This document shows, piece by piece, positions 1-64,000 of a stretch of DNA of 64,000 nt. The position numbers and the translations under genes were made by a program. This DNA is from Haloplanus salinarum (GTDB taxonomy: Archaea; Halobacteriota; Halobacteria; Halobacteriales; Haloferacaceae). How positions within the stretch are numbered: position 1 is the first letter of the stretch; the number at the start of each line of letters is the position of its first letter. The notes under the pieces were generated by a model that did not search any database, was not told the DNA's origin, and saw only the letters and a program-made list of their open reading frames with translations. The stretch spans positions 1,426,001 to 1,490,000 of the forward strand of contig NZ_CP101823.1 in the NCBI RefSeq assembly GCF_024498175.1, in the 5' to 3' direction.

Positions 1-1
1 G

Positions 2-1156
2 AAGATGCTCCGGGTCGCCCTGGGCGACAACCGACCGCCGAACCTCTTTCTGTACGGGCCGTCGGGGACCGGGAAGTCGCTCATCACCAAGGCCGTCTGT
101 AACAACATCAGCCGGACCTGTGAGACGCATGACATTAAATTCGGCACGATCGAAGTCAACTGCCAGGATCTCGACACCCTCGGCGTCGCCGTCTACGAAC
201 TCGCGAGTCAGGCCGCGGACGAGGCGGGCGTCGACGTCGACGTCCCGAAACACGGCGTCGCGACGAAGGAGAAGTGGGACGAACTCTACCGCATCGTCAA
301 CGAGAACTTCGACTCCGTCGTGTTCGTCCTCGACGAACTCGACATGCTCGTGGGGCGTCGGGACAAACAGGATCCCGCGTTTTCGCGGTTGCTGTACCAA
401 CTCTCGCGGGCGGGTGCCAACGACGAACTCGCCGCGTACATCTCCGTCGTCGCCATCTCCAACGACGCGCGGATGATGGAGTCCGTCGGGAGTCGAGCCC
501 TGAGTTCGTTCACGCCGGAGGACGTCCACTTCGACGACTACGACGCGAACCAACTCCAGGCGATACTCCGGCGCCGACGGGACGCGTTTCACGAGAACGT
601 CTTGGACGACGACGTGATTCCACTCGCCGCGGCGTTCGCGGCCCAGACCCACGGCGACGCTCGGAAGGCGATCGATCTGATGCGCGTCGCCGGCGAACTC
701 GCCGAACGCGAGGGCGACGAACGCGTTCGCGAGGAACACGTGCGCCAAGCCCAGGACAAGGTCGAAAAGAACCGCGTCCTCGAGGTGGTCCGCGGCATCA
801 GCACCCAGAAGGAACTCTGTCTGTACGCGACGGCCGCCGTCGCCGCCGAAACCGCGGACGGCTCCGCCAGGAGCACGACCGGCTACCGCGTCTATCAGTT
901 CCTCACCGAATCCATCGACGCCGATCAGTACTACCAGGAGACCTACGTCAACAAGATGAAAGAACTGACGACGTACTCGCTCGTCGATTTCGAACGGCGG
1001 AGTCACGGTCCGAGTTCGGGCATGTTCCTCGAGTTTCAGTTCGGGGAACGCCCGGAGACGATCCTCGAAACGCTTCGCGAAGATTCCCGGATCGATATGG
1101 TCTCGTCCGAGGAAGTCGAATCGGTCGTGAACGCACAGATCCGAAGCGAAACCTGA
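2..1156 (+). CDS. cdc6: Orc1/Cdc6 replication initiator (5' end outside window)
   Basis: AAA+ origin-recognition ATPase of the archaeal Orc1/Cdc6 family, which binds origin repeats and loads the MCM helicase. The visible part has Walker A GPSGTGKS near the start (about residues 17-24 of the visible protein), Walker B in VVFVLDELDML, a lid domain, and a C-terminal winged-helix region over the last roughly 90 residues. Family members normally have some 40 more residues before Walker A, so the true start lies left of the window and the ATG at base 5 is probably internal. The ATATCGATGTGT-type repeat array directly downstream is the expected company of an origin-linked initiator. Confidence 0.93.
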   Translation, partial: KMLRVALGDNRPPNLFLYGPSGTGKSLITKAVCNNISRTCETHDIKFGTIEVNCQDLDTLGVAVYELASQAADEAGVDVDVPKHGVATKEKWDELYRIVNENFDSVVFVLDELDMLVGRRDKQDPAFSRLLYQLSRAGANDELAAYISVVAISNDARMMESVGSRALSSFTPEDVHFDDYDANQLQAILRRRRDAFHENVLDDDVIPLAAAFAAQTHGDARKAIDLMRVAGELAEREGDERVREEHVRQAQDKVEKNRVLEVVRGISTQKELCLYATAAVAAETADGSARSTTGYRVYQFLTESIDADQYYQETYVNKMKELTTYSLVDFERRSHGPSSGMFLEFQFGERPETILETLREDSRIDMVSSEEVESVVNAQIRSET

Positions 1157-1189
1157 GTGCGGACTCCCACTCGGTTGCGCAACGGGGGG

Positions 1190-1576
1190 ACACCCCTCTA
1201 TCGATGTGTATCGGATGAGTGGTACCAACTCACACTCCGATACCGAGGTCGACTCACGACGGGACGACGCTCCTCCGCGTCGGACGCACGTCACACACCT
1301 CTATCGATGTGTTTTCGACGCCACGGACCCGCCATCGACGGAACCCGGCGACGTCGGATTCCGATCGCGTTGGGGGCTGAATCACGGTGGTGGGCCTGCC
1401 CTCCGACCGACTAGAGACGGTCGCTCGTGTCGATCCGTCCTGACCACGGTCGGTCCACCCCCGTTCGCGCTGCAGGACACACACCGCTATCGATGTGTTC
1501 ACGCGGTGGCTATCCGTACACCCTCGTATCGATGTGTTCACGCGGTGGCTATCCGTACACCCTCCTATCGATGTGT
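1190..1576. repeat. Origin-type repeat array, 5 copies of ACACC-N4-ATCGATGTGT
   Basis: Five copies of a 20-base motif close to ACACCCCTCTATCGATGTGT lie at about 1190-1209, 1293-1312, 1479-1498, 1518-1537 and 1557-1576, all in the same orientation. The ends ACAC and GTGT are self-complementary, and ATCGAT is a palindrome at the core. The last three copies sit at an exact 39-base period because the spacer TTCACGCGGTGGCTATCCGT is also repeated. The stretch 1157-1605 holds no convincing gene. Position beside orc1/cdc6 suggests initiator-binding sites or iterons; it differs from the classical halophile ORB consensus as I know it. Confidence 0.75.
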
Positions 1577-1605
1577 ATCGTCGGCCGTCGTGACGTGGGC
1601 GAAAG

Positions 1606-1953
1606 CTATTCGTCCGGATCGACCGGCGCTTTGTATTTGGAGGTCACCGTCTCGCCGTCCCGCCACTGCCAGTAGTAGTAGCGGTTGTCGTTGATCTCCT
1701 TGACAGTGATCGTCGCCTTCGACGGGACGTCCTCGGGCCGGTCGTCGAGACGTTCGTCGTTCCCGTCACCGTCCGATTCCGTCTCGCCATTCTCGTCCGA
1801 TTCCGCCTCGAGACGGGTCGCTCGGGCCTTGTGCTCCGCCAACGATTCGGCGTAGCGGGCAACGGATCGGAGCTGGTCCGGCGTCCGTTCGTCGAGCGTC
1901 TCGGCGAACTCCGTCGGGAGCGCCGCCGGCGGTGTCGGTGGTTCGCGGGGCAT
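1606..1953 (-). CDS. Small acidic haloarchaeal protein next to cdc6
   Basis: A protein of 115 residues starting MPREPPTPPAALPTEF. The N-terminal half looks like a short helical segment (residues about 10-45, LDERTPDQLRSVARYAESL), followed by a Glu/Asp-rich linker and a C-terminal strand-rich piece containing the aromatic run NDNRYYYWQWRDG that ends SKYKAPV. The aromatic end resembles small DUF6788-like proteins whose YYYW motif is conserved; this assignment is tentative. The ATG at 1953 is chosen because upstream codons run through a promoter-like inverted repeat. It may be origin-associated, by position only. Confidence 0.7.
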   Translation of the reverse strand: MPREPPTPPAALPTEFAETLDERTPDQLRSVARYAESLAEHKARATRLEAESDENGETESDGDGNDERLDDRPEDVPSKATITVKEINDNRYYYWQWRDGETVTSKYKAPVDPDE

Positions 1954-1965
1954 CGGTTGTCGCCT

Positions 1966-2013
1966 CGTATTAACCAACGTACCGCGACGGTCATAGATTT
2001 GTTGGTTAATACG
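1966..2013. promoter_or_regulatory. 13-bp perfect inverted repeat, likely operator and promoter
   Basis: CGTATTAACCAAC (1966-1978) is exactly the reverse complement of GTTGGTTAATACG (2001-2013), with a 22-base spacer. Each arm includes a TTAATA-like element that could serve as a TATA box. The inner arm is about 20 bases upstream of the small gene starting at 1953 on the minus strand. The other arm points toward the plus strand. The arrangement fits a dyad operator controlling divergent promoters. Confidence 0.5.
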
Positions 2014-2152
2014 ACTCCCTTTCGTGCCGCGATGGCCCTTTCCAGCCGGCGAAACCATCGGTTACGCCATCGTGACCCTCGTCGTGGGCGAGTGATTGCA
2101 TTCGAGCGTGGACCCCCAACTCCTATTGACTCGGTCACGTGAACGGCGACCG

Positions 2153-2698
2153 ATGACCGATCACCGACGCGAAAACCGGCGACTCTGGAACGCGTGGAGC
2201 GACGACTTTCAGGCGTTGTGGAACGCCGACACGGCGGATGGTTACCTCCCGCCGGCTCCCTCGCCGTTCGTCGATGATGCTCCCGGCGGGCCACAACCCG
2301 ACGTCCTCGATTCGGTAGCCGGGCTGGAGTACGTCGAACTGGGTTGTGGCGGCGGACAAGCGAGCGTCGGCACCGCCGACCTGGGTGCCGACACCGTCGT
2401 CGGCGTCGACCTCTCCGGCGAACAACTCCGACACGCACGGCGATTGCGGGATTTCTACGGCGTCGACGCACGGTTTCTGCAGGGCGACGTGACGAACCTG
2501 CCCTTTCCCGACGACAGCTTCGACGTGGCTTCCTCGGAGGCGGTGTACCAGATGATCGAACACCTCGGGGAGGCGTTCCGCGAAGTCCGCCGAATCCTGC
2601 GGGACGACGGCGTCTTCGTGGTCAGCGTACCCCATCCGATCCGCGAGATGGTCGACTTGGAGGCGGAGACCTTCGAACGGAGTTACATCGGTAGCGAG
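2153..2698 (+). pseudogene. SAM-dependent methyltransferase, 5' part (split by IS element)
   Basis: Class I SAM-dependent methyltransferase of the Methyltransf_11 type. Motif I is YVELGCGGGQASV, followed by the acidic motif VVGVDLSGEQL, the GDVTNLPFPDDSFD region and the post-motif LRDDGVFVVSVPHP. The reading frame is intact to Glu at 2696-2698, where a 1570-base IS200/IS605-type element begins; beyond that point the frame reads IS sequence and stops at 2740. The missing C-terminal part is at 4269-4487. Removing the insert restores one frame of about 254 residues, so the interruption appears recent. The methyl acceptor cannot be told from sequence. Confidence 0.85.
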
Positions 2699-4268
2699 GC
2701 GAAAGCCCACGGCTTTAGCCGTGGGATGAAGCCGACATGATATGCCACAAACCACAGGACATAGGCAGGTTGTAATCCCAACGTTTAGGATATTCTATCA
2801 CATAATGTACTGTGTGAGCGACCGGCCACAGCGAACGAATACCTACACTGCTGAAGCAACCAGCAACAGGTATCGGCAGTGTTTGTTCGACTGGCTGGCC
2901 GCCCACGCCCCGCTCTGGAATCAGATCACCTACCGACGCCGCCAAGCCTATTTCAGTGACGATGGCGACGTGTGGGACGCTGACTACACCGACCTGTACG
3001 ACGAGTATGCCCCCATCCTTGGGAAAGCAACGTGCCAGCAGATCGCTCGCAAGAACAGTGAAGCGTGGCGCAGTCACTTCCGGTTGCTTGACAAGTACCA
3101 CGACGACTCCGGCCCGACAGTGACCGAGAAACCGTCACCACCGGGGTACTGGGGCACACGTGATGAGGGCTACGAGTTGCACGGCCTTGTCCGCAATGAC
3201 CTCTACACGTTCGACTGGGACGAAAACCGGAGTACACTCGAATTTGGCGTCGGTGACGTACTCGAAGACCGCTACGATTTCGAGCACAACGAGCGTGTCA
3301 CGCTCGAAGTTCGGGGCAACCCGCAGTGGGACGGTGACGATAGCCGCTTGGAACTCATCTACGATGAACACGCTGCCCAGCTTCGTGTCCAGCATCCCGT
3401 TCGCATTCGACCAGACAATCTGCAACAACAGCGGAAGGATGCTTTCACTCACACACTCGACTCCGAGAACACGACGCAGGCAGCTGCTATCGACGTAGGT
3501 GCGAACAACACGTTGGCTGTTGTCACCGAAGGCGGTGAAACCGCTGTGTACCATGCTCGCCCAGAGTTTAATCGGTTCCAGAGCCATTCCGAGCGGATCG
3601 CCACACTCCAGTCAGAACTTCCAGAAGAAGAATATACGAGCCATCGCATCAAGCGGCTGTATGATGAGCGGTCACGAAAACGCAATCACAGCCGTGACGC
3701 GGCGGTGAAACACGTTACTGATTGGCTGCTTGAGCGGAATGTTGACACGGTGTATGTTGGTGACTTGGCCGATGTACTGGACACTCATTGGAGTGCTGAT
3801 GTGAACGAGAAGACTCACGCCTTCTGGTCACACCGACAGCTACTGGAGCGGATACAACTGACACTCGGTGATGTTGGAATTGTAGTTCCAGAAGTAAGCG
3901 AAGCCGATTCGAGTAGCGAGTGCCCCGAGTGTGCAAGTAGTGACGTGACGCGCAATGGCGATTCGTTCCGCTGTCACGACTGTGAATTGGATGCTCATAG
4001 TGACGTGGCAGGAGCGTGGAACATCTTGCAGTCTGAAGTTGGGGCGATGGCCCGGCCTGCTGCCCTGTCTGCTGAACGCGGCAGGGACGCACCCCAAGAG
4101 GGGGCGTACTGGCAGTGGAACGAACACGACTGGATACTCGCCGACTTTGGGGAACAGTCGCGTTCAGTTGACCAACCCAGCCTCAGCAAACCCGCAAGTT
4201 GGCAGCCGGGGTAATCGACTGGTTGGATTACCCACGGAGGAATCCCACGGCTTCAGCCGTGGGAGGAG
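2699..4268 (+). mobile_element. tnpB-only IS200/IS605-type (IS1341-like) element
   Basis: The insert interrupts a methyltransferase gene between a Glu codon (2696-2698) and a Val codon (4269-4271). A GAG triplet at both junctions makes the exact border ambiguous by three bases. Both ends carry the same hairpin: CCCACGGCTTTAGCCGTGGG at 2706-2725 and CCCACGGCTTCAGCCGTGGG at 4244-4263. There is no target duplication other than that ambiguity and no Y1 transposase gene, only tnpB, as in IS1341-type non-autonomous members of the family. By analogy the right end should give the guide RNA of TnpB, with the guide taken from the methyltransferase sequence beyond 4268. Confidence 0.85.
2805..4214 (+). 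CDS. tnpB: TnpB RNA-guided nuclease-like protein
   Basis: IS605-family TnpB (OrfB). The RuvC-I motif is AAIDVGANNTLAVV with the catalytic Asp. A zinc ribbon CPECASSDVTRNG...CHDCE follows, then DAHSDVAGAWNI supplies the RuvC-III Asp. The usual RuvC-II Glu position (EDL in well-studied TnpB) reads VYVGDLADVL here, so the Glu is Gly. The frame is open upstream to an ATG at 2742, but a TATA-like TTTAGGATA about 2783-2791 and leaderless starts favour ATG 2805. It lies inside the element ended by two identical hairpins and is its only gene. Confidence 0.88.
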   Translation: MYCVSDRPQRTNTYTAEATSNRYRQCLFDWLAAHAPLWNQITYRRRQAYFSDDGDVWDADYTDLYDEYAPILGKATCQQIARKNSEAWRSHFRLLDKYHDDSGPTVTEKPSPPGYWGTRDEGYELHGLVRNDLYTFDWDENRSTLEFGVGDVLEDRYDFEHNERVTLEVRGNPQWDGDDSRLELIYDEHAAQLRVQHPVRIRPDNLQQQRKDAFTHTLDSENTTQAAAIDVGANNTLAVVTEGGETAVYHARPEFNRFQSHSERIATLQSELPEEEYTSHRIKRLYDERSRKRNHSRDAAVKHVTDWLLERNVDTVYVGDLADVLDTHWSADVNEKTHAFWSHRQLLERIQLTLGDVGIVVPEVSEADSSSECPECASSDVTRNGDSFRCHDCELDAHSDVAGAWNILQSEVGAMARPAALSAERGRDAPQEGAYWQWNEHDWILADFGEQSRSVDQPSLSKPASWQPG

Positions 4269-4487
4269 GTCAAGATCGACGACGACTACGAAGCCGACTT
4301 GGTAGTCTTCGATCGAACGGTCGCCGACATCCACAACGCCCTCGACGACGCTGGGTTCGTCGTCCGACGGCTGCTGGAACCCCGACACCACCGGACGGAC
4401 GGCGTCGATCCGGCCGACAGCGACCTACCCGAACTGCTGTGGACCGTCCCCGGAAGCGTTCGCTTCTGGGCGGTCGTGGAACCGTAG
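4269..4487 (+). pseudogene. SAM-dependent methyltransferase, 3' part (split by IS element)
   Basis: Continuation of the methyltransferase begun at 2153. The frame reads VKIDDDYEADLVVFDRTVADIHNALDDAGF and ends SVRFWAVVEP at a TAG. This is the usual C-terminal beta-hairpin (substrate-side strand and final strand) of small class I methyltransferases. It has no start of its own; a TTG at 4299 is in frame but no promoter is evident. The junction codon GTC follows GAG of the 5' part in frame once the 1570-base insert is removed. Confidence 0.82.
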
Positions 4488-5492
4488 GGCGTACCCGGTG
4501 AGCCCGGATCCCGAAGACGTCCGTCCCCATCGGAGTAATCAGAACGCGTATAGGTGTCAAATCAACTCGGTTTACAAATATGTCCATCTACGGACAGACG
4601 ATGGCGAATCCGTGTCCGTGGAACGGGATTTTCCCGATGCGAACGGGTTGACAGTGAGCCGACTACAAAAACCGGGTTCCACTCGATACGATCGGGACCA
4701 TCCTCCCGTGGATCGATGTCCGCATCCGTCCGTTCGAACGGCCGACGACGCTCGCCGTCGACCTACCAACTTTCTATACTGTATAAGAAAGTGATATAAT
4801 TGCCGCGATCTCGCACCCTCACAGGTGGAACGTGGGTTCACACCTGCCCGTCGTTCCGGATCGGTGGGCAAGTCGTGTCCCGTGGTCCTCACGAGTTCGT
4901 CCGCGTGTCGCGAACGGCGCGGACGGTCCGAACGGCTCGAACGCGACCTCCAGGGCTTGCGCACCCGGCGAGCGAGGGACGTGCTCCCGCGTCCACAGTC
5001 GGCGACCGGTTCGTGTGGACCGACGGCCCCCGCCCGCCGCCACAGCGCACGAACTGACGGAACCCGCGACCGGGGCGGGCGGCGCGCCGGAACGGTGTCG
5101 AACGGTGGCGGGACCCGGCGTCCCGGTCCCCGGCCGGGTTCGCGTCGCCGCGGCGGTTGGGGAATCCCATGCACTAATGCATAACAACAGTACCGTTGTT
5201 ATTGAAATCGCGGTCGCTCGACCGTGGAGAGCACGGCGGTGTCGCGGCTTACACGCCACACGGTGGATCCGCTCTCGGCGATCATCGGGTTCGTCGGTCC
5301 GGGTGAACGCGCTGGATTCGGAACCCGGTTTTCGGTCACGACGTCTACGTGCGTCGGGTTTTCGTCCATCAACCGGATCGAACTCGACGGCTAGGAGATC
5401 AGCATTCCGACGCCCGATCCGAGTACCTACAACAGCCCGGAGTCCGCCGCGGATCGGTGACCGTGGTAGTGTTCAGATAAGCTGGTGAAACC
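4488..5492. other. Gene-free GC-rich stretch
   Basis: About 1 kb without a credible gene. All open frames here encode Arg/Ser/Pro-rich sequences rather than the acidic proteins typical of this genome, so they look like chance frames in GC-rich DNA. Visible items are an AT-rich spot TATACTGTATAAGAAAGTGATATAAT around 4774-4800 that could be a promoter, and two adjacent palindromes at 5169-5202. It may be decayed coding DNA. Confidence 0.5.
5169..5202. promoter_or_regulatory. Two adjoining palindromes, operator-like
   Basis: ATGCA-CTAA-TGCAT (5169-5182) is followed directly by ATAACAAC-AGTACC-GTTGTTAT (5181-5202); both are perfect inverted repeats and share the AT at 5181-5182. They stand out as AT-rich symmetric sites inside GC-rich, gene-free DNA. 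No gene start is obviously served, so the role (protein-binding site or relic) is open. Confidence 0.4.
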
Positions 5493-5808
5493 GGGGATAC
5501 CTCGAAAGCCCCGCCTCGCTGGAGTCGGGGGCCTCGCTGCGCGCGCTCCCTGCGGTCGCGTGCTTGCGTCGGCCGCCTTCCTCCAGCAGCGAGGGAGCGA
5601 AGCTCCCTCGGGCAATCGGGCGGCTTCGCCGCCCGATTACGAGGCGCCCCTTTCAATCCCGCCCGACGGCGGCCGGTCGGTCAGCCGATGCGGGTGGGAC
5701 TGAAAGGGGCCGGCGTCTCGGCGCGCCCGGACGATGCAAGCACCGCAACGCAGTGAGGAGCGCAGCGAGTCCCGGGAGCCGAGACGTCGGGGGCTTTCGA
5801 GGTGTCCC
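5493..5808. repeat. Hairpin-rich structured repeat element of about 316 bases
   Basis: The ends form an imperfect inverted repeat about 70 bases long: GGGGATACCTCGAAAGCCCC at 5493-5512 against GGGGCTTTCGAGGTGTCCC at 5790-5808, with further pairing of the CTCGCTGCG...GTGCTTGC blocks. Inside are an 8-bp perfect hairpin (5591-5609), an 11-bp perfect hairpin with a 3-base loop (5614-5638), and a second inverted pair with GCCCCTTTCA at about 5645-5664 and 5688-5719. No coding frame is credible. The nested symmetry suggests a structured RNA or a non-coding mobile repeat. Similar GCTCCTCACTGCGTTGCGG-like blocks are familiar from haloarchaeal intergenic DNA, which I state from memory. Confidence 0.65.
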
Positions 5809-5886
5809 TAATCCGATTGCGCTAATCTGAACAGTGCCGTGACCGTCGGCCGAGGATTTATGCGCGTCCGACGTGACGCCACGCGC

Positions 5887-6669
5887 ATGTCTGTCATGGA
5901 CTCGTTTCGACTCGACGGCGAAACGGCGCTCGTGACCGGTGCCGGACGTGGCCTCGGTCGGCGGATGGCGACGGGTCTCGCGGAGGCCGGTGCCGACGTC
6001 GCCATCGCCGACGTCGACGCCGATACCGGTACCGAGACAGCGGCGACCATCGCCGAGAACACCGGTGCGGAGACGACGTTCGTCCGGGCGGACGTCACCA
6101 GCGAGGACGACGTCGAGGCGATGGTCGATCACGTCGAGTCGGAACTCGGCCCGGTCGACATCCTCGTCAACAACGCCGGCATCGTCGAGAACGAGCCGGC
6201 GGAGGAGATGACCCTCGACCAGTGGGAGCGGGTCGTCGACGTGAACTTGACCGGCGTATTTTGCTGTGCTAAACACGTCGGCGCACGGCTGCTCGAACGG
6301 GATGCGGCGGGATCGATCATCAATATCGCCTCGATGTCGGGGCACATCGCCAATCACCCCCAGCCACAGGCGGGGTACAACGCCTCGAAATCCGGCGTCG
6401 CCGGCCTCACCCGATCGTTGGCCTCGGAGTGGGCGGCGGACGACATTCGGGTCAACGCCATCGCGCCCGGATACATGCGAACGGACATGGTCGACAGCAC
6501 GCTCGCCGAGGATCCGGAGATGGAGGAGACGTGGCTGGCGGACACGCCGATGGGTCGGCTCGGTCGGCCGGCGGAACTCAAACCCGTCGCGGTGTTTCTC
6601 GCGTCGGACGCCTCCTCCTACATGACCGGCGAAGTCGTCTTCGTCGACGGCGGGTTCACCGTTCGGTAA
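5887..6669 (+). CDS. SDR-family dehydrogenase
   Basis: Short-chain dehydrogenase/reductase of 260 residues. The cofactor motif TGAGRGLG is at 17-24, NNAG at 95-98, and the catalytic residues are a Ser near 149, Tyr164 and Lys168 (YNASK). It ends with the classical GEVVFVDGGFTVR tail. The Asp of AIADVDAD after the second strand favours NAD over NADP. ATG 5887 is preceded by a TATA-like ATTTATGC at about 5855-5862, the leaderless spacing. It opens a sugar-catabolic island and converges end-to-end with an MDR alcohol dehydrogenase. It probably oxidises a sugar or sugar acid; the substrate is unknown. Confidence 0.9.
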   Translation: MSVMDSFRLDGETALVTGAGRGLGRRMATGLAEAGADVAIADVDADTGTETAATIAENTGAETTFVRADVTSEDDVEAMVDHVESELGPVDILVNNAGIVENEPAEEMTLDQWERVVDVNLTGVFCCAKHVGARLLERDAAGSIINIASMSGHIANHPQPQAGYNASKSGVAGLTRSLASEWAADDIRVNAIAPGYMRTDMVDSTLAEDPEMEETWLADTPMGRLGRPAELKPVAVFLASDASSYMTGEVVFVDGGFTVR

Positions 6670-7701
6670 TCAGTCGCCGACGGTGACCATCCCCTTGACG
6701 AGCGAGGGATCGTCCGTCCGCTCGAAGGCCGCGGTCAACTCCGAGAGCGGCATCTCGAAGTCGATGATTCCTTCGACGTCGACGTCGCCGCTCGCCAGGA
6801 GGTCGATGGCTGCGGGGTAGGTGTTCCGGAAGCGAAAGGAGCCGTGGACGTCGAGTTCGTCGTTGATGATGTCGTGGGTGTCGAGCGGGATCTCCCCCTC
6901 GCCGGCGAGGCCGACGAGGGCGATGGAGCCGCCGCGGCGAACGACCTCGGTGGTCGACCGGATGGCGGTATCGGCGCCCGACGCTTCGATGACCACGTCG
7001 ACACCGTCTGCGCTGGTGAGTTCGGCCACCCGCTCGACCAGGTCCTCCTGGGACGGATCGACGGTGGCGTCGGCACCGCGTGCCCTGGCCCGCTCGAGTT
7101 TCTCCGGAACGACGTCGCTGAGGATGATCTCCGAGGCGCCGGCGACGCGGGCGGCCTCCATGGCGAGCATTCCGATCGGTCCACCGCCCGTGATGAGGAC
7201 GGTGTCGCCGACGTCGACGTTTCCGCGGCGGGCAGCGTGGAGGCCGACGCTCAGGGGTTCACAGAGTGCGCCCGCCCGCGTCGACACGTTCTCGGGGAGT
7301 GGATAGGCGAACTCGGCCGGCCAGGCGACGTACTCGGTGAACGCGCCGTCGATCGGTGGCGTCGCCATGAATCGCACGTCGGGACAGAGGTTGTACTCCC
7401 CCCGCCGGCAGGCATCACAGTCGAGGCAGGGGACCCCGGGTTCGAGCGCGACCCGATCCCCGACGGCCACGTCCTCGACGTCCGCCCCGACGGCGACTAC
7501 CTCGCCCGCGCTCTCGTGGCCGAGGACGAGGGGGTTCTCGACGACGAAGTCACCGATTCGCCCGTGACGGTAGTAGTGGACGTCGGACCCGCAGATACCG
7601 ACCCGTCCCACGGCCACGAGTACGTCGGTGGGTCCGGGCTCCGGACGGGGGCGTTCCTCGAACTCGAACGTCTCCGGTTCGGTCAGTACGGCGCTTTGCA
7701 T
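6670..7701 (-). CDS. Zinc-dependent MDR dehydrogenase (sorbitol/L-iditol dehydrogenase-like)
   Basis: Medium-chain dehydrogenase of 343 residues. Catalytic zinc ligands are Cys37, His62 and Glu63 (GICGSDVHYY, GHESAGEVV). The four structural-zinc cysteines are C92, C95, C98 and C106. The Rossmann motif GGGPIG is near 167, and an acidic residue in SDVVPEKL suggests NAD. GICGSDVHYYRHGRIG is typical of polyol dehydrogenases such as sorbitol or xylitol dehydrogenase, which make ketoses. Start 7701 is preferred over the GTG/ATG a few codons upstream because a TATA-like CTTTAGTG lies about 27 bases before it. It sits back-to-back with the kinase-aldolase pair. Confidence 0.9.
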   Translation of the reverse strand: MQSAVLTEPETFEFEERPRPEPGPTDVLVAVGRVGICGSDVHYYRHGRIGDFVVENPLVLGHESAGEVVAVGADVEDVAVGDRVALEPGVPCLDCDACRRGEYNLCPDVRFMATPPIDGAFTEYVAWPAEFAYPLPENVSTRAGALCEPLSVGLHAARRGNVDVGDTVLITGGGPIGMLAMEAARVAGASEIILSDVVPEKLERARARGADATVDPSQEDLVERVAELTSADGVDVVIEASGADTAIRSTTEVVRRGGSIALVGLAGEGEIPLDTHDIINDELDVHGSFRFRNTYPAAIDLLASGDVDVEGIIDFEMPLSELTAAFERTDDPSLVKGMVTVGD

Positions 7702-7783
7702 ACCGGGACCCACGCGAATGACCCACTAAAGCGTTACCCGACGACAATCCCTATTACGGAGGCCCTCACAGAGGGGAGCACCG

Positions 7784-8920
7784 ATGAGTCAGGAAACGAG
7801 CCTCGACGAGGCGACCCGCGACGCCGTGGCGGCCTGTCGGCGCGAACTCCCGGCGTCGGTGCGGCCGCCCCGAACGGTCCTCGGATTCGACGGCTTCGTC
7901 GACAACGTCCGGCGGGTGATCGACGAGCGCACCACCGCCGAATCGTTCGAACCGATGACGGAACTCGGCGCGTTCGGCGAGCGTATCGCGGCGTCGGCCG
8001 ACGATCGGAGTTCCATCACCGTCGAGTGGACGCGCGAGGGCACCCGAACCGGCGGCCTCACCTGTCACCTGGCCCGCGCGTTCATCGGACTCGGGGCCAG
8101 TCCCGTGATGATCGGGGCGTACGGGAATCCGGAACTCGACGTGTTCGCCGACGAGTTCGCGACGGCGACCCGCCACTCGTTCGGCGCCCCGAACTACACC
8201 GAGGCCGTCGAGTTCGACGACGGCAAACTCCTCGTCACGGAGACGGGGGCGACGCGGACGCTGGACTGGGAGACGCTCACCGACGCGGTCGGTGTCGAGA
8301 CGCTCGCCGACGCCCTCGACGGCGCCGACGCGCTCGGCATCGGCTACTGGGTGGTCATCCCCGAACTCCCGTCGGTACTGACCGGACTCAGGGAGTCGGT
8401 GTGGCCGACGCTCGCGGACCCGCCGGAGACGGTGCTGTTGGACCCCGGCGACGTTCGCCAACTCTCCGACGACATCCTCGCCGAGGGCATCGATCCGATA
8501 CGGGCGTTCGCGGACGTCGCGCCGGTGACCTTGAGTGCGAACCGCGCGGAGATGGGGCGGCTGGCGGCGGCGGTCGGCACGGAGTCGTCGTCGCTGTCGG
8601 CGGCCGCCACGGCGGTCCGGGACGGCCTCGGCCTGCGTCGTGCCGTCGCCCACGGCGACGACGTCTCGGTCGCCGCCGGCCCCGACGGGATAGCGTCGGT
8701 CGCCGTCCCCACCGTCGACGACCCGGCGATGACGACCAGTGCGGGCGATCACTTCAACGTCGGCCTGTTGCTCGGCCTCGCGGTCGGCCTCTCGGATCCG
8801 GCGGCCGTCTGTCTGGGCAACGTCGTCGCCGGTCACTTCGTCCGGAACGGTGCGCCGCCGGACGAGGCGGCCCTCCGGGCGTTCCTCGACGGCTACCTCG
8901 ACGCCTTCAGCGACCGGTGA
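7784..8920 (+). CDS. PfkB/ribokinase-superfamily sugar kinase, divergent
   Basis: A protein of 378 residues with a ribokinase-like fold. It shows GFDGFVDNV near the N-terminus, GTRTGGLTCHLARAFIGLGA as the sugar-binding GG motif, and TTSAGDHFNVGLLLGLAVGL as the phosphotransfer GAGD-x-F motif, where Asp is kept but the usual first Gly/Ala pattern is changed and His replaces the residue before Phe. It is only 38 bases from a DeoC/FbaB-type aldolase on the same strand, so the pair probably phosphorylates a ketose or sugar acid and cleaves the product. Specificity is not readable. Confidence 0.8.
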   Translation: MSQETSLDEATRDAVAACRRELPASVRPPRTVLGFDGFVDNVRRVIDERTTAESFEPMTELGAFGERIAASADDRSSITVEWTREGTRTGGLTCHLARAFIGLGASPVMIGAYGNPELDVFADEFATATRHSFGAPNYTEAVEFDDGKLLVTETGATRTLDWETLTDAVGVETLADALDGADALGIGYWVVIPELPSVLTGLRESVWPTLADPPETVLLDPGDVRQLSDDILAEGIDPIRAFADVAPVTLSANRAEMGRLAAAVGTESSSLSAAATAVRDGLGLRRAVAHGDDVSVAAGPDGIASVAVPTVDDPAMTTSAGDHFNVGLLLGLAVGLSDPAAVCLGNVVAGHFVRNGAPPDEAALRAFLDGYLDAFSDR

Positions 8921-8958
8921 ATTTTACATCCCCGTCTCCGAGATAGGGACGAAGTCGC

Positions 8959-9780
8959 ATGACTGAGACATACGACCTCCTCGATACGCAGTCGGGAAAC
9001 GCCGTCGTCGTCGCCCTGGACCACGGCCTCAACATGGGCTCGGTCGATGGGTTCGAACGGCCCGAGTCGACGCTCCGGGCCGTCCTGGCGGGCGACCCGG
9101 ACGGGGTCCTCGTCGGTCCGCACTTCGCCCGACGGTTCGCCGACACGCTCGAATCGTCGGACGTCGACGTCCTGCTCACCGCCGACGCGGCGCTGTTCTC
9201 GGCACGCCCCGGCGCCCGGACGGGCGAGGACATCTGGACGCCGGCCTTCTCGACGTCGTTCCTCCGGGAGTTCGACCCGAAGGGGATCAAGGTCGCCCTC
9301 GTGTTCGGCCGCGACGACCCACGGGTGTTCGAACGCAACGTCGCCCACGTCTGTGAACTGGCGGAGCAACTCCACGACACGGGTATCCCCCTCGTCGTCG
9401 AACCGGTGATGTGGGGCCGTCACGTCCCGGACGACCGGAGTACCGATCCGGAGCTGGTCGGGAACGCGAGCCGCCTCGCGTGGGAGTACGGCGCCGACGT
9501 GCTCAAGATACCGTACACCGGCGACCGGGAGACGTTCGAACCCATCGTCGACGCCTCACCCGTGCCGGTCACCGTCCTCGGTGGTCCCTCCTCGGGCCGT
9601 ACCGAGTCGATGCTGGAAACGGTGTCCGAGGCCGTCGCGGCGGGCGCCCGTGGGCCCATCATCGGCCGGTCCATCTGGCAGACGCCCGACCCGGAGCGGG
9701 TCGTCGCCGCGCTCGGTGCCGTCGTCCATCGGAACGCCGATCCGGCGGACGCCTGGCAGGACGCCGCGGACGGCGTATAG
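8959..9780 (+). CDS. Class I DeoC/FbaB-family aldolase
   Basis: TIM-barrel aldolase of 273 residues. It has the signature VVALDHGLNMG near residues 17-27, and GADVLKIPYTGD with Lys183 as the likely Schiff-base lysine. The C-terminal phosphate-binding elements are VLGGPSSG and GARGPIIGRSIWQ. The family includes archaeal fructose-bisphosphate aldolase, LsrF and LacD-like enzymes. Being just downstream of a sugar kinase, it likely splits a phosphorylated ketose to glycerone phosphate and an aldehyde. It converges on the iclR-family gene. Confidence 0.85.
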   Translation: MTETYDLLDTQSGNAVVVALDHGLNMGSVDGFERPESTLRAVLAGDPDGVLVGPHFARRFADTLESSDVDVLLTADAALFSARPGARTGEDIWTPAFSTSFLREFDPKGIKVALVFGRDDPRVFERNVAHVCELAEQLHDTGIPLVVEPVMWGRHVPDDRSTDPELVGNASRLAWEYGADVLKIPYTGDRETFEPIVDASPVPVTVLGGPSSGRTESMLETVSEAVAAGARGPIIGRSIWQTPDPERVVAALGAVVHRNADPADAWQDAADGV

Positions 9781-9890
9781 CGAGCGTAACGACGGGTGAG
9801 ACCCTTCCACGATATCGTCCGGGATACAGCCGTTCGAACGTCGCTCGATTCGTGTCTCCGTGGCGTCGGTGACCCCCTTGTTTTGCCCTA

Positions 9891-10000
9891 CTAAACGATG
9901 GCGTCCAGCGCCCCCCACGGATCCCCCGTGGCGCCCCCGGAACCATCATTAACGTTCACACTAGATCGGGGACTGCGAGGATCGTTTAGAAGTACTAAAC
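9891..10000. promoter_or_regulatory. CTAAACGAT-type sites in the aldolase/iclR intergenic region
   Basis: CTAAACGAT occurs at 9891-9899 and, inverted, as ATCGTTTAG at 9981-9989. The second is half of the dyad GTTTAG-AAGTA-CTAAAC (9984-10000), which overlaps the stop codon of the iclR-type gene. A third copy precedes that gene. Three copies of a nonamer around one regulator gene suggest its own binding motif. The rest of 9781-9994 shows no gene. Confidence 0.45.
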
Positions 10001-10762
10001 ACCGGCGTCGCGGAGGCGCTGTGTCAGTCGTTCCGCGGCGCTGATGGCGAGGCCCGGGATGTCCTGTTGGAACGTCTTCCCGCGCATGTGTTCGTCGATG
10101 CCGAGGACGCCGACGGCGCCCCGGACGGTGCCCGACAGGACGATGGGGACGGCGATGCCCTGGACCCCGGCGTACAGTTCGCCCCGATCGTAGGCGAGCC
10201 CCTCGTCGCGCACGTGTTCGAGTTCCCGACGGAGGGGTTCGGTGTCGGTGATGGTGTGGTCCGTCCGCTCGACCGGATCGGCGATGTCGATGGCATCGGA
10301 CGCGTCGAGGCCGTCGTGGTTGGCGAGAACCGCCTTCCCGGCCGCCGAACAGTGAAGCGGGAGGGTGTCGCCGGCGACACCGTCCGGTCCCGCGTACTTC
10401 TCACCCTGTTCGCTGTGGACGAGTACCGCCTGGTGTTCCTCGCGTGCCACCAGGTCGATTCGCTGCCCCGTGGCCTCGGCGAGTTCCACGAGGGCATCCC
10501 TCGGGACGGTCGCGAGTCTCGTCCGCTCCGTCGCCCGCCGGGCCGGGTACAGAAACCGGAGGCCGACGTGGTAGATATCCCCGTCCTTGGTGACGTACCC
10601 GCTCTCACGGAGGGTCGCGAGGTGGTTGTGGACGGTTCCCTTCGTGAACGGCGTGGCCGCCGCCAGCTCCGTCACCGACGCCCCATCGCGGGCTACGAGC
10701 ATCTCGACGATGTGCAGGGTCGTCCGTGTCGTCTTGACCGGGTTGCGGGCGTTGACGTCCAT
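9995..10762 (-). CDS. IclR-family transcriptional regulator
   Basis: A protein of 255 residues. The N-terminal winged helix-turn-helix (about 10-70, LHIVEMLVARDG...VTELAAATPFTKGTVHNHLATLRESG) is followed by the IclR effector-binding domain with LPLHCSAAGKAVLA and AVPIVLSGTVRGAVGV. It lies last in the minus-strand run that includes the ABC importer, pdxA-like and dgoD-like genes, 50 bases after the dgoD-like stop. Its own promoter carries CTAA-TCGT-TTAG (10787-10798), so autoregulation is likely. Related haloarchaeal IclR proteins control pentose and sugar-acid catabolism. Confidence 0.92.
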   Translation of the reverse strand: MDVNARNPVKTTRTTLHIVEMLVARDGASVTELAAATPFTKGTVHNHLATLRESGYVTKDGDIYHVGLRFLYPARRATERTRLATVPRDALVELAEATGQRIDLVAREEHQAVLVHSEQGEKYAGPDGVAGDTLPLHCSAAGKAVLANHDGLDASDAIDIADPVERTDHTITDTEPLRRELEHVRDEGLAYDRGELYAGVQGIAVPIVLSGTVRGAVGVLGIDEHMRGKTFQQDIPGLAISAAERLTQRLRDAGV

Positions 10763-10786
10763 GCCACCCTCTCCGTGCTTCTCTCA

Positions 10787-10798
10787 CTAATCGTTTAG
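10787..10798. promoter_or_regulatory. Palindrome CTAA-TCGT-TTAG upstream of iclR-type gene
   Basis: A symmetric site containing ATCGTTTAG (10790-10798) sits 25-36 bases upstream of the regulator start, next to the expected TATA position. It matches the nonamer seen twice at the other end of the gene. Confidence 0.45.
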
Positions 10799-10812
10799 CA
10801 TCGGTAAACCCG

Positions 10813-11964
10813 CTACCACTCGGCGACGCTGCCGTCCTCGTGGTGCCAGAGCGGCGTCTGCCAGCGGATCTCCTTTTCGGACTGCTCTCGGACGTAGGAC
10901 TCGTCGACGTCGATGCCGAGCCCCGGTTCGGTTGGCGGTTCGAGGTCGCCGTCCTCGTACTCGAAGACGGCTGGATCCTCGAGATACCGGAGGTGTTCGT
11001 TGCCCGCCGGTTCGTGGACGCCGATACTCTGCTCCTGGAGGACCGCGTTGGGGGTGCTGAAGTCGATCTGGAGACACGCGGCGAGTGATATCGGGCCGAC
11101 GGGGCATTTCGGCATCACGTCCACGTCGTACGCCTCGGCCATGGCGGCTATCTTCTTCACCTCGGAGATGCCGCCTGCGTGGGAGATGTCGGGTTGGACG
11201 ATGGCGACGGCGTCGTTGCCGAGGACGCGTTTGAAATCCCAGCGCGTGTACATCCGCTGGCCCGTCGCCATGGGAGCGCCGACCGCCGGCGACAGCCGTT
11301 CGAGCGATTCGTTCTGGTCGGGTAAGACGGGTTCCTCGAGGAACCGGACGCCGTACGGTTCGAGCACGCTCGCGAGGCTGGGGAGACGACCCTTGCTGAT
11401 ACGCCCCCGGCAGTCGACGGCGATGTCGGCCTCGTCGCCGACGGCATCGTCGACCGCCGCGACGCGGTCCTCCGCGATTTCGACGACTTCCTCGCTGTTC
11501 CGTGCGTGTGAGCGCGCGGTCATCGTCAGCTTGACCACGGAGTAGCCGTCGTCGACGGCGCGTTCGGCGTCCGCGGCCACCTCCGCCGGCTGGTCGCCGC
11601 CGACCCACTGGTAGAGGGGGATTCGGTCCCGCGCCCGGCCGCCGAGTAACTGGTAGACGGGAACCCCCAGTTGCTGGCCCTTGATGTCCCAGAGCGCCTG
11701 GTCGATGCCCGCGATGGCGCTCGAAAGGATGGGGCCACCGCGGTAGTGACCGCCACGATAACAGCGCTGCCAGTGGCGCTCGATCTCCATCGGGTCGTTG
11801 CCGAGGAGGAAGTCCTCGACCAGTTCGCTGACCGCCGCCCGAACCGTTCGGGTGCGCCCCTCGAGGGCTGGCTCTCCCCACCCCACCGTCCCGTCGCTGG
11901 TCGTCAGTTTCAGAAACAACCACCGCGGTGGTACGGAGAAGAGTTCGTAGCCGGTCACGTGCAT
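10813..11964 (-). CDS. DgoD-like enolase-superfamily protein with altered active site
   Basis: A protein of 383 residues, collinear with galactonate dehydratase (DgoD) from the N-terminal PPRWLFLK to the C-terminal PLWHHEDGSVAEW. Compared with the E. coli enzyme as I recall it, the Asp ligand is kept (D184) and so is the EEPV pair (E210/E211). The DFHGR histidine is Arg186 (VDCRGR), the third metal ligand of GERMF is Gln236 (TGQRMY), and the HCPLGP histidine is Lys286 (PKCPVGP). It may dehydrate another acid sugar, catalyse different chemistry, or be a non-catalytic relative. ATG 11964 has TATAAG at 11988-11993. Confidence 0.85.
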   Translation of the reverse strand: MHVTGYELFSVPPRWLFLKLTTSDGTVGWGEPALEGRTRTVRAAVSELVEDFLLGNDPMEIERHWQRCYRGGHYRGGPILSSAIAGIDQALWDIKGQQLGVPVYQLLGGRARDRIPLYQWVGGDQPAEVAADAERAVDDGYSVVKLTMTARSHARNSEEVVEIAEDRVAAVDDAVGDEADIAVDCRGRISKGRLPSLASVLEPYGVRFLEEPVLPDQNESLERLSPAVGAPMATGQRMYTRWDFKRVLGNDAVAIVQPDISHAGGISEVKKIAAMAEAYDVDVMPKCPVGPISLAACLQIDFSTPNAVLQEQSIGVHEPAGNEHLRYLEDPAVFEYEDGDLEPPTEPGLGIDVDESYVREQSEKEIRWQTPLWHHEDGSVAEW

Positions 11965-11966
11965 AC

Positions 11967-11993
11967 CCCTATCCTTCGAGAATAGGGACTTAT
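11967..11993 (-). promoter_or_regulatory. TATA box and dyad in dgoD-like promoter
   Basis: On the minus strand TATAAG (11988-11993) stands about 27 bases before the ATG at 11964. Between the two is the dyad CCCTAT-CCTTCGAGA-ATAGGG (11967-11987), which would cover the transcription start and so fits a repressor site. Confidence 0.5.
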
Positions 11994-12021
11994 ACGTGTC
12001 GCCGGGGTTCGTGCGCGTCGG

Positions 12022-13050
12022 TTACTCCGTCGAAGGGGGCGTCGCCGCCATGCCCGCCTCCGCCGCCCGCCCCGCCGCCTGGAGCGCGTCGATCATGCTG
12101 TCCGCGTCCGCGATGCCCTCGCCCGCGATGTCGAACGCGGTGCCGTGCATGGTGCTCGTCCGAATGATCGGGAGGCCGATGGTCATGTTGACGCCCGCGA
12201 CGCCGCCGCTCGGCAACACGCCGTGGATGTAGACGGGGATGTGCCCCTGGTCGTGGTACATCGCGACGACGCCGTCGAACCGACCGACTGCAGCTTGGTT
12301 GAAGATGTTGTCCGGTGCCCAGGGCCCCGATGCATCGATACCTGCCTCCTGGGCCTGCTCGACCGCCGGTTCGATCTCCTCCCCGTCCTCGGTGCCGAGG
12401 ACGCCGTCCTCACCGGCGTGGGGGTTCAGCCCACAGACGGCGATCGAGGGGTCCTCGATACCCAAATCACGGAGGCCCTCGTCGGTCACCTCGATGGTTT
12501 CGAGGACACGCTCCGTCGAGATGGTGTCGATGGCCTCCTGGAGCGACATGTGGACGGTGACGTGGGTGACGTGCAGCCCGTCCTGAATGAGAAGCATCGA
12601 ATACTCGTCGGTGTCCGTCCGGTCGGCGAGTAGGTTCGTATGCCCCGCGTAGTCGCTCCCGCCCAGTTCGAGTGCCTTCTTGTTTATCGGCGCGTTGCAC
12701 ATGGCGTCGATGTCGCCCGCAAGCGCGAGGTCGATACCGCGCTCGACGTACTCGAGGCTCGCCCGGCCGTAGTCGCCCCGGTGTTCACCGCGAGCCACCT
12801 CGTCGACGTTGTCGAAGTCGACGACGTCGAGGGTTCCGTCGGCGTAGTCGGCGTCGCCGACGGCGTCGACGTCCCGAATCGAGAGGTCGCTGTCGCAGGC
12901 CGCGACGGCGTTTCGCATCACGTCCACGTCTCCGAGGACGACCATCCGAACGTCGTCACACACCTGCGGGTAGGATTTGACGATTATCTCGCTCCCGATA
13001 CCTGCCGGATCCCCCATAGTTACACCTACGATTGGTCGGGTCGCTTGCAT
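12022..13050 (-). CDS. pdxA: PdxA-family phosphohydroxy-acid dehydrogenase
   Basis: A protein of 342 residues of the PdxA family: VGVTMGDPAGIGSEI near the start, CNAPINKKAL, GHTNLLADRT, VCGLNPHAGEDG and AMYHDQGHIPVYIHG. The metal-binding histidines of these motifs are present. Classical PdxA oxidises 4-phosphohydroxythreonine in vitamin B6 synthesis, but no pdxJ is nearby. PdxA2-type relatives oxidatively decarboxylate 4-phospho-threonate or erythronate to glycerone phosphate. In this sugar-acid cluster the catabolic role is more likely (inference). The usual Lys after HIP appears as Tyr/His here. Confidence 0.82.
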   Translation of the reverse strand: MQATRPIVGVTMGDPAGIGSEIIVKSYPQVCDDVRMVVLGDVDVMRNAVAACDSDLSIRDVDAVGDADYADGTLDVVDFDNVDEVARGEHRGDYGRASLEYVERGIDLALAGDIDAMCNAPINKKALELGGSDYAGHTNLLADRTDTDEYSMLLIQDGLHVTHVTVHMSLQEAIDTISTERVLETIEVTDEGLRDLGIEDPSIAVCGLNPHAGEDGVLGTEDGEEIEPAVEQAQEAGIDASGPWAPDNIFNQAAVGRFDGVVAMYHDQGHIPVYIHGVLPSGGVAGVNMTIGLPIIRTSTMHGTAFDIAGEGIADADSMIDALQAAGRAAEAGMAATPPSTE

Positions 13051-13114
13051 CGAACGTCGGTTTCACCCACACTCAAATCAACTTTGTCATCGTGGGGGGA
13101 CGGCGGTCGCGACG

Positions 13115-14305
13115 CTACGTGTTGACGACGCCGTCGCCGTCGCCGTGGGTCACCTGTCGTGCCTCGGCGGGGTCGGCAAGGTTGCGCGACTCGACCGTCA
13201 TCCCCTCCTCGTCGAAGATGTACAGCGCCTCGCGCGGGAACCCGAAGTGAACGCTGGTCCCGGACTCGGGTTCGAACCCGGGTGAGACGCGCGCGGTCCA
13301 CGTCCGGGAGCCCACGTCGAAATACAGGAGGTTATCGCTCCCGAGCGGTTCGACCACGTCGACGGTCGTCGTGTGGTGTTGGCCCTCGAACGCCGCTGCC
13401 TCGGCGCGCAGCACCACGTCCTCCGGCCGGACGCCGACGGTTACCCGGTCGCCCGCCTCGACCGGGTGGTCCGCGTTCGCGTCCGCCGTCGCGTCCAGGT
13501 CGTACGTGAAGGCATCGCCCGTGACGGACTCCAAGAGCGTCCGCCCGTCGCGACGGACGACTTCCGCCTCGACGGTGTTCATCGACGGGCTGCCGATGAA
13601 GCCGGCGACGAACAGGTTGGTGGGGTGGTTGTACACGTCGTTCGGTTCGCCGATCTGCTGGAGGGCGCCGTCGTTCATCACTGCGATGCGGTCGCCCATC
13701 GTCATCGCCTCCTCCTGATCGTGCGTGACGTAGATGGAGGTGACGCCCAGCTGCTCCTGGATCCGGGAGATCTCCGTCCGCATCTGCTTGCGAAGCTTCG
13801 CGTCGAGGTTCGAGAGCGGTTCGTCGAACAGGAACGCCTCCGGGTCGCGGACGATGGCCCGCCCGAGGGCGACGCGCTGCTGTTGGCCGCCGGACAGCGA
13901 CTTGGGTTTCTTCTCGAGGAGTTCGCCGATCTCCAGCAGGTCGGCCACGTCCTCGACCCGTTCCTCGATGTCGGCGTCCGAGAGGTCGGTGGAGAGCCGG
14001 AGTCCGAAGCCGATGTTCTCCCGCACGTTCATGTGGGGGTACAGGGCGTAGTTCTGAAACACCATCGCGATATCCCGCTCGCGCGGTTCGAGGCCGTTCA
14101 CGCGAGTCGTCCCGATCGAGATGTCGCCGTCCGTCGGGTCCTCGAGGCCCGCGATCATGCGGAGCGTCGTCGATTTCCCACACCCCGACGGGCCGACGAG
14201 GACGAGGAACTCCTCGTCCTCGATTTCGAGAGACAGGTCGTTGACCGCGACGATGCTACCGTTGTTGAACGTCTTGCTCACGTGATTGAGTGCGATTTGT
14301 GCCAT
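13115..14305 (-). CDS. CUT1 ABC transporter ATPase (MsmX/UgpC type)
   Basis: A protein of 396 residues. Walker A GPSGCGKST is near 38, the Q-loop is VFQNYALYPHM, the signature is LSGGQQQR, Walker B is EAFLFDEPLSNLD and the switch is THDQEEA. It has the C-terminal OB-like MalK/UgpC regulatory extension (about 240-380). It energises sugar uptake with the two permeases and the lipoprotein encoded just upstream on the same strand. In haloarchaea one ATPase may serve several importers. Confidence 0.95.
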   Translation of the reverse strand: MAQIALNHVSKTFNNGSIVAVNDLSLEIEDEEFLVLVGPSGCGKSTTLRMIAGLEDPTDGDISIGTTRVNGLEPRERDIAMVFQNYALYPHMNVRENIGFGLRLSTDLSDADIEERVEDVADLLEIGELLEKKPKSLSGGQQQRVALGRAIVRDPEAFLFDEPLSNLDAKLRKQMRTEISRIQEQLGVTSIYVTHDQEEAMTMGDRIAVMNDGALQQIGEPNDVYNHPTNLFVAGFIGSPSMNTVEAEVVRRDGRTLLESVTGDAFTYDLDATADANADHPVEAGDRVTVGVRPEDVVLRAEAAAFEGQHHTTTVDVVEPLGSDNLLYFDVGSRTWTARVSPGFEPESGTSVHFGFPREALYIFDEEGMTVESRNLADPAEARQVTHGDGDGVVNT

Positions 14306-14372
14306 GGTTACTGTCGAGAATACGGTTGTCGGTGGTCGATGCGAGAGGCGGGGCCACCGCGAGGCGAACGGG

Positions 14373-15221
14373 TCATTGCTTGACCGCTCCCATCGTCAGG
14401 CCGCTCACGAGATATCGCTTGACGATGACGCCGAAGGTGACCATCGGCAGGAGGATGACGACGCCGGTCGCCATCACCCGCCCCCAGAGCGTCCCGGTCT
14501 GGGTGACCAGTTGCGACGCCGCGACGGGCATCGTCTGCGTGGCGTTGCTGGTGAAGATCAGCGCGAAGATGAAGTCGTTCCACGAGAAGACGATGGCGAT
14601 GATGGCGGTGGCGCCCATCCCCGGCAACACGAGCGGGAGGGACACCTTCCGGAACGCCTCCCACTTGGTGGCGCCGTCGATACGCGCCGCTTCCTCCAAG
14701 GCCTCGGGCACCTCGTCGAAAAAGGAGCGCATCAACCAGATGGCAAAGGGGAGGTTGAACGTCGTGTGGGCGATGATGAGCCCGATGTGGGTGTTCAGCA
14801 GGTTCAGCGCGTTGTAGATGTAAAAGAGCGGGATGACGACGACGACGATGGGCGCCATCCGGGTGCTGATGATCCAGAACGCCAGATGTTTCTTGCCCTG
14901 GAGGTCGAGCCGCGAGAGACCGTACCCCCCGACGGTTCCCAGTCCCACGGAGAGGACGGCCGTGCCGAGCGCGACGATGACGCTGTTGACGAGGAAGGGC
15001 GTCACCGGGTTCGCGCCCAGGAACATCTCCTGGTAATACCGAAGCGTCGGGTCGAAGAATATCGTCGGCGGGAACTCGAACATCGACCGCCGGATCTTCA
15101 GCGACGAGAGCGCCATCCAGGCCAGCGGGAGCAGCGTCCAGACGGAGATCAACGCCAGCGCCACGACCGGTCCGTATCGGCGGACCGGTTTCGGGAGTGC
15201 CGTTCGTGTGGAACTACTCAT
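14373..15221 (-). CDS. CUT1 ABC sugar permease, MalG type
   Basis: A protein of 282 residues with six predicted membrane segments. The EAA loop EALEEAARIDGATKWEAFRKVSLPLVLPG contacts the ATPase. ATG 15221 (MSSSTRTALPKP) overlaps the stop of the other permease by 8 bases, which fits coupled translation. It carries the inner-membrane domain of the importer. Confidence 0.93.
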   Translation of the reverse strand: MSSSTRTALPKPVRRYGPVVALALISVWTLLPLAWMALSSLKIRRSMFEFPPTIFFDPTLRYYQEMFLGANPVTPFLVNSVIVALGTAVLSVGLGTVGGYGLSRLDLQGKKHLAFWIISTRMAPIVVVVIPLFYIYNALNLLNTHIGLIIAHTTFNLPFAIWLMRSFFDEVPEALEEAARIDGATKWEAFRKVSLPLVLPGMGATAIIAIVFSWNDFIFALIFTSNATQTMPVAASQLVTQTGTLWGRVMATGVVILLPMVTFGVIVKRYLVSGLTMGAVKQ

Positions 15222-16182
15222 CGTCGCCGGCACCTCCCATGATCGTCTCGACGAACGCAAGGCCCATGAGGATGGTGACGATCAGCAAGACGATGCCGGT
15301 AGCGGAGCCGTACCCGAGGTTGTAAAACCGGAGCGCCTGCTCGTAGACGTAGAGCCCGACGATCTTGGTCGAACTCGACGGACCGCCACCGGTCGTGATG
15401 AACACCTTCGCGAAGTATCGCATCAGGTCCATCGAGCGCAACAGGAGGGCGATGGCGATGGCGGGTCGCAACAGCGGGAGCGTCACGTGCCGGAACTGCG
15501 TGATGCCGGTCGCGCCGTCGACGCGCGCCGCCTCGTAGAGGTGTTCGGGGATGCTCTTCAACCGCGCCAGCACGATCAGGACGATCAGCGGCGTCCACTG
15601 CCACGTGTCCATCAGGATCACCGCGGCCATGGCGCTGGTCGAGTCCCCGAGAATCGGCTGGTTGACGAACAGTCCGACCTGGTTCAGCAGGTACGTGTAC
15701 AGTCCGAACGAGGGATCCAGGAGGAACTGCCATATCAACCCCACGACCACGGGCGCGATCATCATCGGCATGATGATGATACTCGTGAACACGTTCTCGC
15801 CTTTGATGACCCGGTGGAGCATCACCGAGATGAAGATCCCCAGCCCGAGTTGCAGGCCGAGCGACCCACCGACGTAGATGGCCGTCACCTTCCACGAGTT
15901 CCAGAACCCGCCGTCCGCAGCCATCTCCGCGAAGTTCCCGAGGCCGATGAAGATCTGCTCCTCGACGGGGGTGAAGTTGACCTCGTGGAAGGACAGGTAG
16001 ATCATTACGACCAGCGGGATGATGCTGAGTACCGCGAGGGTGATGATGCTCGGTAGGAGCAACAGCATCTCGAACGAGACGGGAAGCGACTCCAGGATCG
16101 AGCCGCCGGACTCGTCCGGCTCCTCTCCGACGTACGCGTTCTGGACGCCGGAGACCTCCATCGCCTGTTTGTGTTGGGCCAT
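15214..16182 (-). CDS. CUT1 ABC sugar permease, MalF type
   Basis: A protein of 322 residues. A hydrophilic N-terminus of about 35 residues precedes six membrane segments, beginning FEMLLLLPSIITLAVLSIIPLVV. The EAA motif is EHLYEAARVDGATGITQFRHVTLPLLRP. The C-terminal end GAGDDE overlaps the next permease. It is the second membrane subunit, 81 bases after the binding-protein gene. Confidence 0.93.
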   Translation of the reverse strand: MAQHKQAMEVSGVQNAYVGEEPDESGGSILESLPVSFEMLLLLPSIITLAVLSIIPLVVMIYLSFHEVNFTPVEEQIFIGLGNFAEMAADGGFWNSWKVTAIYVGGSLGLQLGLGIFISVMLHRVIKGENVFTSIIIMPMMIAPVVVGLIWQFLLDPSFGLYTYLLNQVGLFVNQPILGDSTSAMAAVILMDTWQWTPLIVLIVLARLKSIPEHLYEAARVDGATGITQFRHVTLPLLRPAIAIALLLRSMDLMRYFAKVFITTGGGPSSSTKIVGLYVYEQALRFYNLGYGSATGIVLLIVTILMGLAFVETIMGGAGDDE

Positions 16183-16263
16183 TATCGTATCTCCTCCAGG
16201 TGGTGTGTAATCTAATGAAAAAAATACCGACTTGAGTGTTTTGGTCGTCCCGATGCCGGCCGA

Positions 16264-17721
16264 CTACAGGATGTTGCTGAAGCCGTCGGCGCAGTCCTGC
16301 ATCGTCGCCTCCGCCGACTGGTCGCCGGAGACCATCGCGGAGCCCTCGGAGTAGATGACTTCCTCCAGCTGGAGCCAGTCGGGATGGTGGGGCCGCTGAC
16401 CGACGTTGTCGAGGTCCCAGCCCTCCAGGATGGGGGGCACGACGTTGGGCATCGGGCTCTCGGAGGCGGGCATCTGGCTCGCCTCCTCGACCTCGCTCCG
16501 GTCGTAGACCGACTGCCGGGTCGGCGTCCCGCCGGCCTGCTTGAGGAGTTCGGTCTGAACCTCCTCGGAGGTCGCCCACTCGATGAACATCCACGCGGCC
16601 TTCTTCTTCTCCGGGCTGATGTGTCGGTTGATGCCGACGCTACTCCCGCCGTAGTGAGCCTGGACGTTCCGATTCTCGGCCGGCCCCGTGGGGGCGAGCG
16701 TCCACCGGACCGAGTCGGCCACGTCGCTCGCCTCGGGGTCGGCGAACATGCCGTTGAACTCGTGCCACTCCGGGGCCATCGCCAGGTTGCCGCCGGCGAA
16801 GGCCTCGGCGACCCCCGACCAGTTCCAGGTCGTACTCCCGGGGGCGGCGACCTCGGTCACCAGTTCCTGGTAGAACTCGGCGGCCTCGATGGAGGCGTCG
16901 TCGGTGAACCCGGCCGAGATGTCGTCGGGAAGGATGGGATCCTTGCCGTCGAACCCCTCCAGTTGCGTCCCGCCGAAGGACCACTGGATCATCTCGAACT
17001 CGTTGGCCAGCGACTGGTGCTGTTTGGCCATGTGGCCCGTCCCGTACTCGACCACGTCGTCCGGGACGTTCTCGTTGATCCACTTCGCGACCTCCATGTA
17101 CTGCGACCAGGTCATGTCGGGGTTCGGTTCGGCTTCGAACCCGAGGTCGCTGGTGGCCTGGTCGCCGTACTCGTCGAAGACGTCGCCGCGGTAGGCGAGC
17201 AGGATGGTCGGGCAGTCGTAGGGGAGTCCCCTGATGGTCCCGTCGCCCTCGTACTCCGAGCACGCGATGCGGTGAATCTCGATGTGGTCCTCGTAGTCGT
17301 AGTCGTTGTCCTCGATATACGCGTTGAGCGGTTCGAGGTCGGTGTAGTACGGCGCCCCGATGTTGTACGGGTCGACGTACATCGCGTCGTAGTTGCCCGC
17401 CTCGCTGGTGAGGTCGCTCGCGACCGTCTCCGTGTAGTTCAGGAGGGGCTGGAGCGTGTACTCCACCTCGATGCCCGTCTCCTCGGTGAACCGGTCCGTG
17501 ATGGACCGCAGCGCCTTCGTCGGCGGGGTGTTCTCCCCGACGTACTGGATACTGTCGGCCGGTTCGACGTCCTCGCCGGGCGGTGTGCTTTCGCTGCCAC
17601 CGTCGCCACCGTCGCCACCGCCACCGCCGCCACCGCCCGAACAGCCCGCGAGGGCCGTGACGGTCGCCGCGGCACCTGTCGCTCGAATAAACCGACGCCT
17701 GTCAATGGTCTCCTGTGACAT
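16264..17721 (-). CDS. CUT1 extracellular sugar-binding lipoprotein (Tat)
   Basis: A protein of 485 residues. The Tat motif RRRF at residues 8-11 and lipobox LAGC with Cys27 show folded export and lipid anchoring, followed by a Gly-rich linker and the SBP_bac_1 fold. ATG 17721 is chosen because the two upstream in-frame ATGs fall in or before the AT-rich promoter (AATAATTATGTATG around 17745-17757). It captures the sugar for the two permeases and the ATPase downstream. Its gene diverges from an FGGY kinase. Confidence 0.92.
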   Translation of the reverse strand: MSQETIDRRRFIRATGAAATVTALAGCSGGGGGGGGDGGDGGSESTPPGEDVEPADSIQYVGENTPPTKALRSITDRFTEETGIEVEYTLQPLLNYTETVASDLTSEAGNYDAMYVDPYNIGAPYYTDLEPLNAYIEDNDYDYEDHIEIHRIACSEYEGDGTIRGLPYDCPTILLAYRGDVFDEYGDQATSDLGFEAEPNPDMTWSQYMEVAKWINENVPDDVVEYGTGHMAKQHQSLANEFEMIQWSFGGTQLEGFDGKDPILPDDISAGFTDDASIEAAEFYQELVTEVAAPGSTTWNWSGVAEAFAGGNLAMAPEWHEFNGMFADPEASDVADSVRWTLAPTGPAENRNVQAHYGGSSVGINRHISPEKKKAAWMFIEWATSEEVQTELLKQAGGTPTRQSVYDRSEVEEASQMPASESPMPNVVPPILEGWDLDNVGQRPHHPDWLQLEEVIYSEGSAMVSGDQSAEATMQDCADGFSNIL

Positions 17722-17831
17722 GTCTTTGCACAGTTTACCATCATCATACATAATTATTTTCCTAACCGAACGGGCGTCCGGCGTGGCCGTCGGCGTGAGG
17801 CTTATCTGCACCCTCTGTCCTATCTCGTAGC
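17722..17831. promoter_or_regulatory. Divergent promoter between importer operon and FGGY kinase
   Basis: The minus-strand promoter has the AT-rich AAATAATTATGTATG at about 17745-17759, some 27-35 bases before ATG 17721. The plus-strand promoter has GCTTATCT at about 17801-17808, 27 bases before ATG 17832. A regulator bound between them could switch transport and phosphorylation together. Confidence 0.55.
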
Positions 17832-19304
17832 ATGACAAACCATGTCGCGATCGACGTGGGGTCCAACGGCGGCACCATCTGGGTCGGGCGACGCGACGGC
17901 GACAGCCTCGACGTCGGGGAGGTGTATCGGTTCGACAACGGCCCCGTCGAGCGAGACGGCCGGTACGTCTGGGCCATCGACCAACTCCTCGAGGAAATCG
18001 AGGCGGGCCTCCTCGCGGCCGAACGGGAGTACGGTTCCCTCTCGACCCTCGCCGTCGAGACGACCGGCCTCGATTTCACGTTCTTCCGCGATGGCGAACC
18101 GATGCGTGATCCGTACTTCTACCGCGATCCGTCGGTCACGTCGACGCTCGACGACCTCCTCGAACGCGCCGGGAAACGCGAGATATTCGAGCGGACGGGG
18201 ATCAACCACTGGAACGTTCCCAACTCGCTGTGGCAGTATCACTACCAGGCCCACGCCTCGCCGGAGGTCGTCCGATCGGCGGATACGCTGGTGATGCTCC
18301 CGCAGGTACTCAGCCACGCGATGGGGGGCAGCGTCAACCCCGACAAATCGATCGCTTCGACGACACAGATGTTCGACATCGAGTCCGAGACGTGGGCGAC
18401 GGACCTCCTCGAGACGCTCGACCTCCGGACCGACCTCCTGCCGGACCTCGAGGAACCCGGCACGAAGGTGGGAACGCTCGACGGGTCGTTCGCGCCCGGC
18501 CTCGACAGTCGCCCGGATATCCTCCTGACGGCCACCCACGACACGGCGTGTGCCGTCGCGGCGACGCCGTTCGGTGCCGGCGACCGGACCTTCCTGAGCA
18601 CCGGTTCGTGGTTCATCGTCGGCATCGAACTCGACGCCCCACGCGTGACCGACGAGGCCTTCGCCGTCGAGGCCTCCAACGAGTACGGTGCCGAGGGGAC
18701 GACCCGGTTCCTGAAGGACGTCACCGGTTTCAACCTCCTCGAATACGCCCGCGAGAAGTGGCGCGAGGAGGGGAGACCCCACGAGTACGACGCCATCCTC
18801 TCGGAGATGGCCGAGGTCGACCCCTTCGGTCCGCTCATCGATCCGGACGCCGACCTGTTCATGGCCGGAACGCTGGAGGGCGACATCGTCGAGAAGATCG
18901 GCCAGTACTGCCGGGAGACCGGACAGGCCGTCCCGGAGGGGGTCGGAGAGATAACCCGGTGTCTGCTCGAAAGCCTCGCGGCGAAGACGGCGTACGCCCT
19001 CTCGCAGCTCCAAGGGGCCGCCGACGTCGAGAGCGACCAGCTGAACGTCGTCGGCGGCGGGGTCAGAAACGAGCCGTTCCTCCGGATGCTGGCGGGAGCG
19101 ACCGGCCTTCCGGTCGTCGCCGGCCCCGTCGAGGCGACGTCGATCGGGAACCTCCTCGTACAGATGAACGCCACCGACGCGATCGCGGACCTCGCGGAGG
19201 GGCGGCGGCTGATCCGCGAGACGGCCGACCTCACGGCGTACGACCCCGAGGACCGCGACGCGTGGGCCGAGGCCGTCGATCGGATGGCGACGCTCGTCGA
19301 CTGA
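17832..19304 (+). CDS. FGGY-family carbohydrate kinase, rhamnulokinase-like
   Basis: A protein of 490 residues. The N-terminal ATPase phosphate loop is VAIDVGSNGGTIWVG, a region GEVYRFDNGPVERDGRYVWAID strongly recalls RhaB-type kinases, and VETTGLDFTFF holds the likely catalytic Asp neighbourhood. The C-terminal nucleotide-binding motif is LNVVGGGVRNEPFLRMLAGATGLPV. It probably phosphorylates a ketose such as a rhamnulose- or fuculose-like sugar before the class II aldolase encoded two genes downstream. Assignment beyond the FGGY family is inference. Confidence 0.88.
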   Translation: MTNHVAIDVGSNGGTIWVGRRDGDSLDVGEVYRFDNGPVERDGRYVWAIDQLLEEIEAGLLAAEREYGSLSTLAVETTGLDFTFFRDGEPMRDPYFYRDPSVTSTLDDLLERAGKREIFERTGINHWNVPNSLWQYHYQAHASPEVVRSADTLVMLPQVLSHAMGGSVNPDKSIASTTQMFDIESETWATDLLETLDLRTDLLPDLEEPGTKVGTLDGSFAPGLDSRPDILLTATHDTACAVAATPFGAGDRTFLSTGSWFIVGIELDAPRVTDEAFAVEASNEYGAEGTTRFLKDVTGFNLLEYAREKWREEGRPHEYDAILSEMAEVDPFGPLIDPDADLFMAGTLEGDIVEKIGQYCRETGQAVPEGVGEITRCLLESLAAKTAYALSQLQGAADVESDQLNVVGGGVRNEPFLRMLAGATGLPVVAGPVEATSIGNLLVQMNATDAIADLAEGRRLIRETADLTAYDPEDRDAWAEAVDRMATLVD

Positions 19305-19342
19305 GCGGGTAGTTTTACGTTCGACGCCACACAGCGTCGTCC

Positions 19343-20353
19343 ATGGACTGGGTATCCCTCGGACGGACGGGGACGATGGTCACGGAACTGCCCTTCGGCA
19401 CGTGGCGGTTCGGCCGCGAGACGGACGAAGGATCGGTCGAGATCGACGAGACGCGGGCGTACGAACTCCTCGATACCTACGAGGCTCACGGTGGTCGGTT
19501 CATCGATACCGCGGACATGTACGGCGGGGGAACGAGCGAGACGTGGATCGGCAACTGGCTCGCCGAACGCGACCGGGAGGACTTCGTCGTCGCCTCGAAG
19601 ATATACTGGCCGACCCGTGACGATCCGAACGGACGGGGACTGGGTCGGAAGCATCTCCGGCGACAGATCGACGCGATCCTCGACCGCCTGGGGACGGACT
19701 ACGTGGACCTGCTGTACGTCCACCGCTGGGACGACGAAACGCCCGTCGAGGAGTTCATGCGGACGCTCGACGGCTTCGTCGACTCCGGCCGGGTCAACCA
19801 CCTCGGCGCCTCGACGCTCTGGCCCAACGCCTGGAAGGTCGTCCGCGCGAACGCCATCGCGGACACACGAGGCTACGAACCGTTCACCGTCGTCCAGCCC
19901 CGGTACAACCTCGTCGATCGGGAGATCGAGGGGCCGTTCCTGGAGATGTGCGAGAGCGAGGACTTCGGCGTCGTGCCGTGGAGCCCACTCGGTGAGGGGT
20001 TCCTGACCGGCAAGTACGACCGGGACGACGTCTCGAACGTCGACTCCCGGGCGGCCGAGGACGACAGCTTCGAATCGAAGTACCTCACCGACGAAAACTT
20101 CGCCGTCCTCGACACCCTCCGGGAGGTAGCGTCCGAGGTCGACGCCACTCCCGCACAGGTCGCGCTCGCGTGGCTCCTGCACCACGACCAGGTCGTGGGA
20201 CCGATCGTCGGCGCCCGAACCGTCGACCAACTGGAGGAGAACCTCGGCGCCGCCGACATCTCCCTCTCCGACGACCAGTTCGACCGTCTCGCCGCCGCCA
20301 AGTCCGGCCCGTTCCCGGATATCGTCGATTCGCCGGCCCGGGGCGACCGGTAA
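19343..20353 (+). CDS. Aldo/keto reductase
   Basis: A protein of 336 residues with a TIM-barrel AKR fold. The tetrad is Asp in FIDTADMYG, Tyr in DMYGGG, Lys in VVASKIYW and His in LLYVHRWD. The C-terminal VGPIVGARTVDQLEENL contributes NADPH binding. It lies 38 bases after the FGGY kinase, so the two probably share a transcript. It could reduce lactaldehyde or oxidise an aldose; the context allows either. Confidence 0.9.
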   Translation: MDWVSLGRTGTMVTELPFGTWRFGRETDEGSVEIDETRAYELLDTYEAHGGRFIDTADMYGGGTSETWIGNWLAERDREDFVVASKIYWPTRDDPNGRGLGRKHLRRQIDAILDRLGTDYVDLLYVHRWDDETPVEEFMRTLDGFVDSGRVNHLGASTLWPNAWKVVRANAIADTRGYEPFTVVQPRYNLVDREIEGPFLEMCESEDFGVVPWSPLGEGFLTGKYDRDDVSNVDSRAAEDDSFESKYLTDENFAVLDTLREVASEVDATPAQVALAWLLHHDQVVGPIVGARTVDQLEENLGAADISLSDDQFDRLAAAKSGPFPDIVDSPARGDR

Positions 20354-20471
20354 CCCCAGCAGTTATTAACGGGGGGCGTCACGGCCTTCTCGGGAACTCG
20401 TCACACGCCCGTCCCGCGACTGGCGTCGTGACGTTACACCGACGACGCGCGGAAAACAGACGGAGCCAACG

Positions 20472-21809
20472 ATGTCACAACAGTCCAGTCTCGACGCAAA
20501 GCGACGCGCGATAAGTGTGTTCGGGCGACGGATGCTCGAACAGGGTCTCACGAAAGGTACCGGCGGGAACATCAGCGCCCGCGAGGGGGATACGATCGCT
20601 ATCAGCCCCTCCGGGATGCCGTACGACGAGATCGATCCCGAGGACGTCCCGACGGTCGACCTACAGGGCGACCACGTCTCGGGGGACCGCGTCCCCTCCA
20701 GCGAACGCCGGATGCACGCGACGATCCTGCGCGAACGCGAGGACGTGGGTGCCGTCGTTCACACCCACTCGCCGTACGCGACGACCTTCGCCAGCCTCGA
20801 CGAGCCCGTTCGCCCGTCGCATTACCTCATCGCCTTCGTCGGCGACGAGATCCCCGTCTCGGGGTACGCCACCTACGGAACCGCCGACCTCGCCGAGTTG
20901 GCCATCGATGCCCTCGGCGACGAGTACGACGCCTGCCTGTTGCGAAACCACGGCACCATCGCCGTCGGCGACACCGTCGAGGCGGCGTTCGAGCGCGCAC
21001 TGATGGTGGAGTACTGCGCGCGGATCCACTACCAGGCGCGGAACATCGGCGAACCGACGCTGCTCCCCGACGAGGAGATCGGTCGCCTCCGTGGGATGTT
21101 CGAGAGCTACGGCCAGAGCAGCCAGGACGACGTCGACCCCGTCGCTCCCGCCCCCGATGCCGACGAGTTGGCCGACGGGCGCGAAGCGGTCTCCACCCTC
21201 GGCGTCGAGCTGCTCGAACAGGGTCTCACGAAGGGCACCGGCGGCAACGTCAGCGCCCGCGACGGCGACAGGGTGGCGATCAACCCCTCGGGAGTCCCCT
21301 ACGGCGAGGTCACCCCCGAGACGGTCCCGATCGTCGACTTGGAGGGCGAACAGGTCACGGGCGAACTCGCGGCGTCGAGCGAGACGCCGATGCATACGAT
21401 GATCTACCGCGAGCGCGACGACGTCGGTGGGATCGTCCACACCCACTCGCCGTACGCGACGACCTTCGCCAGCCTCGACGAACCCATCCCGGCGTCGCAC
21501 TATCTCATCGCCTTCGCGGGCGACGAGGTGCCCGTCGCGGGCTACGACCGTCCGGGAACCGCGGAACTCGGCCGCCTCGCGGTCGAGACGCTCGGCGACG
21601 AGTACGACGCCTGCCTGTTGCGAAACCACGGGACAATCGCCGTCGGCGAGTCCCCCGAGGCGGCCTTCGAGACGTCGCTGATGGTGGAGTACTGTGCACG
21701 GATCCACTACCAGGCACGGAACATCGGCGAACCGACGCTGCTCCCCGACGAGGAGATAGACACCCTCACCCGCCGGTTCCGGAACTACGGACAGACGAGC
21801 GGCAACTGA
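20472..21809 (+). CDS. Tandem-fused class II aldolase (two FucA-like domains)
   Basis: A protein of 445 residues made of two homologous class II aldolase/adducin domains, about 15-215 and 240-440, offset by 226 residues. Domain 1 has zinc ligands His97, His99 and His160 with Glu78; domain 2 has His323, His325 and His386 with Glu304, so both look catalytic. The KGTGGN phosphate-binding motif appears in both. Blocks of DNA are nearly identical between the copies, for example around 20760-20810 and 21440-21490. FucA is a single domain that forms a tetramer; a fused dimer is unusual. It would cleave a ketose 1-phosphate or decarboxylate a related acid. Confidence 0.9.
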   Translation: MSQQSSLDAKRRAISVFGRRMLEQGLTKGTGGNISAREGDTIAISPSGMPYDEIDPEDVPTVDLQGDHVSGDRVPSSERRMHATILREREDVGAVVHTHSPYATTFASLDEPVRPSHYLIAFVGDEIPVSGYATYGTADLAELAIDALGDEYDACLLRNHGTIAVGDTVEAAFERALMVEYCARIHYQARNIGEPTLLPDEEIGRLRGMFESYGQSSQDDVDPVAPAPDADELADGREAVSTLGVELLEQGLTKGTGGNVSARDGDRVAINPSGVPYGEVTPETVPIVDLEGEQVTGELAASSETPMHTMIYRERDDVGGIVHTHSPYATTFASLDEPIPASHYLIAFAGDEVPVAGYDRPGTAELGRLAVETLGDEYDACLLRNHGTIAVGESPEAAFETSLMVEYCARIHYQARNIGEPTLLPDEEIDTLTRRFRNYGQTSGN

Positions 21810-21813
21810 CAGG

Positions 21814-22779
21814 TCACGTCCCGTCGCCCCCGACCGACCGGACGTCGGTCCGCGTCGGAAGGGCGGCCATCGCGCCCGTCGCCGTCGTCGACGCCGCCGC
21901 GACGGCGTTGGCGAAGGACAGCGTCGCGGACAGGTCACGCGTCCCCTCGGCCAGCGACGCGAGCATCCCGGCGGTGAAGGCGTCGCCCGCCCCGGTCGTG
22001 TCCACGGCGTCGACGTCGTATCCGTCGTGGGTCGCGGTCCCCGCCGCGAACGGGGCGCCCGACCGTGCCAGCGCGGACGCCCCCGCTTCGCCGAGGGTGA
22101 GGAAGGCAGTCGACGGTCCCCGCTCGCAAAGCGTGGCGGCCAACGTCTCGGGGTCGGCCGTCGTATCGACGAACGAGAGCGTCCGCAGGTCCTCCCGCGC
22201 CGCCGTCACCACGTCGACGTCCGCGAGGAGGTCGGTCACGACCCGCTCGAACGCACCGTCGGTCCACAGTTCCGGCCGGAAGTTGAGGTCGAGGACGACA
22301 GTCCGTCCGGCCGCGTGCGCCCGTTCGACCAAATCCACCGTCGCGGTCCGGGACGGCTCGCTCCCCAGGGTGACGCTCCCGACGTAGACGGCGTCGACGG
22401 CCCGTACGGTCTCCTCGGGGACGCCGTCGGGTTCGAGGCGGGTGTCGGCGGTCCCGTCCCGGTAGAAGGAAAAGGCCGCCTCCCCCGCCCCGTCGTCGAC
22501 GAACGCGAGCGTCGTCTTCGCCGTCGGATCCCGTTCGACGAACCGGAGCGGGACGCCGTGGTCCTCGAGCGTTTCGACGAGGAAGTCGCCGAACGGGTCG
22601 GTGCCAACGCGGGTCCAGAACCAGGGCGCGTAACCGAGCCGTGCCAACCCGACGGCGACGTTGGCCGGGGCGCCGCCGGCCCGTCTGTCGAGCGTTTCGG
22701 CGTCCGCGAGCGATCCGCCTCCACGAGGCAGGAAGTCGACGAGCGTTTCCCCAGCGACCAGGAGTCCGGGATCGGTCAT
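21814..22779 (-). CDS. PfkB-family sugar kinase
   Basis: A protein of 321 residues. It has the N-terminal GGAPANVAVGLARLG motif, and DTTGAGDAFTAGMLASL as the C-terminal PfkB signature with the catalytic Asp. This matches fructokinase or 2-keto-3-deoxygluconate kinase lengths. ATG 22779 is chosen over an upstream start 42 codons earlier because a TATA-like GACTTTTGCG lies 27 bases before it. It converges with the fused aldolase, and follows the TrmB-type regulator on the same strand after a 122-base gap. Confidence 0.88.
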   Translation of the reverse strand: MTDPGLLVAGETLVDFLPRGGGSLADAETLDRRAGGAPANVAVGLARLGYAPWFWTRVGTDPFGDFLVETLEDHGVPLRFVERDPTAKTTLAFVDDGAGEAAFSFYRDGTADTRLEPDGVPEETVRAVDAVYVGSVTLGSEPSRTATVDLVERAHAAGRTVVLDLNFRPELWTDGAFERVVTDLLADVDVVTAAREDLRTLSFVDTTADPETLAATLCERGPSTAFLTLGEAGASALARSGAPFAAGTATHDGYDVDAVDTTGAGDAFTAGMLASLAEGTRDLSATLSFANAVAAASTTATGAMAALPTRTDVRSVGGDGT

Positions 22780-22901
22780 GCCGGCCGTACGAGCGCGAGC
22801 GCAAAAGTCTGCCTCCGTCGACGCGCCCCCCCCGTGCGAGGACGCCAGCCGAGGTTCGTCGATCGGTCGCCCGGAGGGGGCGCGCCGCGACGGACGATCG
22901 A

Positions 22902-23966
22902 TCACCAGTCGGACCAGTCGTCGAAGGGCGTCCGGCCGACGTGTATCTCCTCGGCCTCGACGTCCTCGAGGGCTGCCGCACGGCCGCCGACTTCGATCAG
23001 TTCGTCCCCGGCGTCGACGGTCAACGCCGCACGCTCGTATCCGCCTTCGAGTGTCACCTCCACCACGCGCCCGGTGACCCTCCGATCGTCACCGGTTACG
23101 ACGTCTCGTCCCCAGACGGCCGCGTATAAGTCGCCGCCGTCCGCGGCCTGCAGATCCTCGACACACCGGCGGATCGTTCCGTACTGCCGGGGGAACTCCG
23201 TGGTCGTGTTCGCCGTCGCGAGCGGCCGCCCCGACGTCCAGATGACCGTTTCGAGGAACGCGGAGACGAGAAACCCGAGATCCGAGCGGTTGAAGATGAT
23301 TCCGTACCGGTCGCCGTCGTCGGCTAGGGCTTCGCGGGTCGTGTACACCGATCGCTCCCCGTCCGCGACGGCGACGATGGGCGTCGTCACACCCCGGCGC
23401 TCGCGGGTCGTCGACGCGAGTTCGGTGTAGGGAAACTCCGACGGGTCCGGCACGTCCGACGCGGGGGAGACGAGGAGTTCGGTGGCGATACCGGCCTCGC
23501 GTTGCTCGCGGAGGGTCGTCTCGAACTGCCCGACGAGTTCCGGCGACAGCGACGCTAAGAGTTCGTACTCCGCGGATTCGAGGATCTCGGAGAGATACCG
23601 GAGGATGGTCGATTTGGACTTGACCAGGCTGATCGCCTCCGTATCCCGTGCCGGTTCGGTGTACTGGCGCTGCAGGGCCGAGATGAGGTCGTCGAGCGCC
23701 GACCGAAACCCGGCTAGGGACTCCGTCGGGTCGACGGCAACGACCTGCATCGGCCGGGTCTCGTGAATCTCGACGAGCCCGTCCTCGGCCAGTGCCCGGG
23801 CGGTGTCGTAGACGCGGGATTGGGGGACGTCCGTCAGGTCGGCGATCTCCCCCGCCGAGAGCTTCCCGTGTTCCAGCACCGCCAAGTAGGTCTCGATTTC
23901 GTACTCGCCGAAATCGAAGCGGTCGTCGAGGCTGGTCAGCGACGACCGGAGTTCGTCCGATGGCAT
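22902..23966 (-). CDS. TrmB-family sugar-sensing regulator
   Basis: A protein of 354 residues. The N-terminal winged helix (about 15-80) has YLAVLEHGKLSAGEIADLTDVPQSRVYDTARALAEDGLVEI. A coiled segment and a TrmB C-terminal ligand domain follow, including the region RYGIIFNRSDLGFLV. TrmB proteins bind sugars and repress or activate uptake and glycolytic genes. The likely targets are the PfkB kinase and the divergent aldehyde dehydrogenase 131 bases away. ATG 23966 gives the normal family N-terminus; earlier codons lack family similarity. Confidence 0.9.
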   Translation of the reverse strand: MPSDELRSSLTSLDDRFDFGEYEIETYLAVLEHGKLSAGEIADLTDVPQSRVYDTARALAEDGLVEIHETRPMQVVAVDPTESLAGFRSALDDLISALQRQYTEPARDTEAISLVKSKSTILRYLSEILESAEYELLASLSPELVGQFETTLREQREAGIATELLVSPASDVPDPSEFPYTELASTTRERRGVTTPIVAVADGERSVYTTREALADDGDRYGIIFNRSDLGFLVSAFLETVIWTSGRPLATANTTTEFPRQYGTIRRCVEDLQAADGGDLYAAVWGRDVVTGDDRRVTGRVVEVTLEGGYERAALTVDAGDELIEVGGRAAALEDVEAEEIHVGRTPFDDWSDW

Positions 23967-24097
23967 ACCCGCCCGGTTCGACGCCCTCGCATAAGAGACT
24001 ATGTCCCACACGCCGGCCGTCCGCGTTCGATGCATCTCGAGAAATTGGTTTTCACATCAGAGTAAATTTTATTTCACTGGGTCTGGTAGGTGGTGGC

Positions 24098-25531
24098 ATG
24101 ACAGCGACGACGACGAGCTACGACCACGCGCTCTACATCGACGGCGACTGGGTCGACGGGGGAGGGTCTCTCACCGTCGACGACTTGGCCGACGGTGGGA
24201 CGTTCGCTCGGGTGGCCGCCGCCACCGAGCGAGAGGCGGAGCGGGCCCTGGCCGCCGCCCAACGGGCCCAAGAGCCGATGGCCGACGCCACCGTGGTCGA
24301 ACGGGCCCGCTGGCTCGAGGCCATCGCGGAAGCGATCGAAGCGGAGTCCGAGACGTTGACGCAGACTATCGTCCACGAGGCGGGCAAACCCGTTGCTAGC
24401 GCCCGGAGCGAGGTGGCGGCGGCCGCCGAGCGGTTCCGGCGGGCCGTCGCCGAGGCACGTGACCTCCAGGGCGAGTATCTGGAGGGGACGACGGCCGGCC
24501 ACGAGGGGTGGAACGCCGTCGTTCAGCCACGTCCCGTCGGCACCGTCGCCTGTATCGCCCCCTACAACTACCCCCTGGCGACGGTGGCGCTCCAGGTGGC
24601 GCCGGCGCTCGCGGCGGGCAACAGCGTCGTCCTCAAGCCCTCCTCGAAGACGCCGGTCTGCTCGGCGATACTGGCTCGCCTCGTCCACGAGGTGACGGAC
24701 GTGCCGGACGGTGGCTTCAACGTCGTCCCCGGCCGATCGTCGACCATCGGGGACTACATCGCGGGCGACGACAGGGTCGACGCCATCGCCATGACGGGGT
24801 CGTCGGACGCCGGAAAGCACATCGCGCGCGAGAGCGGCCTCGTGAGGCTCCACATGGAACTCGGGGGGAACGCCCCGGCCATCGTCTTCCCGGACGCCGA
24901 CCTGGCTGCCACCGCGGACGCCTGTGCGAAGGGGGCGTTCAAGTTCGCCGGGCAGCGTTGCTCCGCCGTCGGACGGATACTCGCACACGAGGCGGTCCAC
25001 GACGACCTGGTCGACCGTCTCGTTGCTCGCCTCGACGAGTGGCAACCCGGTCCGCTGTTCGACGAGTCCACCGCCGTCGGCCCGCTCATCTCGGAGTCGC
25101 AAGCCGAGTGGGTCGCGGAGCTCGTCGACGACGCGGTCGACCGGGGCGCGACCCTCGTCGCCGGCGGGGACCGCGACGGTCGGTGGTTCGATCCGACCGT
25201 CCTGTCGAACGTCCCGAAGGACGCCCGCATCCTGCACGAAGAACAGTTCGGGCCCGTCGCCGCCATCGCCGAGGTGGAGTCGGAGGCCGAGGCGCTTGCC
25301 CTCGCGAACGCGGACGACCTCGGACTCGACGCCGCGGTGTTCACCGACGACCACGACAGGGCCATGCGGGTTGCCGAGGCCGTCGAGGCCGGCGCAGTCC
25401 GCATCAACGGGGCGCCGAGTCACGGCCTCGGCGACATCCCCTTCGGCGGTGTCGGCGACTCCGGAATCGGCCGTGAAGGTCTCGGTCACACCGTCGAGGA
25501 GTTCGTCACCAGCAAGAGCATCGTCCTGTAA
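24098..25531 (+). CDS. NAD(P)-dependent aldehyde dehydrogenase
   Basis: A protein of 477 residues of the ALDH superfamily. The cofactor region is MTGSSDAGKHI, catalytic Glu is about residue 254 (HMELGGNAP) and catalytic Cys about 288 (FAGQRCSAVG); the 34-residue spacing is standard. It resembles lactaldehyde, glycolaldehyde or non-phosphorylating glyceraldehyde dehydrogenases. A TATA-like AAATTTTATTTC at 24064-24075 precedes ATG 24098 by the leaderless distance. It fits oxidation of the aldehyde released by the aldolases of this island. Confidence 0.92.
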   Translation: MTATTTSYDHALYIDGDWVDGGGSLTVDDLADGGTFARVAAATEREAERALAAAQRAQEPMADATVVERARWLEAIAEAIEAESETLTQTIVHEAGKPVASARSEVAAAAERFRRAVAEARDLQGEYLEGTTAGHEGWNAVVQPRPVGTVACIAPYNYPLATVALQVAPALAAGNSVVLKPSSKTPVCSAILARLVHEVTDVPDGGFNVVPGRSSTIGDYIAGDDRVDAIAMTGSSDAGKHIARESGLVRLHMELGGNAPAIVFPDADLAATADACAKGAFKFAGQRCSAVGRILAHEAVHDDLVDRLVARLDEWQPGPLFDESTAVGPLISESQAEWVAELVDDAVDRGATLVAGGDRDGRWFDPTVLSNVPKDARILHEEQFGPVAAIAEVESEAEALALANADDLGLDAAVFTDDHDRAMRVAEAVEAGAVRINGAPSHGLGDIPFGGVGDSGIGREGLGHTVEEFVTSKSIVL

Positions 25532-25547
25532 TCTCGCCGACGCAGGG

Positions 25548-26288
25548 ATGCACACTCACACGCTCGCGCCCCTCGATACGGCGATGGATGTCGTCCGCGA
25601 CGAGCGGTCGGAAGTCGCCGCCGAACGCGACGCCTTCGCGGCGCTGGCCGATCGGATCGCGGATTGTCCAGCCCGCTCGCCGCCGATGGCGCCCGATCAC
25701 GACGCCGGCGCCACCGTGAAAGGCGTCGGTGTCTCGTCCGTCGGTTCCGCCGTTGACGTCGACCCGTCCGAGCGCCTGCGACGGGCCTACCGCGAGACGG
25801 TGATGCGTGTCGACCACTACGACGCCGTCTACGACGAATCCCTGTTCGAAAACGCCGCGACCGAACTCGGAGCCGACCTCGCGACGGCGCTCCGTGGAGG
25901 TGTCCCTTTCTCACCCGCCTTCAAGTCCAAACTCCACGATGCGGTCACGGATGCACGGGCGGAACGTGAGCGGTTCTTGGAACGCCTGCGGACGGAGATG
26001 GAGTCGCTGACCGCTGCCAGAGAGACGCTCGGCGATGTCGTCGACACCGTCCCACGGGACGGCAGTACACCGTCCCCGAGGATCGATGAGCTACGGCGAC
26101 GATGTGACGACGTCGGCCGCGAGCGTCAGGAAGTCCTTCGGGCCCAGTTTCGCTCGGCCCCGGACGGGTTGTACGAGTATCTCTATCGCGACCAGTCGTG
26201 GACGTACCCGGTGTTGAACGTCGTGGCGACGCTCGTGGCGGACCTCGATGGGCTGCGTCGTATCGACGACGCTGGGGGCTTCGGGTGA
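25548..26288 (+). CDS. Haloarchaeal helical protein (DUF7260-like)
   Basis: A protein of 246 residues beginning MHTHTLAPLDTAMDVVRDERSEVAAERDAF. It is mostly helical with heptad-like stretches (about 15-40 and 140-175), no signal peptide and no membrane segment. A conserved-looking C-terminus DGLYEYLYRDQSWTYPVLNVVATLVADL suggests a real family; I would place it with DUF7260 from memory, tentatively. It follows the ALDH stop by 16 bases but its relation to sugar metabolism is unclear. It could be the last gene of the chromosome-like segment before accessory DNA. Confidence 0.65.
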   Translation: MHTHTLAPLDTAMDVVRDERSEVAAERDAFAALADRIADCPARSPPMAPDHDAGATVKGVGVSSVGSAVDVDPSERLRRAYRETVMRVDHYDAVYDESLFENAATELGADLATALRGGVPFSPAFKSKLHDAVTDARAERERFLERLRTEMESLTAARETLGDVVDTVPRDGSTPSPRIDELRRRCDDVGRERQEVLRAQFRSAPDGLYEYLYRDQSWTYPVLNVVATLVADLDGLRRIDDAGGFG

Positions 26289-26439
26289 GGGTGCTCGTCG
26301 AACGTCGCGAACCAACGGGAGTCGGCGTTCCCCGTCGAACGGAGAATGGATTTCGAAGGGGAACATCCCCGAATCCCGAGTTCTTCGGATGGTTCGTCCA
26401 CCCCCTCTCGCCAAATTCATATCGCACACGGGGGCAGCT

Positions 26440-27246
26440 TCACCGAGTCCTTCCGACTCGCCTCGATACGGATGGCTGCTCAATAACAGGATCGGGAAGG
26501 GACGCAGCGTCCCACTGCTGTTTCTTCCGATAGACGTCCATGCTTCCGTCCTCGAGCGAGAGGTTCTCCCACCGGACGCCGCGCCGGCGCGGGTCGTCAG
26601 GATCTCGGAGTAGTTCCCCGACGCGGACAGCTGTGTACGCGAGGACGAACACCAGAGCCCGGTCACGAGCCGCCTTCAGCGCCGTATACTTGGCTCGTTG
26701 CTCGTCGAGCGGGTCCACGTCGGAAAGGGTGGTGTAGCCCTCGATGGCCTCACGCGCCCGTTCGTCGACGTAGCGGGTGAGGGCGTGGCGCTGTTCGGAC
26801 GTCCAAGCCTGCTGGTCACCGGGCTTGCGGCCGTCGTCCTCCGGCAGCGGCGCCATCGCACTCGCCCGCTGCGCGTAATGGGCTTCGAGATAGCCCTCGT
26901 TGACACACCAGCCACACCACGCAGAGATGTACGCGTAGTAGGTCCGGACCGTGTTCTGCTTGAGTCCGCGGTCGCCGGCGAGGTGGCGGGCGTACTCGCG
27001 GAAGACACGTTCGTCGAGGTCCTCGAAGGTGGGGTCACGGTCGACGTCGTCGGGGACGATTCCGGTCCAGTCGTCGTCGCCGCGGTTGCCGGCGGCCCAC
27101 TCGGCGAACCGCTCAAGCTCACGCGCAGCGTTTCGTCGATAGTTCCCGCCGTCCCCACCGCGGCCTTTCCCCTTGTCCTGGAGGTAGCGCTCGAAGGAAC
27201 CCGCAAGTGTCTGATCGGAACGGTTTCGAGGTGTACCCGGAGTCAT
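26440..27246 (-). CDS. Tyrosine recombinase (phage-type integrase), C-terminally truncated
   Basis: A protein of 268 residues. A SAM-like core-binding domain (about 10-130, TLAGSFERYLQDKGKG...TVRTYYAYISAWCGWCVNEGYLE) is followed by the start of the catalytic domain with the first catalytic Arg in AYTAVRVGELL. The frame ends shortly after SMDVYRKKQQWDAASLPDPV, so the H-x-x-R box and the nucleophilic Tyr are absent. It is either a decayed integrase or the N-terminal half of one split by integration. It overlaps the preceding gene by 4 bases (ATGA). Confidence 0.8.
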   Translation of the reverse strand: MTPGTPRNRSDQTLAGSFERYLQDKGKGRGGDGGNYRRNAARELERFAEWAAGNRGDDDWTGIVPDDVDRDPTFEDLDERVFREYARHLAGDRGLKQNTVRTYYAYISAWCGWCVNEGYLEAHYAQRASAMAPLPEDDGRKPGDQQAWTSEQRHALTRYVDERAREAIEGYTTLSDVDPLDEQRAKYTALKAARDRALVFVLAYTAVRVGELLRDPDDPRRRGVRWENLSLEDGSMDVYRKKQQWDAASLPDPVIEQPSVSRRVGRTR

Positions 27247-27701
27247 GATTCTTCGTTCGCGTACTGGTAGGTCGGACGGACGTCCTCGAGAAGCTCTTCG
27301 ATGACTTCCCAAAGGATCAGGGATGGGGTCTCGTGCTCGAATGTAATCTCCCAGCGGTCCTCCGTACTAGCGGTTGAGTACTGGAAATGCGCCTGTCCGA
27401 GACCGGGATGGTGCTCATCCTGGTGCCAGCCGGCGTGAAAGCCCGTGTTCGGATCCGTGTAGTTGATACGGAACCAATCGTCTGGATCCTGTCGACACCA
27501 CTTGATGGTGAGTTCCGGTGAATCAGGGCCTGTCGAGGGAGCAAGACGGCCCGGATCGAAAATCGCTCGCAGCTGCTTGGCCTCGATATCATCCGGAACG
27601 AACTCGACCGCCGTGATCTGTGGTACACGATCGAGGACATCCCGCTTTAGCTGCGCATAGAGGTTCGCGTTCGGATCACCACCTGGATGCGGGACAGACA
27701 T
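27243..27701 (-). CDS. Uncharacterised protein in integrase operon
   Basis: A protein of 152 residues, acidic, with no signal or membrane segment. Recognisable blocks are an N-terminal NLYAQLKRDVLDRVPQITAVEFVPD, a middle DDWFRINYTDPNTGFHAGWHQDEHHPGLGQAHFQY and a C-terminal helix LILWEVIEELLEDVRPTYQY. I do not recognise the family with certainty. It starts 3 bases after an HTH gene and its stop overlaps the integrase start, so the three are one operon. Such HTH plus partner pairs in haloarchaea resemble toxin-antitoxin or element-control pairs. Confidence 0.7.
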   Translation of the reverse strand: MSVPHPGGDPNANLYAQLKRDVLDRVPQITAVEFVPDDIEAKQLRAIFDPGRLAPSTGPDSPELTIKWCRQDPDDWFRINYTDPNTGFHAGWHQDEHHPGLGQAHFQYSTASTEDRWEITFEHETPSLILWEVIEELLEDVRPTYQYANEES

Positions 27702-27704
27702 CCG

Positions 27705-28244
27705 TTAGCTGTTGGCCTCGGCAGGTTCTGTCGTCGGAGCGAGGAAGTCCCATTCGCGGATGGCGAAGCCAACGATCTGGATACGTCGCTGAAGGTGCTC
27801 CCACTCACGGGCAATCTCACGGCGACGGTCTTCCTCGTCAGCGTCAAGGGCCTCGTCAGCGAGCGTCCCGCGAAGCTGGTTCGGTGACTCAACGCCGAAT
27901 TCGTCCTCCCAGTCGCGGATCTGCGTCTTCATATCGGCGAGACGGTCCGTGAGCTCCTCGACAGTGTGCCCGCTGTCCCGAAGACGCATCGCCTCCTGCA
28001 TCGCCTGACGGCGGTAATCGGGGTAGTACGTCGTGTGGGTGCCGTTCTCGTCACGGTGGAGAATACCGTCGTCGACGAGCCGTTCGAGGACGCGCTTGGT
28101 TGGTTCGTGTGACCAGCCCGCTTCGGAGGCGATCCAGTTTGCCGTCCGCGGCTCCGACAGCTGCCGGGCGGTCATCCGAACCCGGTCTTCACCCGTGGTC
28201 TGGCGTTCCATCAAGCTCTCGGAGTTCGACCCGTCTTCGGTCAT
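27705..28244 (-). CDS. Winged-helix regulator (DUF7342-like)
   Basis: A protein of 179 residues starting MTEDGSNSES. The winged helix (about 25-80) contains TARQLSEPRTANWIASEAGWSHEPTKRVLERLVDDGILH, followed by a wing HTTYYPDYRR and a long coiled segment (about 85-150). This matches the architecture of DUF7342 haloarchaeal regulators as I know it. An earlier in-frame ATG at 28286 is less likely because it lies in the AT-rich promoter. It is the first gene of a three-gene operon ending in a truncated integrase. Confidence 0.75.
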   Translation of the reverse strand: MTEDGSNSESLMERQTTGEDRVRMTARQLSEPRTANWIASEAGWSHEPTKRVLERLVDDGILHRDENGTHTTYYPDYRRQAMQEAMRLRDSGHTVEELTDRLADMKTQIRDWEDEFGVESPNQLRGTLADEALDADEEDRRREIAREWEHLQRRIQIVGFAIREWDFLAPTTEPAEANS

Positions 28245-28583
28245 ACAACATCGTTCGAGCTGCGTATTAATATAGATTGAGGCCATTAGTCCTATATCGA
28301 ATTCTTTCCTCGGTATCGTCCCGAGTTCAGCTGAGGAGACTCAGAGAAATCCCGAACCCCGGTCTTGGCGACTCTACCCTCGGGGAATCGGCGTCGTGAT
28401 GCGGTTGCAGCATTCGTGCTTCACCGACAGCGGCGGGTACTTCAAAGTGGTCGTGATTATTCGTGTAATCACGGCCATATTGCCGTTCGTACGAAATGGC
28501 GAATTCCGGCATTAGCAGTCTCAATGGTCCGGATTCGGCCTCTATAAATTTTATATCGCTATACCAAAATTGGGCTTTAGTGA
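28245..28583. other. Intergenic region with a dyad
   Basis: No credible gene. The perfect dyad CGTGATTA-TTCGTG-TAATCACG lies at 28452-28473. AT-rich promoter-like DNA is present near 28265-28300, serving the minus-strand HTH gene, and TATAAATTTTATATCGCTATA at 28541-28561 borders the IS copy that starts at about 28584. Confidence 0.5.
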
Positions 28584-30472
28584 AGTTGAGACTACAGTGG
28601 GTTTAGCGGGGCTGTGATGCGTGGTTTCGGGCGAATTTTCGAGACGAAGCTGGTTCGGATCTACTCTCGATAGTCTTCTCATGTCGTACTACCAACTAGA
28701 CCAGTGAATTTTCAAGATCTCCGACAGCGTTGCCACTCAGGAATCCGGATTGCCCCGGACAGAGTATCTCTCTATCCGATTCCGGTCTCCGTCTTCAGCA
28801 GCGTGAGCGTATTGTCGGCCGTCACAATGGGTGAGTGTTCGTACTCACCGGTCAACTCGACTTGGACGAGCAAATCGACCGCTCGCCAAATCGAGTACAA
28901 GAGACACGCGAATGCGAAGTAGAAGAATCGGAGCCCGAAATTCTTCGACGTCGTCGCCGCTATGAACCGCTTAATCGACCTGTAGCCGCTCTCGATCTCC
29001 CACCGAAACCCGTACTCTGTGAGGTGCCCGCTCCCGCAATTCGTCATAAACACCGAGTACTGCCGGTGGTCGTCGTGCTCAGAGTCTTCTTTCCGACGGT
29101 AGATCAGCGTCGTCTCGTGCCACTCGTTCTTGCCGAGGTGGAGCTTCCGGTCGGTCTCGTACCGATCCTGGTCCCGCTGGAGCAATCGCTTCGCCTGGGC
29201 TTTCTCGCTGGTCTGCATCCGCTTCGGAACAACGTAGGAGAGCCCGCGCTGGCTGATCATCTCCAAGATGTGCTGGCTATCGAACTCCCGGTCCATCAGC
29301 ACGTTATCGACGTGGACGAGCTCTTCAGCCGAATCGAGCAAGTCCTCGACGATCTCCTTCCGACTCTCGCCTTTTCGTACCGGGCGGGCATCGAGGACGA
29401 GTGGGACAGCGTTCCCGACCAGCTGGACTGTCGCCCACTGATAGGCGTACTCGTCAGTGTTCTCTTTCGTTCCGATGATCTCGTCCTCATGGCCGGTGCG
29501 GTCGCCCGTGAAGGGATCGGCCTCGGTGATGTCGATGGTGACAATACCCGCCCGGAAGAACTCCTCTGTCTCCGCGAGTTCGTTGATAAGTTGCTGGACT
29601 GCCTGTCGGTACATCTCGCGAATCTGCTCGATAGGGAGATCACGAATCTGGTCGCGATGACCGTGTCCGAGTGGTGTTCGATCACGCGTCGACTCGTGGA
29701 TGAAGCTCCGAGCGCCCTCGTTGGCGGCCAAGTTCTCACGGAGCCCCAAGTAGGTCTGTAAGCCCCAGTAGGCGTTCTCGGGAATCTCATAGCCCTCGCC
29801 ACGATTGAGCGAGAACGCGGGAAAACAACGCGACTGACGTGCTTGGTAACCGTCCCTGCCTTATCGAGGAGGGCCTGATCGTCAAGGTCCGATTCAGTAG
29901 CGTCGTGGCCTCGATCCTGCAGGTTTCGTTCTGGTTTGCGTGGCACAGCGACATCCGCATTTTGGGCTTTGATGAGGATCGTTCGAGCCGCCGTCTCCAC
30001 TGTCTCACGGAGGGCAGTGGTGAACCGCTTGTGCCAACTCCGCCAAAATGTCGACGGGTCGGGAACCGATTTCAAATCAAGGTTCTGATGTACTTTTGGC
30101 GAGGTTTCGAGGTATTCGACAAGGGCCGTTTCGTGGGTCCACCCGTGGAGTTCTTTCAGCAGGAATAGCCGAAAGAGAGTCTCCATTTCGCAGCGTGTGG
30201 AAGTTGAGTAACTGTCGTGTCCATCGAAATCAAAGTAAGCCAACGGGAGTGCGTAGACGAACTGATCAACCGAGTTGTAAGCGACGTGTTCGAACCACGA
30301 TTCCGAGACAACCCGAACGTCTGATTCCAGCCCAGCGAGTGAACTCCGATCGTATAGCGGCGTCGAATTGTACACTGGCCACTCCGTGCACGACCATCGA
30401 GCGATCCGTCGAAAAACAGTTTGCCGAGACTCCTGGGTCGGTGCCACTGAAAGAGCTTGACTACTGGACTAC
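28584..30472 (-). mobile_element. Haloarchaeal IS copy (DDE transposase, IS4/ISH-like), degenerate
   Basis: The end downstream of the transposase begins AGTTGAGACTACAGTGGG at 28584 and matches the corresponding end of the second copy at about 57630-57710 (shared CCGAAACCACGCAT and GTAGTCTCAACT). The end upstream of the transposase is uncertain; GAGCTTGACTACTGGACTACC at about 30451-30471 is a candidate. The transposase inside is frameshifted, so this copy is probably immobile unless helped. I could not name the IS subgroup. Confidence 0.65.
28772..30447 (-). pseudogene. Transposase, frameshifted
   Basis: DDE-type transposase of about 480 codons. The N-terminal part starts MAPTQESRQTVFRRIARWS at 30447 and runs in frame to about 29825. 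There, compared with the other copy in this window, one base is missing in the ACGCGGGAAAACAACGCG region, and the rest continues in another frame to a stop at 28772. The catalytic core includes GIVTIDITE, NVLMDREFDSQHIL and RWEIESGYRSIKRF, carrying likely D, D and E. Full function would need frameshifting. Confidence 0.82.
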
Positions 30473-30659
30473 CTCGTTATTTTTGATTCGATAATTTAGC
30501 CCCCACATAGATGCCCCATACATAAATAGAATCAAAGGTTATTTTGTTTCTGGGGGGCGGACGAAGAGGTACGAATGTTCGCCGGAATAGAGACAAGACC
30601 ACAACTCGCTACGATTGGCCGATGCGGACAACTGGTTTTACTAACCCCTTTTAACACCG
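30473..30659. promoter_or_regulatory. Intergenic promoter region of permease gene
   Basis: An AT-rich stretch at 30476-30546 (TTATTTTTGATTCGATAATTT and similar) and a TATA-like GTTTTACTAA at 30632-30641, about 27 bases before ATG 30660, consistent with a leaderless transcript. Confidence 0.45.
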
Positions 30660-33032
30660 ATGGTTGAGCACACCCGAACGCTGGACCTCAAGATCGCCTT
30701 CGCTATCGGCTTAGGGACGATGATCGCCGCTGGTATTTTCTCCCTCTCCGGGACTGCTGTCGCGGCGATCGGCTCCAGTGCAGTCATCGCGTTCGTCATC
30801 GCAGCCATCGTCGCCGGCATCACCGCCGCCGGCTACTCCGAGTTTGCCTCGATTTACTCTGAGAACGGTGGTGGCTACCTGTTCTCCTCGCGTACGTTCG
30901 AGAACGACACACTCGTCTATGCCATCGGCGCGATGCTGTTCCTCGGATACACTGGCACGACGGCGTTCTATCTCGCGACGATGGACGAGTGGTTCTTCCG
31001 GTTCGTGCTCCCCGAACCACTTCACGTCTTACCCCACGGGACGACAGGAGTACTCGCTGCCCTCCTGCTGGGCACACTGAATGCCCGGGGGACCGAGGAA
31101 AGCGGCACCTTCCAGCTGCTCGTGACCGGTGCGAAGGTGGCGGTGCTGTTTGCGTTCATCGGCGGCGCGTTGTCGTTCCGAGGGCCGTCGACGGCGGTGG
31201 GCACGTTTGCGACGAACTTCTCGACGGACCTAGTCGGCATCGTCACCATCGCCGCGCTAGCGTTCATCACGTTCTTTGGCTTCTCCGCAATCGCCGCCAG
31301 CGCCGGCGAGATCATCGAACCGAAGCGCACCGTCCCGCGGGCGATTGCCGCCTCCATCATCACCGTCACCGTGCTGTATGCGCTGGTGATCGTCGCGATG
31401 GTCAACTCGCCGGTGCCCGCGGAGGTCATCGCCCGCGAGGGCGAAACCGCTATGGGGCGTGTCGCTGCCGGCTTCCTCGGCCCCATCGGGCGGTCGCTCA
31501 TCGTCGCCGGCGCCATCTTCAGTATGGTCAGCGCTTCGAACGCGTCGATTCTCGCTGCCAGCGGAATCGGCTCGCTGATGGGCCGGCAGGGACAGGCCCC
31601 ACGGCCGTTCTCGCGAATTCATCCGCAGTACAACACCCCGTTCTGGAGTGTCGCCACTGCGACCGGCACCATCGTCCTCCTGATCGTCACATTCATCATG
31701 CTATTCCCGGTTGAAGGGGGCATCCTCCCGTTTCAGGTCACCGTTCCCGCTCCCATAGTTGGCTCGCTAACGCTCACTGAGCTGGGACTGACGACGCTGA
31801 CCGGGTTCGCGACGCTGAACCTCCTGTTGCCGCTCTCGGTCGTCAACCTCGCACTCATCTATTCGCGCCGGCGTTACCCGGACATCAAGCGCGGCTTCCG
31901 GGTTCCCGGGGTGCCTGTCGTGCCGGTGGTGGGCATTCTCGCGAACCTCGCGCTGATCTACAACCTTCCACTGAAGGGTGTCGTGGTCGGTGTCTTCCTC
32001 GTCGGTGTGTTGCTGGTAGCGTACTTGGCGTGGGGCGGCGCGCCGGCTGTCGACGAACTATTCGAACAGGTCGTCGAACCACAACCAGCGACTACCGAGG
32101 GAACAGGTGGTGGTAGCGATGCCGAGGAGAGCGAGGGAGACCGATATCAGGTGCTCGTCGCGGTCGCCCGACCGGACAGGGCCGCGCGTTACATCAAGCT
32201 CGCTGATACCTTGGGGAAGCTGCAACACGACGATCCCCACATCCGTGTGCTGAACGTCACACAGATCCCGGAGCAGACGCCGTCGGAGGCAGTCCGTGAG
32301 ACCGCGGAGGGGCGCGTCACTCGAATCCAGGAACTACTGTCGGAACAGCAACTCGAAGCTGACTACACCGTCGAGGGGCACATCTGCCAGAACATCGCCT
32401 TCGACATCCTGCAGACTGCCCGAGAGGGTGACGTCGATCAGATTCTTATGGGATATCCCGAGGAGCACACCGACGTCGCCGAGACAATCGAATACAAAAC
32501 ACCCTGTGGCGTGATGTTCGTTCGCGGGTTCACCGACGAGACGGACACCTCGGTCGTCAACGTCGGCGCGGGTGGTGGCCCCCACCACAAGGCGTTGCTG
32601 CCGATGGTTGAGCAGCTCGGGCGGAATGGCGCAGAACTCCACGTCATTAGTGTCGATCCCAACGGTGGCGGCGGCCGTGCGGAGTCCGCAGACGCGACCG
32701 TTGCTGGACTCTCCGACACACCCGAAGTACAGGTCCACAACGTGCAGGCACCGACCGTGGCGGAGGGATTGGTCGAGACGGCTGCTTCGAACGGGGGCAT
32801 CCTCGTTATCGGTGCGACCCGGACCCGCAGACTCAGACGCTGGGTATTCGGGAGTACGCCCGACCGTGTCATCGACCTCGCAGATGGGGCCGGTGTCCCC
32901 GTCATCGTCTATGCCGGCGCTCGCGGCGTCCAGGGGCCGATCGAGGATTACCTCTACCCTATCTACCGCTCACTGACTGGTCGCCAGCGTACAGAGGCAT
33001 CCGCTGACGGATCCTCGATGGAGGCCGACTAA
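30660..33032 (+). CDS. APC-family amino-acid permease fused to two UspA domains
   Basis: A protein of 790 residues. The first about 460 residues hold some 12 membrane segments of the amino acid-polyamine-organocation family, starting GLGTMIAAGIFSLSGTAVAAIG, which matches the substrate-binding GxG region in helix 1. Two universal-stress domains follow at about 494-620 and 625-755; the second ends VIGATRTRRLRRWVFGSTPDRVIDLADGAGVPVIVY, an ATP-binding-like Usp motif. The architecture is known in haloarchaea. Usp domains likely gate transport by nucleotide or stress signals. An Lrp/TrkA-C regulator gene is nearby. Confidence 0.92.
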   Translation: MVEHTRTLDLKIAFAIGLGTMIAAGIFSLSGTAVAAIGSSAVIAFVIAAIVAGITAAGYSEFASIYSENGGGYLFSSRTFENDTLVYAIGAMLFLGYTGTTAFYLATMDEWFFRFVLPEPLHVLPHGTTGVLAALLLGTLNARGTEESGTFQLLVTGAKVAVLFAFIGGALSFRGPSTAVGTFATNFSTDLVGIVTIAALAFITFFGFSAIAASAGEIIEPKRTVPRAIAASIITVTVLYALVIVAMVNSPVPAEVIAREGETAMGRVAAGFLGPIGRSLIVAGAIFSMVSASNASILAASGIGSLMGRQGQAPRPFSRIHPQYNTPFWSVATATGTIVLLIVTFIMLFPVEGGILPFQVTVPAPIVGSLTLTELGLTTLTGFATLNLLLPLSVVNLALIYSRRRYPDIKRGFRVPGVPVVPVVGILANLALIYNLPLKGVVVGVFLVGVLLVAYLAWGGAPAVDELFEQVVEPQPATTEGTGGGSDAEESEGDRYQVLVAVARPDRAARYIKLADTLGKLQHDDPHIRVLNVTQIPEQTPSEAVRETAEGRVTRIQELLSEQQLEADYTVEGHICQNIAFDILQTAREGDVDQILMGYPEEHTDVAETIEYKTPCGVMFVRGFTDETDTSVVNVGAGGGPHHKALLPMVEQLGRNGAELHVISVDPNGGGGRAESADATVAGLSDTPEVQVHNVQAPTVAEGLVETAASNGGILVIGATRTRRLRRWVFGSTPDRVIDLADGAGVPVIVYAGARGVQGPIEDYLYPIYRSLTGRQRTEASADGSSMEAD

Positions 33033-33228
33033 CCACATCAACACAGGAAATGTCCCGCAAACACCCAATAGATGGTACGACGCAGCAGCGACGCGGTCAG
33101 CGATGGAAGCGGTCCGTGACAGACAGCGTACGATCCGGACGCCTGACGACTGAGCATCTTCACTGTGCCAGTCAGTGTCGTTTAGACGAGACGGAAGCAC
33201 GAGACCGAATCAAACGGAGGCGGATTCG

Positions 33229-33467
33229 ATGACGGGCGAAGATGAGTCGGCTCGGAGCCAAGAGCTCGAAGAACTCGTGCGAGCTGACCTCGAACAACGA
33301 GAGGACGTTACAGCGTTTGAACTCCGGGACGCCGAGGCCGGCGGAATCGTTGCCGAATCGAACAGGAGGGAATCGTTGAGACGTATCTAATTACGCTTGA
33401 AGCACGGCCTGACGGATCCGAAGAAACCCACTGGACCTATCTGGGAGAGTCACACGAGGAGAGCTGA
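33229..33467 (+). pseudogene. Small acidic protein, frameshifted
   Basis: ATG 33229 opens MTGEDESARSQELEELV and runs to a stop at 33390. From about 33369 a different frame continues smoothly as GIVETYLITLEARPDGSEETHWTYLGESHEES to a TGA at 33465. The join needs one missing base near AACAGGAGGG (33361-33370). The composite is about 79 residues, with acidic composition across both halves. Family unknown. It may be a decayed gene or a sequencing error. Confidence 0.5.
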
Positions 33468-33509
33468 TCGTTGAAGAGGGACTCTCGCTCAACAGATACT
33501 GACAGGATT

Positions 33510-33773
33510 TCACCGTTGTTCTTGTACGTGCTCCTGTGCAGTTTCGCGGTCCGAAAGCCCTAATGCGTGTTCCCGTTCCGCACCACATCTAGGGCAGGTG
33601 TGAGTGTACACGATGTCGGCACCGTCGGCCTCAGCATCCCACGTGCCGTCTTCGTCTTCGAATCCACACTCTCGACAGACTAACTCCTCGTGGTCGTAAT
33701 GCTCTTTGAGCCGTTCGAACGGGGAGCGGCTACCATTCGCTGTCACACCACTCAATATTCTTTCGAAGAACAA
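33510..33773 (-). CDS. Small zinc-ribbon protein (HVO_0649-like)
   Basis: A protein of 87 residues with two CxxC knuckles, LVCRECGFED and THTCPRCGAER, flanking a short acidic loop, so one zinc ribbon. The beginning FFERILSGVTANGSRSPFERLKEHY is typical of haloarchaeal zinc-finger microproteins. The first codon is TTG at 33773; no ATG is available downstream before the conserved part. Function unknown; such proteins are often regulatory. Confidence 0.75.
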   Translation of the reverse strand: MFFERILSGVTANGSRSPFERLKEHYDHEELVCRECGFEDEDGTWDAEADGADIVYTHTCPRCGAEREHALGLSDRETAQEHVQEQR

Positions 33774-33905
33774 AAAAGTGACCCACTATGTTATTGAATC
33801 AGTATTCAAGAGTTCTTAGAAGCGTGTGTTCAAAATCAGTTCGCAAATCATCAATATCGAGTGGAGGGCACAACGTCTTTGCCCGGATAGCCAGAAACTA
33901 GAGGC

Positions 33906-34673
33906 ATGACCTACCGCCCCGACGAGATTGATCGGCGGATCCTCTACTACCTCGGAATGAACGCGAGAGACACGTCCGCTCCGATGATCGCCGAAGAGGT
34001 GGATGTCACCCCGGCGACGGTGCGCAACCGCATCAATCGATTGGAAGAACACGGAATCATTCGGGGCTATCATGCCGACATCGATTACGAGAACTCCAAC
34101 GGCAAGGTCACGACACAGTTCACCTGTACGGCTCCCGTCAGCAAGCGCTCAGCGCTCGCTAACGAGGCGCTGTCGACCCCGGGGGTAATTCACGTCCGGG
34201 AACTCCTCGCCGGGCAGGAAAACCTCGTAATCACCGCTGTCGGTGAGGACACAACCGACATCAACCGCATCGCCCAGCAGCTCTCGGCAGCAGGTGTGAC
34301 GATCGAACGCGAGGACATCGTCCTCGATGAAACGTTCCAACCGTACCACGAGTTCGCTCCCGAAGAGGATCGGGCTCCCTCGGCAGTGACCGACTTCCAG
34401 ACCGTCGTGGGTGGTGGTGAAGTCGTGGAGTTTACCGTTTCGGAGACTGCAGACATCGCCGGGCTGACACTCAAAGCTGCCAATCAGGAGGGTCTGCTAC
34501 CGGATGAGATTCTTGTCGTGGGGATCGAGCGGGACGGCACCCACATTACACCGAATGGTGATACCCAAATCAAGCCGGGTGATCTTGTATCGGTGTTCTC
34601 GCCGGAAACGCTCCCGGAGCAACTCGTCAACGCCTTCGACAGTGAGCCCCGACCCGCGAACGAGCAGATGTAG
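33906..34673 (+). CDS. Lrp/AsnC-type regulator with TrkA-C domain
   Basis: A protein of 255 residues. The N-terminal HTH_AsnC (about 5-60, IDRRILYYLGMNARDTSAPMIAEEVDVTPATVRNRINRLEEHGII) and an AsnC-like middle precede a C-terminal RCK_C/TrkA-C domain (about 175-245, FTVSETADIAGLTLKAANQEGLLPDEILVVGIERDG...IKPGDLVSVFS). RCK_C domains bind small ligands, in potassium and amino-acid transport. It probably controls the upstream permease-Usp fusion or another transporter. Confidence 0.9.
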   Translation: MTYRPDEIDRRILYYLGMNARDTSAPMIAEEVDVTPATVRNRINRLEEHGIIRGYHADIDYENSNGKVTTQFTCTAPVSKRSALANEALSTPGVIHVRELLAGQENLVITAVGEDTTDINRIAQQLSAAGVTIEREDIVLDETFQPYHEFAPEEDRAPSAVTDFQTVVGGGEVVEFTVSETADIAGLTLKAANQEGLLPDEILVVGIERDGTHITPNGDTQIKPGDLVSVFSPETLPEQLVNAFDSEPRPANEQM

Positions 34674-34728
34674 CTCGCTATCAGAAGGAATATTGAACGG
34701 GAGACGGCTGGTGATCGCGTCGGGCTGT

Positions 34729-34959
34729 CTACTCGGTCAGGGGGAGCACGATACCGAACACAAACGGCGAGAGAAGCGCGACAAGAACGCCGATCGCCGC
34801 CATCGTCATCAACAGGCTGTGTTCCCAGGCCGGAACGGACATCCCGGCTTTTTCAATCCCGAACTCACCGAGTTCATCTACCACGAACATCCCGACGCCG
34901 ACTAAGAAAATCAGCTTCGTGAGCCGTGAGTAGTCGAGATTACCGTATCGTCCATGCAT
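34729..34959 (-). CDS. Two-helix membrane protein (DUF7860-like)
   Basis: A protein of 76 residues. Membrane helices lie at about 15-33 (LIFLVGVGMFVVDELGEFG) and 48-72 (LLMTMAAIGVLVALLSPFVFGIVLPL). The start MHGRYGNLDYSRLTK and the end FVFGIVLPLTE match a small haloarchaeal membrane family I associate with DUF7860. Function unknown. Confidence 0.75.
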   Translation of the reverse strand: MHGRYGNLDYSRLTKLIFLVGVGMFVVDELGEFGIEKAGMSVPAWEHSLLMTMAAIGVLVALLSPFVFGIVLPLTE

Positions 34960-35041
34960 ATCCGTGAGTCATTTCCTCAGCGGCATGTAGATTTTTGTTT
35001 GGAAAAAGTGAATCCCACTGATTCCGGATTCAAAATCAATT

Positions 35042-35317
35042 ATGAGCTCAGTACTCGAGGTCCTCCCGGAACTACTCGAACTCGTCGTGTTCGGACTCGG
35101 CTCAGCAGGCCTGTCCGTGGCGGGACTGTACATCGAACAGTTCGCACTCACGTCAGCACAGACTGGCAGGACCGTAATCGCGGTTTGGGCCGCTGTGATT
35201 GGGTGTGTCGTTATCGCCTTCGCATATCTTATGGCGACGGACAAAGCCGCGAACAGCTTCAAGAAAGTCAAGATGGAATTCGCCGAGGGAACTGAATACG
35301 GAGTCCATATGCATTGA
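35042..35317 (+). CDS. Small membrane protein, C-terminus altered by repeat
   Basis: A protein of 91 residues. Two membrane helices lie at about 13-30 and 43-64 (VIAVWAAVIGCVVIAFAYLMA), then a basic stretch NSFKKVKMEFAEGTEYG. The last residues VHMH and the stop are encoded inside the CCATATGCATTGAGA repeat (35305-35319), so the natural end may have been replaced. I do not recognise the family. Confidence 0.6.
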   Translation: MSSVLEVLPELLELVVFGLGSAGLSVAGLYIEQFALTSAQTGRTVIAVWAAVIGCVVIAFAYLMATDKAANSFKKVKMEFAEGTEYGVHMH

Positions 35318-35337
35318 GAGAGCCAGTCTCAACTACT
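35305..35337. repeat. Hairpin repeat copy A (CATATGCATTGAGA-N7-TCTCAACTACT)
   Basis: CCATATGCATTGAGA (35305-35319), then a 7-base loop and TCTCAA (35327-35332) followed by CTACT. TTGAGA and TCTCAA pair. The same block recurs at 36409 and 57242, with a variant at 62677. It ends a membrane-protein gene and forms the left border of the VapBC segment. Confidence 0.65.
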
Positions 35338-35426
35338 GCTACAGCTTGAAGATACAACGTCAGAGATAATCGCTTGGTTCCTCACGGTTCTTAATGGCTG
35401 AGCGACTTTACTTGGGACGTTTGGTC
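35338..35426. other. Short non-coding stretch
   Basis: No gene seen between repeat copy A and the tiny minus-strand frames that follow vapC. Confidence 0.3.
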
Positions 35427-35534
35427 TTAACTTCCGATCCGATCTTCAGGCGTGGACGGGAGGACCCAATCGTCGTCGGGTTCGCCGTCCGTCGCCGGGC
35501 CGAGTGATATCGTCTCCGCGAAGTCGTCAGTCAC
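35427..35534 (-). CDS. Tiny acidic ORF downstream of vapC, second
   Basis: GTG start at 35534 encodes 35 residues, VTDDFAETISLGPATDGEPDDDWVLPSTPEDRIGS, with the acidic make-up of local genes. The GTG overlaps the TGA of the preceding tiny frame. The frame may instead be the end of one gene broken by a frameshift. Confidence 0.35.
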   Translation of the reverse strand: MTDDFAETISLGPATDGEPDDDWVLPSTPEDRIGS

Positions 35535-35611
35535 TTAGTGCCACTCCGCGCCCCGAGCGATTTGGAGTGCCTCTCGGGTCGGGGAGCCTCAGGATCGACG
35601 TCTTCAGTCAT
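35531..35611 (-). CDS. Tiny ORF directly after vapC, first
   Basis: ATG 35611 abuts the vapC stop (35612-35614) and encodes 26 residues starting MTEDVDPEAPRPERHSK. Its stop overlaps the GTG of the next tiny frame. Either a translationally coupled microprotein chain or remnants of one longer gene. Confidence 0.35.
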   Translation of the reverse strand: MTEDVDPEAPRPERHSKSLGARSGTK

Positions 35612-36034
35612 CTATGCAGAGCCGTCACGGAACCGCTCTAATGGGACATCCGAGACTTCGTCATAGTCGTCGTCACCGCCGACCAGAAGCGTCGCCCCAA
35701 CCTCTTCAGCGGTCGCCAGCGCAAAGGAGTCGCCGAGCGCCGGGTTGTACCTAAGGATGTACTCTGAGGCCTCCTGCCAGGAGTCAGCGACCTCCACGGT
35801 CTCGATTCCGATATCGGTGAGCCAGTCGAGATACTCGTCAGCGGTGGTCCGGTCGTACTTCCGGGCGATGGTATAGCGGATTTCGGCGAGGTTCACGCAG
35901 TTGGCATAGCCGGCGGTGTCCTCGACGGCGACTGCGTCGAGATATTCCTCAACCACGTCGCTCCCGGGTTCATCATCAGCGTGTGCGATCAGCGGCTCAG
36001 CGTCGAAGACGACGCTGTCAGGGACCACCATCAC
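35612..36034 (-). CDS. vapC: VapC-type PIN-domain toxin
   Basis: A PIN-domain ribonuclease of 140 residues. The acidic active-site residues are visible: Asp in VVFDAEPLIA (about 11), Glu in NLAEIRY (about 50), Asp in NPALGDSFALATA (about 102) and Asp in LLVGGDDDYD (about 120). Its ATG overlaps the antitoxin stop by 4 bases (36031-36034), typical of vapBC. The toxin cleaves RNA, in known members often tRNA. The module lies between two copies of a 15-base repeat. Confidence 0.9.
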   Translation of the reverse strand: MMVVPDSVVFDAEPLIAHADDEPGSDVVEEYLDAVAVEDTAGYANCVNLAEIRYTIARKYDRTTADEYLDWLTDIGIETVEVADSWQEASEYILRYNPALGDSFALATAEEVGATLLVGGDDDYDEVSDVPLERFRDGSA

Positions 36035-36333
36035 TCCTCCGAAGGGAACTGCGCGTCACGTCCCTCCCGATCCTGTTCGCGCTTCTCATGGAGGATCTCG
36101 GTCGCGGGCCTGTCGGTGGACGCTTCGCTGCGGGCGGCAAAGCCGCGCATCTCACCCGGCGAGCGGACGTGTTCGACGATCACCTCGCCGCCCTCGGTCT
36201 CCCGGAACAGCACCTTTCCGGGAGCCTCAATCCCGAGCTTCTCGCGGAACCGCTTCGGAATAGTCGCCTGACCATGCTTGGTGACAGCAACGACTTCCTT
36301 CTCAGAGGTATTCGAGTGTTCTGACTTACTCAT
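36031..36333 (-). CDS. vapB: VapB-type AbrB/SpoVT antitoxin
   Basis: A protein of 100 residues. An AbrB swapped-hairpin DNA-binding domain (about 12-55, VVAVTKHGQATIPKRFREKLGIEAPGKVLFRET) is followed by an acidic, flexible tail that should bind the PIN toxin. An AT-rich ATTCATAAATAAC at 36352-36364 lies about 27 bases before the start and is the likely promoter, autoregulated as in other vapBC modules. Confidence 0.9.
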   Translation of the reverse strand: MSKSEHSNTSEKEVVAVTKHGQATIPKRFREKLGIEAPGKVLFRETEGGEVIVEHVRSPGEMRGFAARSEASTDRPATEILHEKREQDREGRDAQFPSEE

Positions 36334-36408
36334 TATTCATATTGTCTCTGTTATTCATAAATAACTCTTTCCCCGCCTCACTAATCCGTGGACGTACCGA
36401 GAGACGAG

Positions 36409-36441
36409 CCATATGCATTGAGAAGATCGATCTCAACTTCC
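36409..36441. repeat. Hairpin repeat copy B at the sufB remnant junction
   Basis: CCATATGCATTGAGA (36409-36423) is identical to copy A. TCTCAACT follows at 36431-36438 after a 7-base loop, so the same 6-bp hairpin forms. Part of it also reads in frame as the start of the sufB remnant (IEKIDLN). Confidence 0.6.
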
Positions 36442-36809
36442 GCTCGGAAGTCGACATCGACGAAATCGTCCCCTACATTCGCCCGGACATCGAGACGCGC
36501 GGCGGCGCCGAGAACGCCTCCACCTCCGTCGAGTGTGACGCCCTGATGTTCGACAACGAGTCGACATCGGACACGATGCCGTACATGGAGATCCAGGAGA
36601 ACAAGGTCGACGTCGCCCACGAGGCGACGGTCGGGAAGATCGGCGACGAGGACGTCTTCTACCTCGAATCACGTGGGCTGGACGACGACGACGCCAAGCA
36701 GATGATTGTCGCTGGCTTCATCGAACCGCTCACGGAGGAACTGCCCATCGAGTACGCGGTCGAAATGAACCGGCTCATCGAACTCGAGATGGAGGGATCG
36801 CTCGGGTAG
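36411..36809 (+). pseudogene. sufB: SufB, C-terminal remnant
   Basis: The frame reads IEKIDLNFRSEVDIDEIVPYIRPDIETRGG and then SufB C-terminal sequence: TSVECDALMFDNES, HEATVGKIGDEDVFYLESRGLDDDDAKQMIVAGFIEPL and the family end EYAVEMNRLIELEMEGSLG. Only about 130 of the usual roughly 475 residues remain, and nothing upstream is SufB-like. The break is exactly at repeat copy B. An intact SufBCD scaffold system must exist elsewhere if the cell uses it. Confidence 0.82.
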
Positions 36810-36855
36810 TGACCAGGTCGGCTGAACGCTACACAACGTACGAGAGGATATCTCG

Positions 36856-37209
36856 ATGGCTATCGATCCGAATTTCGAGAACTCCCACGAGGAAGTTGAC
36901 CGGCACGAGGACCACCGGGTATGGACGACAGATGGCGAGGAACCAAGGGAGGACGAACAGGGCATCCACGGAACCCACGTCGCAGTGGATTTCGACATCT
37001 GTATCGCGGACGGGGCCTGTCTGGAGGACTGCCCCGTCGACGTGTTCGAGTGGACCGATACCCCTGGCCACCCCGAGTCCGAAATCAAGGCCGATCCCAC
37101 CTACGAGGACCAGTGCATCGACTGTATGCTCTGTGTCGATGTCTGCCCTGTCGACGCCATCGACGTTGACCCGGGACGTGCTGGGAGGCTCCGAACTCGG
37201 GGTGGATGA
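36856..37209 (+). CDS. 7Fe-type (zinc-ferredoxin-like) ferredoxin
   Basis: A protein of 117 residues. The first cluster motif is CIADGACLEDCPVDVF and the second CIDCMLCVDVCPVDAIDV; the longer spacing in the first is typical of [3Fe-4S]/[4Fe-4S] dicluster ferredoxins. The N-terminal extension GIHGTHVAVDFDIC and the central TDTPGHPESEIKADP resemble archaeal zinc ferredoxins. It carries low-potential electrons in the cytoplasm. It follows the sufB remnant by 46 bases. Confidence 0.9.
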   Translation: MAIDPNFENSHEEVDRHEDHRVWTTDGEEPREDEQGIHGTHVAVDFDICIADGACLEDCPVDVFEWTDTPGHPESEIKADPTYEDQCIDCMLCVDVCPVDAIDVDPGRAGRLRTRGG

Positions 37210-37218
37210 GCGCTGACG

Positions 37219-37605
37219 ATGATTCTGACATTACAGTGTTACCGGTGTGGAACCGACTACGAGTACGTTGGCACCTCGCCACATCCCGGCCAGTGCCAGG
37301 CGTGTGGCTCGCCGTGTGTTCCCCCTGCAGGGAGTCTCAGCGTCCTCAACAGCGCTCACTGGGAGAGCGCAAACGGCCTCTCGAAAGTCTGGGTGTATGC
37401 GCTCGACGAACGAGATCGCCCGTTCGAATTCGAGGTCGCCGCACAGGGCAATCGTGGAAAGTTAGTGGCACTGAGAGTCGACGGTATATCAGTTGCTCCA
37501 CAAGTAGACGAGACACTCGAAACGCTTCCCCCGGCAGTGGAAACCGAACTCGCTGAGGCAGGAATCGAACGAGTAGATCCCAATACACCCAAACAATCGA
37601 AGTGA
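37219..37605 (+). CDS. Zinc-ribbon hypothetical protein
   Basis: A protein of 128 residues. One zinc ribbon at the N-terminus (LQCYRCGTDYEY...GQCQACGSPC) is followed by a strand-rich domain of about 90 residues, KVWVYALDERDRPFEFEVAAQGNRGKLVALRVDG. Starts 9 bases after the ferredoxin stop, so probably co-transcribed. Family not recognised. Confidence 0.7.
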   Translation: MILTLQCYRCGTDYEYVGTSPHPGQCQACGSPCVPPAGSLSVLNSAHWESANGLSKVWVYALDERDRPFEFEVAAQGNRGKLVALRVDGISVAPQVDETLETLPPAVETELAEAGIERVDPNTPKQSK

Positions 37606-37749
37606 TGACAAGCAGTCATTTGAGCGACTGGTGACCCGGAATGAGAAATAATGCGACAGAGACTCCAGCTGTCAGTATCGAGTGGCGGAGAGGATAGCAA
37701 CACGATCTCAGATGTCAGATTCACATACTTCAAATCCGACAAGGAGTAG

Positions 37750-37878
37750 CAGGGCATCATTTACCGAGACGAGAACTCCACCCCCTGGGAACAGCGCGAA
37801 GGACTCACCGAGAACATGGCCGACATCCCCGACGGCGCCCCGGACGACGCGATTGACCTCGTCCGGGAGTTCCACTGA
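37750..37878 (+). pseudogene. Gene fragment
   Basis: A frame of 42 residues bounded by stops, QGIIYRDENSTPWEQREGLTENMADIPDGAPDDAIDLVREFH, with strong haloarchaeal composition but no start codon upstream of the conserved-looking part. It ends 3 bases before the next small ORF. Likely the 3' remnant of a larger gene; family unknown. Confidence 0.4.
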
Positions 37879-37881
37879 GCG

Positions 37882-38043
37882 ATGACAGATACTGACACGT
37901 CGGTTCACCGTTCACCCGCTGTCCCAACCGGTGTCGTGTCGAACTATCGTGGGTACGCAGACGCTCTGATCAGCATTGCGGGTGTTCTGAATCACGTAGA
38001 CGACGACACTCCCAGGTCCAGCATTGGACGCCTTCCGTATTGA
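37882..38043 (+). CDS. Small hypothetical protein
   Basis: ATG 37882 encodes 53 residues starting MTDTDTSVHRSPAVPTGVVSNYRGYADAL. No motif recognised. It lies between a gene fragment and a zinc-ribbon microprotein gene 7 bases downstream, so coupling with the latter is possible. Confidence 0.4.
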   Translation: MTDTDTSVHRSPAVPTGVVSNYRGYADALISIAGVLNHVDDDTPRSSIGRLPY

Positions 38044-38050
38044 TAACACC

Positions 38051-38200
38051 ATGCCAGAATGCAGCACCTGCGGAGAGCACGTTTCGGATCGGTTCAGACG
38101 AGTGTTTGGCGATGAGACAGGCGTAGTGTATGCGTGTCCTGCTTGTTCAGCGAATGCTGCCATCGGAGAAGCGACACGCAAGCGGAGCGATCAGATATAA
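38051..38200 (+). CDS. Zinc-ribbon microprotein (DUF7563-like)
   Basis: ATG 38051 encodes 49 residues with paired knuckles CSTCGEHV and CPACSANA separated by a short arm VSDRFRRVFGDETGVVYA. This matches the DUF7563 pattern of haloarchaeal microproteins (MPEC-x2-C...CP-x-C). Many such proteins are regulators of biofilm or motility in related species; that is analogy only. Confidence 0.65.
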   Translation: MPECSTCGEHVSDRFRRVFGDETGVVYACPACSANAAIGEATRKRSDQI

Positions 38201-38307
38201 CGCAACTCAGTAGCGCAGAGGGCGAGAGCGCAACGATATCACTACCGCTGTATTCGTGGCGACTATTTTTTGATCCACCCTCCAGATCAAGGGATCCCGC
38301 CCCGCGC

Positions 38308-38628
38308 TTACTCTTCAAATCCGAAGATCTGGCGCAATTCAGTTTCGATCCGGTCGACAAACTCCGTGAGAAGGGAATCAAAGGTCTCCTCGTCGCCGGG
38401 CAAGGTCTGTTTCCGCTCTTCAATATCGTCAGGTAAGGTGATGCGGAATTGTCCATCGCCCTCGTAGACCGGTTCACTCTCGTTGAGCACTTGTCGGTCG
38501 ATGGCGCGAAGAACCTCTGAGTCGGCCTGTCCGTGGAGTTGCTGGTACGCATTCGAGTATGCCGTCTCCAGTTCTTCGAAGTAATGGACGTATTTGTCTT
38601 CGAATTTCTCCGGGTCGAATTCGGTCAT
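38308..38628 (-). CDS. DUF5783-like haloarchaeal protein
   Basis: A protein of 106 residues starting MTEFDPEKFEDKYVHYFEELE. It is acidic and helical, with the conserved-looking VLNESEPVYEGDGQFRITLPDD and the end LRQIFGFEE. This matches DUF5783 as I know it. The in-frame GTG one codon upstream is an unlikely start. Function unknown. Confidence 0.75.
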   Translation of the reverse strand: MTEFDPEKFEDKYVHYFEELETAYSNAYQQLHGQADSEVLRAIDRQVLNESEPVYEGDGQFRITLPDDIEERKQTLPGDEETFDSLLTEFVDRIETELRQIFGFEE

Positions 38629-38808
38629 CACTGGATCGACGGGCGGAAGAATAAAAGATTCAATGCCCGGACCTGGCAGGGATTACACCTCCTCCCCTGG
38701 CCACTCGAGAGTCAGGGCACCCAATTATACCGCTGCTGATGTCACTTTGGAATAACTCAAAAATCATGTTAATTCAGAGTTATACGGCCAGAGTCGAAAC
38801 AGAGGGGT

Positions 38809-39174
38809 ATGAGTTCCGAAGCGAAAAGTGAGGAGGACCTGCGCGAGGAAATCGTGACTTTCCTACAGAAGAACTTCCCACAAATCGAAATGCACGGGGG
38901 ATCGGCAGCGATCCAGAACCTTGACCGGGAAAGCGGCGAGGTGTCCATCCAGCTGGGGGGTGCGTGCAGCGGGTGCGGTATCTCTCCGATGACGATCCAG
39001 GCAATCAAGAAACGGATGGTGAACGAGATTGCCGAAATAGAGACCGTTCACGCTAATACCGGCGGTGGTGGCGGGGGTGGCCACGGCGGCAAGAGCCCGT
39101 CATTCCCTGGAGAAAAAACCGACAGCGGAGAAAGTGGTGGAGACGATGATGGAGCCCCGACAGCACCCTTCTAG
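38809..39174 (+). CDS. NifU C-terminal-domain iron-sulfur scaffold protein
   Basis: A protein of 121 residues. The NifU_C domain (about 10-85) carries the CxxC scaffold motif in QLGGACSGCGISPMTIQAIKKRM. A Gly- and Asp-rich tail of about 40 residues follows. Such proteins assemble and pass Fe-S clusters to apo-proteins. It keeps company with a sufB remnant and a ferredoxin. A TATA-like GTTATACGG about 38780-38788 precedes the ATG. Confidence 0.9.
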   Translation: MSSEAKSEEDLREEIVTFLQKNFPQIEMHGGSAAIQNLDRESGEVSIQLGGACSGCGISPMTIQAIKKRMVNEIAEIETVHANTGGGGGGGHGGKSPSFPGEKTDSGESGGDDDGAPTAPF

Positions 39175-39244
39175 AAGTTCCTATCAGAAGTCCAGGATTT
39201 GGTATTTTCATTCAGAGAGTTTCACACCTCGAGCAGGACGTTGG

Positions 39245-41692
39245 TCATTGTCGTTGTAATCGGTCGAATAGTCGTTCGAAAAGTGTTTGCTGTGCGTTTC
39301 GCAGATGGTAGGAGAAGGTTGATTGGGTCAGTGAGAGCGCGTTGGCAATCTCGGTTGCCGTACTTCGTCGCGGTGACTGAAAATACCCACCGTACAGTGC
39401 AGCTCGCAGGACCTGTTGTTGACGGTCCGTGAGTTCGGTTTCGAAGATTTCTCCCAGCATCCGACCGACTGTGTGTGTATTCGACTCCACAGCGGGAGTG
39501 TATTCACGTTTCGAGACCAACGTCGTGTCTGGAAACGACTCCTGGACACGCGTCACGAGCGAACCAATATCGTTGCCAAGTGGTACTTCGCAGATGACTT
39601 CGGCCCGGCCGTCAGTTACCGTATCCGCCGTGACGACTGCCCCCTCTGTAACGAGTGTCTGTGCCAAGGATTGCCGGCACAGTCCGATTTCGACCTCTCC
39701 ACCTGGCGGGTCCTCAGTGTGACGGATCTGTCGCACCTGGGCGGCCCAATCTCCGTTCTCCGCGATATCCTCCAGAGCATCCAACGAAGCACCCTGAACG
39801 GACACATAGTGGACGAGCATCTCGTCCGAGGCCGGAATCGTGTCCCTGAGCTCGATCGTACAACCCAGCTGTTCGGAAGCGGAGACGAAAAACGACCCCG
39901 AGTCAGTGCCCTCGAACGTGAGCTCGGCCACGTTGTCGGCATGGAGAATGCGCTCTGTCGCAAGTAAGTGAAGAACTTGCCCAATCCGCTCGCCGAGCGT
40001 CGTCAGGAGTGTCTGCTCGCGGCTCCCGAACGCATCTCCACGGTCCGTATACAAGACGAGCAGCCCGTAGACGCGGCTTCTGTGCGCGAGCGGAACGATA
40101 GCGCCACCCTGGAACCCTTGTTCCAGTGTGTATGCTCGCCATCGCTCGAACTGCGAGTCCGACTGATTCCTCCGAACTGCCTGTATCTCGGCCGTTTCAA
40201 CAGCGACCGCTGCCGGAGCGACCTCAGTCCGCGATTGTATCGGACCAGTTACGGACTCGTTGGCCGCGACAGCCCCCGACCCCTCCTCGAGATCCGATTC
40301 GGTCAGTTCCGTTTCCGGGGTGTACTCGTTAATCCGTGCGTACTGGTATTCGAGCGTGTCCGTCAGTAACTCACAGATGGGTCGTTCGATCTCCTCGTCA
40401 GCAGTTGCGCTATTGAGTAGTTCGCTGACCGGCTGGAACGTCTCGGTGAGTTGTTCGAGCCGTTTGTGGACGGTCACGTCTTCCAGTGCAACGATGATTT
40501 GCTCGATCGATCCGTCTTCACCCACGACAGGAGCAACGTTGCTCGATAGCCACCGTTCGGAGCCGTCCGGGAGTGTGATCCCGTGGGTGAACCCCTGGAT
40601 AGTCTCGCCGGTTCTGCGGACGCACATGACGGGATGGTTTTCGCGTGGAATCGGATTACCCGCTTCGTCCCAGATATCCCAGTCCGGGTGATCGTACGCC
40701 ACGCCGTCCATCCTGCTTTCGGACAGGCCAAGCAACGCTTCTGCACGGGGGTTTGCGCGGGTAATCTCTCCCTCGGGGGTCAGGAGGACGATGCCGATGG
40801 GCACCGTTTCCAAGACGCGATCCAGTTTTCGTTCGGCAACCTTCGAGTCGGTGATTTCGGTGAAGACGATGATGACGCCATCGTCGCTTGGGTGGACGCT
40901 AGCTTCGACCCACTGTTCCTTCTGGGTGTTGTATCGCTCGAAGGATGTCGATGACCCCGTGTCGAGAGCCGTCCGGATTTTCTCTTCGGCAATGGTGTCA
41001 GCCGCTTCGGGAAAGACCTCCCAGACGGACTCACCACGCAGTTCCTCGTTGTCTCGTCCGAGAAGCTGCTCGGCCTGCTGATTCACGTATCTATACGCGA
41101 GGTCGTCATCAAGCACGGCAACGCCGTCCGACACGCGCTTCAGACTGTCTATCTCCCATCGTTCGATGGCGGATGTAATGAGTGAGATGGTCGTCTCGGC
41201 TAGTTCTCGTTCGCTTGCGAGCCACGCTCGCTGGCCCGTGCCCGGTCGCCGGTCCGTGGAGACGACTGTCATCGAGACGGCTGTTCCGATGCGTGTGTGA
41301 GCCTTCGCTGTCAGGGTGTCTAGTGTCGGGCGGAACCCGCCGGTTTCGAACACGTCGTCTCCCACCCGAATCTTGGCCTCGATCGCTTGCGAGTCCCGGA
41401 ACCACTGTGGCAGTTCCGAGACGTACGTCCGAACACTGTCGTCAACATCGTCAGGCAGGCCGACGAAGAGTTCACTTGCCCGTTCGAGCGCGTTGAGCGC
41501 ACTCGTCCACTCTTGGAGTGTTCCCTCGGCCCCCTCTCCGTACACGGGGTTCTCGTCCGCCCCGTCGTCTTGGTCCGGCGTGTGCGCGTCTGACTCGGAA
41601 CCGTCGCGGGACGCACCGGGATCGGCTTCGACGGAGTCGGCGCGACTCGACCGGCTCCCTCCATCGTTCTCCTGCCGATCCTGTTCGTCCAT
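39245..41692 (-). CDS. Bat-type sensor regulator: PAS-PAS-GAF-Bat-HTH_10
   Basis: A protein of 815 residues. After a Ser/Asp-rich leader and an uncharacterised N-terminal region (about 60-195), there are PAS domains at about 195-310 and 315-430, a GAF domain (about 435-600), a Bat domain (about 605-750), and a C-terminal HTH_10 (about 752-808, LTDRQQQVLRAALYGGYFQSPRRSTATEIANALSLTQSTFSYHLRNAQ). It is related to bacterio-opsin activator Bat, which responds to light and oxygen. As first gene beside a HalOD1, transducer and LOV-kinase group it may be their transcriptional output. Confidence 0.92.
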   Translation of the reverse strand: MDEQDRQENDGGSRSSRADSVEADPGASRDGSESDAHTPDQDDGADENPVYGEGAEGTLQEWTSALNALERASELFVGLPDDVDDSVRTYVSELPQWFRDSQAIEAKIRVGDDVFETGGFRPTLDTLTAKAHTRIGTAVSMTVVSTDRRPGTGQRAWLASERELAETTISLITSAIERWEIDSLKRVSDGVAVLDDDLAYRYVNQQAEQLLGRDNEELRGESVWEVFPEAADTIAEEKIRTALDTGSSTSFERYNTQKEQWVEASVHPSDDGVIIVFTEITDSKVAERKLDRVLETVPIGIVLLTPEGEITRANPRAEALLGLSESRMDGVAYDHPDWDIWDEAGNPIPRENHPVMCVRRTGETIQGFTHGITLPDGSERWLSSNVAPVVGEDGSIEQIIVALEDVTVHKRLEQLTETFQPVSELLNSATADEEIERPICELLTDTLEYQYARINEYTPETELTESDLEEGSGAVAANESVTGPIQSRTEVAPAAVAVETAEIQAVRRNQSDSQFERWRAYTLEQGFQGGAIVPLAHRSRVYGLLVLYTDRGDAFGSREQTLLTTLGERIGQVLHLLATERILHADNVAELTFEGTDSGSFFVSASEQLGCTIELRDTIPASDEMLVHYVSVQGASLDALEDIAENGDWAAQVRQIRHTEDPPGGEVEIGLCRQSLAQTLVTEGAVVTADTVTDGRAEVICEVPLGNDIGSLVTRVQESFPDTTLVSKREYTPAVESNTHTVGRMLGEIFETELTDRQQQVLRAALYGGYFQSPRRSTATEIANALSLTQSTFSYHLRNAQQTLFERLFDRLQRQ

Positions 41693-42038
41693 CGCACGTC
41701 GAAATTTGTCACCCAGATATAAATAACGCGTTGCTGATCACCGTGTTTCGGGACGCTCGCGCCGGTCCCTGCGATCCAGTGTCCGTCAGCTTTCCGTACC
41801 GAAACGCTCGATTTCGGCACGGAATCGTGCCCACGAACCCCGCATAACAAAAACAGCTGAGTCGACAACACCGACCATAGGAGCACTGGCGGTTTGGCAC
41901 CGTTTCGCGATGGCTTAAAGAGGATCCCCGAAATGAAACCTGAGCTATAGTGGTAATCTCGAAAATCCCACCGTTCGGGATTCCTGCGCCTTCGGGCACA
42001 AGAGGATATCGAGCCGGTCGTCCGTTCTGATCATCCAG
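41693..42038. other. Intergenic region with hairpins
   Basis: No gene. A TATA-like ATATAAATAACG at 41715-41726 serves the minus-strand Bat-type gene. An imperfect hairpin CCGT-A-CCGAAA / TTTCGG-C-ACGG lies at 41794-41822, and AATCCC-ACCGTTC-GGGATT at 41964-41982; the latter may end transcription of the HalOD1 gene. Confidence 0.45.
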
Positions 42039-42410
42039 TTATTCCGTATTCCCCGCACGCGGAAGGCCCACTTCGATCACGCCGCCGCTCGAGAGCTGGA
42101 TCGTGAGCCCCTGATAAGTGAACTCGACGAGCCGTTCGTTACGGGATGGTCCGGACGGACGGTGTCTCACGATTCGGTCGAGAGCATCCGGGTCGACGAC
42201 GTGGTGCAGTGGTCGGAGATCAGTCGCCGACTGTCCGGTTATTTTCGCAACCACGAAAATAACCGTTACACTCGGTGACACGTCGCCACCGTCGAACTCC
42301 GCAACGTATGTTTCCTCACTGGCGTCGAACGTCAGCGACCGAACGGGGGGGTCACCGTCGATTTCTTCCTGTCGGAAACGATTTCCGTCGTGCTGGGTCG
42401 AATCGGGCAT
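42039..42410 (-). CDS. HalOD1 output-domain protein
   Basis: A protein of 123 residues. After a polar leader, the HalOD1 domain (about 45-120) is seen in VSPSVTVIFVVAKITGQSATDLRPLHHVVDPDALDRIV and RLVEFTYQGLTIQLSSGGVIEV. HalOD1 is a stand-alone or fused output domain of haloarchaeal two-component systems. It diverges from the transducer gene and carries the GTTATCTAGA motif ahead of its TATA box. Confidence 0.85.
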   Translation of the reverse strand: MPDSTQHDGNRFRQEEIDGDPPVRSLTFDASEETYVAEFDGGDVSPSVTVIFVVAKITGQSATDLRPLHHVVDPDALDRIVRHRPSGPSRNERLVEFTYQGLTIQLSSGGVIEVGLPRAGNTE

Positions 42411-42446
42411 AGACGTACAAACACTGACGGAGAAGATAAGTCACCC

Positions 42447-42457
42447 ATCTAGATAAC
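42447..42457 (-). promoter_or_regulatory. GTTATCTAGA site upstream of HalOD1
   Basis: On the minus strand CCCGTTATCTAGAT (42447-42460) lies some 37-47 bases before the HalOD1 ATG and about 8 bases before the TATA-like CTTATCTTC. The same motif precedes the transducer and the KaiC-like gene at comparable distances. Confidence 0.6.
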
Positions 42458-42559
42458 GGGAGACGCCCGGAATCATACCCCGGATGGCGTCCCTCAGGAA
42501 CGGTTCGAACAGCGAAGCGAGCGAGACGGCCGCCGGTTCTCAGCTGCGATACTCATACT

Positions 42560-42569
42560 GTTATCTAGA
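42560..42569 (+). promoter_or_regulatory. GTTATCTAGA site upstream of transducer gene
   Basis: GTTATCTAGA at 42560-42569 stands 38-47 bases before ATG 42607. A TATA-like CAGTTATTGGG follows at 42575-42585. Confidence 0.6.
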
Positions 42570-42606
42570 ATGGTCAGTTATTGGGTTTGCCACGGGAGAA
42601 TAGTCC

Positions 42607-44829
42607 ATGTTAGAACAGGTGAAACTCGATCGGTTCGACCTGCGGCCGAAACTCATCCTAGCCTTCGTGCTCGTGGCGTTGCTGGTGGGTGCGACGGGAC
42701 TGATGGGATACCAAGCGGTCGGCGCCGTCGACGGCGAGGCCCACGTCATCTCCGAGGACGCCGACAAGATCGACGCGTCGATGGAGATGTTGGTCGCCGT
42801 CGAGGAACAGCAGGTGGCAGTCCAAGCAGCCCTGCTCGGTGAGGACGATGCCAGAGCCGACTTCGAGAAAGCCAATTCCCACTTCGAAGAGTGGGCAGGG
42901 CGGATGGAGGGTACCGACCTGAGCGAGGAAGAACAGCAAGCCTTCGCCGATTTGCGGTCCAGACACCGGGAGTACACGGCCGTCGCTCAGGAGGTGTTCG
43001 ACGCGGCGGAGGCCGGTGAGACGGCGCGTGCCAGACGAGGATTGGCGGAACTGGACCCGATACTGACCGACATGCGCGAGGACGCACACACGCTCGAAGA
43101 ACGCGCCGTCGAGGACAAGGAAACAGCGGTCGCGTCGGCAGACAGCACCACGTCGACGGTTCAGTGGTTGCTTCTCGGACTGACTGCTGGGTCGTTCGTC
43201 TTGGCTATCGCTCTCGGGCTGTTCGTCGCGGGACGGATCATCCCGCCGATCACCAAGTTGGAGGAAACGGCACAGGCCGTCAGTGCCGGCGACCTCGACA
43301 ACGACCTCGAGGCCCACGTCGAAGACGACGAACTCGGCCGGATGATCGAGGCGTTCACCGAGATGCAGACGAACCTCCGGGGCGTATTCTCGCAGATCGG
43401 AACCGCCAGCCGTGGCTTGCGACAGGGCGACCTCGGGTGGGAGTTCGAGTCCAGCTATCCCGGTCGGTACGGCGAAACCGTCGCCGATCTCGAAGCGGGT
43501 GCCGACGAACTCGCGGAGAGTTTCGACGAGATTCGAGGTGTGAGTGACGACCTCCAGCAGGGAGTTCTGGACGGAGACGTCGATGCGAACCGCCCCGGCC
43601 AGTACGGCGAAGTGCTCACCGATCTCGCGACCGGGACGACCCAGTTATCGGAGAGCTTCGCACAGATATCGACCGTGAGTCGGGGTCTAAAGGACGGGGA
43701 ACTCGATCAGGTCGTCGACACGGACTACCCGGGAACGTTCGGATCGACACTGAGTGACCTCGAAAACGGAATCGAGCAGCTGGATACGAGCGTCGCACGT
43801 GTCCAGTCCATCGCGGACGACGTCGCAACGTCGAGTCAGAGCGTGGCGAGCAGTTCGGAAGAGATCGAACAGGCCAGCAAGCAGGTCGCGGAGTCCGTCG
43901 AAGAGATCTCGCGCGGTGCGGACACACAGAGCGAGAACCTCGACGAGGTGGCCGGCGAGATGAACGACATGTCGGCGACCGTCGAGGAAATCGCCTCCTC
44001 GGCAGAGGAGGTGGCTACAACTGCCAGTACGGCCGTCGAGCGCGGCGAGACTGGCCGACAGTACGCCTCGGAAGCGACCGATGAGATCCAGTCGATCGAA
44101 ACACGGGCCGACGAAGCGGCCACACAGGTCGAGGCGCTCGACGAGAAGATGGACCGGATCGGCGAGGTCGTCGAGATGATCGCCGACATCGCCGAACAGA
44201 CCAACATGCTGGCATTGAACGCCTCGATCGAGGCCGCGAAGGCTGGAGAAGCGGGCGAGGGGTTCGGTGTCGTGGCAGATGAAATAAAGTCCCTGGCAGG
44301 GGAGGCAGCCGAGGCGACCACCGACATCGAACAGCGCATCGAAGAGGTCCAGGCGACGACGGACGAGACCGTTGAGGGCATACAACAGATGAGCGATCGC
44401 GTCGAACGCGGCTCCGACACGATCGAAGACGCCATCGAGATGTTCGACGAAATCGCCAATACCGTCCAAGAGGCCGAAAGCGGCATCCGGGAAATCAGCG
44501 ACGCCACCGACGACCAGGCGGCCTCGTCGGAAGAGGTGGTGTCGATGGTCGACCAAGTCTCCAGCGTCAGCCAGCAGACGGCGGCCGAGGCGAGCAACGT
44601 CTCCGCCGCGACCGAAGAGCAGACCGCTTCACTGTCCGAGGCCTCGGAGAACGTGCAACAACTGTCCGCGCTCGCTGAGGAACTACACGACCAAGTGTCG
44701 GATTTCGACACCGGATCAGGTGTCGGTGCAGGAGCCAAGGCGACAGCGGGATCGGCGGCCGCGGCCGACGGCGGACACCACATCTCCGAGACCGATGCTC
44801 GAACGCCGGAGTACGATGGAGAAACGTAA
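42607..44829 (+). CDS. Membrane methyl-accepting transducer (Htr)
   Basis: A protein of 740 residues. Membrane helix 1 is at about 16-38 and helix 2 at 186-209, bounding an extracellular four-helix-bundle-like sensor of about 145 residues. A HAMP domain (210-262), further HAMP-like repeats to about 400, and the MCP signalling domain follow, with the hairpin tip [35 protein letters not shown] at about 529-565. It reports to CheA/CheW for taxis. The outer sensor sees an extracellular cue; a rhodopsin partner is not encoded nearby. Confidence 0.93.
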
Positions 44830-44957
44830 GCCGATGAGGGCACGTCACGTTCCCGAGTCCACGCTCGTGGGAGGGCGGTACGCTATCGGTATGGGAACTG
44901 TCTGCGACCTTGTCGACTGTTCGGAGGAACGGATCCGGAACCGACCTCGGCAGAAGC

Positions 44958-46763
44958 ATGAGTGAGGCGAAGGCCTTGATCGAGACTGAAGAGTTGATAC
45001 AGGTTCTCCACGTGGACGATCAAGCCGATTTCGCCGATCTCACTGCGACGTTCCTCGAGCGAGCGGACGACCGGTTCACCGTCGAGACGGCGAGTAGCGC
45101 CGACGGTGGATTGGAGAGGATCGACGAGCGTCGACCCGACTGCATCGTCTCGGATTACAATATGCCCGGCATGAACGGCCTCGAGTTCTTCGAAGCTGTC
45201 CGAGAGCGGTATCCCGACCTTCCGTTCATCCTGTTTACTGGCAAGGGCAGCGAGACCATCGCCAGCGAAGCACTCTCTGCTGGCGTTACCGACTACCTCC
45301 AGAAGGGGTCCGCCACCGACCGGTACGACCTCTTGGCCAACCGGATCCGGAACGCCGTCCGGACACGACGCGAGGCACGGCGGGCCGACAGACAGCAACA
45401 ACTGATGCGACTGACGGAGTTCGTCGGCGACACCGGTGGGTGGGAACTGGATCGAGGGAGTGATACTGTCCTGCTGACGGCCGGCGCCCAGCGAGCGGTC
45501 GGCCGCCCTGGCCAAGCCGAAATCCCTCTGGAGGAGGCGATAGCACTGTTCCACCCGGACGACCGCGAAGACATTCGGCACACACTCACCAGGGCGTTCG
45601 AGACGGGCGAGGAACTGCACAACACGTGGCGACTTCAGTCAGGGGACGGCGACGAGCGTCTGATAGAAATGACGATCACTCCCGTCGTAGAATCCGGTGG
45701 GAGGGTAACGAAACTCCGTGGAGCGGGTCACGATATCACCGACCGCAAGGAGCGTCGGCAGGAACTCGAAAAGTACGAGACGATCATCGAGGCGTTGACC
45801 GACGCCGTGTACGTGCTCAACGAGGAGGGGCGATTCACATTTGTCAGCGACGAACTCGTCGAGTTGGTCGGCTACGACCGGGAAACCATTCTCGGAAGCA
45901 CGCCGTCACTCATCAAGGACGAGGATGCCGTCGAACGGGCAAAACACCACTTGGGTCGGTTGCTGTCGAGTGACGGCCCGCAGACGGTACAATTCGAAGT
46001 GACGATCCAGCCATGTGACGGCGACCCGATCGTCTGTGAGGATCACATAGGTGTCCTTCCCTACGAAGGTGACGAGTTCGACGGGTCAGTCGGGACACTC
46101 CGAGATATCACAGAGCGCAAAGAGCGTGCACGGAAACTTGAACGGCAAAACGCCCGTCTCGAAGCGTTCGCAAGCATCGTCAGCCACGATCTCCGAAATC
46201 CGCTCATGACTGCCCAGGGCCGCCTCGAACTGGCACAGGCCGATTGTGACTCCCCTCACCTAGATGAAGTGGGTGACGCAGTCGATCGCTGTCAGGCGCT
46301 CATCGATGATCTATTGGCGCTTGCTCGGAGTGGGAACTCACTCGGAACGACGGAACCGGTCACCCTGTCCGAACTGGCTGAGGAGTGTTGGCGGACGACG
46401 CCGAGTGCGGACGCAACGCTCGCTGTCGAAACCGATCTGACGATATCGGCTGATCGGAGCCGACTTCAGCAGTTGTTCGAGAATCTCTTTAGGAACGCCG
46501 TCAACCACGGAGGCAGTGAGGTAACGGTGACCGTCGGAAAGATAGCTGACGGGTTCTACGTCGCGGACGATGGAGCGGGAAGTCCCGACGAAGAACGCGA
46601 CGATATTTTCGAGGCTGGCTACTCGACCGCTGACGATGGCACTGGATTCGGCCTCGCAATCGTCAAGGAGATCGTGGTGGCACACGGCTGGGAAATCCGC
46701 GTGACCGACAGCGAGACCGGCGGCACCCGCTTCGAGATTATCGGCATCAAAACCGCACATTGA
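44958..46763 (+). CDS. Hybrid REC-PAS-PAS-histidine kinase
   Basis: A protein of 601 residues. The receiver (1-125) has Asp20/Asp21, phospho-acceptor Asp66 (VSDYNMPGMNG), Thr94 and Lys116. PAS-type domains lie at about 150-265 and 270-390. HisKA has His410 in SIVSHDLRNPL, and the HATPase has NLFRNAVNHG, DDGAGSP and GTGFGLAIVKEI. The receiver at the N-terminus suggests it is itself phosphorylated by another kinase. ATG 44958 begins the receiver; earlier in-frame starts lack similarity. Confidence 0.92.
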   Translation: MSEAKALIETEELIQVLHVDDQADFADLTATFLERADDRFTVETASSADGGLERIDERRPDCIVSDYNMPGMNGLEFFEAVRERYPDLPFILFTGKGSETIASEALSAGVTDYLQKGSATDRYDLLANRIRNAVRTRREARRADRQQQLMRLTEFVGDTGGWELDRGSDTVLLTAGAQRAVGRPGQAEIPLEEAIALFHPDDREDIRHTLTRAFETGEELHNTWRLQSGDGDERLIEMTITPVVESGGRVTKLRGAGHDITDRKERRQELEKYETIIEALTDAVYVLNEEGRFTFVSDELVELVGYDRETILGSTPSLIKDEDAVERAKHHLGRLLSSDGPQTVQFEVTIQPCDGDPIVCEDHIGVLPYEGDEFDGSVGTLRDITERKERARKLERQNARLEAFASIVSHDLRNPLMTAQGRLELAQADCDSPHLDEVGDAVDRCQALIDDLLALARSGNSLGTTEPVTLSELAEECWRTTPSADATLAVETDLTISADRSRLQQLFENLFRNAVNHGGSEVTVTVGKIADGFYVADDGAGSPDEERDDIFEAGYSTADDGTGFGLAIVKEIVVAHGWEIRVTDSETGGTRFEIIGIKTAH

Positions 46764-46797
46764 GCGAACCCATTTTTTAGCTTCTCCGCCGAATCCC

Positions 46798-46807
46798 GTT
46801 ATCTAGA
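46798..46807 (+). promoter_or_regulatory. GTTATCTAGA site upstream of kaiC-like operon
   Basis: CCCGTTATCTAGA (46795-46807) is followed by a TATA-like GTCTTATCTCC at about 46812-46822. The kaiC-like ATG is at 46855, or transcription could begin near 46844. The motif and spacing to TATA match the HalOD1 and transducer promoters. Confidence 0.6.
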
Positions 46808-46854
46808 CTGTCGTCTTATCTCCCTCGGGGCCGGTTGACAAGACATGATACACG

Positions 46855-48372
46855 ATGTCTGATCACTCTCGCGATCCGGCGACCGAGGAAATCGATCTGG
46901 TAGCGTCGGGTATCCCCGAACTGGACGAACTGCTCAACGGAGGGCTTGTTCGGGGCCGTACGTACCTCGTCCAGGGCGCATCGGGAACGGGGAAGTCGCT
47001 GCTCGGTCAGCACTTCCTGCGAGCGGGACTCGATGCCGACGAGACAGTCGTCTACATCCACGGCGAGGAGTCGAGAGACGACATTCTCGTCAACGCAGCA
47101 CGGCTCGACGTCGACATTCGGGACGCCGAGTTTTTAGACATCGGGCCCGGGACGGACTTTTTCGCCGAGGACAAGTCGTACAACCTGGTCGAAGCGAGCG
47201 AAGTCGAATCCGAACAGTTCACACAGGATATCAAACACGTAATCGAGGAGGTGGATCCGGCCCGGATTCTCATCGACCCGATCACCCAACTCCAGTACGT
47301 GGAACGGGACGAATACCAGTACCGGAAGCGGTTGCAGTCGCTCATCCGGTTCCTTCGGGACCGACAGGTCACGACAGTCGCGACGCGAACGCTCGACAGG
47401 GAGCGCACTCGCGAGACCAGACACGACGATTTCGAATCGTTGAGCGACGGCGTCGTCAACCTGTCTCTCGACGAGCACGAGCGCCGGATCGCCGTGCCGA
47501 AACACCGTGGTCTCGGCCAGAGCGACGGGACCCACGGACTGGAAATCCGCGAGCATGGGATCGAAGTCTATCCACAGACCATCCCGAAACACGAGAACCG
47601 AACGTTCGACCCGGAACTGATCCCGACCGGACACGAAGCTCTCGACGGACTCCTCGGTGGCGGGATCGAACGCGGGACCGTCTCGTTTATCAGCGGGCCG
47701 ACCGGCATCGGCAAATCGACCACCGGCGCACAGATACTTTCGGGCATCGTCGAAGACGGTGGGACAGCGCTCGGATACCTCTTCGAGGAGTCGATCGACC
47801 AGTTCGTCCATCGCTCGGAAACACTCGGACTCCCGATCTCGGAGATGCGGGCGCAGGGATCACTGGCGCTGACAGAGACCGAACCGCTCGTGCGTTCGGC
47901 CGAGGAGTTCGATCGGCACGTCCTCGACCAGGTCGACGAGCACGCGCCGGACGCAGTGTTCGTCGACGGGCTCTCGGGCTACAAGATCTCGCTCCAGGGC
48001 GACGACCAGCGACTTGTTCGCCGGTTACACGGCCTCACCAGGGTTCTCAAGAATCGCGGTATTGCAGTCATTATCACGGACGAGGCGGACCGCCTCACCG
48101 GCATCCCGGAAGCCACGAGCACGAACACCAGTTACATCGCGGACAACATCGTGTTTCTCACCTATGTGGAAGTCGACGGCGAACTGGACCGAGCGATCGG
48201 AGTCGTGAAAAAGCGACTCGGGGATTTCGACAGCCGGTTCCACCGGTTCGCGATCGAGTCCGGCGAGGGGCTGGTTATCGAAGGACCATTCGATACCGTT
48301 CGGGGGATCATGCAGGGTAGTTCAACGCATCGCGTTCCAGATGAGTCCCACCAGACAACGGACCAATCATGA
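46855..48372 (+). CDS. Double-domain KaiC/RadA-like ATPase
   Basis: A protein of 505 residues with two KaiC-type RecA domains. Walker A motifs are GASGTGKS at 41-48 and GPTGIGKS at 281-288; each domain has the EES motif after the second strand (YIHGEES, YLFEES). Archaeal KaiC-like proteins are usually signalling ATPases rather than a proven clock, since KaiA and KaiB are absent. Its stop overlaps the LOV-kinase start by 4 bases, so the two are translated together and probably act together. Confidence 0.92.
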   Translation: MSDHSRDPATEEIDLVASGIPELDELLNGGLVRGRTYLVQGASGTGKSLLGQHFLRAGLDADETVVYIHGEESRDDILVNAARLDVDIRDAEFLDIGPGTDFFAEDKSYNLVEASEVESEQFTQDIKHVIEEVDPARILIDPITQLQYVERDEYQYRKRLQSLIRFLRDRQVTTVATRTLDRERTRETRHDDFESLSDGVVNLSLDEHERRIAVPKHRGLGQSDGTHGLEIREHGIEVYPQTIPKHENRTFDPELIPTGHEALDGLLGGGIERGTVSFISGPTGIGKSTTGAQILSGIVEDGGTALGYLFEESIDQFVHRSETLGLPISEMRAQGSLALTETEPLVRSAEEFDRHVLDQVDEHAPDAVFVDGLSGYKISLQGDDQRLVRRLHGLTRVLKNRGIAVIITDEADRLTGIPEATSTNTSYIADNIVFLTYVEVDGELDRAIGVVKKRLGDFDSRFHRFAIESGEGLVIEGPFDTVRGIMQGSSTHRVPDESHQTTDQS

Positions 48373-50591
48373 CCGCCCAGTCGAGTCGCGAAGTGAGTGA
48401 GCGACACACCATACAACTCCTGATACACGGAGATAACGACCGGGAAGCGCTCGAAGAATTTCTTGACGAACGGTACGACGTCGTCGCCGATGACACCCTC
48501 CAGCCCGTCGATTGTTATGTCGTTGGTGAACAGATGGTACCGACGTACCGCGACGCGTTGCGAGAGCACAAAAAAGAGGCCCACCCGACCTTCACGCCCG
48601 TCCTGTTGATTCAACAGGAAGGGTCGAGGGGAACGGTCCCGTTGCCGTCCGAGCAGAACGGCAACGGGCCACCGCTCGTTGACGAAGTGGTGTCAGCACC
48701 TGTCGACCGGACGACCCTGTTTCGTCGTGTGGGGAATTTGTTGGCGAGGCGTGAGCAGTCGGTGGAGTTGTCCACGCGCTACGAGGACGTGCAGATTCGA
48801 TTTCAGCGGCTGTTCGATTCGACGAACGACGCAATCTTCGTTGTTGCTCCATCTGGCGACGAGATCACCGAGTGCAACCCCGCGGCGTGTGACCTCGTGG
48901 GATACTCACGTGACGAATTGCTCTCTATCTCGCCGACCCAGACAATCCACGCCGACGATCGCGAGCGGTTCCGGTCTTTCCTCCAGCAGGTACAGGAGGC
49001 GGGGCAGGGATCGACCGACGACCTCACGTGTCAGACGAAGGAAGGAGAAACGCGACAGTTGGAGGTGTCGGCTGCGACGCTTGAGGATTCCGACCAGTCA
49101 CCGATAATCCTCTCTGCACGCGACGTGACAGACCGGAAAACGTACGCCCGCGAGCTCGAACTGAAATCCCAGGCGATGGACAAAGCGCCCGTCGGGATCA
49201 CCATCACCGATCCCAACCGAGATGATAACCCGATGATCTACGTAAACGAGGGATTCGAAGCGCTGACTGGGTATTCTGAGTCGGAATCGCTCGGCCGCAA
49301 CTGTCGGTTTCTCCAGGGTGAGGCCACTCGGGAGGAACCAGTCGCCGAAATGCGGAAGGCAGTTGAGAAGGACGAGCCGGTATCCGTGGAACTCCGGAAC
49401 TACCGGAAGGACGGCAGTCAGTTCTGGAACCGCGTCAGTATCGCGCCGGTGAGAGATGACGCCGGAACCGTCGAGAATTACGTCGGGTTCCAGGAGAACG
49501 TTTCCGAGCGCAAAGAGCGCGAAATGGACTTACAGCTGTTCAAAAAAGCCGTCGAGAGCGCAGGACATGCGGTCTTCATCACTGACAGGGAGGGCACTAT
49601 CGAGTACGTGAATCCGAAATTCGAAGCCCGAACCGGCTATACTCGTGAGGAAGCTGTCGGTAAAACCCCTCGCATCATCAAGTCGGGCAAACAGGACGCG
49701 GCGTTCTACGACCGGATGTGGCAGACGATCCTTTCGGGCGAGCAGTGGAATGCAAATCTCATCAATCAGCGCAAAAACGGGGAGCTGTACCACGTCAACC
49801 AGACGATCTCGCCCATCGCGAACGGCGACGGAGAGATTACGCACTTCGTCACGATCGAGTCCGACGTGACGAATCGTCGGTTGCGCAAACAGCAACTCGA
49901 CGTTCTCAATCGCGTCTTGCGCCACAATCTCAGGAACGGAACGAATGTTATTCAGGGCCGGGCAGAACTACTCCGTAAATCGCTGGGCGATGACGAACAT
50001 CGGGCGGACGTCCGGGCGATCGAAGAACGGGCGGACGCTCTGGCGACGCTGGGTGACAAAGCCGGAACTGTGCGCTCGCTGTTCGAAAACGAAGTGTCCG
50101 CTGAGACCGCTACCAACGTGACGGAGTTAGTTAGCGATGTCGTCACCACCGTTTCTGAAGAGTATTCGACCGCTTCATTCGATGTCGATGATTCTGACCC
50201 ACTCTACGTTCGGGCGGATAGCCAGTTGAAGATGGCACTTAAGGAACTACTGGACAACGCCGTCGTCCACAACGACCAACCCAAACCCGAGGTGACGGTC
50301 ACCACCAGACCGTCCAGAGAAAAGCAGTCTGAACAGTGGATCGACATCGAAATTGTGGATAACGGACCGGGCATCCCGGACCAAGAACTGGAGACGATCA
50401 AAGAGGGCGAGGAAACGCCGCTCCAGCACGGGACCGGACTCGGGCTCTGGATCGTCTACTGGACTGTCTCGCTGTACGGTGGCGAAGTCACATTCGTGGA
50501 TAACTCACCGCGTGGAACAGGCGTCGTATTGAACCTTCCTCGGATGTCCGCAGACTCATCCGTTCGGGGAACGCCCGTCGAACACCACTGA
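48369..50591 (+). CDS. LOV-domain sensor histidine kinase
   Basis: A protein of 740 residues. An N-terminal receiver-like region without phospho-acceptor motif (about 10-125) precedes PAS1 (140-255), a LOV-type PAS2 (265-380) and PAS3 (390-500). PAS2 has the flavin-binding signature GRNCRFLQ with reactive Cys312, and the strand RKDGSQFWNRVSIAPV, diagnostic for LOV. HisKA has His519 in VLRHNLRNG; the HATPase has KELLDNAVVHND, DNGPGIPD and GTGLGLWIVYW. It likely detects blue light and signals with the KaiC-like ATPase whose stop overlaps its start. Confidence 0.93.
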   Translation: MTAQSSREVSERHTIQLLIHGDNDREALEEFLDERYDVVADDTLQPVDCYVVGEQMVPTYRDALREHKKEAHPTFTPVLLIQQEGSRGTVPLPSEQNGNGPPLVDEVVSAPVDRTTLFRRVGNLLARREQSVELSTRYEDVQIRFQRLFDSTNDAIFVVAPSGDEITECNPAACDLVGYSRDELLSISPTQTIHADDRERFRSFLQQVQEAGQGSTDDLTCQTKEGETRQLEVSAATLEDSDQSPIILSARDVTDRKTYARELELKSQAMDKAPVGITITDPNRDDNPMIYVNEGFEALTGYSESESLGRNCRFLQGEATREEPVAEMRKAVEKDEPVSVELRNYRKDGSQFWNRVSIAPVRDDAGTVENYVGFQENVSERKEREMDLQLFKKAVESAGHAVFITDREGTIEYVNPKFEARTGYTREEAVGKTPRIIKSGKQDAAFYDRMWQTILSGEQWNANLINQRKNGELYHVNQTISPIANGDGEITHFVTIESDVTNRRLRKQQLDVLNRVLRHNLRNGTNVIQGRAELLRKSLGDDEHRADVRAIEERADALATLGDKAGTVRSLFENEVSAETATNVTELVSDVVTTVSEEYSTASFDVDDSDPLYVRADSQLKMALKELLDNAVVHNDQPKPEVTVTTRPSREKQSEQWIDIEIVDNGPGIPDQELETIKEGEETPLQHGTGLGLWIVYWTVSLYGGEVTFVDNSPRGTGVVLNLPRMSADSSVRGTPVEHH

Positions 50592-50594
50592 CCA

Positions 50595-51704
50595 ATGGAA
50601 GACACTGCGACTTCGGACACACGGAGCGAGAATCAGGCGGATCGGTATCGGATGCTCGTCGAAGAGTCGAACGACCTCGCCACGATCATCGACACTGACG
50701 GAACGATGACATACGTGAGCCCCGCGGTCACCCGAGTGCTCGGCTACGATTCCGAGGAGTTAGTCGGGAACTCTGGCTACGAATACGTCCATCCCGACGA
50801 CCGGGAGAAAAACGCCGAGGCGGTCGAAGCTGTTCTTGAGACTCCGGACGAACCCCAGACCGTCGAAGTCCGATTCAAACACGCCGACGGGTCGTGGTGC
50901 TGGATCGAAGCCACGATGCGGAACCGGCTCGAAGACGATGTCATCGACGGTATTCTACTCAACAGCCGGGAGATTACCGAGCGGAAAGAACAGGAACGCG
51001 AACTCCGCGAACTGGCTGGAGAGTACGAGGCCCTCCTCAACAATACAGAGGACGCAATCTTCTTCGTCGATGTCGACGCTTCAGACGGCGACGTTACGTT
51101 CGAATTCGACCGGATCAGCCCGGCATACGAGCGACAGACCGGCCTTACGACCGAAGAGGTCCGGGGAGAAACGCCTCGTGATGTATTCGGTGAGCAAGCG
51201 GGAGCAGAACTCGAAGCGAACTATCACCGGTGTGCCAAGGCTCGTGAGCCGATCTCGTATCAGGAAGAGCTAGAAATCGATGAGGAGGCACACATCTGGC
51301 AGACGAATCTCGCGCCAGTACTCACTGACGGCGACGTAACCCGTCTCGTGGGAATCACCCGGAACGTCACCGACCGCGTCGAACGGGAACGACAGCTTCG
51401 TCGGCAAAAGGAGCGGCTCGACGAGTTTGCGAGCGTCGTCTCCCACGACCTGCGCAATCCGCTCAACGTCGCACAGGGCCGCGCAACGATCCTCGATGAA
51501 CAGACAGAGAGCGAACATCTCGATCCACTCCTGCGGGCACTCGACCGGATGGAAGCTATCGTCGAGGACACGCTGACACTCGCTCGTCAAGGTGAGACGA
51601 TAGACGAAACGGAGTCGGTCAGTCTGACCGATCTCGTCGGGAAGTGCTGGGGAACGGTAGACACAGACGCGGCGACCCTCGAATTGACATCCTCCTCCGC
51701 CTGA
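50595..51704 (+). CDS. PAS-PAS histidine kinase, truncated before the ATPase domain
   Basis: PAS domains at about 15-130 and 140-260 and a HisKA helix pair with His284 (SVVSHDLRNPL) are intact. The frame then enters the end of a tnpB element at about 51687 and stops after adding TSSSA. The HATPase domain is absent on both sides of the element, so the 3' end is lost, not merely displaced. It cannot autophosphorylate by itself; it could still dimerise or accept phosphate from another kinase. It starts 3 bases after the LOV-kinase stop. Confidence 0.85.
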   Translation: MEDTATSDTRSENQADRYRMLVEESNDLATIIDTDGTMTYVSPAVTRVLGYDSEELVGNSGYEYVHPDDREKNAEAVEAVLETPDEPQTVEVRFKHADGSWCWIEATMRNRLEDDVIDGILLNSREITERKEQERELRELAGEYEALLNNTEDAIFFVDVDASDGDVTFEFDRISPAYERQTGLTTEEVRGETPRDVFGEQAGAELEANYHRCAKAREPISYQEELEIDEEAHIWQTNLAPVLTDGDVTRLVGITRNVTDRVERERQLRRQKERLDEFASVVSHDLRNPLNVAQGRATILDEQTESEHLDPLLRALDRMEAIVEDTLTLARQGETIDETESVSLTDLVGKCWGTVDTDAATLELTSSSA

Positions 51705-53203
51705 AGGCGGAGGAATCCCACGGCACCGCGCCGCTGGATTGGGATATTACGGTTTGCAGTCTACCACTTGTTCCTGCGGTTGGAATCCGCTGGACAAGTC
51801 ATGAAGGTAGACTCCGGGCTGTGCCAACCAGCCGGTACTCCTATCCCCACCCAACACGGGTGCGGACTCGGAGTTACTTTGATTGATGTCGAGACGGATG
51901 TTCTCCGCCCCGTTCACGTCGGCGTTGAACGCCGCATCACACTCTTCACACACGTACAGGCCGCGTTCGATACGCTGGCTATCGTCTTCTCTACCGCAGA
52001 CGCAACACGTCTTGCTCGTGTCGCGCTCTGAGACCTCTACGACTTCGATTCCCTCGACTTTCGTCTTGTATTCGAGGATGTTCGAGAACCGGTCGAACGC
52101 CCACCCGTGTAGGTCGAGGTTGCCGTGCCGACCCCAGTTCTTCGACTCGCCGTTCTCATCCTCACGAACACCAGCGAGTTTCCCAACGTTGATGCGGCCA
52201 ACTTCCTGCTCGACACACCGTTCTACGATGTGCTTCGCTAAGGAGTGGAAGAAGTGGCTTCGGCGCTCCGACCACTTCGCGTGGAGACGAGTGGCTCGTT
52301 CGCCCCCCGAATCGTCGCACTTGGCGATTTCCTTTGGGAAGTAGTACCCGTCCTGTTTCAGGCGATTGCCGGGGTACAGGTCGGCTTCCTCCGTACTGTA
52401 CGCGACCGCCGCGAAGTTACAGATGCCGAGGTCAATACCCGCTGTTTCGTTGCCGGGTGCGTTGGGCGTCTCGATTTCGTCTTTGCAGACGAAATGCAGT
52501 TCCCAGCGTCCTTTCGCCTTGTCGTAGACGGCACGGACTTGTTGTAGGTTTTCGACGGTGACACCGGGGCGTGTCTCGTATTCGACAAGGATGTATTCCC
52601 ACGCCTTGGGGTGTTCCTTGTGATTCGCGCCTTTGGACAGACGAACACGATTGTTTTTCGAGTCGTGTTTGATGCCGTTTTGCTTCCACGTCACCGTTGA
52701 CCGAGGGTGTTCTTCGTGGACGCGATGGCCTTCTGAGTCGTAGTAGGTTTTCTTCCGGTAGCCGGGCGGATTCGCTCGACTGTCGGACTTCCTCTTGCCA
52801 TACCACGAGTTGAAGGCTTCAGCGAGTTCCTCCAGAACGCGCTGACTGGACTGCGAGTGCAATCCCTTGTATTTTGAGTGACCTTTCAACTCGTTTTTGA
52901 GGTCGCCGTGGTCGGGGATTTCGCCCGTTTTCTCCCACACTTTGCGGGAGTGGTAGTTTGCAACGTTCCAGAGTTTGCTGGCCGACCACCCGTGCCGGTC
53001 GAGCGGTTCCTCTACCTGGCCGTGGTTGAGGATTTTCGCTCGGTAGGTGCGGTGGACTTCTAGCATTCTGAACGTCTGTATAACCACTTATACTCGATTC
53101 TCTTGTAAAGGTTCGGTTTGAGAATGGTTGAATATCCGGCCCTGTCATCGACGGTGGGTCGTGGAGGAGTTGTCGGATTCATCCCGCGCCTAAAGGCGCG
53201 GGT
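51687..53203 (-). mobile_element. Second tnpB-only IS200/IS605-type element
   Basis: Bounded by the hairpins CCTCCGCC-TGAA-GGCGGAGG (51694-51713) and CCCGCGCC-TAAA-GGCGCGGG (53183-53202). The guide-proximal right end faces left on the minus strand into the kinase gene. No Y1 transposase gene. The element is distinct from the one at 2699-4268, both in TnpB sequence and in hairpins. Its outer flank at 53203 is not kinase sequence, which implies a later deletion or rearrangement. Confidence 0.8.
51747..53066 (-). CDS. tnpB: TnpB RNA-guided nuclease-like protein
   Basis: A protein of 439 residues. RuvC-I is TAGIDLGICNFAAVAY, the RuvC-II region reads GRINVGKLAGVRED without Glu at the usual EDL site, the zinc ribbon is CCVCGRED...CEECD, and RuvC-III is AFNADVNGAENI with Asp. 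ATG 53066 (MLEVHRTYRAKI) gives the normal N-terminus; an upstream in-frame start at 53087 adds seven residues. Both hairpin ends of the element flank it. Confidence 0.88.
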   Translation of the reverse strand: MLEVHRTYRAKILNHGQVEEPLDRHGWSASKLWNVANYHSRKVWEKTGEIPDHGDLKNELKGHSKYKGLHSQSSQRVLEELAEAFNSWYGKRKSDSRANPPGYRKKTYYDSEGHRVHEEHPRSTVTWKQNGIKHDSKNNRVRLSKGANHKEHPKAWEYILVEYETRPGVTVENLQQVRAVYDKAKGRWELHFVCKDEIETPNAPGNETAGIDLGICNFAAVAYSTEEADLYPGNRLKQDGYYFPKEIAKCDDSGGERATRLHAKWSERRSHFFHSLAKHIVERCVEQEVGRINVGKLAGVREDENGESKNWGRHGNLDLHGWAFDRFSNILEYKTKVEGIEVVEVSERDTSKTCCVCGREDDSQRIERGLYVCEECDAAFNADVNGAENIRLDINQSNSESAPVLGGDRSTGWLAQPGVYLHDLSSGFQPQEQVVDCKP

Positions 53204-53238
53204 ATTCTCTTCGAATTTCTATAATACGTCCGAAAGAC

Positions 53239-53270
53239 GCTGTAGGGTCTCCTCAGTCAGGAGATACAGC
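53239..53270. terminator. Hairpin near IS end
   Basis: GCTGTA..TCTCCT-CAGTC-AGGAGATACAGC forms a stem with a small bulge. It lies between the second tnpB element and the nrdB remnant. Orientation and role are uncertain. Confidence 0.3.
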
Positions 53271-53324
53271 TATGCTTCGAGGATAGCTAGGGGACCACGT
53301 TGCTATGTGGAACACGGTCGAATG

Positions 53325-53692
53325 CTACCAGTCGAGGCTACCCCCGATCTGGTATTCGGTCACCTGCGTCTCGAAGGGATTCTCGTCCTTGTTCAGGTTG
53401 ACTTACTCGGATATCCACGGGAACGGACTGTCAGTCCCGTACTGTTCCGGTAAGTCGAGTCGTCCAAGGCGCCGGTCGGCGATGTGTTCGACGTACTCGG
53501 CGAACTGCTCGGTACCCATGTCAAGTATTTCGTCAGGACACGCCTCGTAGGTGTAATTTTCTCTAAATCGACCGCTTCGGTGATCAGGTCGACTACCTCG
53601 TCGCCGAACTCGTCGATCCACACCCTGGGATTCTCCGACCAAATCTGTTTGATGAAATCCACGCCGAAGCCGTCAAGGACCAAAGCACGCAT
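53325..53692 (-). pseudogene. nrdB: Ribonucleotide reductase beta subunit remnant
   Basis: The start MRALVLDGFGVDFIKQIW at 53692 runs in frame to about 53557, where one base is missing in GAGAAAATTACACC. The next frame continues YTYEACPDEILDMGTEQFAEYVEHIADRRL...PFPWISE, hits a TAA, then goes on in the same frame as NPFETQVTEYQIGGSLDW to a stop at 53325. This matches the C-terminal third of a class I beta subunit of the FETRVTEYQ type. The intact nrdB at 55452 has a different C-terminus, so this is a relic of another enzyme. Confidence 0.8.
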
Positions 53693-53754
53693 ACGCCGAG
53701 GGGTAGAGTGGCGTGGTTTACATGGACCACTCTATCATACCGGCCGATGGGAGA

Positions 53755-55449
53755 TCAACTCTCACAGGCCTTGCATTCGAGGATGTCTCGGCTGAACTTC
53801 TGTGCAGCGTTCACGCTATGTTGGTAGTAGAGACTCTTCACCCCTTTCTTCCAAGCCTCGATGTAGAGTTGGTTGATCTCCTTGACGCTCACTTCGCTCG
53901 GATCGATCGAGACGTTCAGGCTCTGTGCCTGATCGATGTGTTTCTGCCGCTGGGCTGCCTGGTTGACGATCGCCATCTGTGGGATCTCGGCGAAGGTCTT
54001 GAACACCTCCTTCTCCTCGTCGGTCAGGCAGTCGAGGTGTTGCACGCTCCCGTCGTTCTGTGCGATGCTGTCCCAGACCTCGCGCTCGTCTCTGCCTCGC
54101 TCTTTCAGTATCGCCTCAAGGAACCGGTTCTTCTGCGTCGACTTCAGCTTCGCACCGTCGCGGACGAAGTAGTTCGATTTCAGCGGTTCGATGCTCGGAC
54201 TGACCTGCCCCAGGATGACACTGCTGGATTTCGTCGGGGCCACGCTCATCGTCGTTGCGTTCCGGCGACCGTAACCCTCGAGCACCTCCGGCTCGCCGAA
54301 CTCGTCGGCGAGCCGACGACTCTCCTCGTAACTTCGCTCCTTGATGGTGCGGAAGATTGCCTCGTTTTTCTCCATCGCCTCCATGCTGTCGAACGGAATC
54401 ATCTCGCTCTGTAGGTAGCTGTGCCAGCCGAGGACGCCGATGCCGATCGCCCTGTGCCGTTTCGCAAACCGTACTGGGCGTTCCATGAACTGCGTCCCCC
54501 CCGCCTCTTGAATAAACTCCTCCATGACGGCATCAAGGAACCGCGTCAGTGTCTCTACTGCGTCGGTATCCTTCCACTCGTCGTAGTGGAGCGCATTCAT
54601 CGATGAGAGACAACAGACGAAACTCTCATGTGGCGTGGCTGGCAGTGCAATCTCGGTACACAGGTTGGAGGCATTGATTTCGTAGCCCTTGTCCTTGTAG
54701 ACCTGTGGCTTACCTTCGTTCATGTTGTCCCGGAAAATGATGTACGGGACACCGATGTTGATCCGGGCCTCAATGATTTCTGCCCACGTCTCTCGCTTCT
54801 CCTCGTCGCCGTCGACCATCGCCCGGAACCAGTCGTCACCGATGATGACGCCGTAGTAGATGTCCTGTACGGGGTCGCCCTCGGTCTTGATGTTGAGCCA
54901 CTCGTCCAGGTCGTCGTGTTCAACGTCTATGTACCCCGCGAACTGGCCGCGCCGCGTCTCGCCCTGGCTGACGACGTTGATGATCGTGTCGAACAGCTCG
55001 GTGAAGCTGTAGCTTCCGTTGCTCTTGCCGTTGTTCGTGATCGGGCTGCCTCGGGGCCTGATCTCGCCGAAGTACCCGCTGGTCCCGCCGCCCAGTTTGG
55101 TCATCTCGCCCACTTCGGCCTGCGTGTAGAGGATGCTCTCCATGTTGTCCTCTATGTAGCTACCGAAGCAGCTGATGGGCAGGCCTCGGTCCAGACCGAA
55201 GTTCGACCACACCGGACTCGCGAGGCTGTAGAAGCCCCGACTCATGTAGTCGTAGAACTTGTCCGCGAAGCCGTCGTCGTCTAAGAGTTCTTCAGCCCGC
55301 TCTGCGATCTCCCTGACCCTTTCCTCGGCTGTGACGCCCTCAAGCAGATACCCCTCGCTGAGGAATGCCCTACTGTCCTCGTTCAGCCAGTAGAACGGTT
55401 CCTTGTGCTGCTGTTGTACCTCGTCGAGTGCTGGTTCTGTTTGTGCCAT
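53755..55449 (-). CDS. nrdA: Class I ribonucleotide reductase alpha subunit
   Basis: A protein of 564 residues. Cys94 (LPISCFGSY) is the first redox cysteine, ASNLCTEI holds the thiyl Cys and catalytic Glu, the radical-transfer tyrosines are in SLYYQHS, and the C-terminal CKAC passes electrons. The N-terminal ATP-cone typical of NrdA is absent, so the protein is short and allosteric activity control by ATP/dATP is probably missing. ATG 55449 lies 2 bases after the nrdB stop. Confidence 0.93.
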   Translation of the reverse strand: MAQTEPALDEVQQQHKEPFYWLNEDSRAFLSEGYLLEGVTAEERVREIAERAEELLDDDGFADKFYDYMSRGFYSLASPVWSNFGLDRGLPISCFGSYIEDNMESILYTQAEVGEMTKLGGGTSGYFGEIRPRGSPITNNGKSNGSYSFTELFDTIINVVSQGETRRGQFAGYIDVEHDDLDEWLNIKTEGDPVQDIYYGVIIGDDWFRAMVDGDEEKRETWAEIIEARINIGVPYIIFRDNMNEGKPQVYKDKGYEINASNLCTEIALPATPHESFVCCLSSMNALHYDEWKDTDAVETLTRFLDAVMEEFIQEAGGTQFMERPVRFAKRHRAIGIGVLGWHSYLQSEMIPFDSMEAMEKNEAIFRTIKERSYEESRRLADEFGEPEVLEGYGRRNATTMSVAPTKSSSVILGQVSPSIEPLKSNYFVRDGAKLKSTQKNRFLEAILKERGRDEREVWDSIAQNDGSVQHLDCLTDEEKEVFKTFAEIPQMAIVNQAAQRQKHIDQAQSLNVSIDPSEVSVKEINQLYIEAWKKGVKSLYYQHSVNAAQKFSRDILECKACES

Positions 55450-55451
55450 CG

Positions 55452-56462
55452 TTAGAACATTTCCTCCGCGGTGACGCTCTGTGCGTGCTTGTTGTACGTG
55501 GTCGACCGCTTGCTGAAGAAGTCGTTGTCCTTCGTCATCATGATGTCCTCGTCGAACCACCGTGTCTCCTCGAGCAGGTCATCGTCCGGGTCGAATATCG
55601 GCTCGACACCGACGTTCTCGAGGCTCTGGTTGAACCGGTCCCGCAGGAACGCGTCGACGTGCGCCCGGGGAAGGAACTCCAATTCGCCCTCACCGAAGAT
55701 CCAGTCCAGTATCTTCATCTCTGCCTCAAACGCCTGCTGACAGGCCGCTTGGACCTCTTCTTCGAAGTCCTCGTCGAAGAGGTCCGGATTCTCCTCGCGA
55801 ATCGTCTCCACGAGTTCGACACCGAACAGTCCGTGAATCTGCTCCTCCTTGCTGGTCGCTTCGACGGCGTTCGCGATCCCCTTGAATTTCTTTTCGTGTT
55901 TGTCGAAGCTCGTCATGATGAGGAACTGCGAGAACAGCGAGACGTGCTCAACGAACGTGGAGAACAGCAGGAGACTCATCACGTACTCCTGTTTATCGTC
56001 GCTCTCGCTCTTCTCGAGGTACTCGTCGAGGTAGTCGATCCGCTCCTCGATTGCGGGTACGTCGGTCACCTCCTCGAAGTCCTCCGTGATCCCCAAGATG
56101 TCGAGGAGGTGGCTGTACGCATCCATGTGTCTGACCTCGCTCTCGGCGAAGGTCATGCCGACGTTCCCGATCTCCGCTTTGGGCATCTCGTCGTAGATTT
56201 CTGCCCAGAAGGTTTTGACCTGGACCTCGATTTGCGCGATAGCCAGCATCGTCCGTTTGATGACGGTCTTCTCGGCCGGAGTCGTGTTAATCTTGAAGTC
56301 TTGAACGTCTCCTGAGAAGTTGAACTCCGTGTGAACCCAGTAGCTGTTCCGTATTGCGTCTTTGTACTCGAGGAAATCGGTGTACTCATACGGCTTAAGC
56401 TGTGTTCGTTCCGAGAAGATGTCGGTCTCTGGATCTCCGCCTATGGTTTTGTTTTCATTCAT
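55452..56462 (-). CDS. nrdB: Class I ribonucleotide reductase beta subunit
   Basis: A protein of 336 residues. The di-metal motif is AESEVRHMDAYSHLL, with Glu, His and, four residues after His, the radical Tyr; the second motif is ATSKEEQIHGLF with Glu and His. All key residues are present, so it should generate the tyrosyl radical. ATG 56462 overlaps the stop of a small upstream ORF (ATGA); a GTG two codons earlier is in frame. The C-terminus ends SVTAEEMF. Confidence 0.93.
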   Translation of the reverse strand: MNENKTIGGDPETDIFSERTQLKPYEYTDFLEYKDAIRNSYWVHTEFNFSGDVQDFKINTTPAEKTVIKRTMLAIAQIEVQVKTFWAEIYDEMPKAEIGNVGMTFAESEVRHMDAYSHLLDILGITEDFEEVTDVPAIEERIDYLDEYLEKSESDDKQEYVMSLLLFSTFVEHVSLFSQFLIMTSFDKHEKKFKGIANAVEATSKEEQIHGLFGVELVETIREENPDLFDEDFEEEVQAACQQAFEAEMKILDWIFGEGELEFLPRAHVDAFLRDRFNQSLENVGVEPIFDPDDDLLEETRWFDEDIMMTKDNDFFSKRSTTYNKHAQSVTAEEMF

Positions 56463-56599
56463 TGGCACGTACTCCGGAGGAATCGTCCTCTGTTGGTTGG
56501 TTTCTGTTTCCGTCGTTCTCTGTACGTCTGGACGTGGGTCATGCTTGCCTGGTCAAGGATTGACCGAACATTCGTTTGATCTGCGTATGTTTGTGTCAT
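56459..56599 (-). CDS. 46-residue ORF inside the nrdR-nrdB operon
   Basis: ATG 56599 overlaps the nrdR TGA as ATGA, and its TGA overlaps the nrdB ATG as ATGA. The product starts MTQTYADQTNVRSILDQ and ends GRFLRSTCQ, with a basic C-terminal half. No family is recognised. The double 4-base overlap suggests translation, either as a real small protein or as a coupling ORF that feeds ribosomes into nrdB. Confidence 0.55.
   Translation of the reverse strand: MTQTYADQTNVRSILDQASMTHVQTYRERRKQKPTNRGRFLRSTCQ
56551..56565. promoter_or_regulatory. Dyad GGTCAA-GGA-TTGACC in the nrd operon
   Basis: A perfect 6-bp inverted repeat with a 3-base centre, inside the 46-residue ORF and 89-103 bases upstream of nrdB. 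It could be an operator for an internal promoter. It does not resemble the bacterial NrdR box I know (ACACWATATATWGTGT). Confidence 0.35.
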
Positions 56600-57084
56600 A
56601 GTGAGCTGTTCGAGGCTTCGAAGTCATCGAGTTCTGCATCCAAGACTGCGTCAAGTTCTCTCAGGAATTCCTGCGGCTCAGAGAATGCTTTGTAAACGGA
56701 GACAAATCGAATGTAAGCTACCTTATCGAGCGTGCGGAGGTTCGCAGAGACGAGTTCGCCGATGAGATTCGAAGAGACGATACGCGCCTCCCGACCTTGC
56801 AGTTCGCTCTCGATATCGTCGACGAGAGCAGTCACTGTTGTCTCGGTCACATCTCGCTTCTCAACGGCTCGCTCGATCCCGGCGCGGAGTTTCTGTCGGT
56901 CGAACGATTCGATGGTTCCGTCGCGTTTTTTCACCTGGAGTGCCTCCCACTCCGGACGTTCGTAGGTCGTAAAGCGGAACGAACAGCGTTGACACTCGCG
57001 GCGCCGTCGGACGGAGGTTCCGTCGGCACTGGTCCCTGTATCGATGACGCGTGTTCGCTCGTTCCCGCAGTCCGGGCAGTTCAT
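56596..57084 (-). CDS. nrdR: NrdR transcriptional repressor
   Basis: A protein of 162 residues. The N-terminal zinc ribbon (MNCPDCGNERTRV...RRECQRCSFRFTTYE) is followed by an ATP-cone (about 45-135, VKKRDGTIESFDRQKLRAGIERAVEK). NrdR senses ATP/dATP and represses ribonucleotide reductase genes; here it heads the operon, so feedback is likely. This could compensate for the missing ATP-cone in NrdA. An ATG three codons upstream is also in frame. Confidence 0.93.
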   Translation of the reverse strand: MNCPDCGNERTRVIDTGTSADGTSVRRRRECQRCSFRFTTYERPEWEALQVKKRDGTIESFDRQKLRAGIERAVEKRDVTETTVTALVDDIESELQGREARIVSSNLIGELVSANLRTLDKVAYIRFVSVYKAFSEPQEFLRELDAVLDAELDDFEASNSSL

Positions 57085-57241
57085 AGTTGTCACTACTTAA
57101 TCCTCCAGGGTCTTAACCCCAGATATGGGGCCTCTCGATTTCGACCGCAATATTTGGTGGTGAGGACTGTCACATAAAGCTTGCCCAATTGAATTGATGT
57201 AGTCCAACTAAAATTGATTAGTGGGCGTGGATAATTGGGAT

Positions 57242-57274
57242 CATATGCATTGAGAACACCAGTCTCAACTACTG
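57242..57274. repeat. Hairpin repeat copy C at an IS junction
   Basis: CATATGCATTGAGA (57242-57255), loop ACACCAG, then TCTCAACTACT. Directly after it begins the inverted 3' part of the transposase gene at 57275. Compare copies A and B. Confidence 0.65.
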
Positions 57275-57520
57275 GAGTACGGATACAGATGGGAGATTGA
57301 GAGCGGGTACAAGTCGATCAAGCGGTTCATGGCCGCCACAACGTCGAAGCACTTCGGCCTACGGTTCTTCTACTTCGCGTTCGCGTGCCTCTTGTACTCG
57401 ATTTAGCGGGCTGTGGACCTGCTGATACAGGTGCAGTTGACCGGTGAATGCGAGCATTCGCCCATTGTGACAGCCGATAATACGCTGACGCTGCTGAAGA
57501 AGGAGACAGGAATCGGATAG
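57275..57520 (+). pseudogene. Transposase 3' fragment in inverted orientation
   Basis: The frame EYGYRWEIESGYKSIKRFMAATTSKHFGLRFFYFAFACLLYSI, then a TAG at 57404-57406 in place of a Trp codon, then RAVDLLIQ to the end KKETGIG at 57518. This is the C-terminal part of the transposase whose N-terminal part reads on the opposite strand from 59153. The break in both falls at GAGTACGG, so the segment to the IS end at 57710 is flipped. Confidence 0.8.
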
Positions 57521-57704
57521 TACCGTAATTCTCTCCCCGTGATAGCCCGGCACCTGAGTAGCGACACTATCCGGAGTCTCGGAAATCTCCTGTATTGGTT
57601 GTCTGGGGAATAGGAATGGCCGTTCAGAAAGCGATCTGACGCAGATTCGCCTCTACGATTCGACCGAAACCACGCATTAGAGGCCCGCTATACCCGCTGT
57701 AGTC

Positions 57705-59153
57705 TCAACTCCCCCCGTACTCAGTAAGGAGGCCGCTATTTCGATTCGTCATGAACACCGAATACTGCTGATGATCGGTGCGCTCGGAGTTCTCTTTACG
57801 TCGGTAGATCAGTGTCGTCGAGTGCCACTCGTTGTCGCCGAGATGCAGTTTCCGGTCAGTCTCGTAGCGGTCCTTCCCCCGCTTGAGAAGTCGTTTCGCC
57901 TGCGCTTTTTCGCTGGTCTGCATCCGTTTGGGCACCACGTAGGACAGACCGCGCTGGCTGATCATCTCCAGGATATGCTGGCTGTCGAACTCCCGGTCGA
58001 TCAGTACGTTATCGACGTGAACGGCTGCCTCTGCCGAATCCAAGGGGTCCTCGACGATCTCCTTGCGGGTGTCCCCTTTGCGTACTGGCCGTGCGTCTAG
58101 CACGATTGGAACAGCATTCCCAACCAGTTGGACGGTCGCCCACTGGTAGGCGTATTCATCGGTTTTCTCCTTTGTCCCAATAATCTCGTCTTCGTGGCCG
58201 GCTCGATCGCCCGTGAAGGGGCTAGATTCAGTGATGTCGATCGCGACAATGCCGGCTCGGAAGAACTGTTCTGTCTCTGCTACCCGGTCCAGCAGTCGAC
58301 TCACCGCCTGTCGATACATCTCGCGTATCTGCTTGACCGAGAGATCACGGACGTGATCACGGTGTGCGTGGCCAAGTGGTGTCCGCTCCCTATTGGACTC
58401 ATGAATGAAACTCCGAGCGCCTTCGTTGACAGCCAAGTTCTCTCGAAGCCCGAGATAGGTCTGGAGGTCCCAGTAGGCGTTCTCGTGGATCTCACAGCCC
58501 TCGCCTCGGTCCAGTGAGAACGCAGGGAACGCAACGTCGCTGACGCGATCAGTGAGGGTCTCGGCCTGCTCTAATACGGTCTGATCATCGGGGTCCGATT
58601 CTTTATTTTCGTCATGGTGTCTGCGGCTCTGTCGGTCTGGTTCGCGCGGGACTGTTACACCTGCGTTCTGTGCTTTGATGAGGATCGTTCGCGCTGCGGT
58701 CTCGACTGTAGCTTGGAGTTCAGCAGTGAAGCGATGGTGCCAACTGCGCCACAGGGTTGACTGATCGGGGACCGACTCCAGGCCAAGTTGATCACAGAGA
58801 TTGGGATGTTTGGTGAGGGATTCGACGAGCGCGGTTTCGTGATTCCAGCCATGGCATTCTTTCAGGAGGAACAGGCGAAACAGCGTCTCCATCTCGTAGC
58901 TCGTTGAGCCTGTGTATCGGTCGTGGGCATCGAACTGGACGTATGCCAGCGGCACTGCGTGGACGAATGGTTCGACGGCCTCGTGATCGTCATGCTGGAA
59001 CCATGGTTCCGCAACGAGGCGAACGTCCGATTCCAGCGCTGGGAGGGATGAGCGATCGAACAGCGGGCTCGACTCGTAGGTGGGCCAGTCGGCGGAGGAT
59101 CGCTGGGCGATCTGCCGGAAGACAGTGCGGCGAGACTCACGTGTCAGGGCCAC
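57705..59153 (-). pseudogene. Transposase 5' part, truncated by inversion
   Basis: A frame of 482 codons starting MALTRESRRTVFRQIAQRSSADWP, intact through the first two DDE motifs (VAIDITE, VLIDREFDSQHIL) to LLTEYG, where it enters flipped IS end sequence and stops after GS. The third catalytic Glu (RWEIESGY) is on the inverted fragment at 57275. It is about 75% of the other copy by eye and lacks that copy's frameshift. Confidence 0.8.
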
Positions 59154-59315
59154 GGGAGGAGAGTGGCCACGAGAGGGTCAAGAATTCATCTAACTGCTCG
59201 ATACCGCCCACCCATGAGTCATCAGACGAATCGTGAGATAGTGACAGGAGACCCACGAAGCGCTCAGTACAGAGAGTCCACGTAGTGGCTGTCAGGAAAG
59301 GCCAACATGATTAGA

Positions 59316-59339
59316 AGATTTTTACAAGAGGAAAAATCT
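59316..59339. promoter_or_regulatory. AT-rich dyad upstream of PQQ-propeller gene
   Basis: AGATTTTT-ACAAGAGG-AAAAATCT is a perfect 8-bp inverted repeat ending 12 bases before ATG 59351. It may include the TATA element and act as an operator. The rest of 59161-59350 holds no gene. Confidence 0.4.
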
Positions 59340-59350
59340 GTGTTTTCCTG

Positions 59351-60655
59351 ATGAATACAAATGACTGTGGGCAGCCCAGAGACATTACTTCTACTCGTCG
59401 AGAAGCACTCAAAATCGGCGGTAGTGCGATTGGGGCATCAATACTGGCAACGACACCCGCAGCAGCGCAGAATACCTCATCGACTTCTCGCCAACGGTGG
59501 GCATTCGATACTGGGGACCGTGTTGTGTCGTCGCCCACGGTAGCCGATGGCACCGTTTTCTTTGGGAGTCACGATGAAAATGTCTACGCTGTCAATGCAC
59601 AGAGTGGAGAGCGAAAGTGGATCTTTGAGACCCGTGGGAAGATTCGATCGTCGCCGACGGTGGCCGATGGCACCGTCTTTATTGGGAGCGGTGACAGCAC
59701 CCTCTATGCAGTTGATGCTGAGAGTGGCGAACAAAAGTGGAGTTTCCCTTCATCAGTCAGTGTTCAATATCGTTCGAAGCCGGTGGTAGTCGATGACACA
59801 GTCTTCCTTTCAAGCGGCTACGACTCGATTTATGCGGTAGATGTCGAGAGTGGTGATAAAAAGTGGAGCATCGACACCATTTCTACCAATAAATATTCGG
59901 CGCCGACAGTGGCTGATGGCACCGTTTTCGTCGGGGGTGGTACCAAACTTTACGCGATTGGTACCGATACCGGATTCCTCGGAGATGCCGGCGAGAAACA
60001 GTGGGCCTTCGAATCCGACGAGATGATTTATTCGTCGCCGACGGTAGTTGATGGCACCGTCTTCGTCGGGAGTGCTGACAGCCATCTCTACGCAATTGAT
60101 GCCGAGAGCGGTGAGAAACAGTGGGCCTTCGAAGCAGCGGGCGCAATCTATTCTTCCCCGACGGTTGCCGATGGAACCGTCTTTGTCGGAAGTGGCACTG
60201 ATCTCGAAGAGGGTCTCGACGTCAGCCTCTATGCGGTCGACGTCGAGAGCGGCGACCAACAGTGGGCCTTTGAAACTGACAATTTTGTCGAGTCGTCGCC
60301 GACGGTGGCTGATGGAACCATCTTCGTCGGGAGTGATGATAAACATCTCTACGCAGTGGACGCCGAGAGTGGGGAGAAACAGTGGGCCTTCGAGACCGGC
60401 GATGAAGTTCACTCGTCACCCATCGTCGCCGATGGCACTGTCTTCGTTGGGGGTTGGGATGGCAATCTCTATGCAATTGATGCCGGCGTCAGCGGGTCAA
60501 GTGAGGGTTCGCGTGTGACCGGACCGCTGGAGACGGGTGATAGCCAAACATCTACGACAGGGCCGGGGTTCGGGATTCCAAGTAGCATCGCGACACTTGG
60601 GACTGCGGGCTATCTCATCAAACGCCGACTGGCTGAACAGGAATCCAAAGGATAA
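59351..60655 (+). CDS. Tat-exported PQQ-type beta-propeller protein with PGF-CTERM-like tail
   Basis: A protein of 434 residues. The Tat motif STRREALKIGG at 14-24 with AAA cleavage region near 37-40 is followed by eight BamB/PQQ-like blades, each with SSPTVADGTVFVGS and LYAVDAESGEKQWAFE variants. The tail TGPGFGIPSSIATLGTAGYLIKRR has the PGF motif, a hydrophobic stretch and basic end of archaeosortase substrates. It is probably a surface-anchored propeller. No quinoprotein catalytic residues are evident, so a binding or scaffold role is likelier. Confidence 0.9.
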   Translation: MNTNDCGQPRDITSTRREALKIGGSAIGASILATTPAAAQNTSSTSRQRWAFDTGDRVVSSPTVADGTVFFGSHDENVYAVNAQSGERKWIFETRGKIRSSPTVADGTVFIGSGDSTLYAVDAESGEQKWSFPSSVSVQYRSKPVVVDDTVFLSSGYDSIYAVDVESGDKKWSIDTISTNKYSAPTVADGTVFVGGGTKLYAIGTDTGFLGDAGEKQWAFESDEMIYSSPTVVDGTVFVGSADSHLYAIDAESGEKQWAFEAAGAIYSSPTVADGTVFVGSGTDLEEGLDVSLYAVDVESGDQQWAFETDNFVESSPTVADGTIFVGSDDKHLYAVDAESGEKQWAFETGDEVHSSPIVADGTVFVGGWDGNLYAIDAGVSGSSEGSRVTGPLETGDSQTSTTGPGFGIPSSIATLGTAGYLIKRRLAEQESKG

Positions 60656-60693
60656 GTCGGATTGGGCTGTACCCGCTACTGACTATAGATCAT

Positions 60694-60732
60694 ATAGAGC
60701 GTGTCATAGAAGGGTTCTATGACACGCTCTAT
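60694..60732. terminator. 18-bp perfect hairpin after the propeller gene
   Basis: ATAGAGCGTGTCATAGAA (60694-60711), GGG, TTCTATGACACGCTCTAT (60715-60732), followed by GGGTTTTG. The arms match perfectly. Position 39 bases after the stop suits a terminator, but the length also suits an IS or MITE end. Further GAGTTGAG / CTCAAC repeats follow to about 60810. Confidence 0.5.
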
Positions 60733-60831
60733 GGGTTTTGAGCGGCTGCTGAGTTGAGTGAGTGCTATGGCTGAGGTTTTGAAGACTGAAACCCGAAAAC
60801 TCAACCACTGATAGCATAAATCTCTGTAGCG

Positions 60832-61275
60832 TTACTCACTCGGTTGTATCTCGACCAACCTGATGTCGGGGACCGTTCTCTCCTCACCGAAAGAGTAGGT
60901 ATGAGTCCCTTCGACGGTGCCCCAGATGTCGAACGTGTTCTCGATGTCGACCTGATCTCCAAACCAGGTACATCGCAGCACTTTATCGCCAGAACCGCCA
61001 TGGTCTGGATGGGCGACGGACATGTGGTATGACCCATTGTTCGTCTCGTCGATCGCGGAGATGTCGACATCCGAATAATGGACTGGCTCGCCTTTCCACT
61101 CGTCCATATTCTCCATTAATTCGCTCCAACTGGGGGATTTGGCTTCGTTTTTGATTCGCTCGATTCTCTCTTGCTCTTCACTTTTGCCTCCCAGAACCGC
61201 CTCGATTGCTCCACACCCCGAGAGAGGTGCGATCCCCATAGTAGCGAGCAGTGTCGCGTATTCACGTCGTTCCAT
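60832..61275 (-). CDS. Predicted lipoprotein, unknown function
   Basis: A protein of 147 residues. The leader MERREYATLLATMGIAPLSGC gives a Tat-like twin Arg at 3-4 and a lipobox with Cys21. The mature part has a Lys/Glu helix (25-50) and a strand-rich domain with HYSDVDISAIDE, VLRCTWFGDQVDIENTFDIWGTVEGTHTYSF and DIRLVEIQPSE, recalling OB-fold-like domains of DUF-type lipoproteins. Family not recognised. ATG 61275 is preferred to an in-frame start seven codons earlier. Confidence 0.75.
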   Translation of the reverse strand: MERREYATLLATMGIAPLSGCGAIEAVLGGKSEEQERIERIKNEAKSPSWSELMENMDEWKGEPVHYSDVDISAIDETNNGSYHMSVAHPDHGGSGDKVLRCTWFGDQVDIENTFDIWGTVEGTHTYSFGEERTVPDIRLVEIQPSE

Positions 61276-61624
61276 ATCGAGCGCTCCTAAGGGCAAAGTA
61301 AAAAATTCTGTTATGCAGATGGCAGTCCATCGGCTCGACCTGTAGACGGACTGTTCACTGACAATAAGGTGATACTAGTTATTCGTCTTTCATGAGTACT
61401 CATAGTATACCCGCCGAAGCCGATGCGAACTACTCTCGCCTCGTTTGCTTTTCGGTTCCGACACGAGCAACACTCGTCGGACACGGAAACTTGGGGCCGC
61501 TTTCACTGGGGCCAATAACGGGCGTGTGTTCACCCAAACCGAATTCTATGACACGTTCGACCACCAGCAAGAACGTGATTGTGAGGTGTTTTCCCCGCTA
61601 GCAAGGAGTCTGTGGACGTGGCGA
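61276..61624. other. Gene-free stretch, possible remnant
   Basis: No credible intact gene. The perfect palindrome ATGAGTACTCAT lies at 61392-61403. A plus-strand frame around 61510-61610 (VFTQTEFYDTFDHQQERDCE) has protein-like composition but no start, and may be debris of a lost gene. Confidence 0.35.
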
Positions 61625-61918
61625 CTATAGAAGTTCTCGGATATCTCTGTGCTCGACGTACAGCGGCGCGTTCTGCATCACTATCAGTTTCAACATCGTA
61701 CTGTCAAGCGGCAAGGAGACCGTGCCACCGTGGAGTTCGACGGTACCGGACCTCTCGATCGGAACTTGTCCGCCCAGCGTCGGGTCTCTGTGCATCGTGT
61801 TGAAATGTGCGTGGTCCAGTACTGCGTACGCGCTAACGTACTGTGTCGGCTTCTGGGTATCGAACTTCACGTCGATCGTGATGCGGTCGATCCGAAGGTT
61901 CTCACCCTCGTCTGTCAC
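61625..61918 (-). CDS. Hypothetical protein overlapping PIN gene
   Basis: A protein of 97 residues, MTDEGENLRIDRITIDVKFDTQ at the start, with alternating strand-like segments and the end VEHRDIRELL. No motif recognised. Its ATG overlaps the 3' end of the PIN-domain frame by 17 bases, which hints at fusion of unrelated DNA to a truncated toxin gene. Confidence 0.45.
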   Translation of the reverse strand: MTDEGENLRIDRITIDVKFDTQKPTQYVSAYAVLDHAHFNTMHRDPTLGGQVPIERSGTVELHGGTVSLPLDSTMLKLIVMQNAPLYVEHRDIRELL

Positions 61919-62252
61919 GTGGACCGTCGTCCGTCAGTAACCGACCATCGTGTGCGTCAGCAAGTGCAAACGCCTGTGCTTCTCCGGGATCAAGATGGTC
62001 GCTGACAACCGCTTCTCTATTTGCAACAGTGTCCGAGACCGTCGTGACCGGGATCTCATTATCTAGTATGTCCAATGCCGACTGGAGGTAGGGATGATCG
62101 TCGACACCATTGTGAAGTTCTTCGCGAACGACCGGTACTGTACAGATTCTTGAGAGTCCAGCTACTACCCACAACTGGTCGATGTAGGCAAAGTTTGATA
62201 GAACAGTCGTATTGAGAACGCTTGGGTCCGCTGGAATATCGGCAGTCGTCAT
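61902..62252 (-). CDS. PIN-like toxin (DUF3368 type), apparently C-terminally truncated
   Basis: A frame of 116 residues, with TTVLSNFAYIDQLWVVAGL at the N-terminus, VPVVREELHNGV in the middle with the likely Glu, and HLDPGEAQAFALADAHDGRLLTDDG with the likely Asp. PIN proteins of this type usually continue about 40 more residues; here the frame ends with RDRRG after LLTDDGP. The first Asp of the usual DTNVL is Asn in LNTTVL. It overlaps the antitoxin by 4 bases (ATGA). Confidence 0.75.
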   Translation of the reverse strand: MTTADIPADPSVLNTTVLSNFAYIDQLWVVAGLSRICTVPVVREELHNGVDDHPYLQSALDILDNEIPVTTVSDTVANREAVVSDHLDPGEAQAFALADAHDGRLLTDDGPRDRRG

Positions 62253-62617
62253 TGCGAGTCCGATGTCTCGTTATCAGCAGGCTCATCATCGAATTCGAGT
62301 TCTGTCGCCGTCTCCGCTTCGTAGGCCGCATCCTCCTCATCCACGAGCCCGAGCCGGAGTTCCACACCATGCTCACGGAGAATATCCCGCATTGTCCAGC
62401 GGTCGATAGCAGCGAGTCGTGCAGCATCACCGAGCGTAATTCGTTCGCGTTCGTAGAGGGCGACTGCCGCAGCGATGCGTTCGTTTTCGTGGTCCTCGAA
62501 ATATTCGCGCACGAACTCGCGCAGCGCGTCGCTCTTGCCTCCGAACACACCAGCCTCCACAGCGCCCTCAATGAGGAGGTCGAGGTCGTCAGGATAGGAA
62601 CCAGTGATTCGTCCCAT
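62249..62617 (-). CDS. UPF0175-family antitoxin
   Basis: A protein of 122 residues. The start has a ribbon-helix-helix-like piece with ALREFVREYFEDHENERIAAAVALYERERITLGDAARLAAIDRWTMRDILREHG, the UPF0175 helix-turn-helix signature (about 25-85), and an acidic tail. UPF0175 proteins pair with PIN toxins of the DUF3368 type. The TATA-like CTATTTATG at 62645-62653 precedes it. Confidence 0.85.
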   Translation of the reverse strand: MGRITGSYPDDLDLLIEGAVEAGVFGGKSDALREFVREYFEDHENERIAAAVALYERERITLGDAARLAAIDRWTMRDILREHGVELRLGLVDEEDAAYEAETATELEFDDEPADNETSDSQ

Positions 62618-62676
62618 CGTTCTATCCCAGAGTACGTCTTCATACTATTTATGAACCCCGCCAGATGTCCTATAAA

Positions 62677-62704
62677 TTGAGACGGCCAGCCTCAACTACT
62701 GTGC
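62677..62704. repeat. Hairpin repeat variant copy D
   Basis: TTGAGA-CGGCCAG-CCTCAACTACTGTG at 62677-62702 matches copies A and C in the right arm (CCAG-CTCAACTACTG), with one mismatch in the stem and a different left flank (CTATAAA). Confidence 0.45.
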
Positions 62705-62809
62705 GGGGCGTAGACCAACAAAACAATGATATACATTAGACGGCCGGTCGATGTCTCATAAAGAGACATTTGTAGTAAGAAGATTTGTGACAGCTGAGTT
62801 GGACGAATT

Positions 62810-62955
62810 TACACTCGACGGCCGGGGTGTATCTGTCCTAGCGGGACTATTTTATTCATTCGACGGTTGGTTCTCCTCCGGCCAAAATAGATCTGTAGCA
62901 ATGAGAGTTGTAACGCCCTATTTTGGCAGATTCACACTCGACGGTTGGGGTGTAG
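62810..62955. repeat. Repeats TACACTCGACGG-YY-GGGGTGTA and flanking dyad
   Basis: TACACTCGACGGCCGGGGTGTA (62810-62831) recurs as CACACTCGACGGTTGGGGTGTA (62933-62954), each with self-complementary ends. A shorter CGACGGTTGG occurs at 62861-62870. Between them GCCAAAATAG (62881-62890) pairs with CTATTTTGGC (62918-62927). No gene is seen in 62705-63033. This could be a protein-binding cluster or an element end. Confidence 0.5.
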
Positions 62956-63033
62956 GACGGTCTGTTACACCCGACCCACCGTCTACTATCTTAACCTCAT
63001 TCGTGAAGCGCTGGGATGTTTGAAAATGAATTC

Positions 63034-63246
63034 CTATGCCGGTTCTGGAGAAGTGGGGTGTGGTTTTCTTCTGAGCAGACCGTATGGTAGAAGGGCGGTG
63101 GCTATGATGCCTCCAAAGAAGAGTAATTGGAGAATAGGGAAGAACGTGAGTGATGGGATTGTAAGTGCTCCAACGATCGTTGAGAGACAAAATAGCCCTC
63201 CACCAAGGAGGATGATATGCTTGACCGGCTCTGTTGAAACCCTCGC
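63034..63246 (-). pseudogene. Membrane protein fragment
   Basis: A frame of about 70 codons, beginning after a stop at 63247 and containing STEPVKHIILLGGGLFCLS and PILQLLFFGGIIATALLPYGLLRRK, two membrane helices with a basic exit. No start codon is available upstream of the first helix, so the 5' end seems missing. Family unknown. Confidence 0.4.
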
Positions 63247-63385
63247 TCACTGATAGTTTGTTGAGTCTGTGCTGAATACAGGGCGCGTATCTTGTGACCT
63301 GGTTGTGCCTGTGTACCGTGCTTTTTGTGTCTTCGTCATTGTCTCGATGTGAACACTATTTTCTGTCTACTGTCAGTACGGTCCG

Positions 63386-64000
63386 ATGATGGAACCGCTC
63401 GAGGTCGGACTACGGATTTTCGGTGGAATCGTTCTTATCGGGGTGAACGCCTACTTTGTTGCAATCGAATTCGCCCTGACCCGTCTCAGGCAGTACCCCA
63501 AATCGGAGCTCAACACACCCGGACTCGAACTCGCATGGGAGATGACTAACGACCTGGAGTTTTACCTGACGACGTGTCAGGTCTGGATCTCCGGGACCAG
63601 TATTGCACTGGGGATTATCGCCGAACCCGGACTCGCAGCCCTGTTCGAACCGCTGTTCGAAAACACGACCCTGGCATCGATCGGGGCTGGTTCGCTCCTC
63701 GGATTTCTTCTTATCAACCTAGTCCATCTCACCCACGGCGAACAGACACCGACGTACCTCGGCGTTGAACGCTCCAAACAGGTCGCCCAGTATGGAGCAC
63801 GACCACTGTACTGGTTTGCCAAAATACTCGCTCCGGCCATCTGGGTCGGTGACTCGGTTGCAAAGGCAACACTCGGCCTGTTCGGTATCGAGATGACCCA
63901 ATCATGGACAGAAACCGGTGAGGAAATCATCAAAACCCGTGCAGACCTCCGGAACCAGCTTGGATCGGTACTCAAAGAGGGCGAGGTGGCTGAGGACCGC
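63386..64000 (+). CDS. DUF21/CNNM-domain membrane protein (CorC/HlyC-like), 3' end outside window
   Basis: The frame opens MMEPLEVGLRIFGGIVLIGVNAYFVAIEFAL at 63386 and continues to the window end, 205 residues. Membrane helices are seen at about 7-30, 65-85 (WISGTSIALGIIAEPGL), 95-118 and 140-160. The region GVNAYFVAIEFAL is the CNNM/DUF21 N-terminal signature. These proteins transport or sense divalent cations; CBS domains would be expected beyond the window. Confidence 0.85.
   Translation, partial: MMEPLEVGLRIFGGIVLIGVNAYFVAIEFALTRLRQYPKSELNTPGLELAWEMTNDLEFYLTTCQVWISGTSIALGIIAEPGLAALFEPLFENTTLASIGAGSLLGFLLINLVHLTHGEQTPTYLGVERSKQVAQYGARPLYWFAKILAPAIWVGDSVAKATLGLFGIEMTQSWTETGEEIIKTRADLRNQLGSVLKEGEVAEDR

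Follow-up and report, generated by a model that had tools for sequence, protein, structure and literature searches.

Aldolases of the FucA type, which are DHAP-dependent, form C4 homotetramers with their active sites between subunits, and FucA itself cleaves L-fuculose-1-phosphate. According to PMC11841055, Glu73 and Tyr113' are essential in FucA, and the latter is supplied by the neighbouring subunit. DrdA, the 5-deoxyribulose-1-phosphate aldolase of Bacillus thuringiensis (6btd/6btg), is described in PMC6079011 as a single-domain, DHAP-forming enzyme whose tetramer arises by crystal symmetry and whose pathway uses drdK and drdI. A further relative, the haloarchaeal ribulose-1-phosphate aldolase (Halxa_2272; NF053831), shares both family and organism class with the gene described here, and PMC9700705 ties it to genomes that have R15P isomerase and lack Rubisco. 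We analysed a window, that is, the whole 64,000-nt stretch of Haloplanus salinarum DNA presented above, in which one gene joins two such domains:

20472..21809, + strand: two-domain class II aldolase gene, 445 aa (open reading frame list, Pfam, whole-genome search)
20487..21128, + strand: N domain, residues 6-219, N-type, with Tyr at the FucA Phe131 position (alignment, tree)
21129..21164, + strand: linker between the domain boundaries, residues 220-231 (model pLDDT below 50 at residues 212-230)
21165..21806, + strand: C domain, residues 232-445, C-type, with Pro at the FucA Phe131 position (alignment, tree)

The open reading frame has exactly the start, stop and length given in an earlier sequence-only reading of this DNA. 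PF00596 (Aldolase_II) matches the whole protein in two stretches, with 363.5 bits against a gathering score of 22.2, and also matches each half alone (185.2 and 183.2 bits); these two stretches are the only PF00596 matches that a whole-genome search found in the 3.45-Mb single-contig genome. The halves are identical at 145/207 residues (70%) without gaps (E 1e-110), and the DNA compared with itself gives one 300-nt block of 78% identity at a spacing of 678. The sequence-only reading had proposed a tandem fusion of two complete domains, both retaining the zinc-binding histidines and the acidic residue, with very high DNA identity between them in places. All of this holds, the last in the form of exact runs of 44, 41 and 41 nt. 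Alignment with E. coli FucA identifies His97, His99 and His160 of the N half and His323, His325 and His386 of the C half as metal ligands; the catalytic Glu73 corresponds to Glu78 and Glu304, and Tyr113 to Tyr118 and Tyr344, which gives both halves the three metal histidines, the catalytic Glu and the partner Tyr of a FucA-type enzyme. The equivalents of FucA His92, His94, His155, Glu73 and Tyr113 are kept in 26/26 halves of the 13 fusions described below. Because FucA needs both Glu73 and Tyr113' and both are kept in both halves, each site in a ring of fused chains would have the residues it needs. It is also plausible that the fusion fixes neighbouring active sites, as had been suggested, since FucA sites borrow Tyr113' from the neighbouring subunit (PMC11841055).

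The single-chain AlphaFold2 model of the window protein (pLDDT 84.5, pTM 0.75) falls below a pLDDT of 50 only at residues 212-230, in the linker, and in the last six residues. The Halohasta litorea fusion, of the type B defined below, gave a pLDDT of 81.2 and a lower pTM (0.63), and because of the latter the predicted packing of the domains should not be regarded as firm. Structures of DrdA and FucA match the domains with Z 24-30, rmsd 1.1-1.7 and 32-46% identity. Those of RhaD rank below them (Z about 17, 17% identity), a rank that speaks against RhaD and shows no function. DrdA is the closest solved structure (45-46% identity, Z 29.8), and its DHAP-forming reaction, as given in PMC6079011, resembles the one predicted for the fusion. 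FucA (E. coli 1fua; also 4c24, from S. pneumoniae according to the same paper) has the fold, the metal ligands, Glu73, Tyr113 and the phosphate-site residues in common with the fusion halves, but is a single domain with 33-43% identity to them. The haloarchaeal single genes of the N and C clades, named 'class II aldolase/adducin family protein' in plasmid records, have about 55-72% identity to a half, but are unfused.

The fusion is a recurrent haloarchaeal variant of a known enzyme family. Matches at E 1e-20 occur in 206/391 genomes of the class, and at least 10 of the 391 carry in-frame two-domain genes (six full-length matches and four split matches in one open frame). A family search of 170 genomes added one further fusion (G399), which is probably a MAG already in the set, its halves having been removed as identical, and a scan of named genomes gave 33 loci with eight fusions (Halomarina halobia, Haloplanus ruber, Halobellus rarus, Haloferax massiliensis, Halohasta litorea, Halohasta salina and two MAGs). 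After duplicate removal there are 13 distinct fusion genes, all haloarchaeal; the search for other two-domain members, which the sequence-only reading had proposed, thus yielded 12 distinct loci besides the window gene. In a sample of the phylum, 40/392 genomes match at E 1e-40, all from the same order or nearer, and among the 30 of 188 plasmid-record matches listed there are one fusion (Halomarina) and 29 single genes. A literature search, with subscription journals mostly outside its reach, found nothing on a haloarchaeal two-domain class II aldolase. One further locus, L099 (G030:C3:453400-455000, match 627-1082), retains just the C-terminal 152 residues of a C half of the fusion type, 89% identical to the Halobellus rarus fusion; the N half is absent from the 1.6 kb examined, and the locus is probably the remnant of a fusion gene.

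The very similar patches had been taken as a sign of recent duplication or gene conversion. A 91-domain tree places the N half of the window gene in one clade (the N clade, 95/86) and the C half in another (the C clade, 94/82). The N clade also holds N-type single-domain enzymes, the C clade holds C-type singles, among them the ones found in congeners, and an earlier 43-row tree splits the two halves the same way. AU tests, run on 42 of the 91 tree rows with L009_2560_S (a shortened duplicate of the Halohasta litorea C half) and L099_S (a fragment) left out, reject one clade for the four Haloplanus halves (p-AU 0.0006) and one clade for all C halves (p 0.0017); they do not reject one clade for all N halves (p 0.34) or, at the 5% level, one for the six Haloplanus and Halomarina halves (p 0.056). 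Recent duplication is ruled out, because each half has its place in a distinct, old clade of single-domain enzymes.

Seven of the 13 fusions, which we call type A, have halves from different clades (window, Haloplanus ruber, Halomarina, G322, G132, G219 and Halobellus rarus), and five, type B, have two N-type halves (Haloferax massiliensis and four Halohasta-type loci). The fusion of MAG L056 (2656-4128, + strand) resembles neither. Type A domain boundaries are separated by 9-12 residues, those of type B by 19 and those of MAG L056 by 16. Since a single N clade is not rejected and a single C clade is, the fusions may have arisen either twice, the C halves of type B being N-type, or once, with replacement of the C half.

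Gene conversion fared better than duplication. The window gene contains three tracts that are identical in its two halves:

20760..20803, + strand: 44-nt tract, equal to 21438-21481, coding for metal ligands His97/His99 (His323/His325)
20913..20953, + strand: 41-nt tract, equal to 21591-21631, reaching metal ligand His160 (His386)
21039..21079, + strand: 41-nt tract, equal to 21717-21757

Within one gene, the N and C halves share exact runs as long as 134 nt in Halomarina and, for the window gene, 44 nt, against at most 39 nt in 140 cross-lineage N/C pairs and at most 38 nt in 140 same-half pairs. With eight lineage representatives, the true pairing of halves has the highest run score of all 40,320 pairings, and only 10 of 40,320 pairings score as high as the true one for silent codons at conserved sites. 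At the 89 conserved columns considered, the codons of two halves are identical in 68% of cases within a gene and in 57% across lineages. By exact runs and silent codons, G132 shows no excess, and Halobellus and Halohasta show little or none. Trees of the core tracts, whose borders were chosen after the alignment had been seen, group the Haloplanus halves together (97/93) and likewise the Halomarina halves (100/99), whereas trees of the remaining segments reject these groupings (p 0.0007 and p 0.012, respectively). The gene is thus a mosaic in which the halves group by species in the core and by half elsewhere. These sequence patterns clearly point to within-gene conversion in several lineages, and repeated events confined to the metal-binding core would fit the very similar patches. 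Gene conversion has been described in Haloferax volcanii, according to abstracts in the literature.

Some positions nevertheless stay different. Counting only columns with at most two residues per side, and using the numbering of the window's N half, six columns have non-overlapping N and C residues in 7/7 type A fusions: 45 (Ser/Asn), 75 (Pro/Ala), 80 (Arg/Pro), 135 (Tyr/Pro), 141 (Ala/Gly) and 145 (Ile or Leu/Val). The catalytic Glu78 lies between two of these, 75 and 80. The counterpart of E. coli FucA Phe131, treated as a binding-site residue in a docking study (PMC11274987), is position 135, occupied by Tyr135 in the N half and Pro361 in the C half. Type B fusions have Tyr there in both halves, and the MAG L056 fusion has the reverse order, Pro in N and Tyr in C. 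The kept differences may mark sites of slightly different kinds.

The gene lies among genes for sugar uptake and metabolism:

13115..17838, − strand: sugar ABC importer with ATPase, two permease-type open reading frames and solute-binding protein (ATPase and binding protein by profile scan, permeases by eye from sequence and position)
17832..19304, + strand: FGGY sugar kinase, nearest rhamnulokinase (profile scan, 320.7 bits against a cut-off of 527.95)
19343..20353, + strand: aldo/keto reductase between the FGGY kinase and the aldolase, in the same direction (profile scan)
21814..22785, − strand: PfkB-family sugar kinase (profile scan)
22902..24035, − strand: TrmB-type sugar-sensing regulator (over the NCBIfam cut-off)
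24101..25531, + strand: aldehyde dehydrogenase (profile scan; best NCBIfam match lactaldehyde dehydrogenase, 403.6 bits, below the cut-off of 650)

An FGGY kinase relative occurs within 10 kb of the fusion in 13/13 loci, the case of L056 being unsure (short contig, overlap with the fusion open reading frame as drawn). A GlpA-like glycerol-3-phosphate dehydrogenase gene is found close to the fusion in 5/5 type B loci (with an overlap of the reported open reading frame in the case of Haloferax massiliensis), and each of the five type A loci outside Haloplanus has a 2-hydroxyacid dehydrogenase upstream. Such a neighbourhood would suit an enzyme that splits a ketose-1-phosphate into DHAP and a short aldehyde. 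The classical L-rhamnose and L-fucose routes were rejected: relatives of RhaA and FucI-C were not found in the genome, and controls such as E. coli match. Two matches to the R15P isomerase family TIGR00511 both score under that family's cut-off. Elsewhere in the window, 7784-9780 (+ strand) encodes a prokaryotic ketohexokinase (PF25270, 597 bits) followed by a DhnA-type aldolase, adjoining a galactonate dehydratase and a PdxA-like gene, and is perhaps a second ketose-phosphate route in the same region. The window also holds a TnpB-type RNA-guided nuclease open reading frame (2742-4214, + strand; 110.4 bits against a cut-off of 100), an amino acid permease whose C-terminal end matches universal stress protein (30660-33032, + strand), and two overlapping open reading frames in different frames that, by eye, resemble one frameshifted transposase (28772-30447, − strand).

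Several other explanations could be offered for these observations. An assembly artefact that duplicated or collapsed one gene, an objection the sequence-only reading raised against itself, is practically inconceivable: the genome is a single contig, the version in Haloplanus ruber is 97% identical to the window gene, and independent genomes of other genera carry the same fusion. The patches might instead be alike through shared purifying selection and codon bias, without any conversion, as they are conserved motifs and both halves are under one genome-wide codon bias. We find this quite improbable, given the 134-nt exact run in Halomarina and the presence of ATTVGEP in both Halomarina halves against ARNIGEP in both Haloplanus halves. 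Moreover, when other single paralogues were compared with the fusion halves of their own genome, the longest shared run was 26 nt or less in 5/6 genome/single sets. The sixth set, with the single gene adjoining the Halohasta litorea fusion, gave 42 nt against the N half, so exchange with other genes can also occur.

As for function, the fusion might be a ribulose-1-phosphate aldolase, being the sole PF00596 gene of its genome and reaching, as a whole protein, 456.8 bits with NF053831 (cut-off 300). This identity is highly improbable. The halves score 234.5 and 228.8 bits, below the cut-off, whereas 8/8 single-domain outgroup enzymes pass it with 316-380 bits, and NF053831 members form a separate clade (100/100). 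PRK06833 (L-fuculose-phosphate aldolase, cut-off 264) behaves alike, with 449.8 bits for the whole protein and 234.2 and 220.3 for the halves; neither half alone reaches the NCBIfam cut-off of any named aldolase, and the whole protein passes these two because two sub-threshold domains are summed. The genome also has a Rubisco-family gene, against the association drawn in PMC9700705. Summed sub-threshold domains can thus pass whole-protein HMM cut-offs, a warning for annotation. Alternatively, one half could be catalytic while the other mainly supports it structurally or regulates it, a division of labour seen in many fused paralogues and one that would suit the six consistent type A differences, among them 75 and 80 beside the catalytic Glu and 135 at the FucA Phe131 position. 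We consider this rather unlikely, since all tested catalytic residues are kept in every half and conversion appears to keep the metal-binding core alike in several lineages.

The fusion is probably a FucA-type, DHAP-dependent ketose-1-phosphate aldolase, in which two fused chains would make a four-domain ring with two slightly different types of site. Old paralogous N-type and C-type subunits would have been joined by a flexible linker, and a pair of such chains would assemble as the four-domain ring usual for the family, in which N and C domains alternate. Each site would take its Glu from one domain and its Tyr from the neighbour, and all four sites should work because both halves supply both residues. 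The nearby FGGY kinase would make the ketose-1-phosphate, which the ring would split into DHAP and a short aldehyde, the latter being cleared by the neighbouring aldo/keto reductase and aldehyde dehydrogenase. Intragenic conversion would keep the two metal-binding cores similar, and differences would persist at the FucA Phe131 position and at a few sites close to the catalytic Glu.

A bolder proposal, which we put forward tentatively and regard as possible but doubtful, is that the gene encodes a natural hetero-dimeric fused aldolase, whose ring has two kinds of site (Tyr or Pro, together with the changes beside Glu) for two aldehydes or two ketose phosphates, with conversion renewing the core and selection keeping the specificity positions apart. 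If so, MAG L056, with its reversed Pro/Tyr order, would have reached such a mixed ring by another route. Gene conversion also appears to act between the domains of one gene and yet to spare a few positions. On the main reading, nature would have remade a homotetramer as a ring of two chains with two types of site, so that the worth of covalent linkage and of site asymmetry could be tested in one enzyme family.

Follow-up and report, generated by a model that had tools for sequence, protein, structure and literature searches.

Three copies of the decamer GTTATCTAGA stand upstream of signalling genes in the 64-kb stretch of DNA analysed here (from here: the window), each of them next to a TATA-like box. 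This arrangement raises the question whether the decamer is a regulatory site that joins these genes in one regulon and, if so, which protein recognizes it.

Genes and promoters of the locus

The proteins of the cluster were assigned by their Pfam domains. The minus strand carries the gene of a HalOD1 protein of 123 aa (42039..42410) and, 346 bases behind it, that of a Bat-type regulator of 815 aa with the architecture PAS-PAS-GAF-BAT-HTH_10 (39245..41692). In the latter protein, the BAT (PF15915, 7.5e-31) and HTH_10 (PF04967, 4.2e-16) domains follow PAS_4 and GAF_2 domains, as expected for a regulator of the Bat/HTH_10 family; its gene may have a promoter of its own. On the plus strand, a methyl-accepting transducer (Htr/MCP type; 4HB_MCP, HAMP and MCPsignal domains) at 42607..44829 is followed by a receiver-PAS-PAS-histidine kinase (44961..46763), a KaiC-family double ATPase (46855..48372), a PAS-LOV-PAS histidine kinase with the LOV motif GRNCRFLQ (48369..50591) and a PAS-HisKA kinase (50595..51704). 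The original prediction had spoken of KaiC-LOV. KaiC and the LOV protein are encoded by two separate genes, 46855-48372 and 48369-50591, which overlap by 4 bases and hence probably belong to one operon.

Several features of these genes differ from their relatives. A CheW gene lies between transducer and kinase in two Haloarcula plasmids (L170, L171) and is missing here (44830-44960). The last kinase of the KaiC operon lacks the ATPase domain and measures 369 aa, compared with about 473 aa in Haloarcula relatives. A TnpB (OrfB_IS605) gene is located 42 bases behind it on the opposite strand (51747-53087); the insertion probably cut the kinase gene. The start of kaiC is 10 bases farther from the decamer than the starts at the other two promoters, and a five-codon open reading frame, MIHDV (46845-46862), starts where transcription of kaiC is expected to begin and extends over the kaiC start. 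As a control element this reading frame was rejected, because several relatives lack its ATG and others have it.

The decamer of the HalOD1 promoter is located at 42448..42457 on the minus strand, where it is preceded by TCCC, and the corresponding TTAT at 42436..42439, with its first T 29 bases before the ATG. In the transducer promoter, decamer and TTAT occupy positions 42560..42569 and 42578..42581 on the plus strand, and in the kaiC promoter positions 46798..46807, preceded by ATCCC, and 46816..46819, also on the plus strand. Exactly 8 bases separate decamer and TTAT in each case, and the start codon follows the first base of the decamer after 47 (HalOD1), 47 (transducer) and 57 bases (kaiC, ATG). 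The original prediction, which had given a distance of 5-10 bases to a TATA-like box and of roughly 40-55 bases to the start, is borne out by these values. All three copies are exact, as it had claimed, and two of them, at HalOD1 and kaiC, share the CCC extension; only its left end for the minus-strand copy, 42447, was off by one.

The haloarchaeal TATA motif has been described as TTWT (PMC4983044). The TTAT of the three promoters fits this motif and has the right position for the TATA box of a leaderless start. The proposed haloarchaeal BRE motif CGAAA (PMC4983044) occurs in none of the three 8-base spacers (N8).

A genome scan returned exactly three exact copies of GTTATCTAGA in 3,450,905 bases, all of them intergenic and at the studied locus; the many unrelated matches in coding DNA that had been named as counter-evidence do not occur. 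The reversed control pattern has one copy in the same complete genome. A Markov model fitted to the window predicts about 0.5-1.3 decamer copies per genome and 0.01-0.02 per 64 kb, and within the window there is no further match with up to one mismatch. Given the observed counts versus controls and Markov expectation, we rejected a chance origin of the three copies. A wider regulon did not emerge: with up to 3 mismatches allowed over decamer and TTAT, the other matches in the genome have at least 2 mismatches and their totals do not exceed those of the reversed control. The decamer includes the rare tetramer CTAG, of which the 64-kb window has 31 copies. As some haloarchaea are known to methylate CTAG, the decamer site might be affected by methylation.

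An additional block, GATACTCATAC (42548..42558, plus strand), is positioned directly upstream of the transducer decamer and is kept in transducer promoters only. The same restriction to transducer promoters holds for the GATACTCAT block together with TTCTCA further upstream (42536-42558). The GATACTCAT block is situated between the two divergent genes, and a second factor or a second half-site at GATACTCAT/TTCTCA is possible.

Conservation and distribution of the element

Alignment of 37 sites yielded the consensus TnCnGTTATCTAGA-N8-TTAT. Decamer positions 4, 6, 7, 8 and 10 as well as a T at -4 are invariant; information is concentrated in T(-4), C(-2), the decamer and TTAT, and N8 and most other positions contribute little. 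We compared promoter classes, between which no shared ancestry is expected outside functional bases. Identity reached 94% in the decamer and 90% in TTAT, and it was 24%, the chance level, in N8. A conserved decamer, a freely diverging N8 and a fixed spacing constitute the pattern of a protein-binding site near a core promoter.

The exact module GTTATCTAGA-N8-TTAT was found in 4 of 170 genomes of the family, all four among the 12 Haloplanus genomes and none among the 158 outside this genus. In one of them (G071), all three sites recur in an identical arrangement. Another (G072) has one site set on the largest contig and two on a plasmid contig, with one mismatch in some copies. This plasmid contig (C3, 200,002 bases) holds two copies of the cluster (L039, L040), which lie 97,452 bases apart and do not differ in their sites; the record may represent a plasmid dimer or a duplication made in assembly. 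A search at the level of the order added four genomes with the exact module, which belong to another family and have the same gene cluster, except for G375, in which a single site lies between a diverged Bat-transducer pair. Among named genomes, site loci were identified in Halorientalis, Halovenus, Salinadaptatus, a Haloarculaceae archaeon and on Haloarcula plasmids. Two of these plasmids were used as a test of the prediction, and in both the site is present at all three expected promoters; over decamer and TTAT, none of these sites deviates at more than one position. Hence, the module precedes corresponding genes in Haloplanus, Haloarcula, Halorientalis, Halovenus and Salinadaptatus, and several haloarchaeal families have kept the element at these three promoters.

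The cluster is mobile, as it resides on plasmids in several species and its kaiC is 97% identical between families. Such mobility would suit the idea that the copies are functionless remains of promoter duplication or of the end of a mobile element. Copied promoters should then also resemble each other in N8 and the farther flanks, where identity between promoter classes is 24-29%, as against 94% in the decamer, and the constant distance to TTAT and to the start at every locus argues for function. We give this explanation practically no credence.

In most relatives, the divergent gene encodes a protoglobin-MCP of the HemAT type and is followed on the same strand by a DICT-domain gene and the Bat-type gene. 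As judged from these gene orders, the predicted ancestral cluster comprises HemAT-DICT-Bat on one strand and, divergently, MCP-(CheW)-kinase and KaiC-LOV kinase-kinase on the other. The first codons of the Haloplanus HalOD1 gene resemble the HemAT start (G071, MSDSPQHDRDSFGLGG, versus e.g. MSDSPQYGRDDFGRGG). In the simplest reading, HalOD1 captured the promoter and the first ~15 codons of the ancestral HemAT gene, with loss of HemAT and DICT. A search of the stretch from HalOD1 to the regulator for remnants of these two genes yielded no convincing match. The joining of HalOD1 to the HemAT promoter would mean that the control element was kept and the controlled gene was swapped.

Co-inheritance of element and Bat-type regulator

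No gene other than the Bat-type gene is found at all site loci; for each of transducer, kaiC, HemAT and HalOD1 there are loci that lack it. Among the 12 genomes of the genus, a full-length ortholog of the regulator (62-85% identical) exists in exactly the 4 genomes that bear the module, and the other 8 are without it. In the sample of the order, the exact module was detected in 6 of 392 genomes and the Bat ortholog in all 6, while a seventh genome with a Bat ortholog has a two-mismatch variant, ACTATCTAGA-N8-TTAT, before its transducer. The scan of named genomes yielded the element at all 9 close Bat loci (49-76% identity); two Bat loci at 27% identity are without it. Moreover, the extended module was found in none of 391 haloarchaeal genomes outside those with the Bat ortholog, and neither was the reversed control.

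As regulator gene and site mostly lie close together in a transferred cluster, part of their co-occurrence reflects linkage, and by itself it is no proof. In G071 the regulator is 19 kb away from the site, which eases this concern only slightly. Two natural exceptions are more informative. The kaiC ortholog of G076 (88%) retains the TATA-region TTCGACTTATT and has GGAATCCGTA where the decamer should be, in a genome without a Bat ortholog. Transducer relatives without this Bat, namely in G074, G076 and the second G072 copy, are likewise not preceded by the element. The second exception is G075. Its regulator homolog, 50% identical over the C-terminal half, has the recognition helix TQTTVSQHL versus TQSTFSYHL in the regulator studied here, and its transducer promoter reads GATATCCAGC-N8-TTAT, a changed decamer in an otherwise aligned promoter. 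This is a single case of co-variation between helix and site, and no site was found at the G075 kaiC. In the Haloplanus genome of the window, the helix TQSTFSYHLRNAQ is confined to a single HTH_10 domain out of 26 above the cut-off. Judged by comparison of sequences, the decamer loss in G076 and the helix/site co-variation in G075 go beyond linkage and support the nearby Bat-type protein as the probable regulator, as had been proposed originally.

The fixed spacing beside the BRE/TATA region could also indicate that another factor reads the element, such as a TFB/TBP paralog, through an extended BRE, or an unlinked regulator. A general or global factor should have sites elsewhere, but the genome has only these three. 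Furthermore, the presence of the element tracks the Bat ortholog, and no DNA-binding domain was recognized in the remaining scanned proteins of the conserved cluster. We consider such a factor improbable.

Predicted regulation and known systems

From the above, the Bat-type protein encoded at 39245-41692 very probably uses the decamer as its upstream activating sequence and would control the three promoters. The PAS/GAF domains of the regulator would sense a signal and its C-terminal HTH_10 domain would bind the decamer, at about -47 to -38 relative to a start that is mostly leaderless, with TATCTAGA rather than N8 as the predicted binding determinant within the site. The bound regulator would help TFB/TBP to assemble on the adjoining weak TATA box, in the manner of Bat-type and GvpE activators at their upstream elements (PMC1447603, PMC8241225). 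The gene of HalOD1 and the two operons, transducer-kinase and KaiC-LOV kinase, would thereby be switched jointly. Light and oxygen are the suggested inputs, in view of the LOV kinase, the PAS/GAF domains and the globin transducer of the ancestral cluster. In the ancestral layout, HemAT-DICT-Bat would depend on this element as well, which would place the regulator under its own control.

We infer activation rather than repression from the position of the site alone, an activator-type position beside the TFB/TBP site that had been proposed before and that the comparative evidence supports. Should the Bat-type protein instead repress, or switch between repression and activation, the same co-inheritance evidence would fit, and position alone does not determine the sign. 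Haloarchaeal repressors usually act at the TATA box or the start, whereas the site stops 8 bases short of TTAT and overlaps neither. In addition, Bat and DmsR, the known relatives, act as activators (PMC1447603, PMC3184054), and GvpE works from a site upstream of BRE and TATA (PMC8241225). Repression is thus unlikely, though less so than the involvement of another factor, and we retain the assignment of the decamer as an activating site.

Haloarchaea possess dozens of Bat-like HTH_10 regulators, with 26 domains over the cut-off in this genome. In the literature searched, the bop UAS was the only experimentally characterised site of such a regulator, and a search for the decamer returned only unrelated papers. 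Phylogenetic footprinting in several genera here provides a precise predicted regulator-site pair, of which both a loss and a variant exist in nature. The predicted regulon brings together an oxygen-sensing transducer, a LOV kinase and a KaiC protein, the common role of which becomes testable. A bolder reading is a self-contained, plasmid-mobile light/oxygen cluster with a private promoter code, feedback on its own gene and a readable HTH_10 recognition code; this is conceivable, but we rate it as somewhat doubtful. If true, a unique recognition helix would be matched by a site that exists nowhere else in the host genome, and the joint change of site and helix would mean that the HTH_10 family, with its 26 copies here, has a readable code for DNA recognition.

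Among known systems, GvpE is a haloarchaeal activator from a protein family other than that of the Bat-type regulators. It acts directly upstream of BRE and TATA (PMC8241225); its 20-nt UAS in gas-vesicle promoters is similar in position to the element described here and differs in length. DmsR, a positive regulator of the dms operon, has a C-terminal HTH similar to that of Bat (PMC1447603); the likeness is one of protein, and its target is anaerobic respiration, unlike here. The closest parallel is the bop regulon of Halobacterium salinarum, in which a PAS-GAF-BAT-HTH_10 regulator is likewise encoded beside its targets. The bop UAS, described by saturation mutagenesis (PMC1447603, PMC1502140), is a short upstream element common to a few co-regulated promoters, as is the decamer. 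The known inputs of Bat are light and oxygen (PMC3184054), to which correspond here the LOV kinase in the cluster and, ancestrally, a globin sensor. The two systems differ in their targets, which are retinal-protein genes in the bop regulon and transducers, KaiC and kinases here, and in their extent, since a Bat UAS was suggested at up to 108 genes (PMC1502140), whereas the site here is confined to three promoters. By analogy, the predicted regulatory logic of the locus is that of the known bop regulon, i.e. Bat plus UAS.
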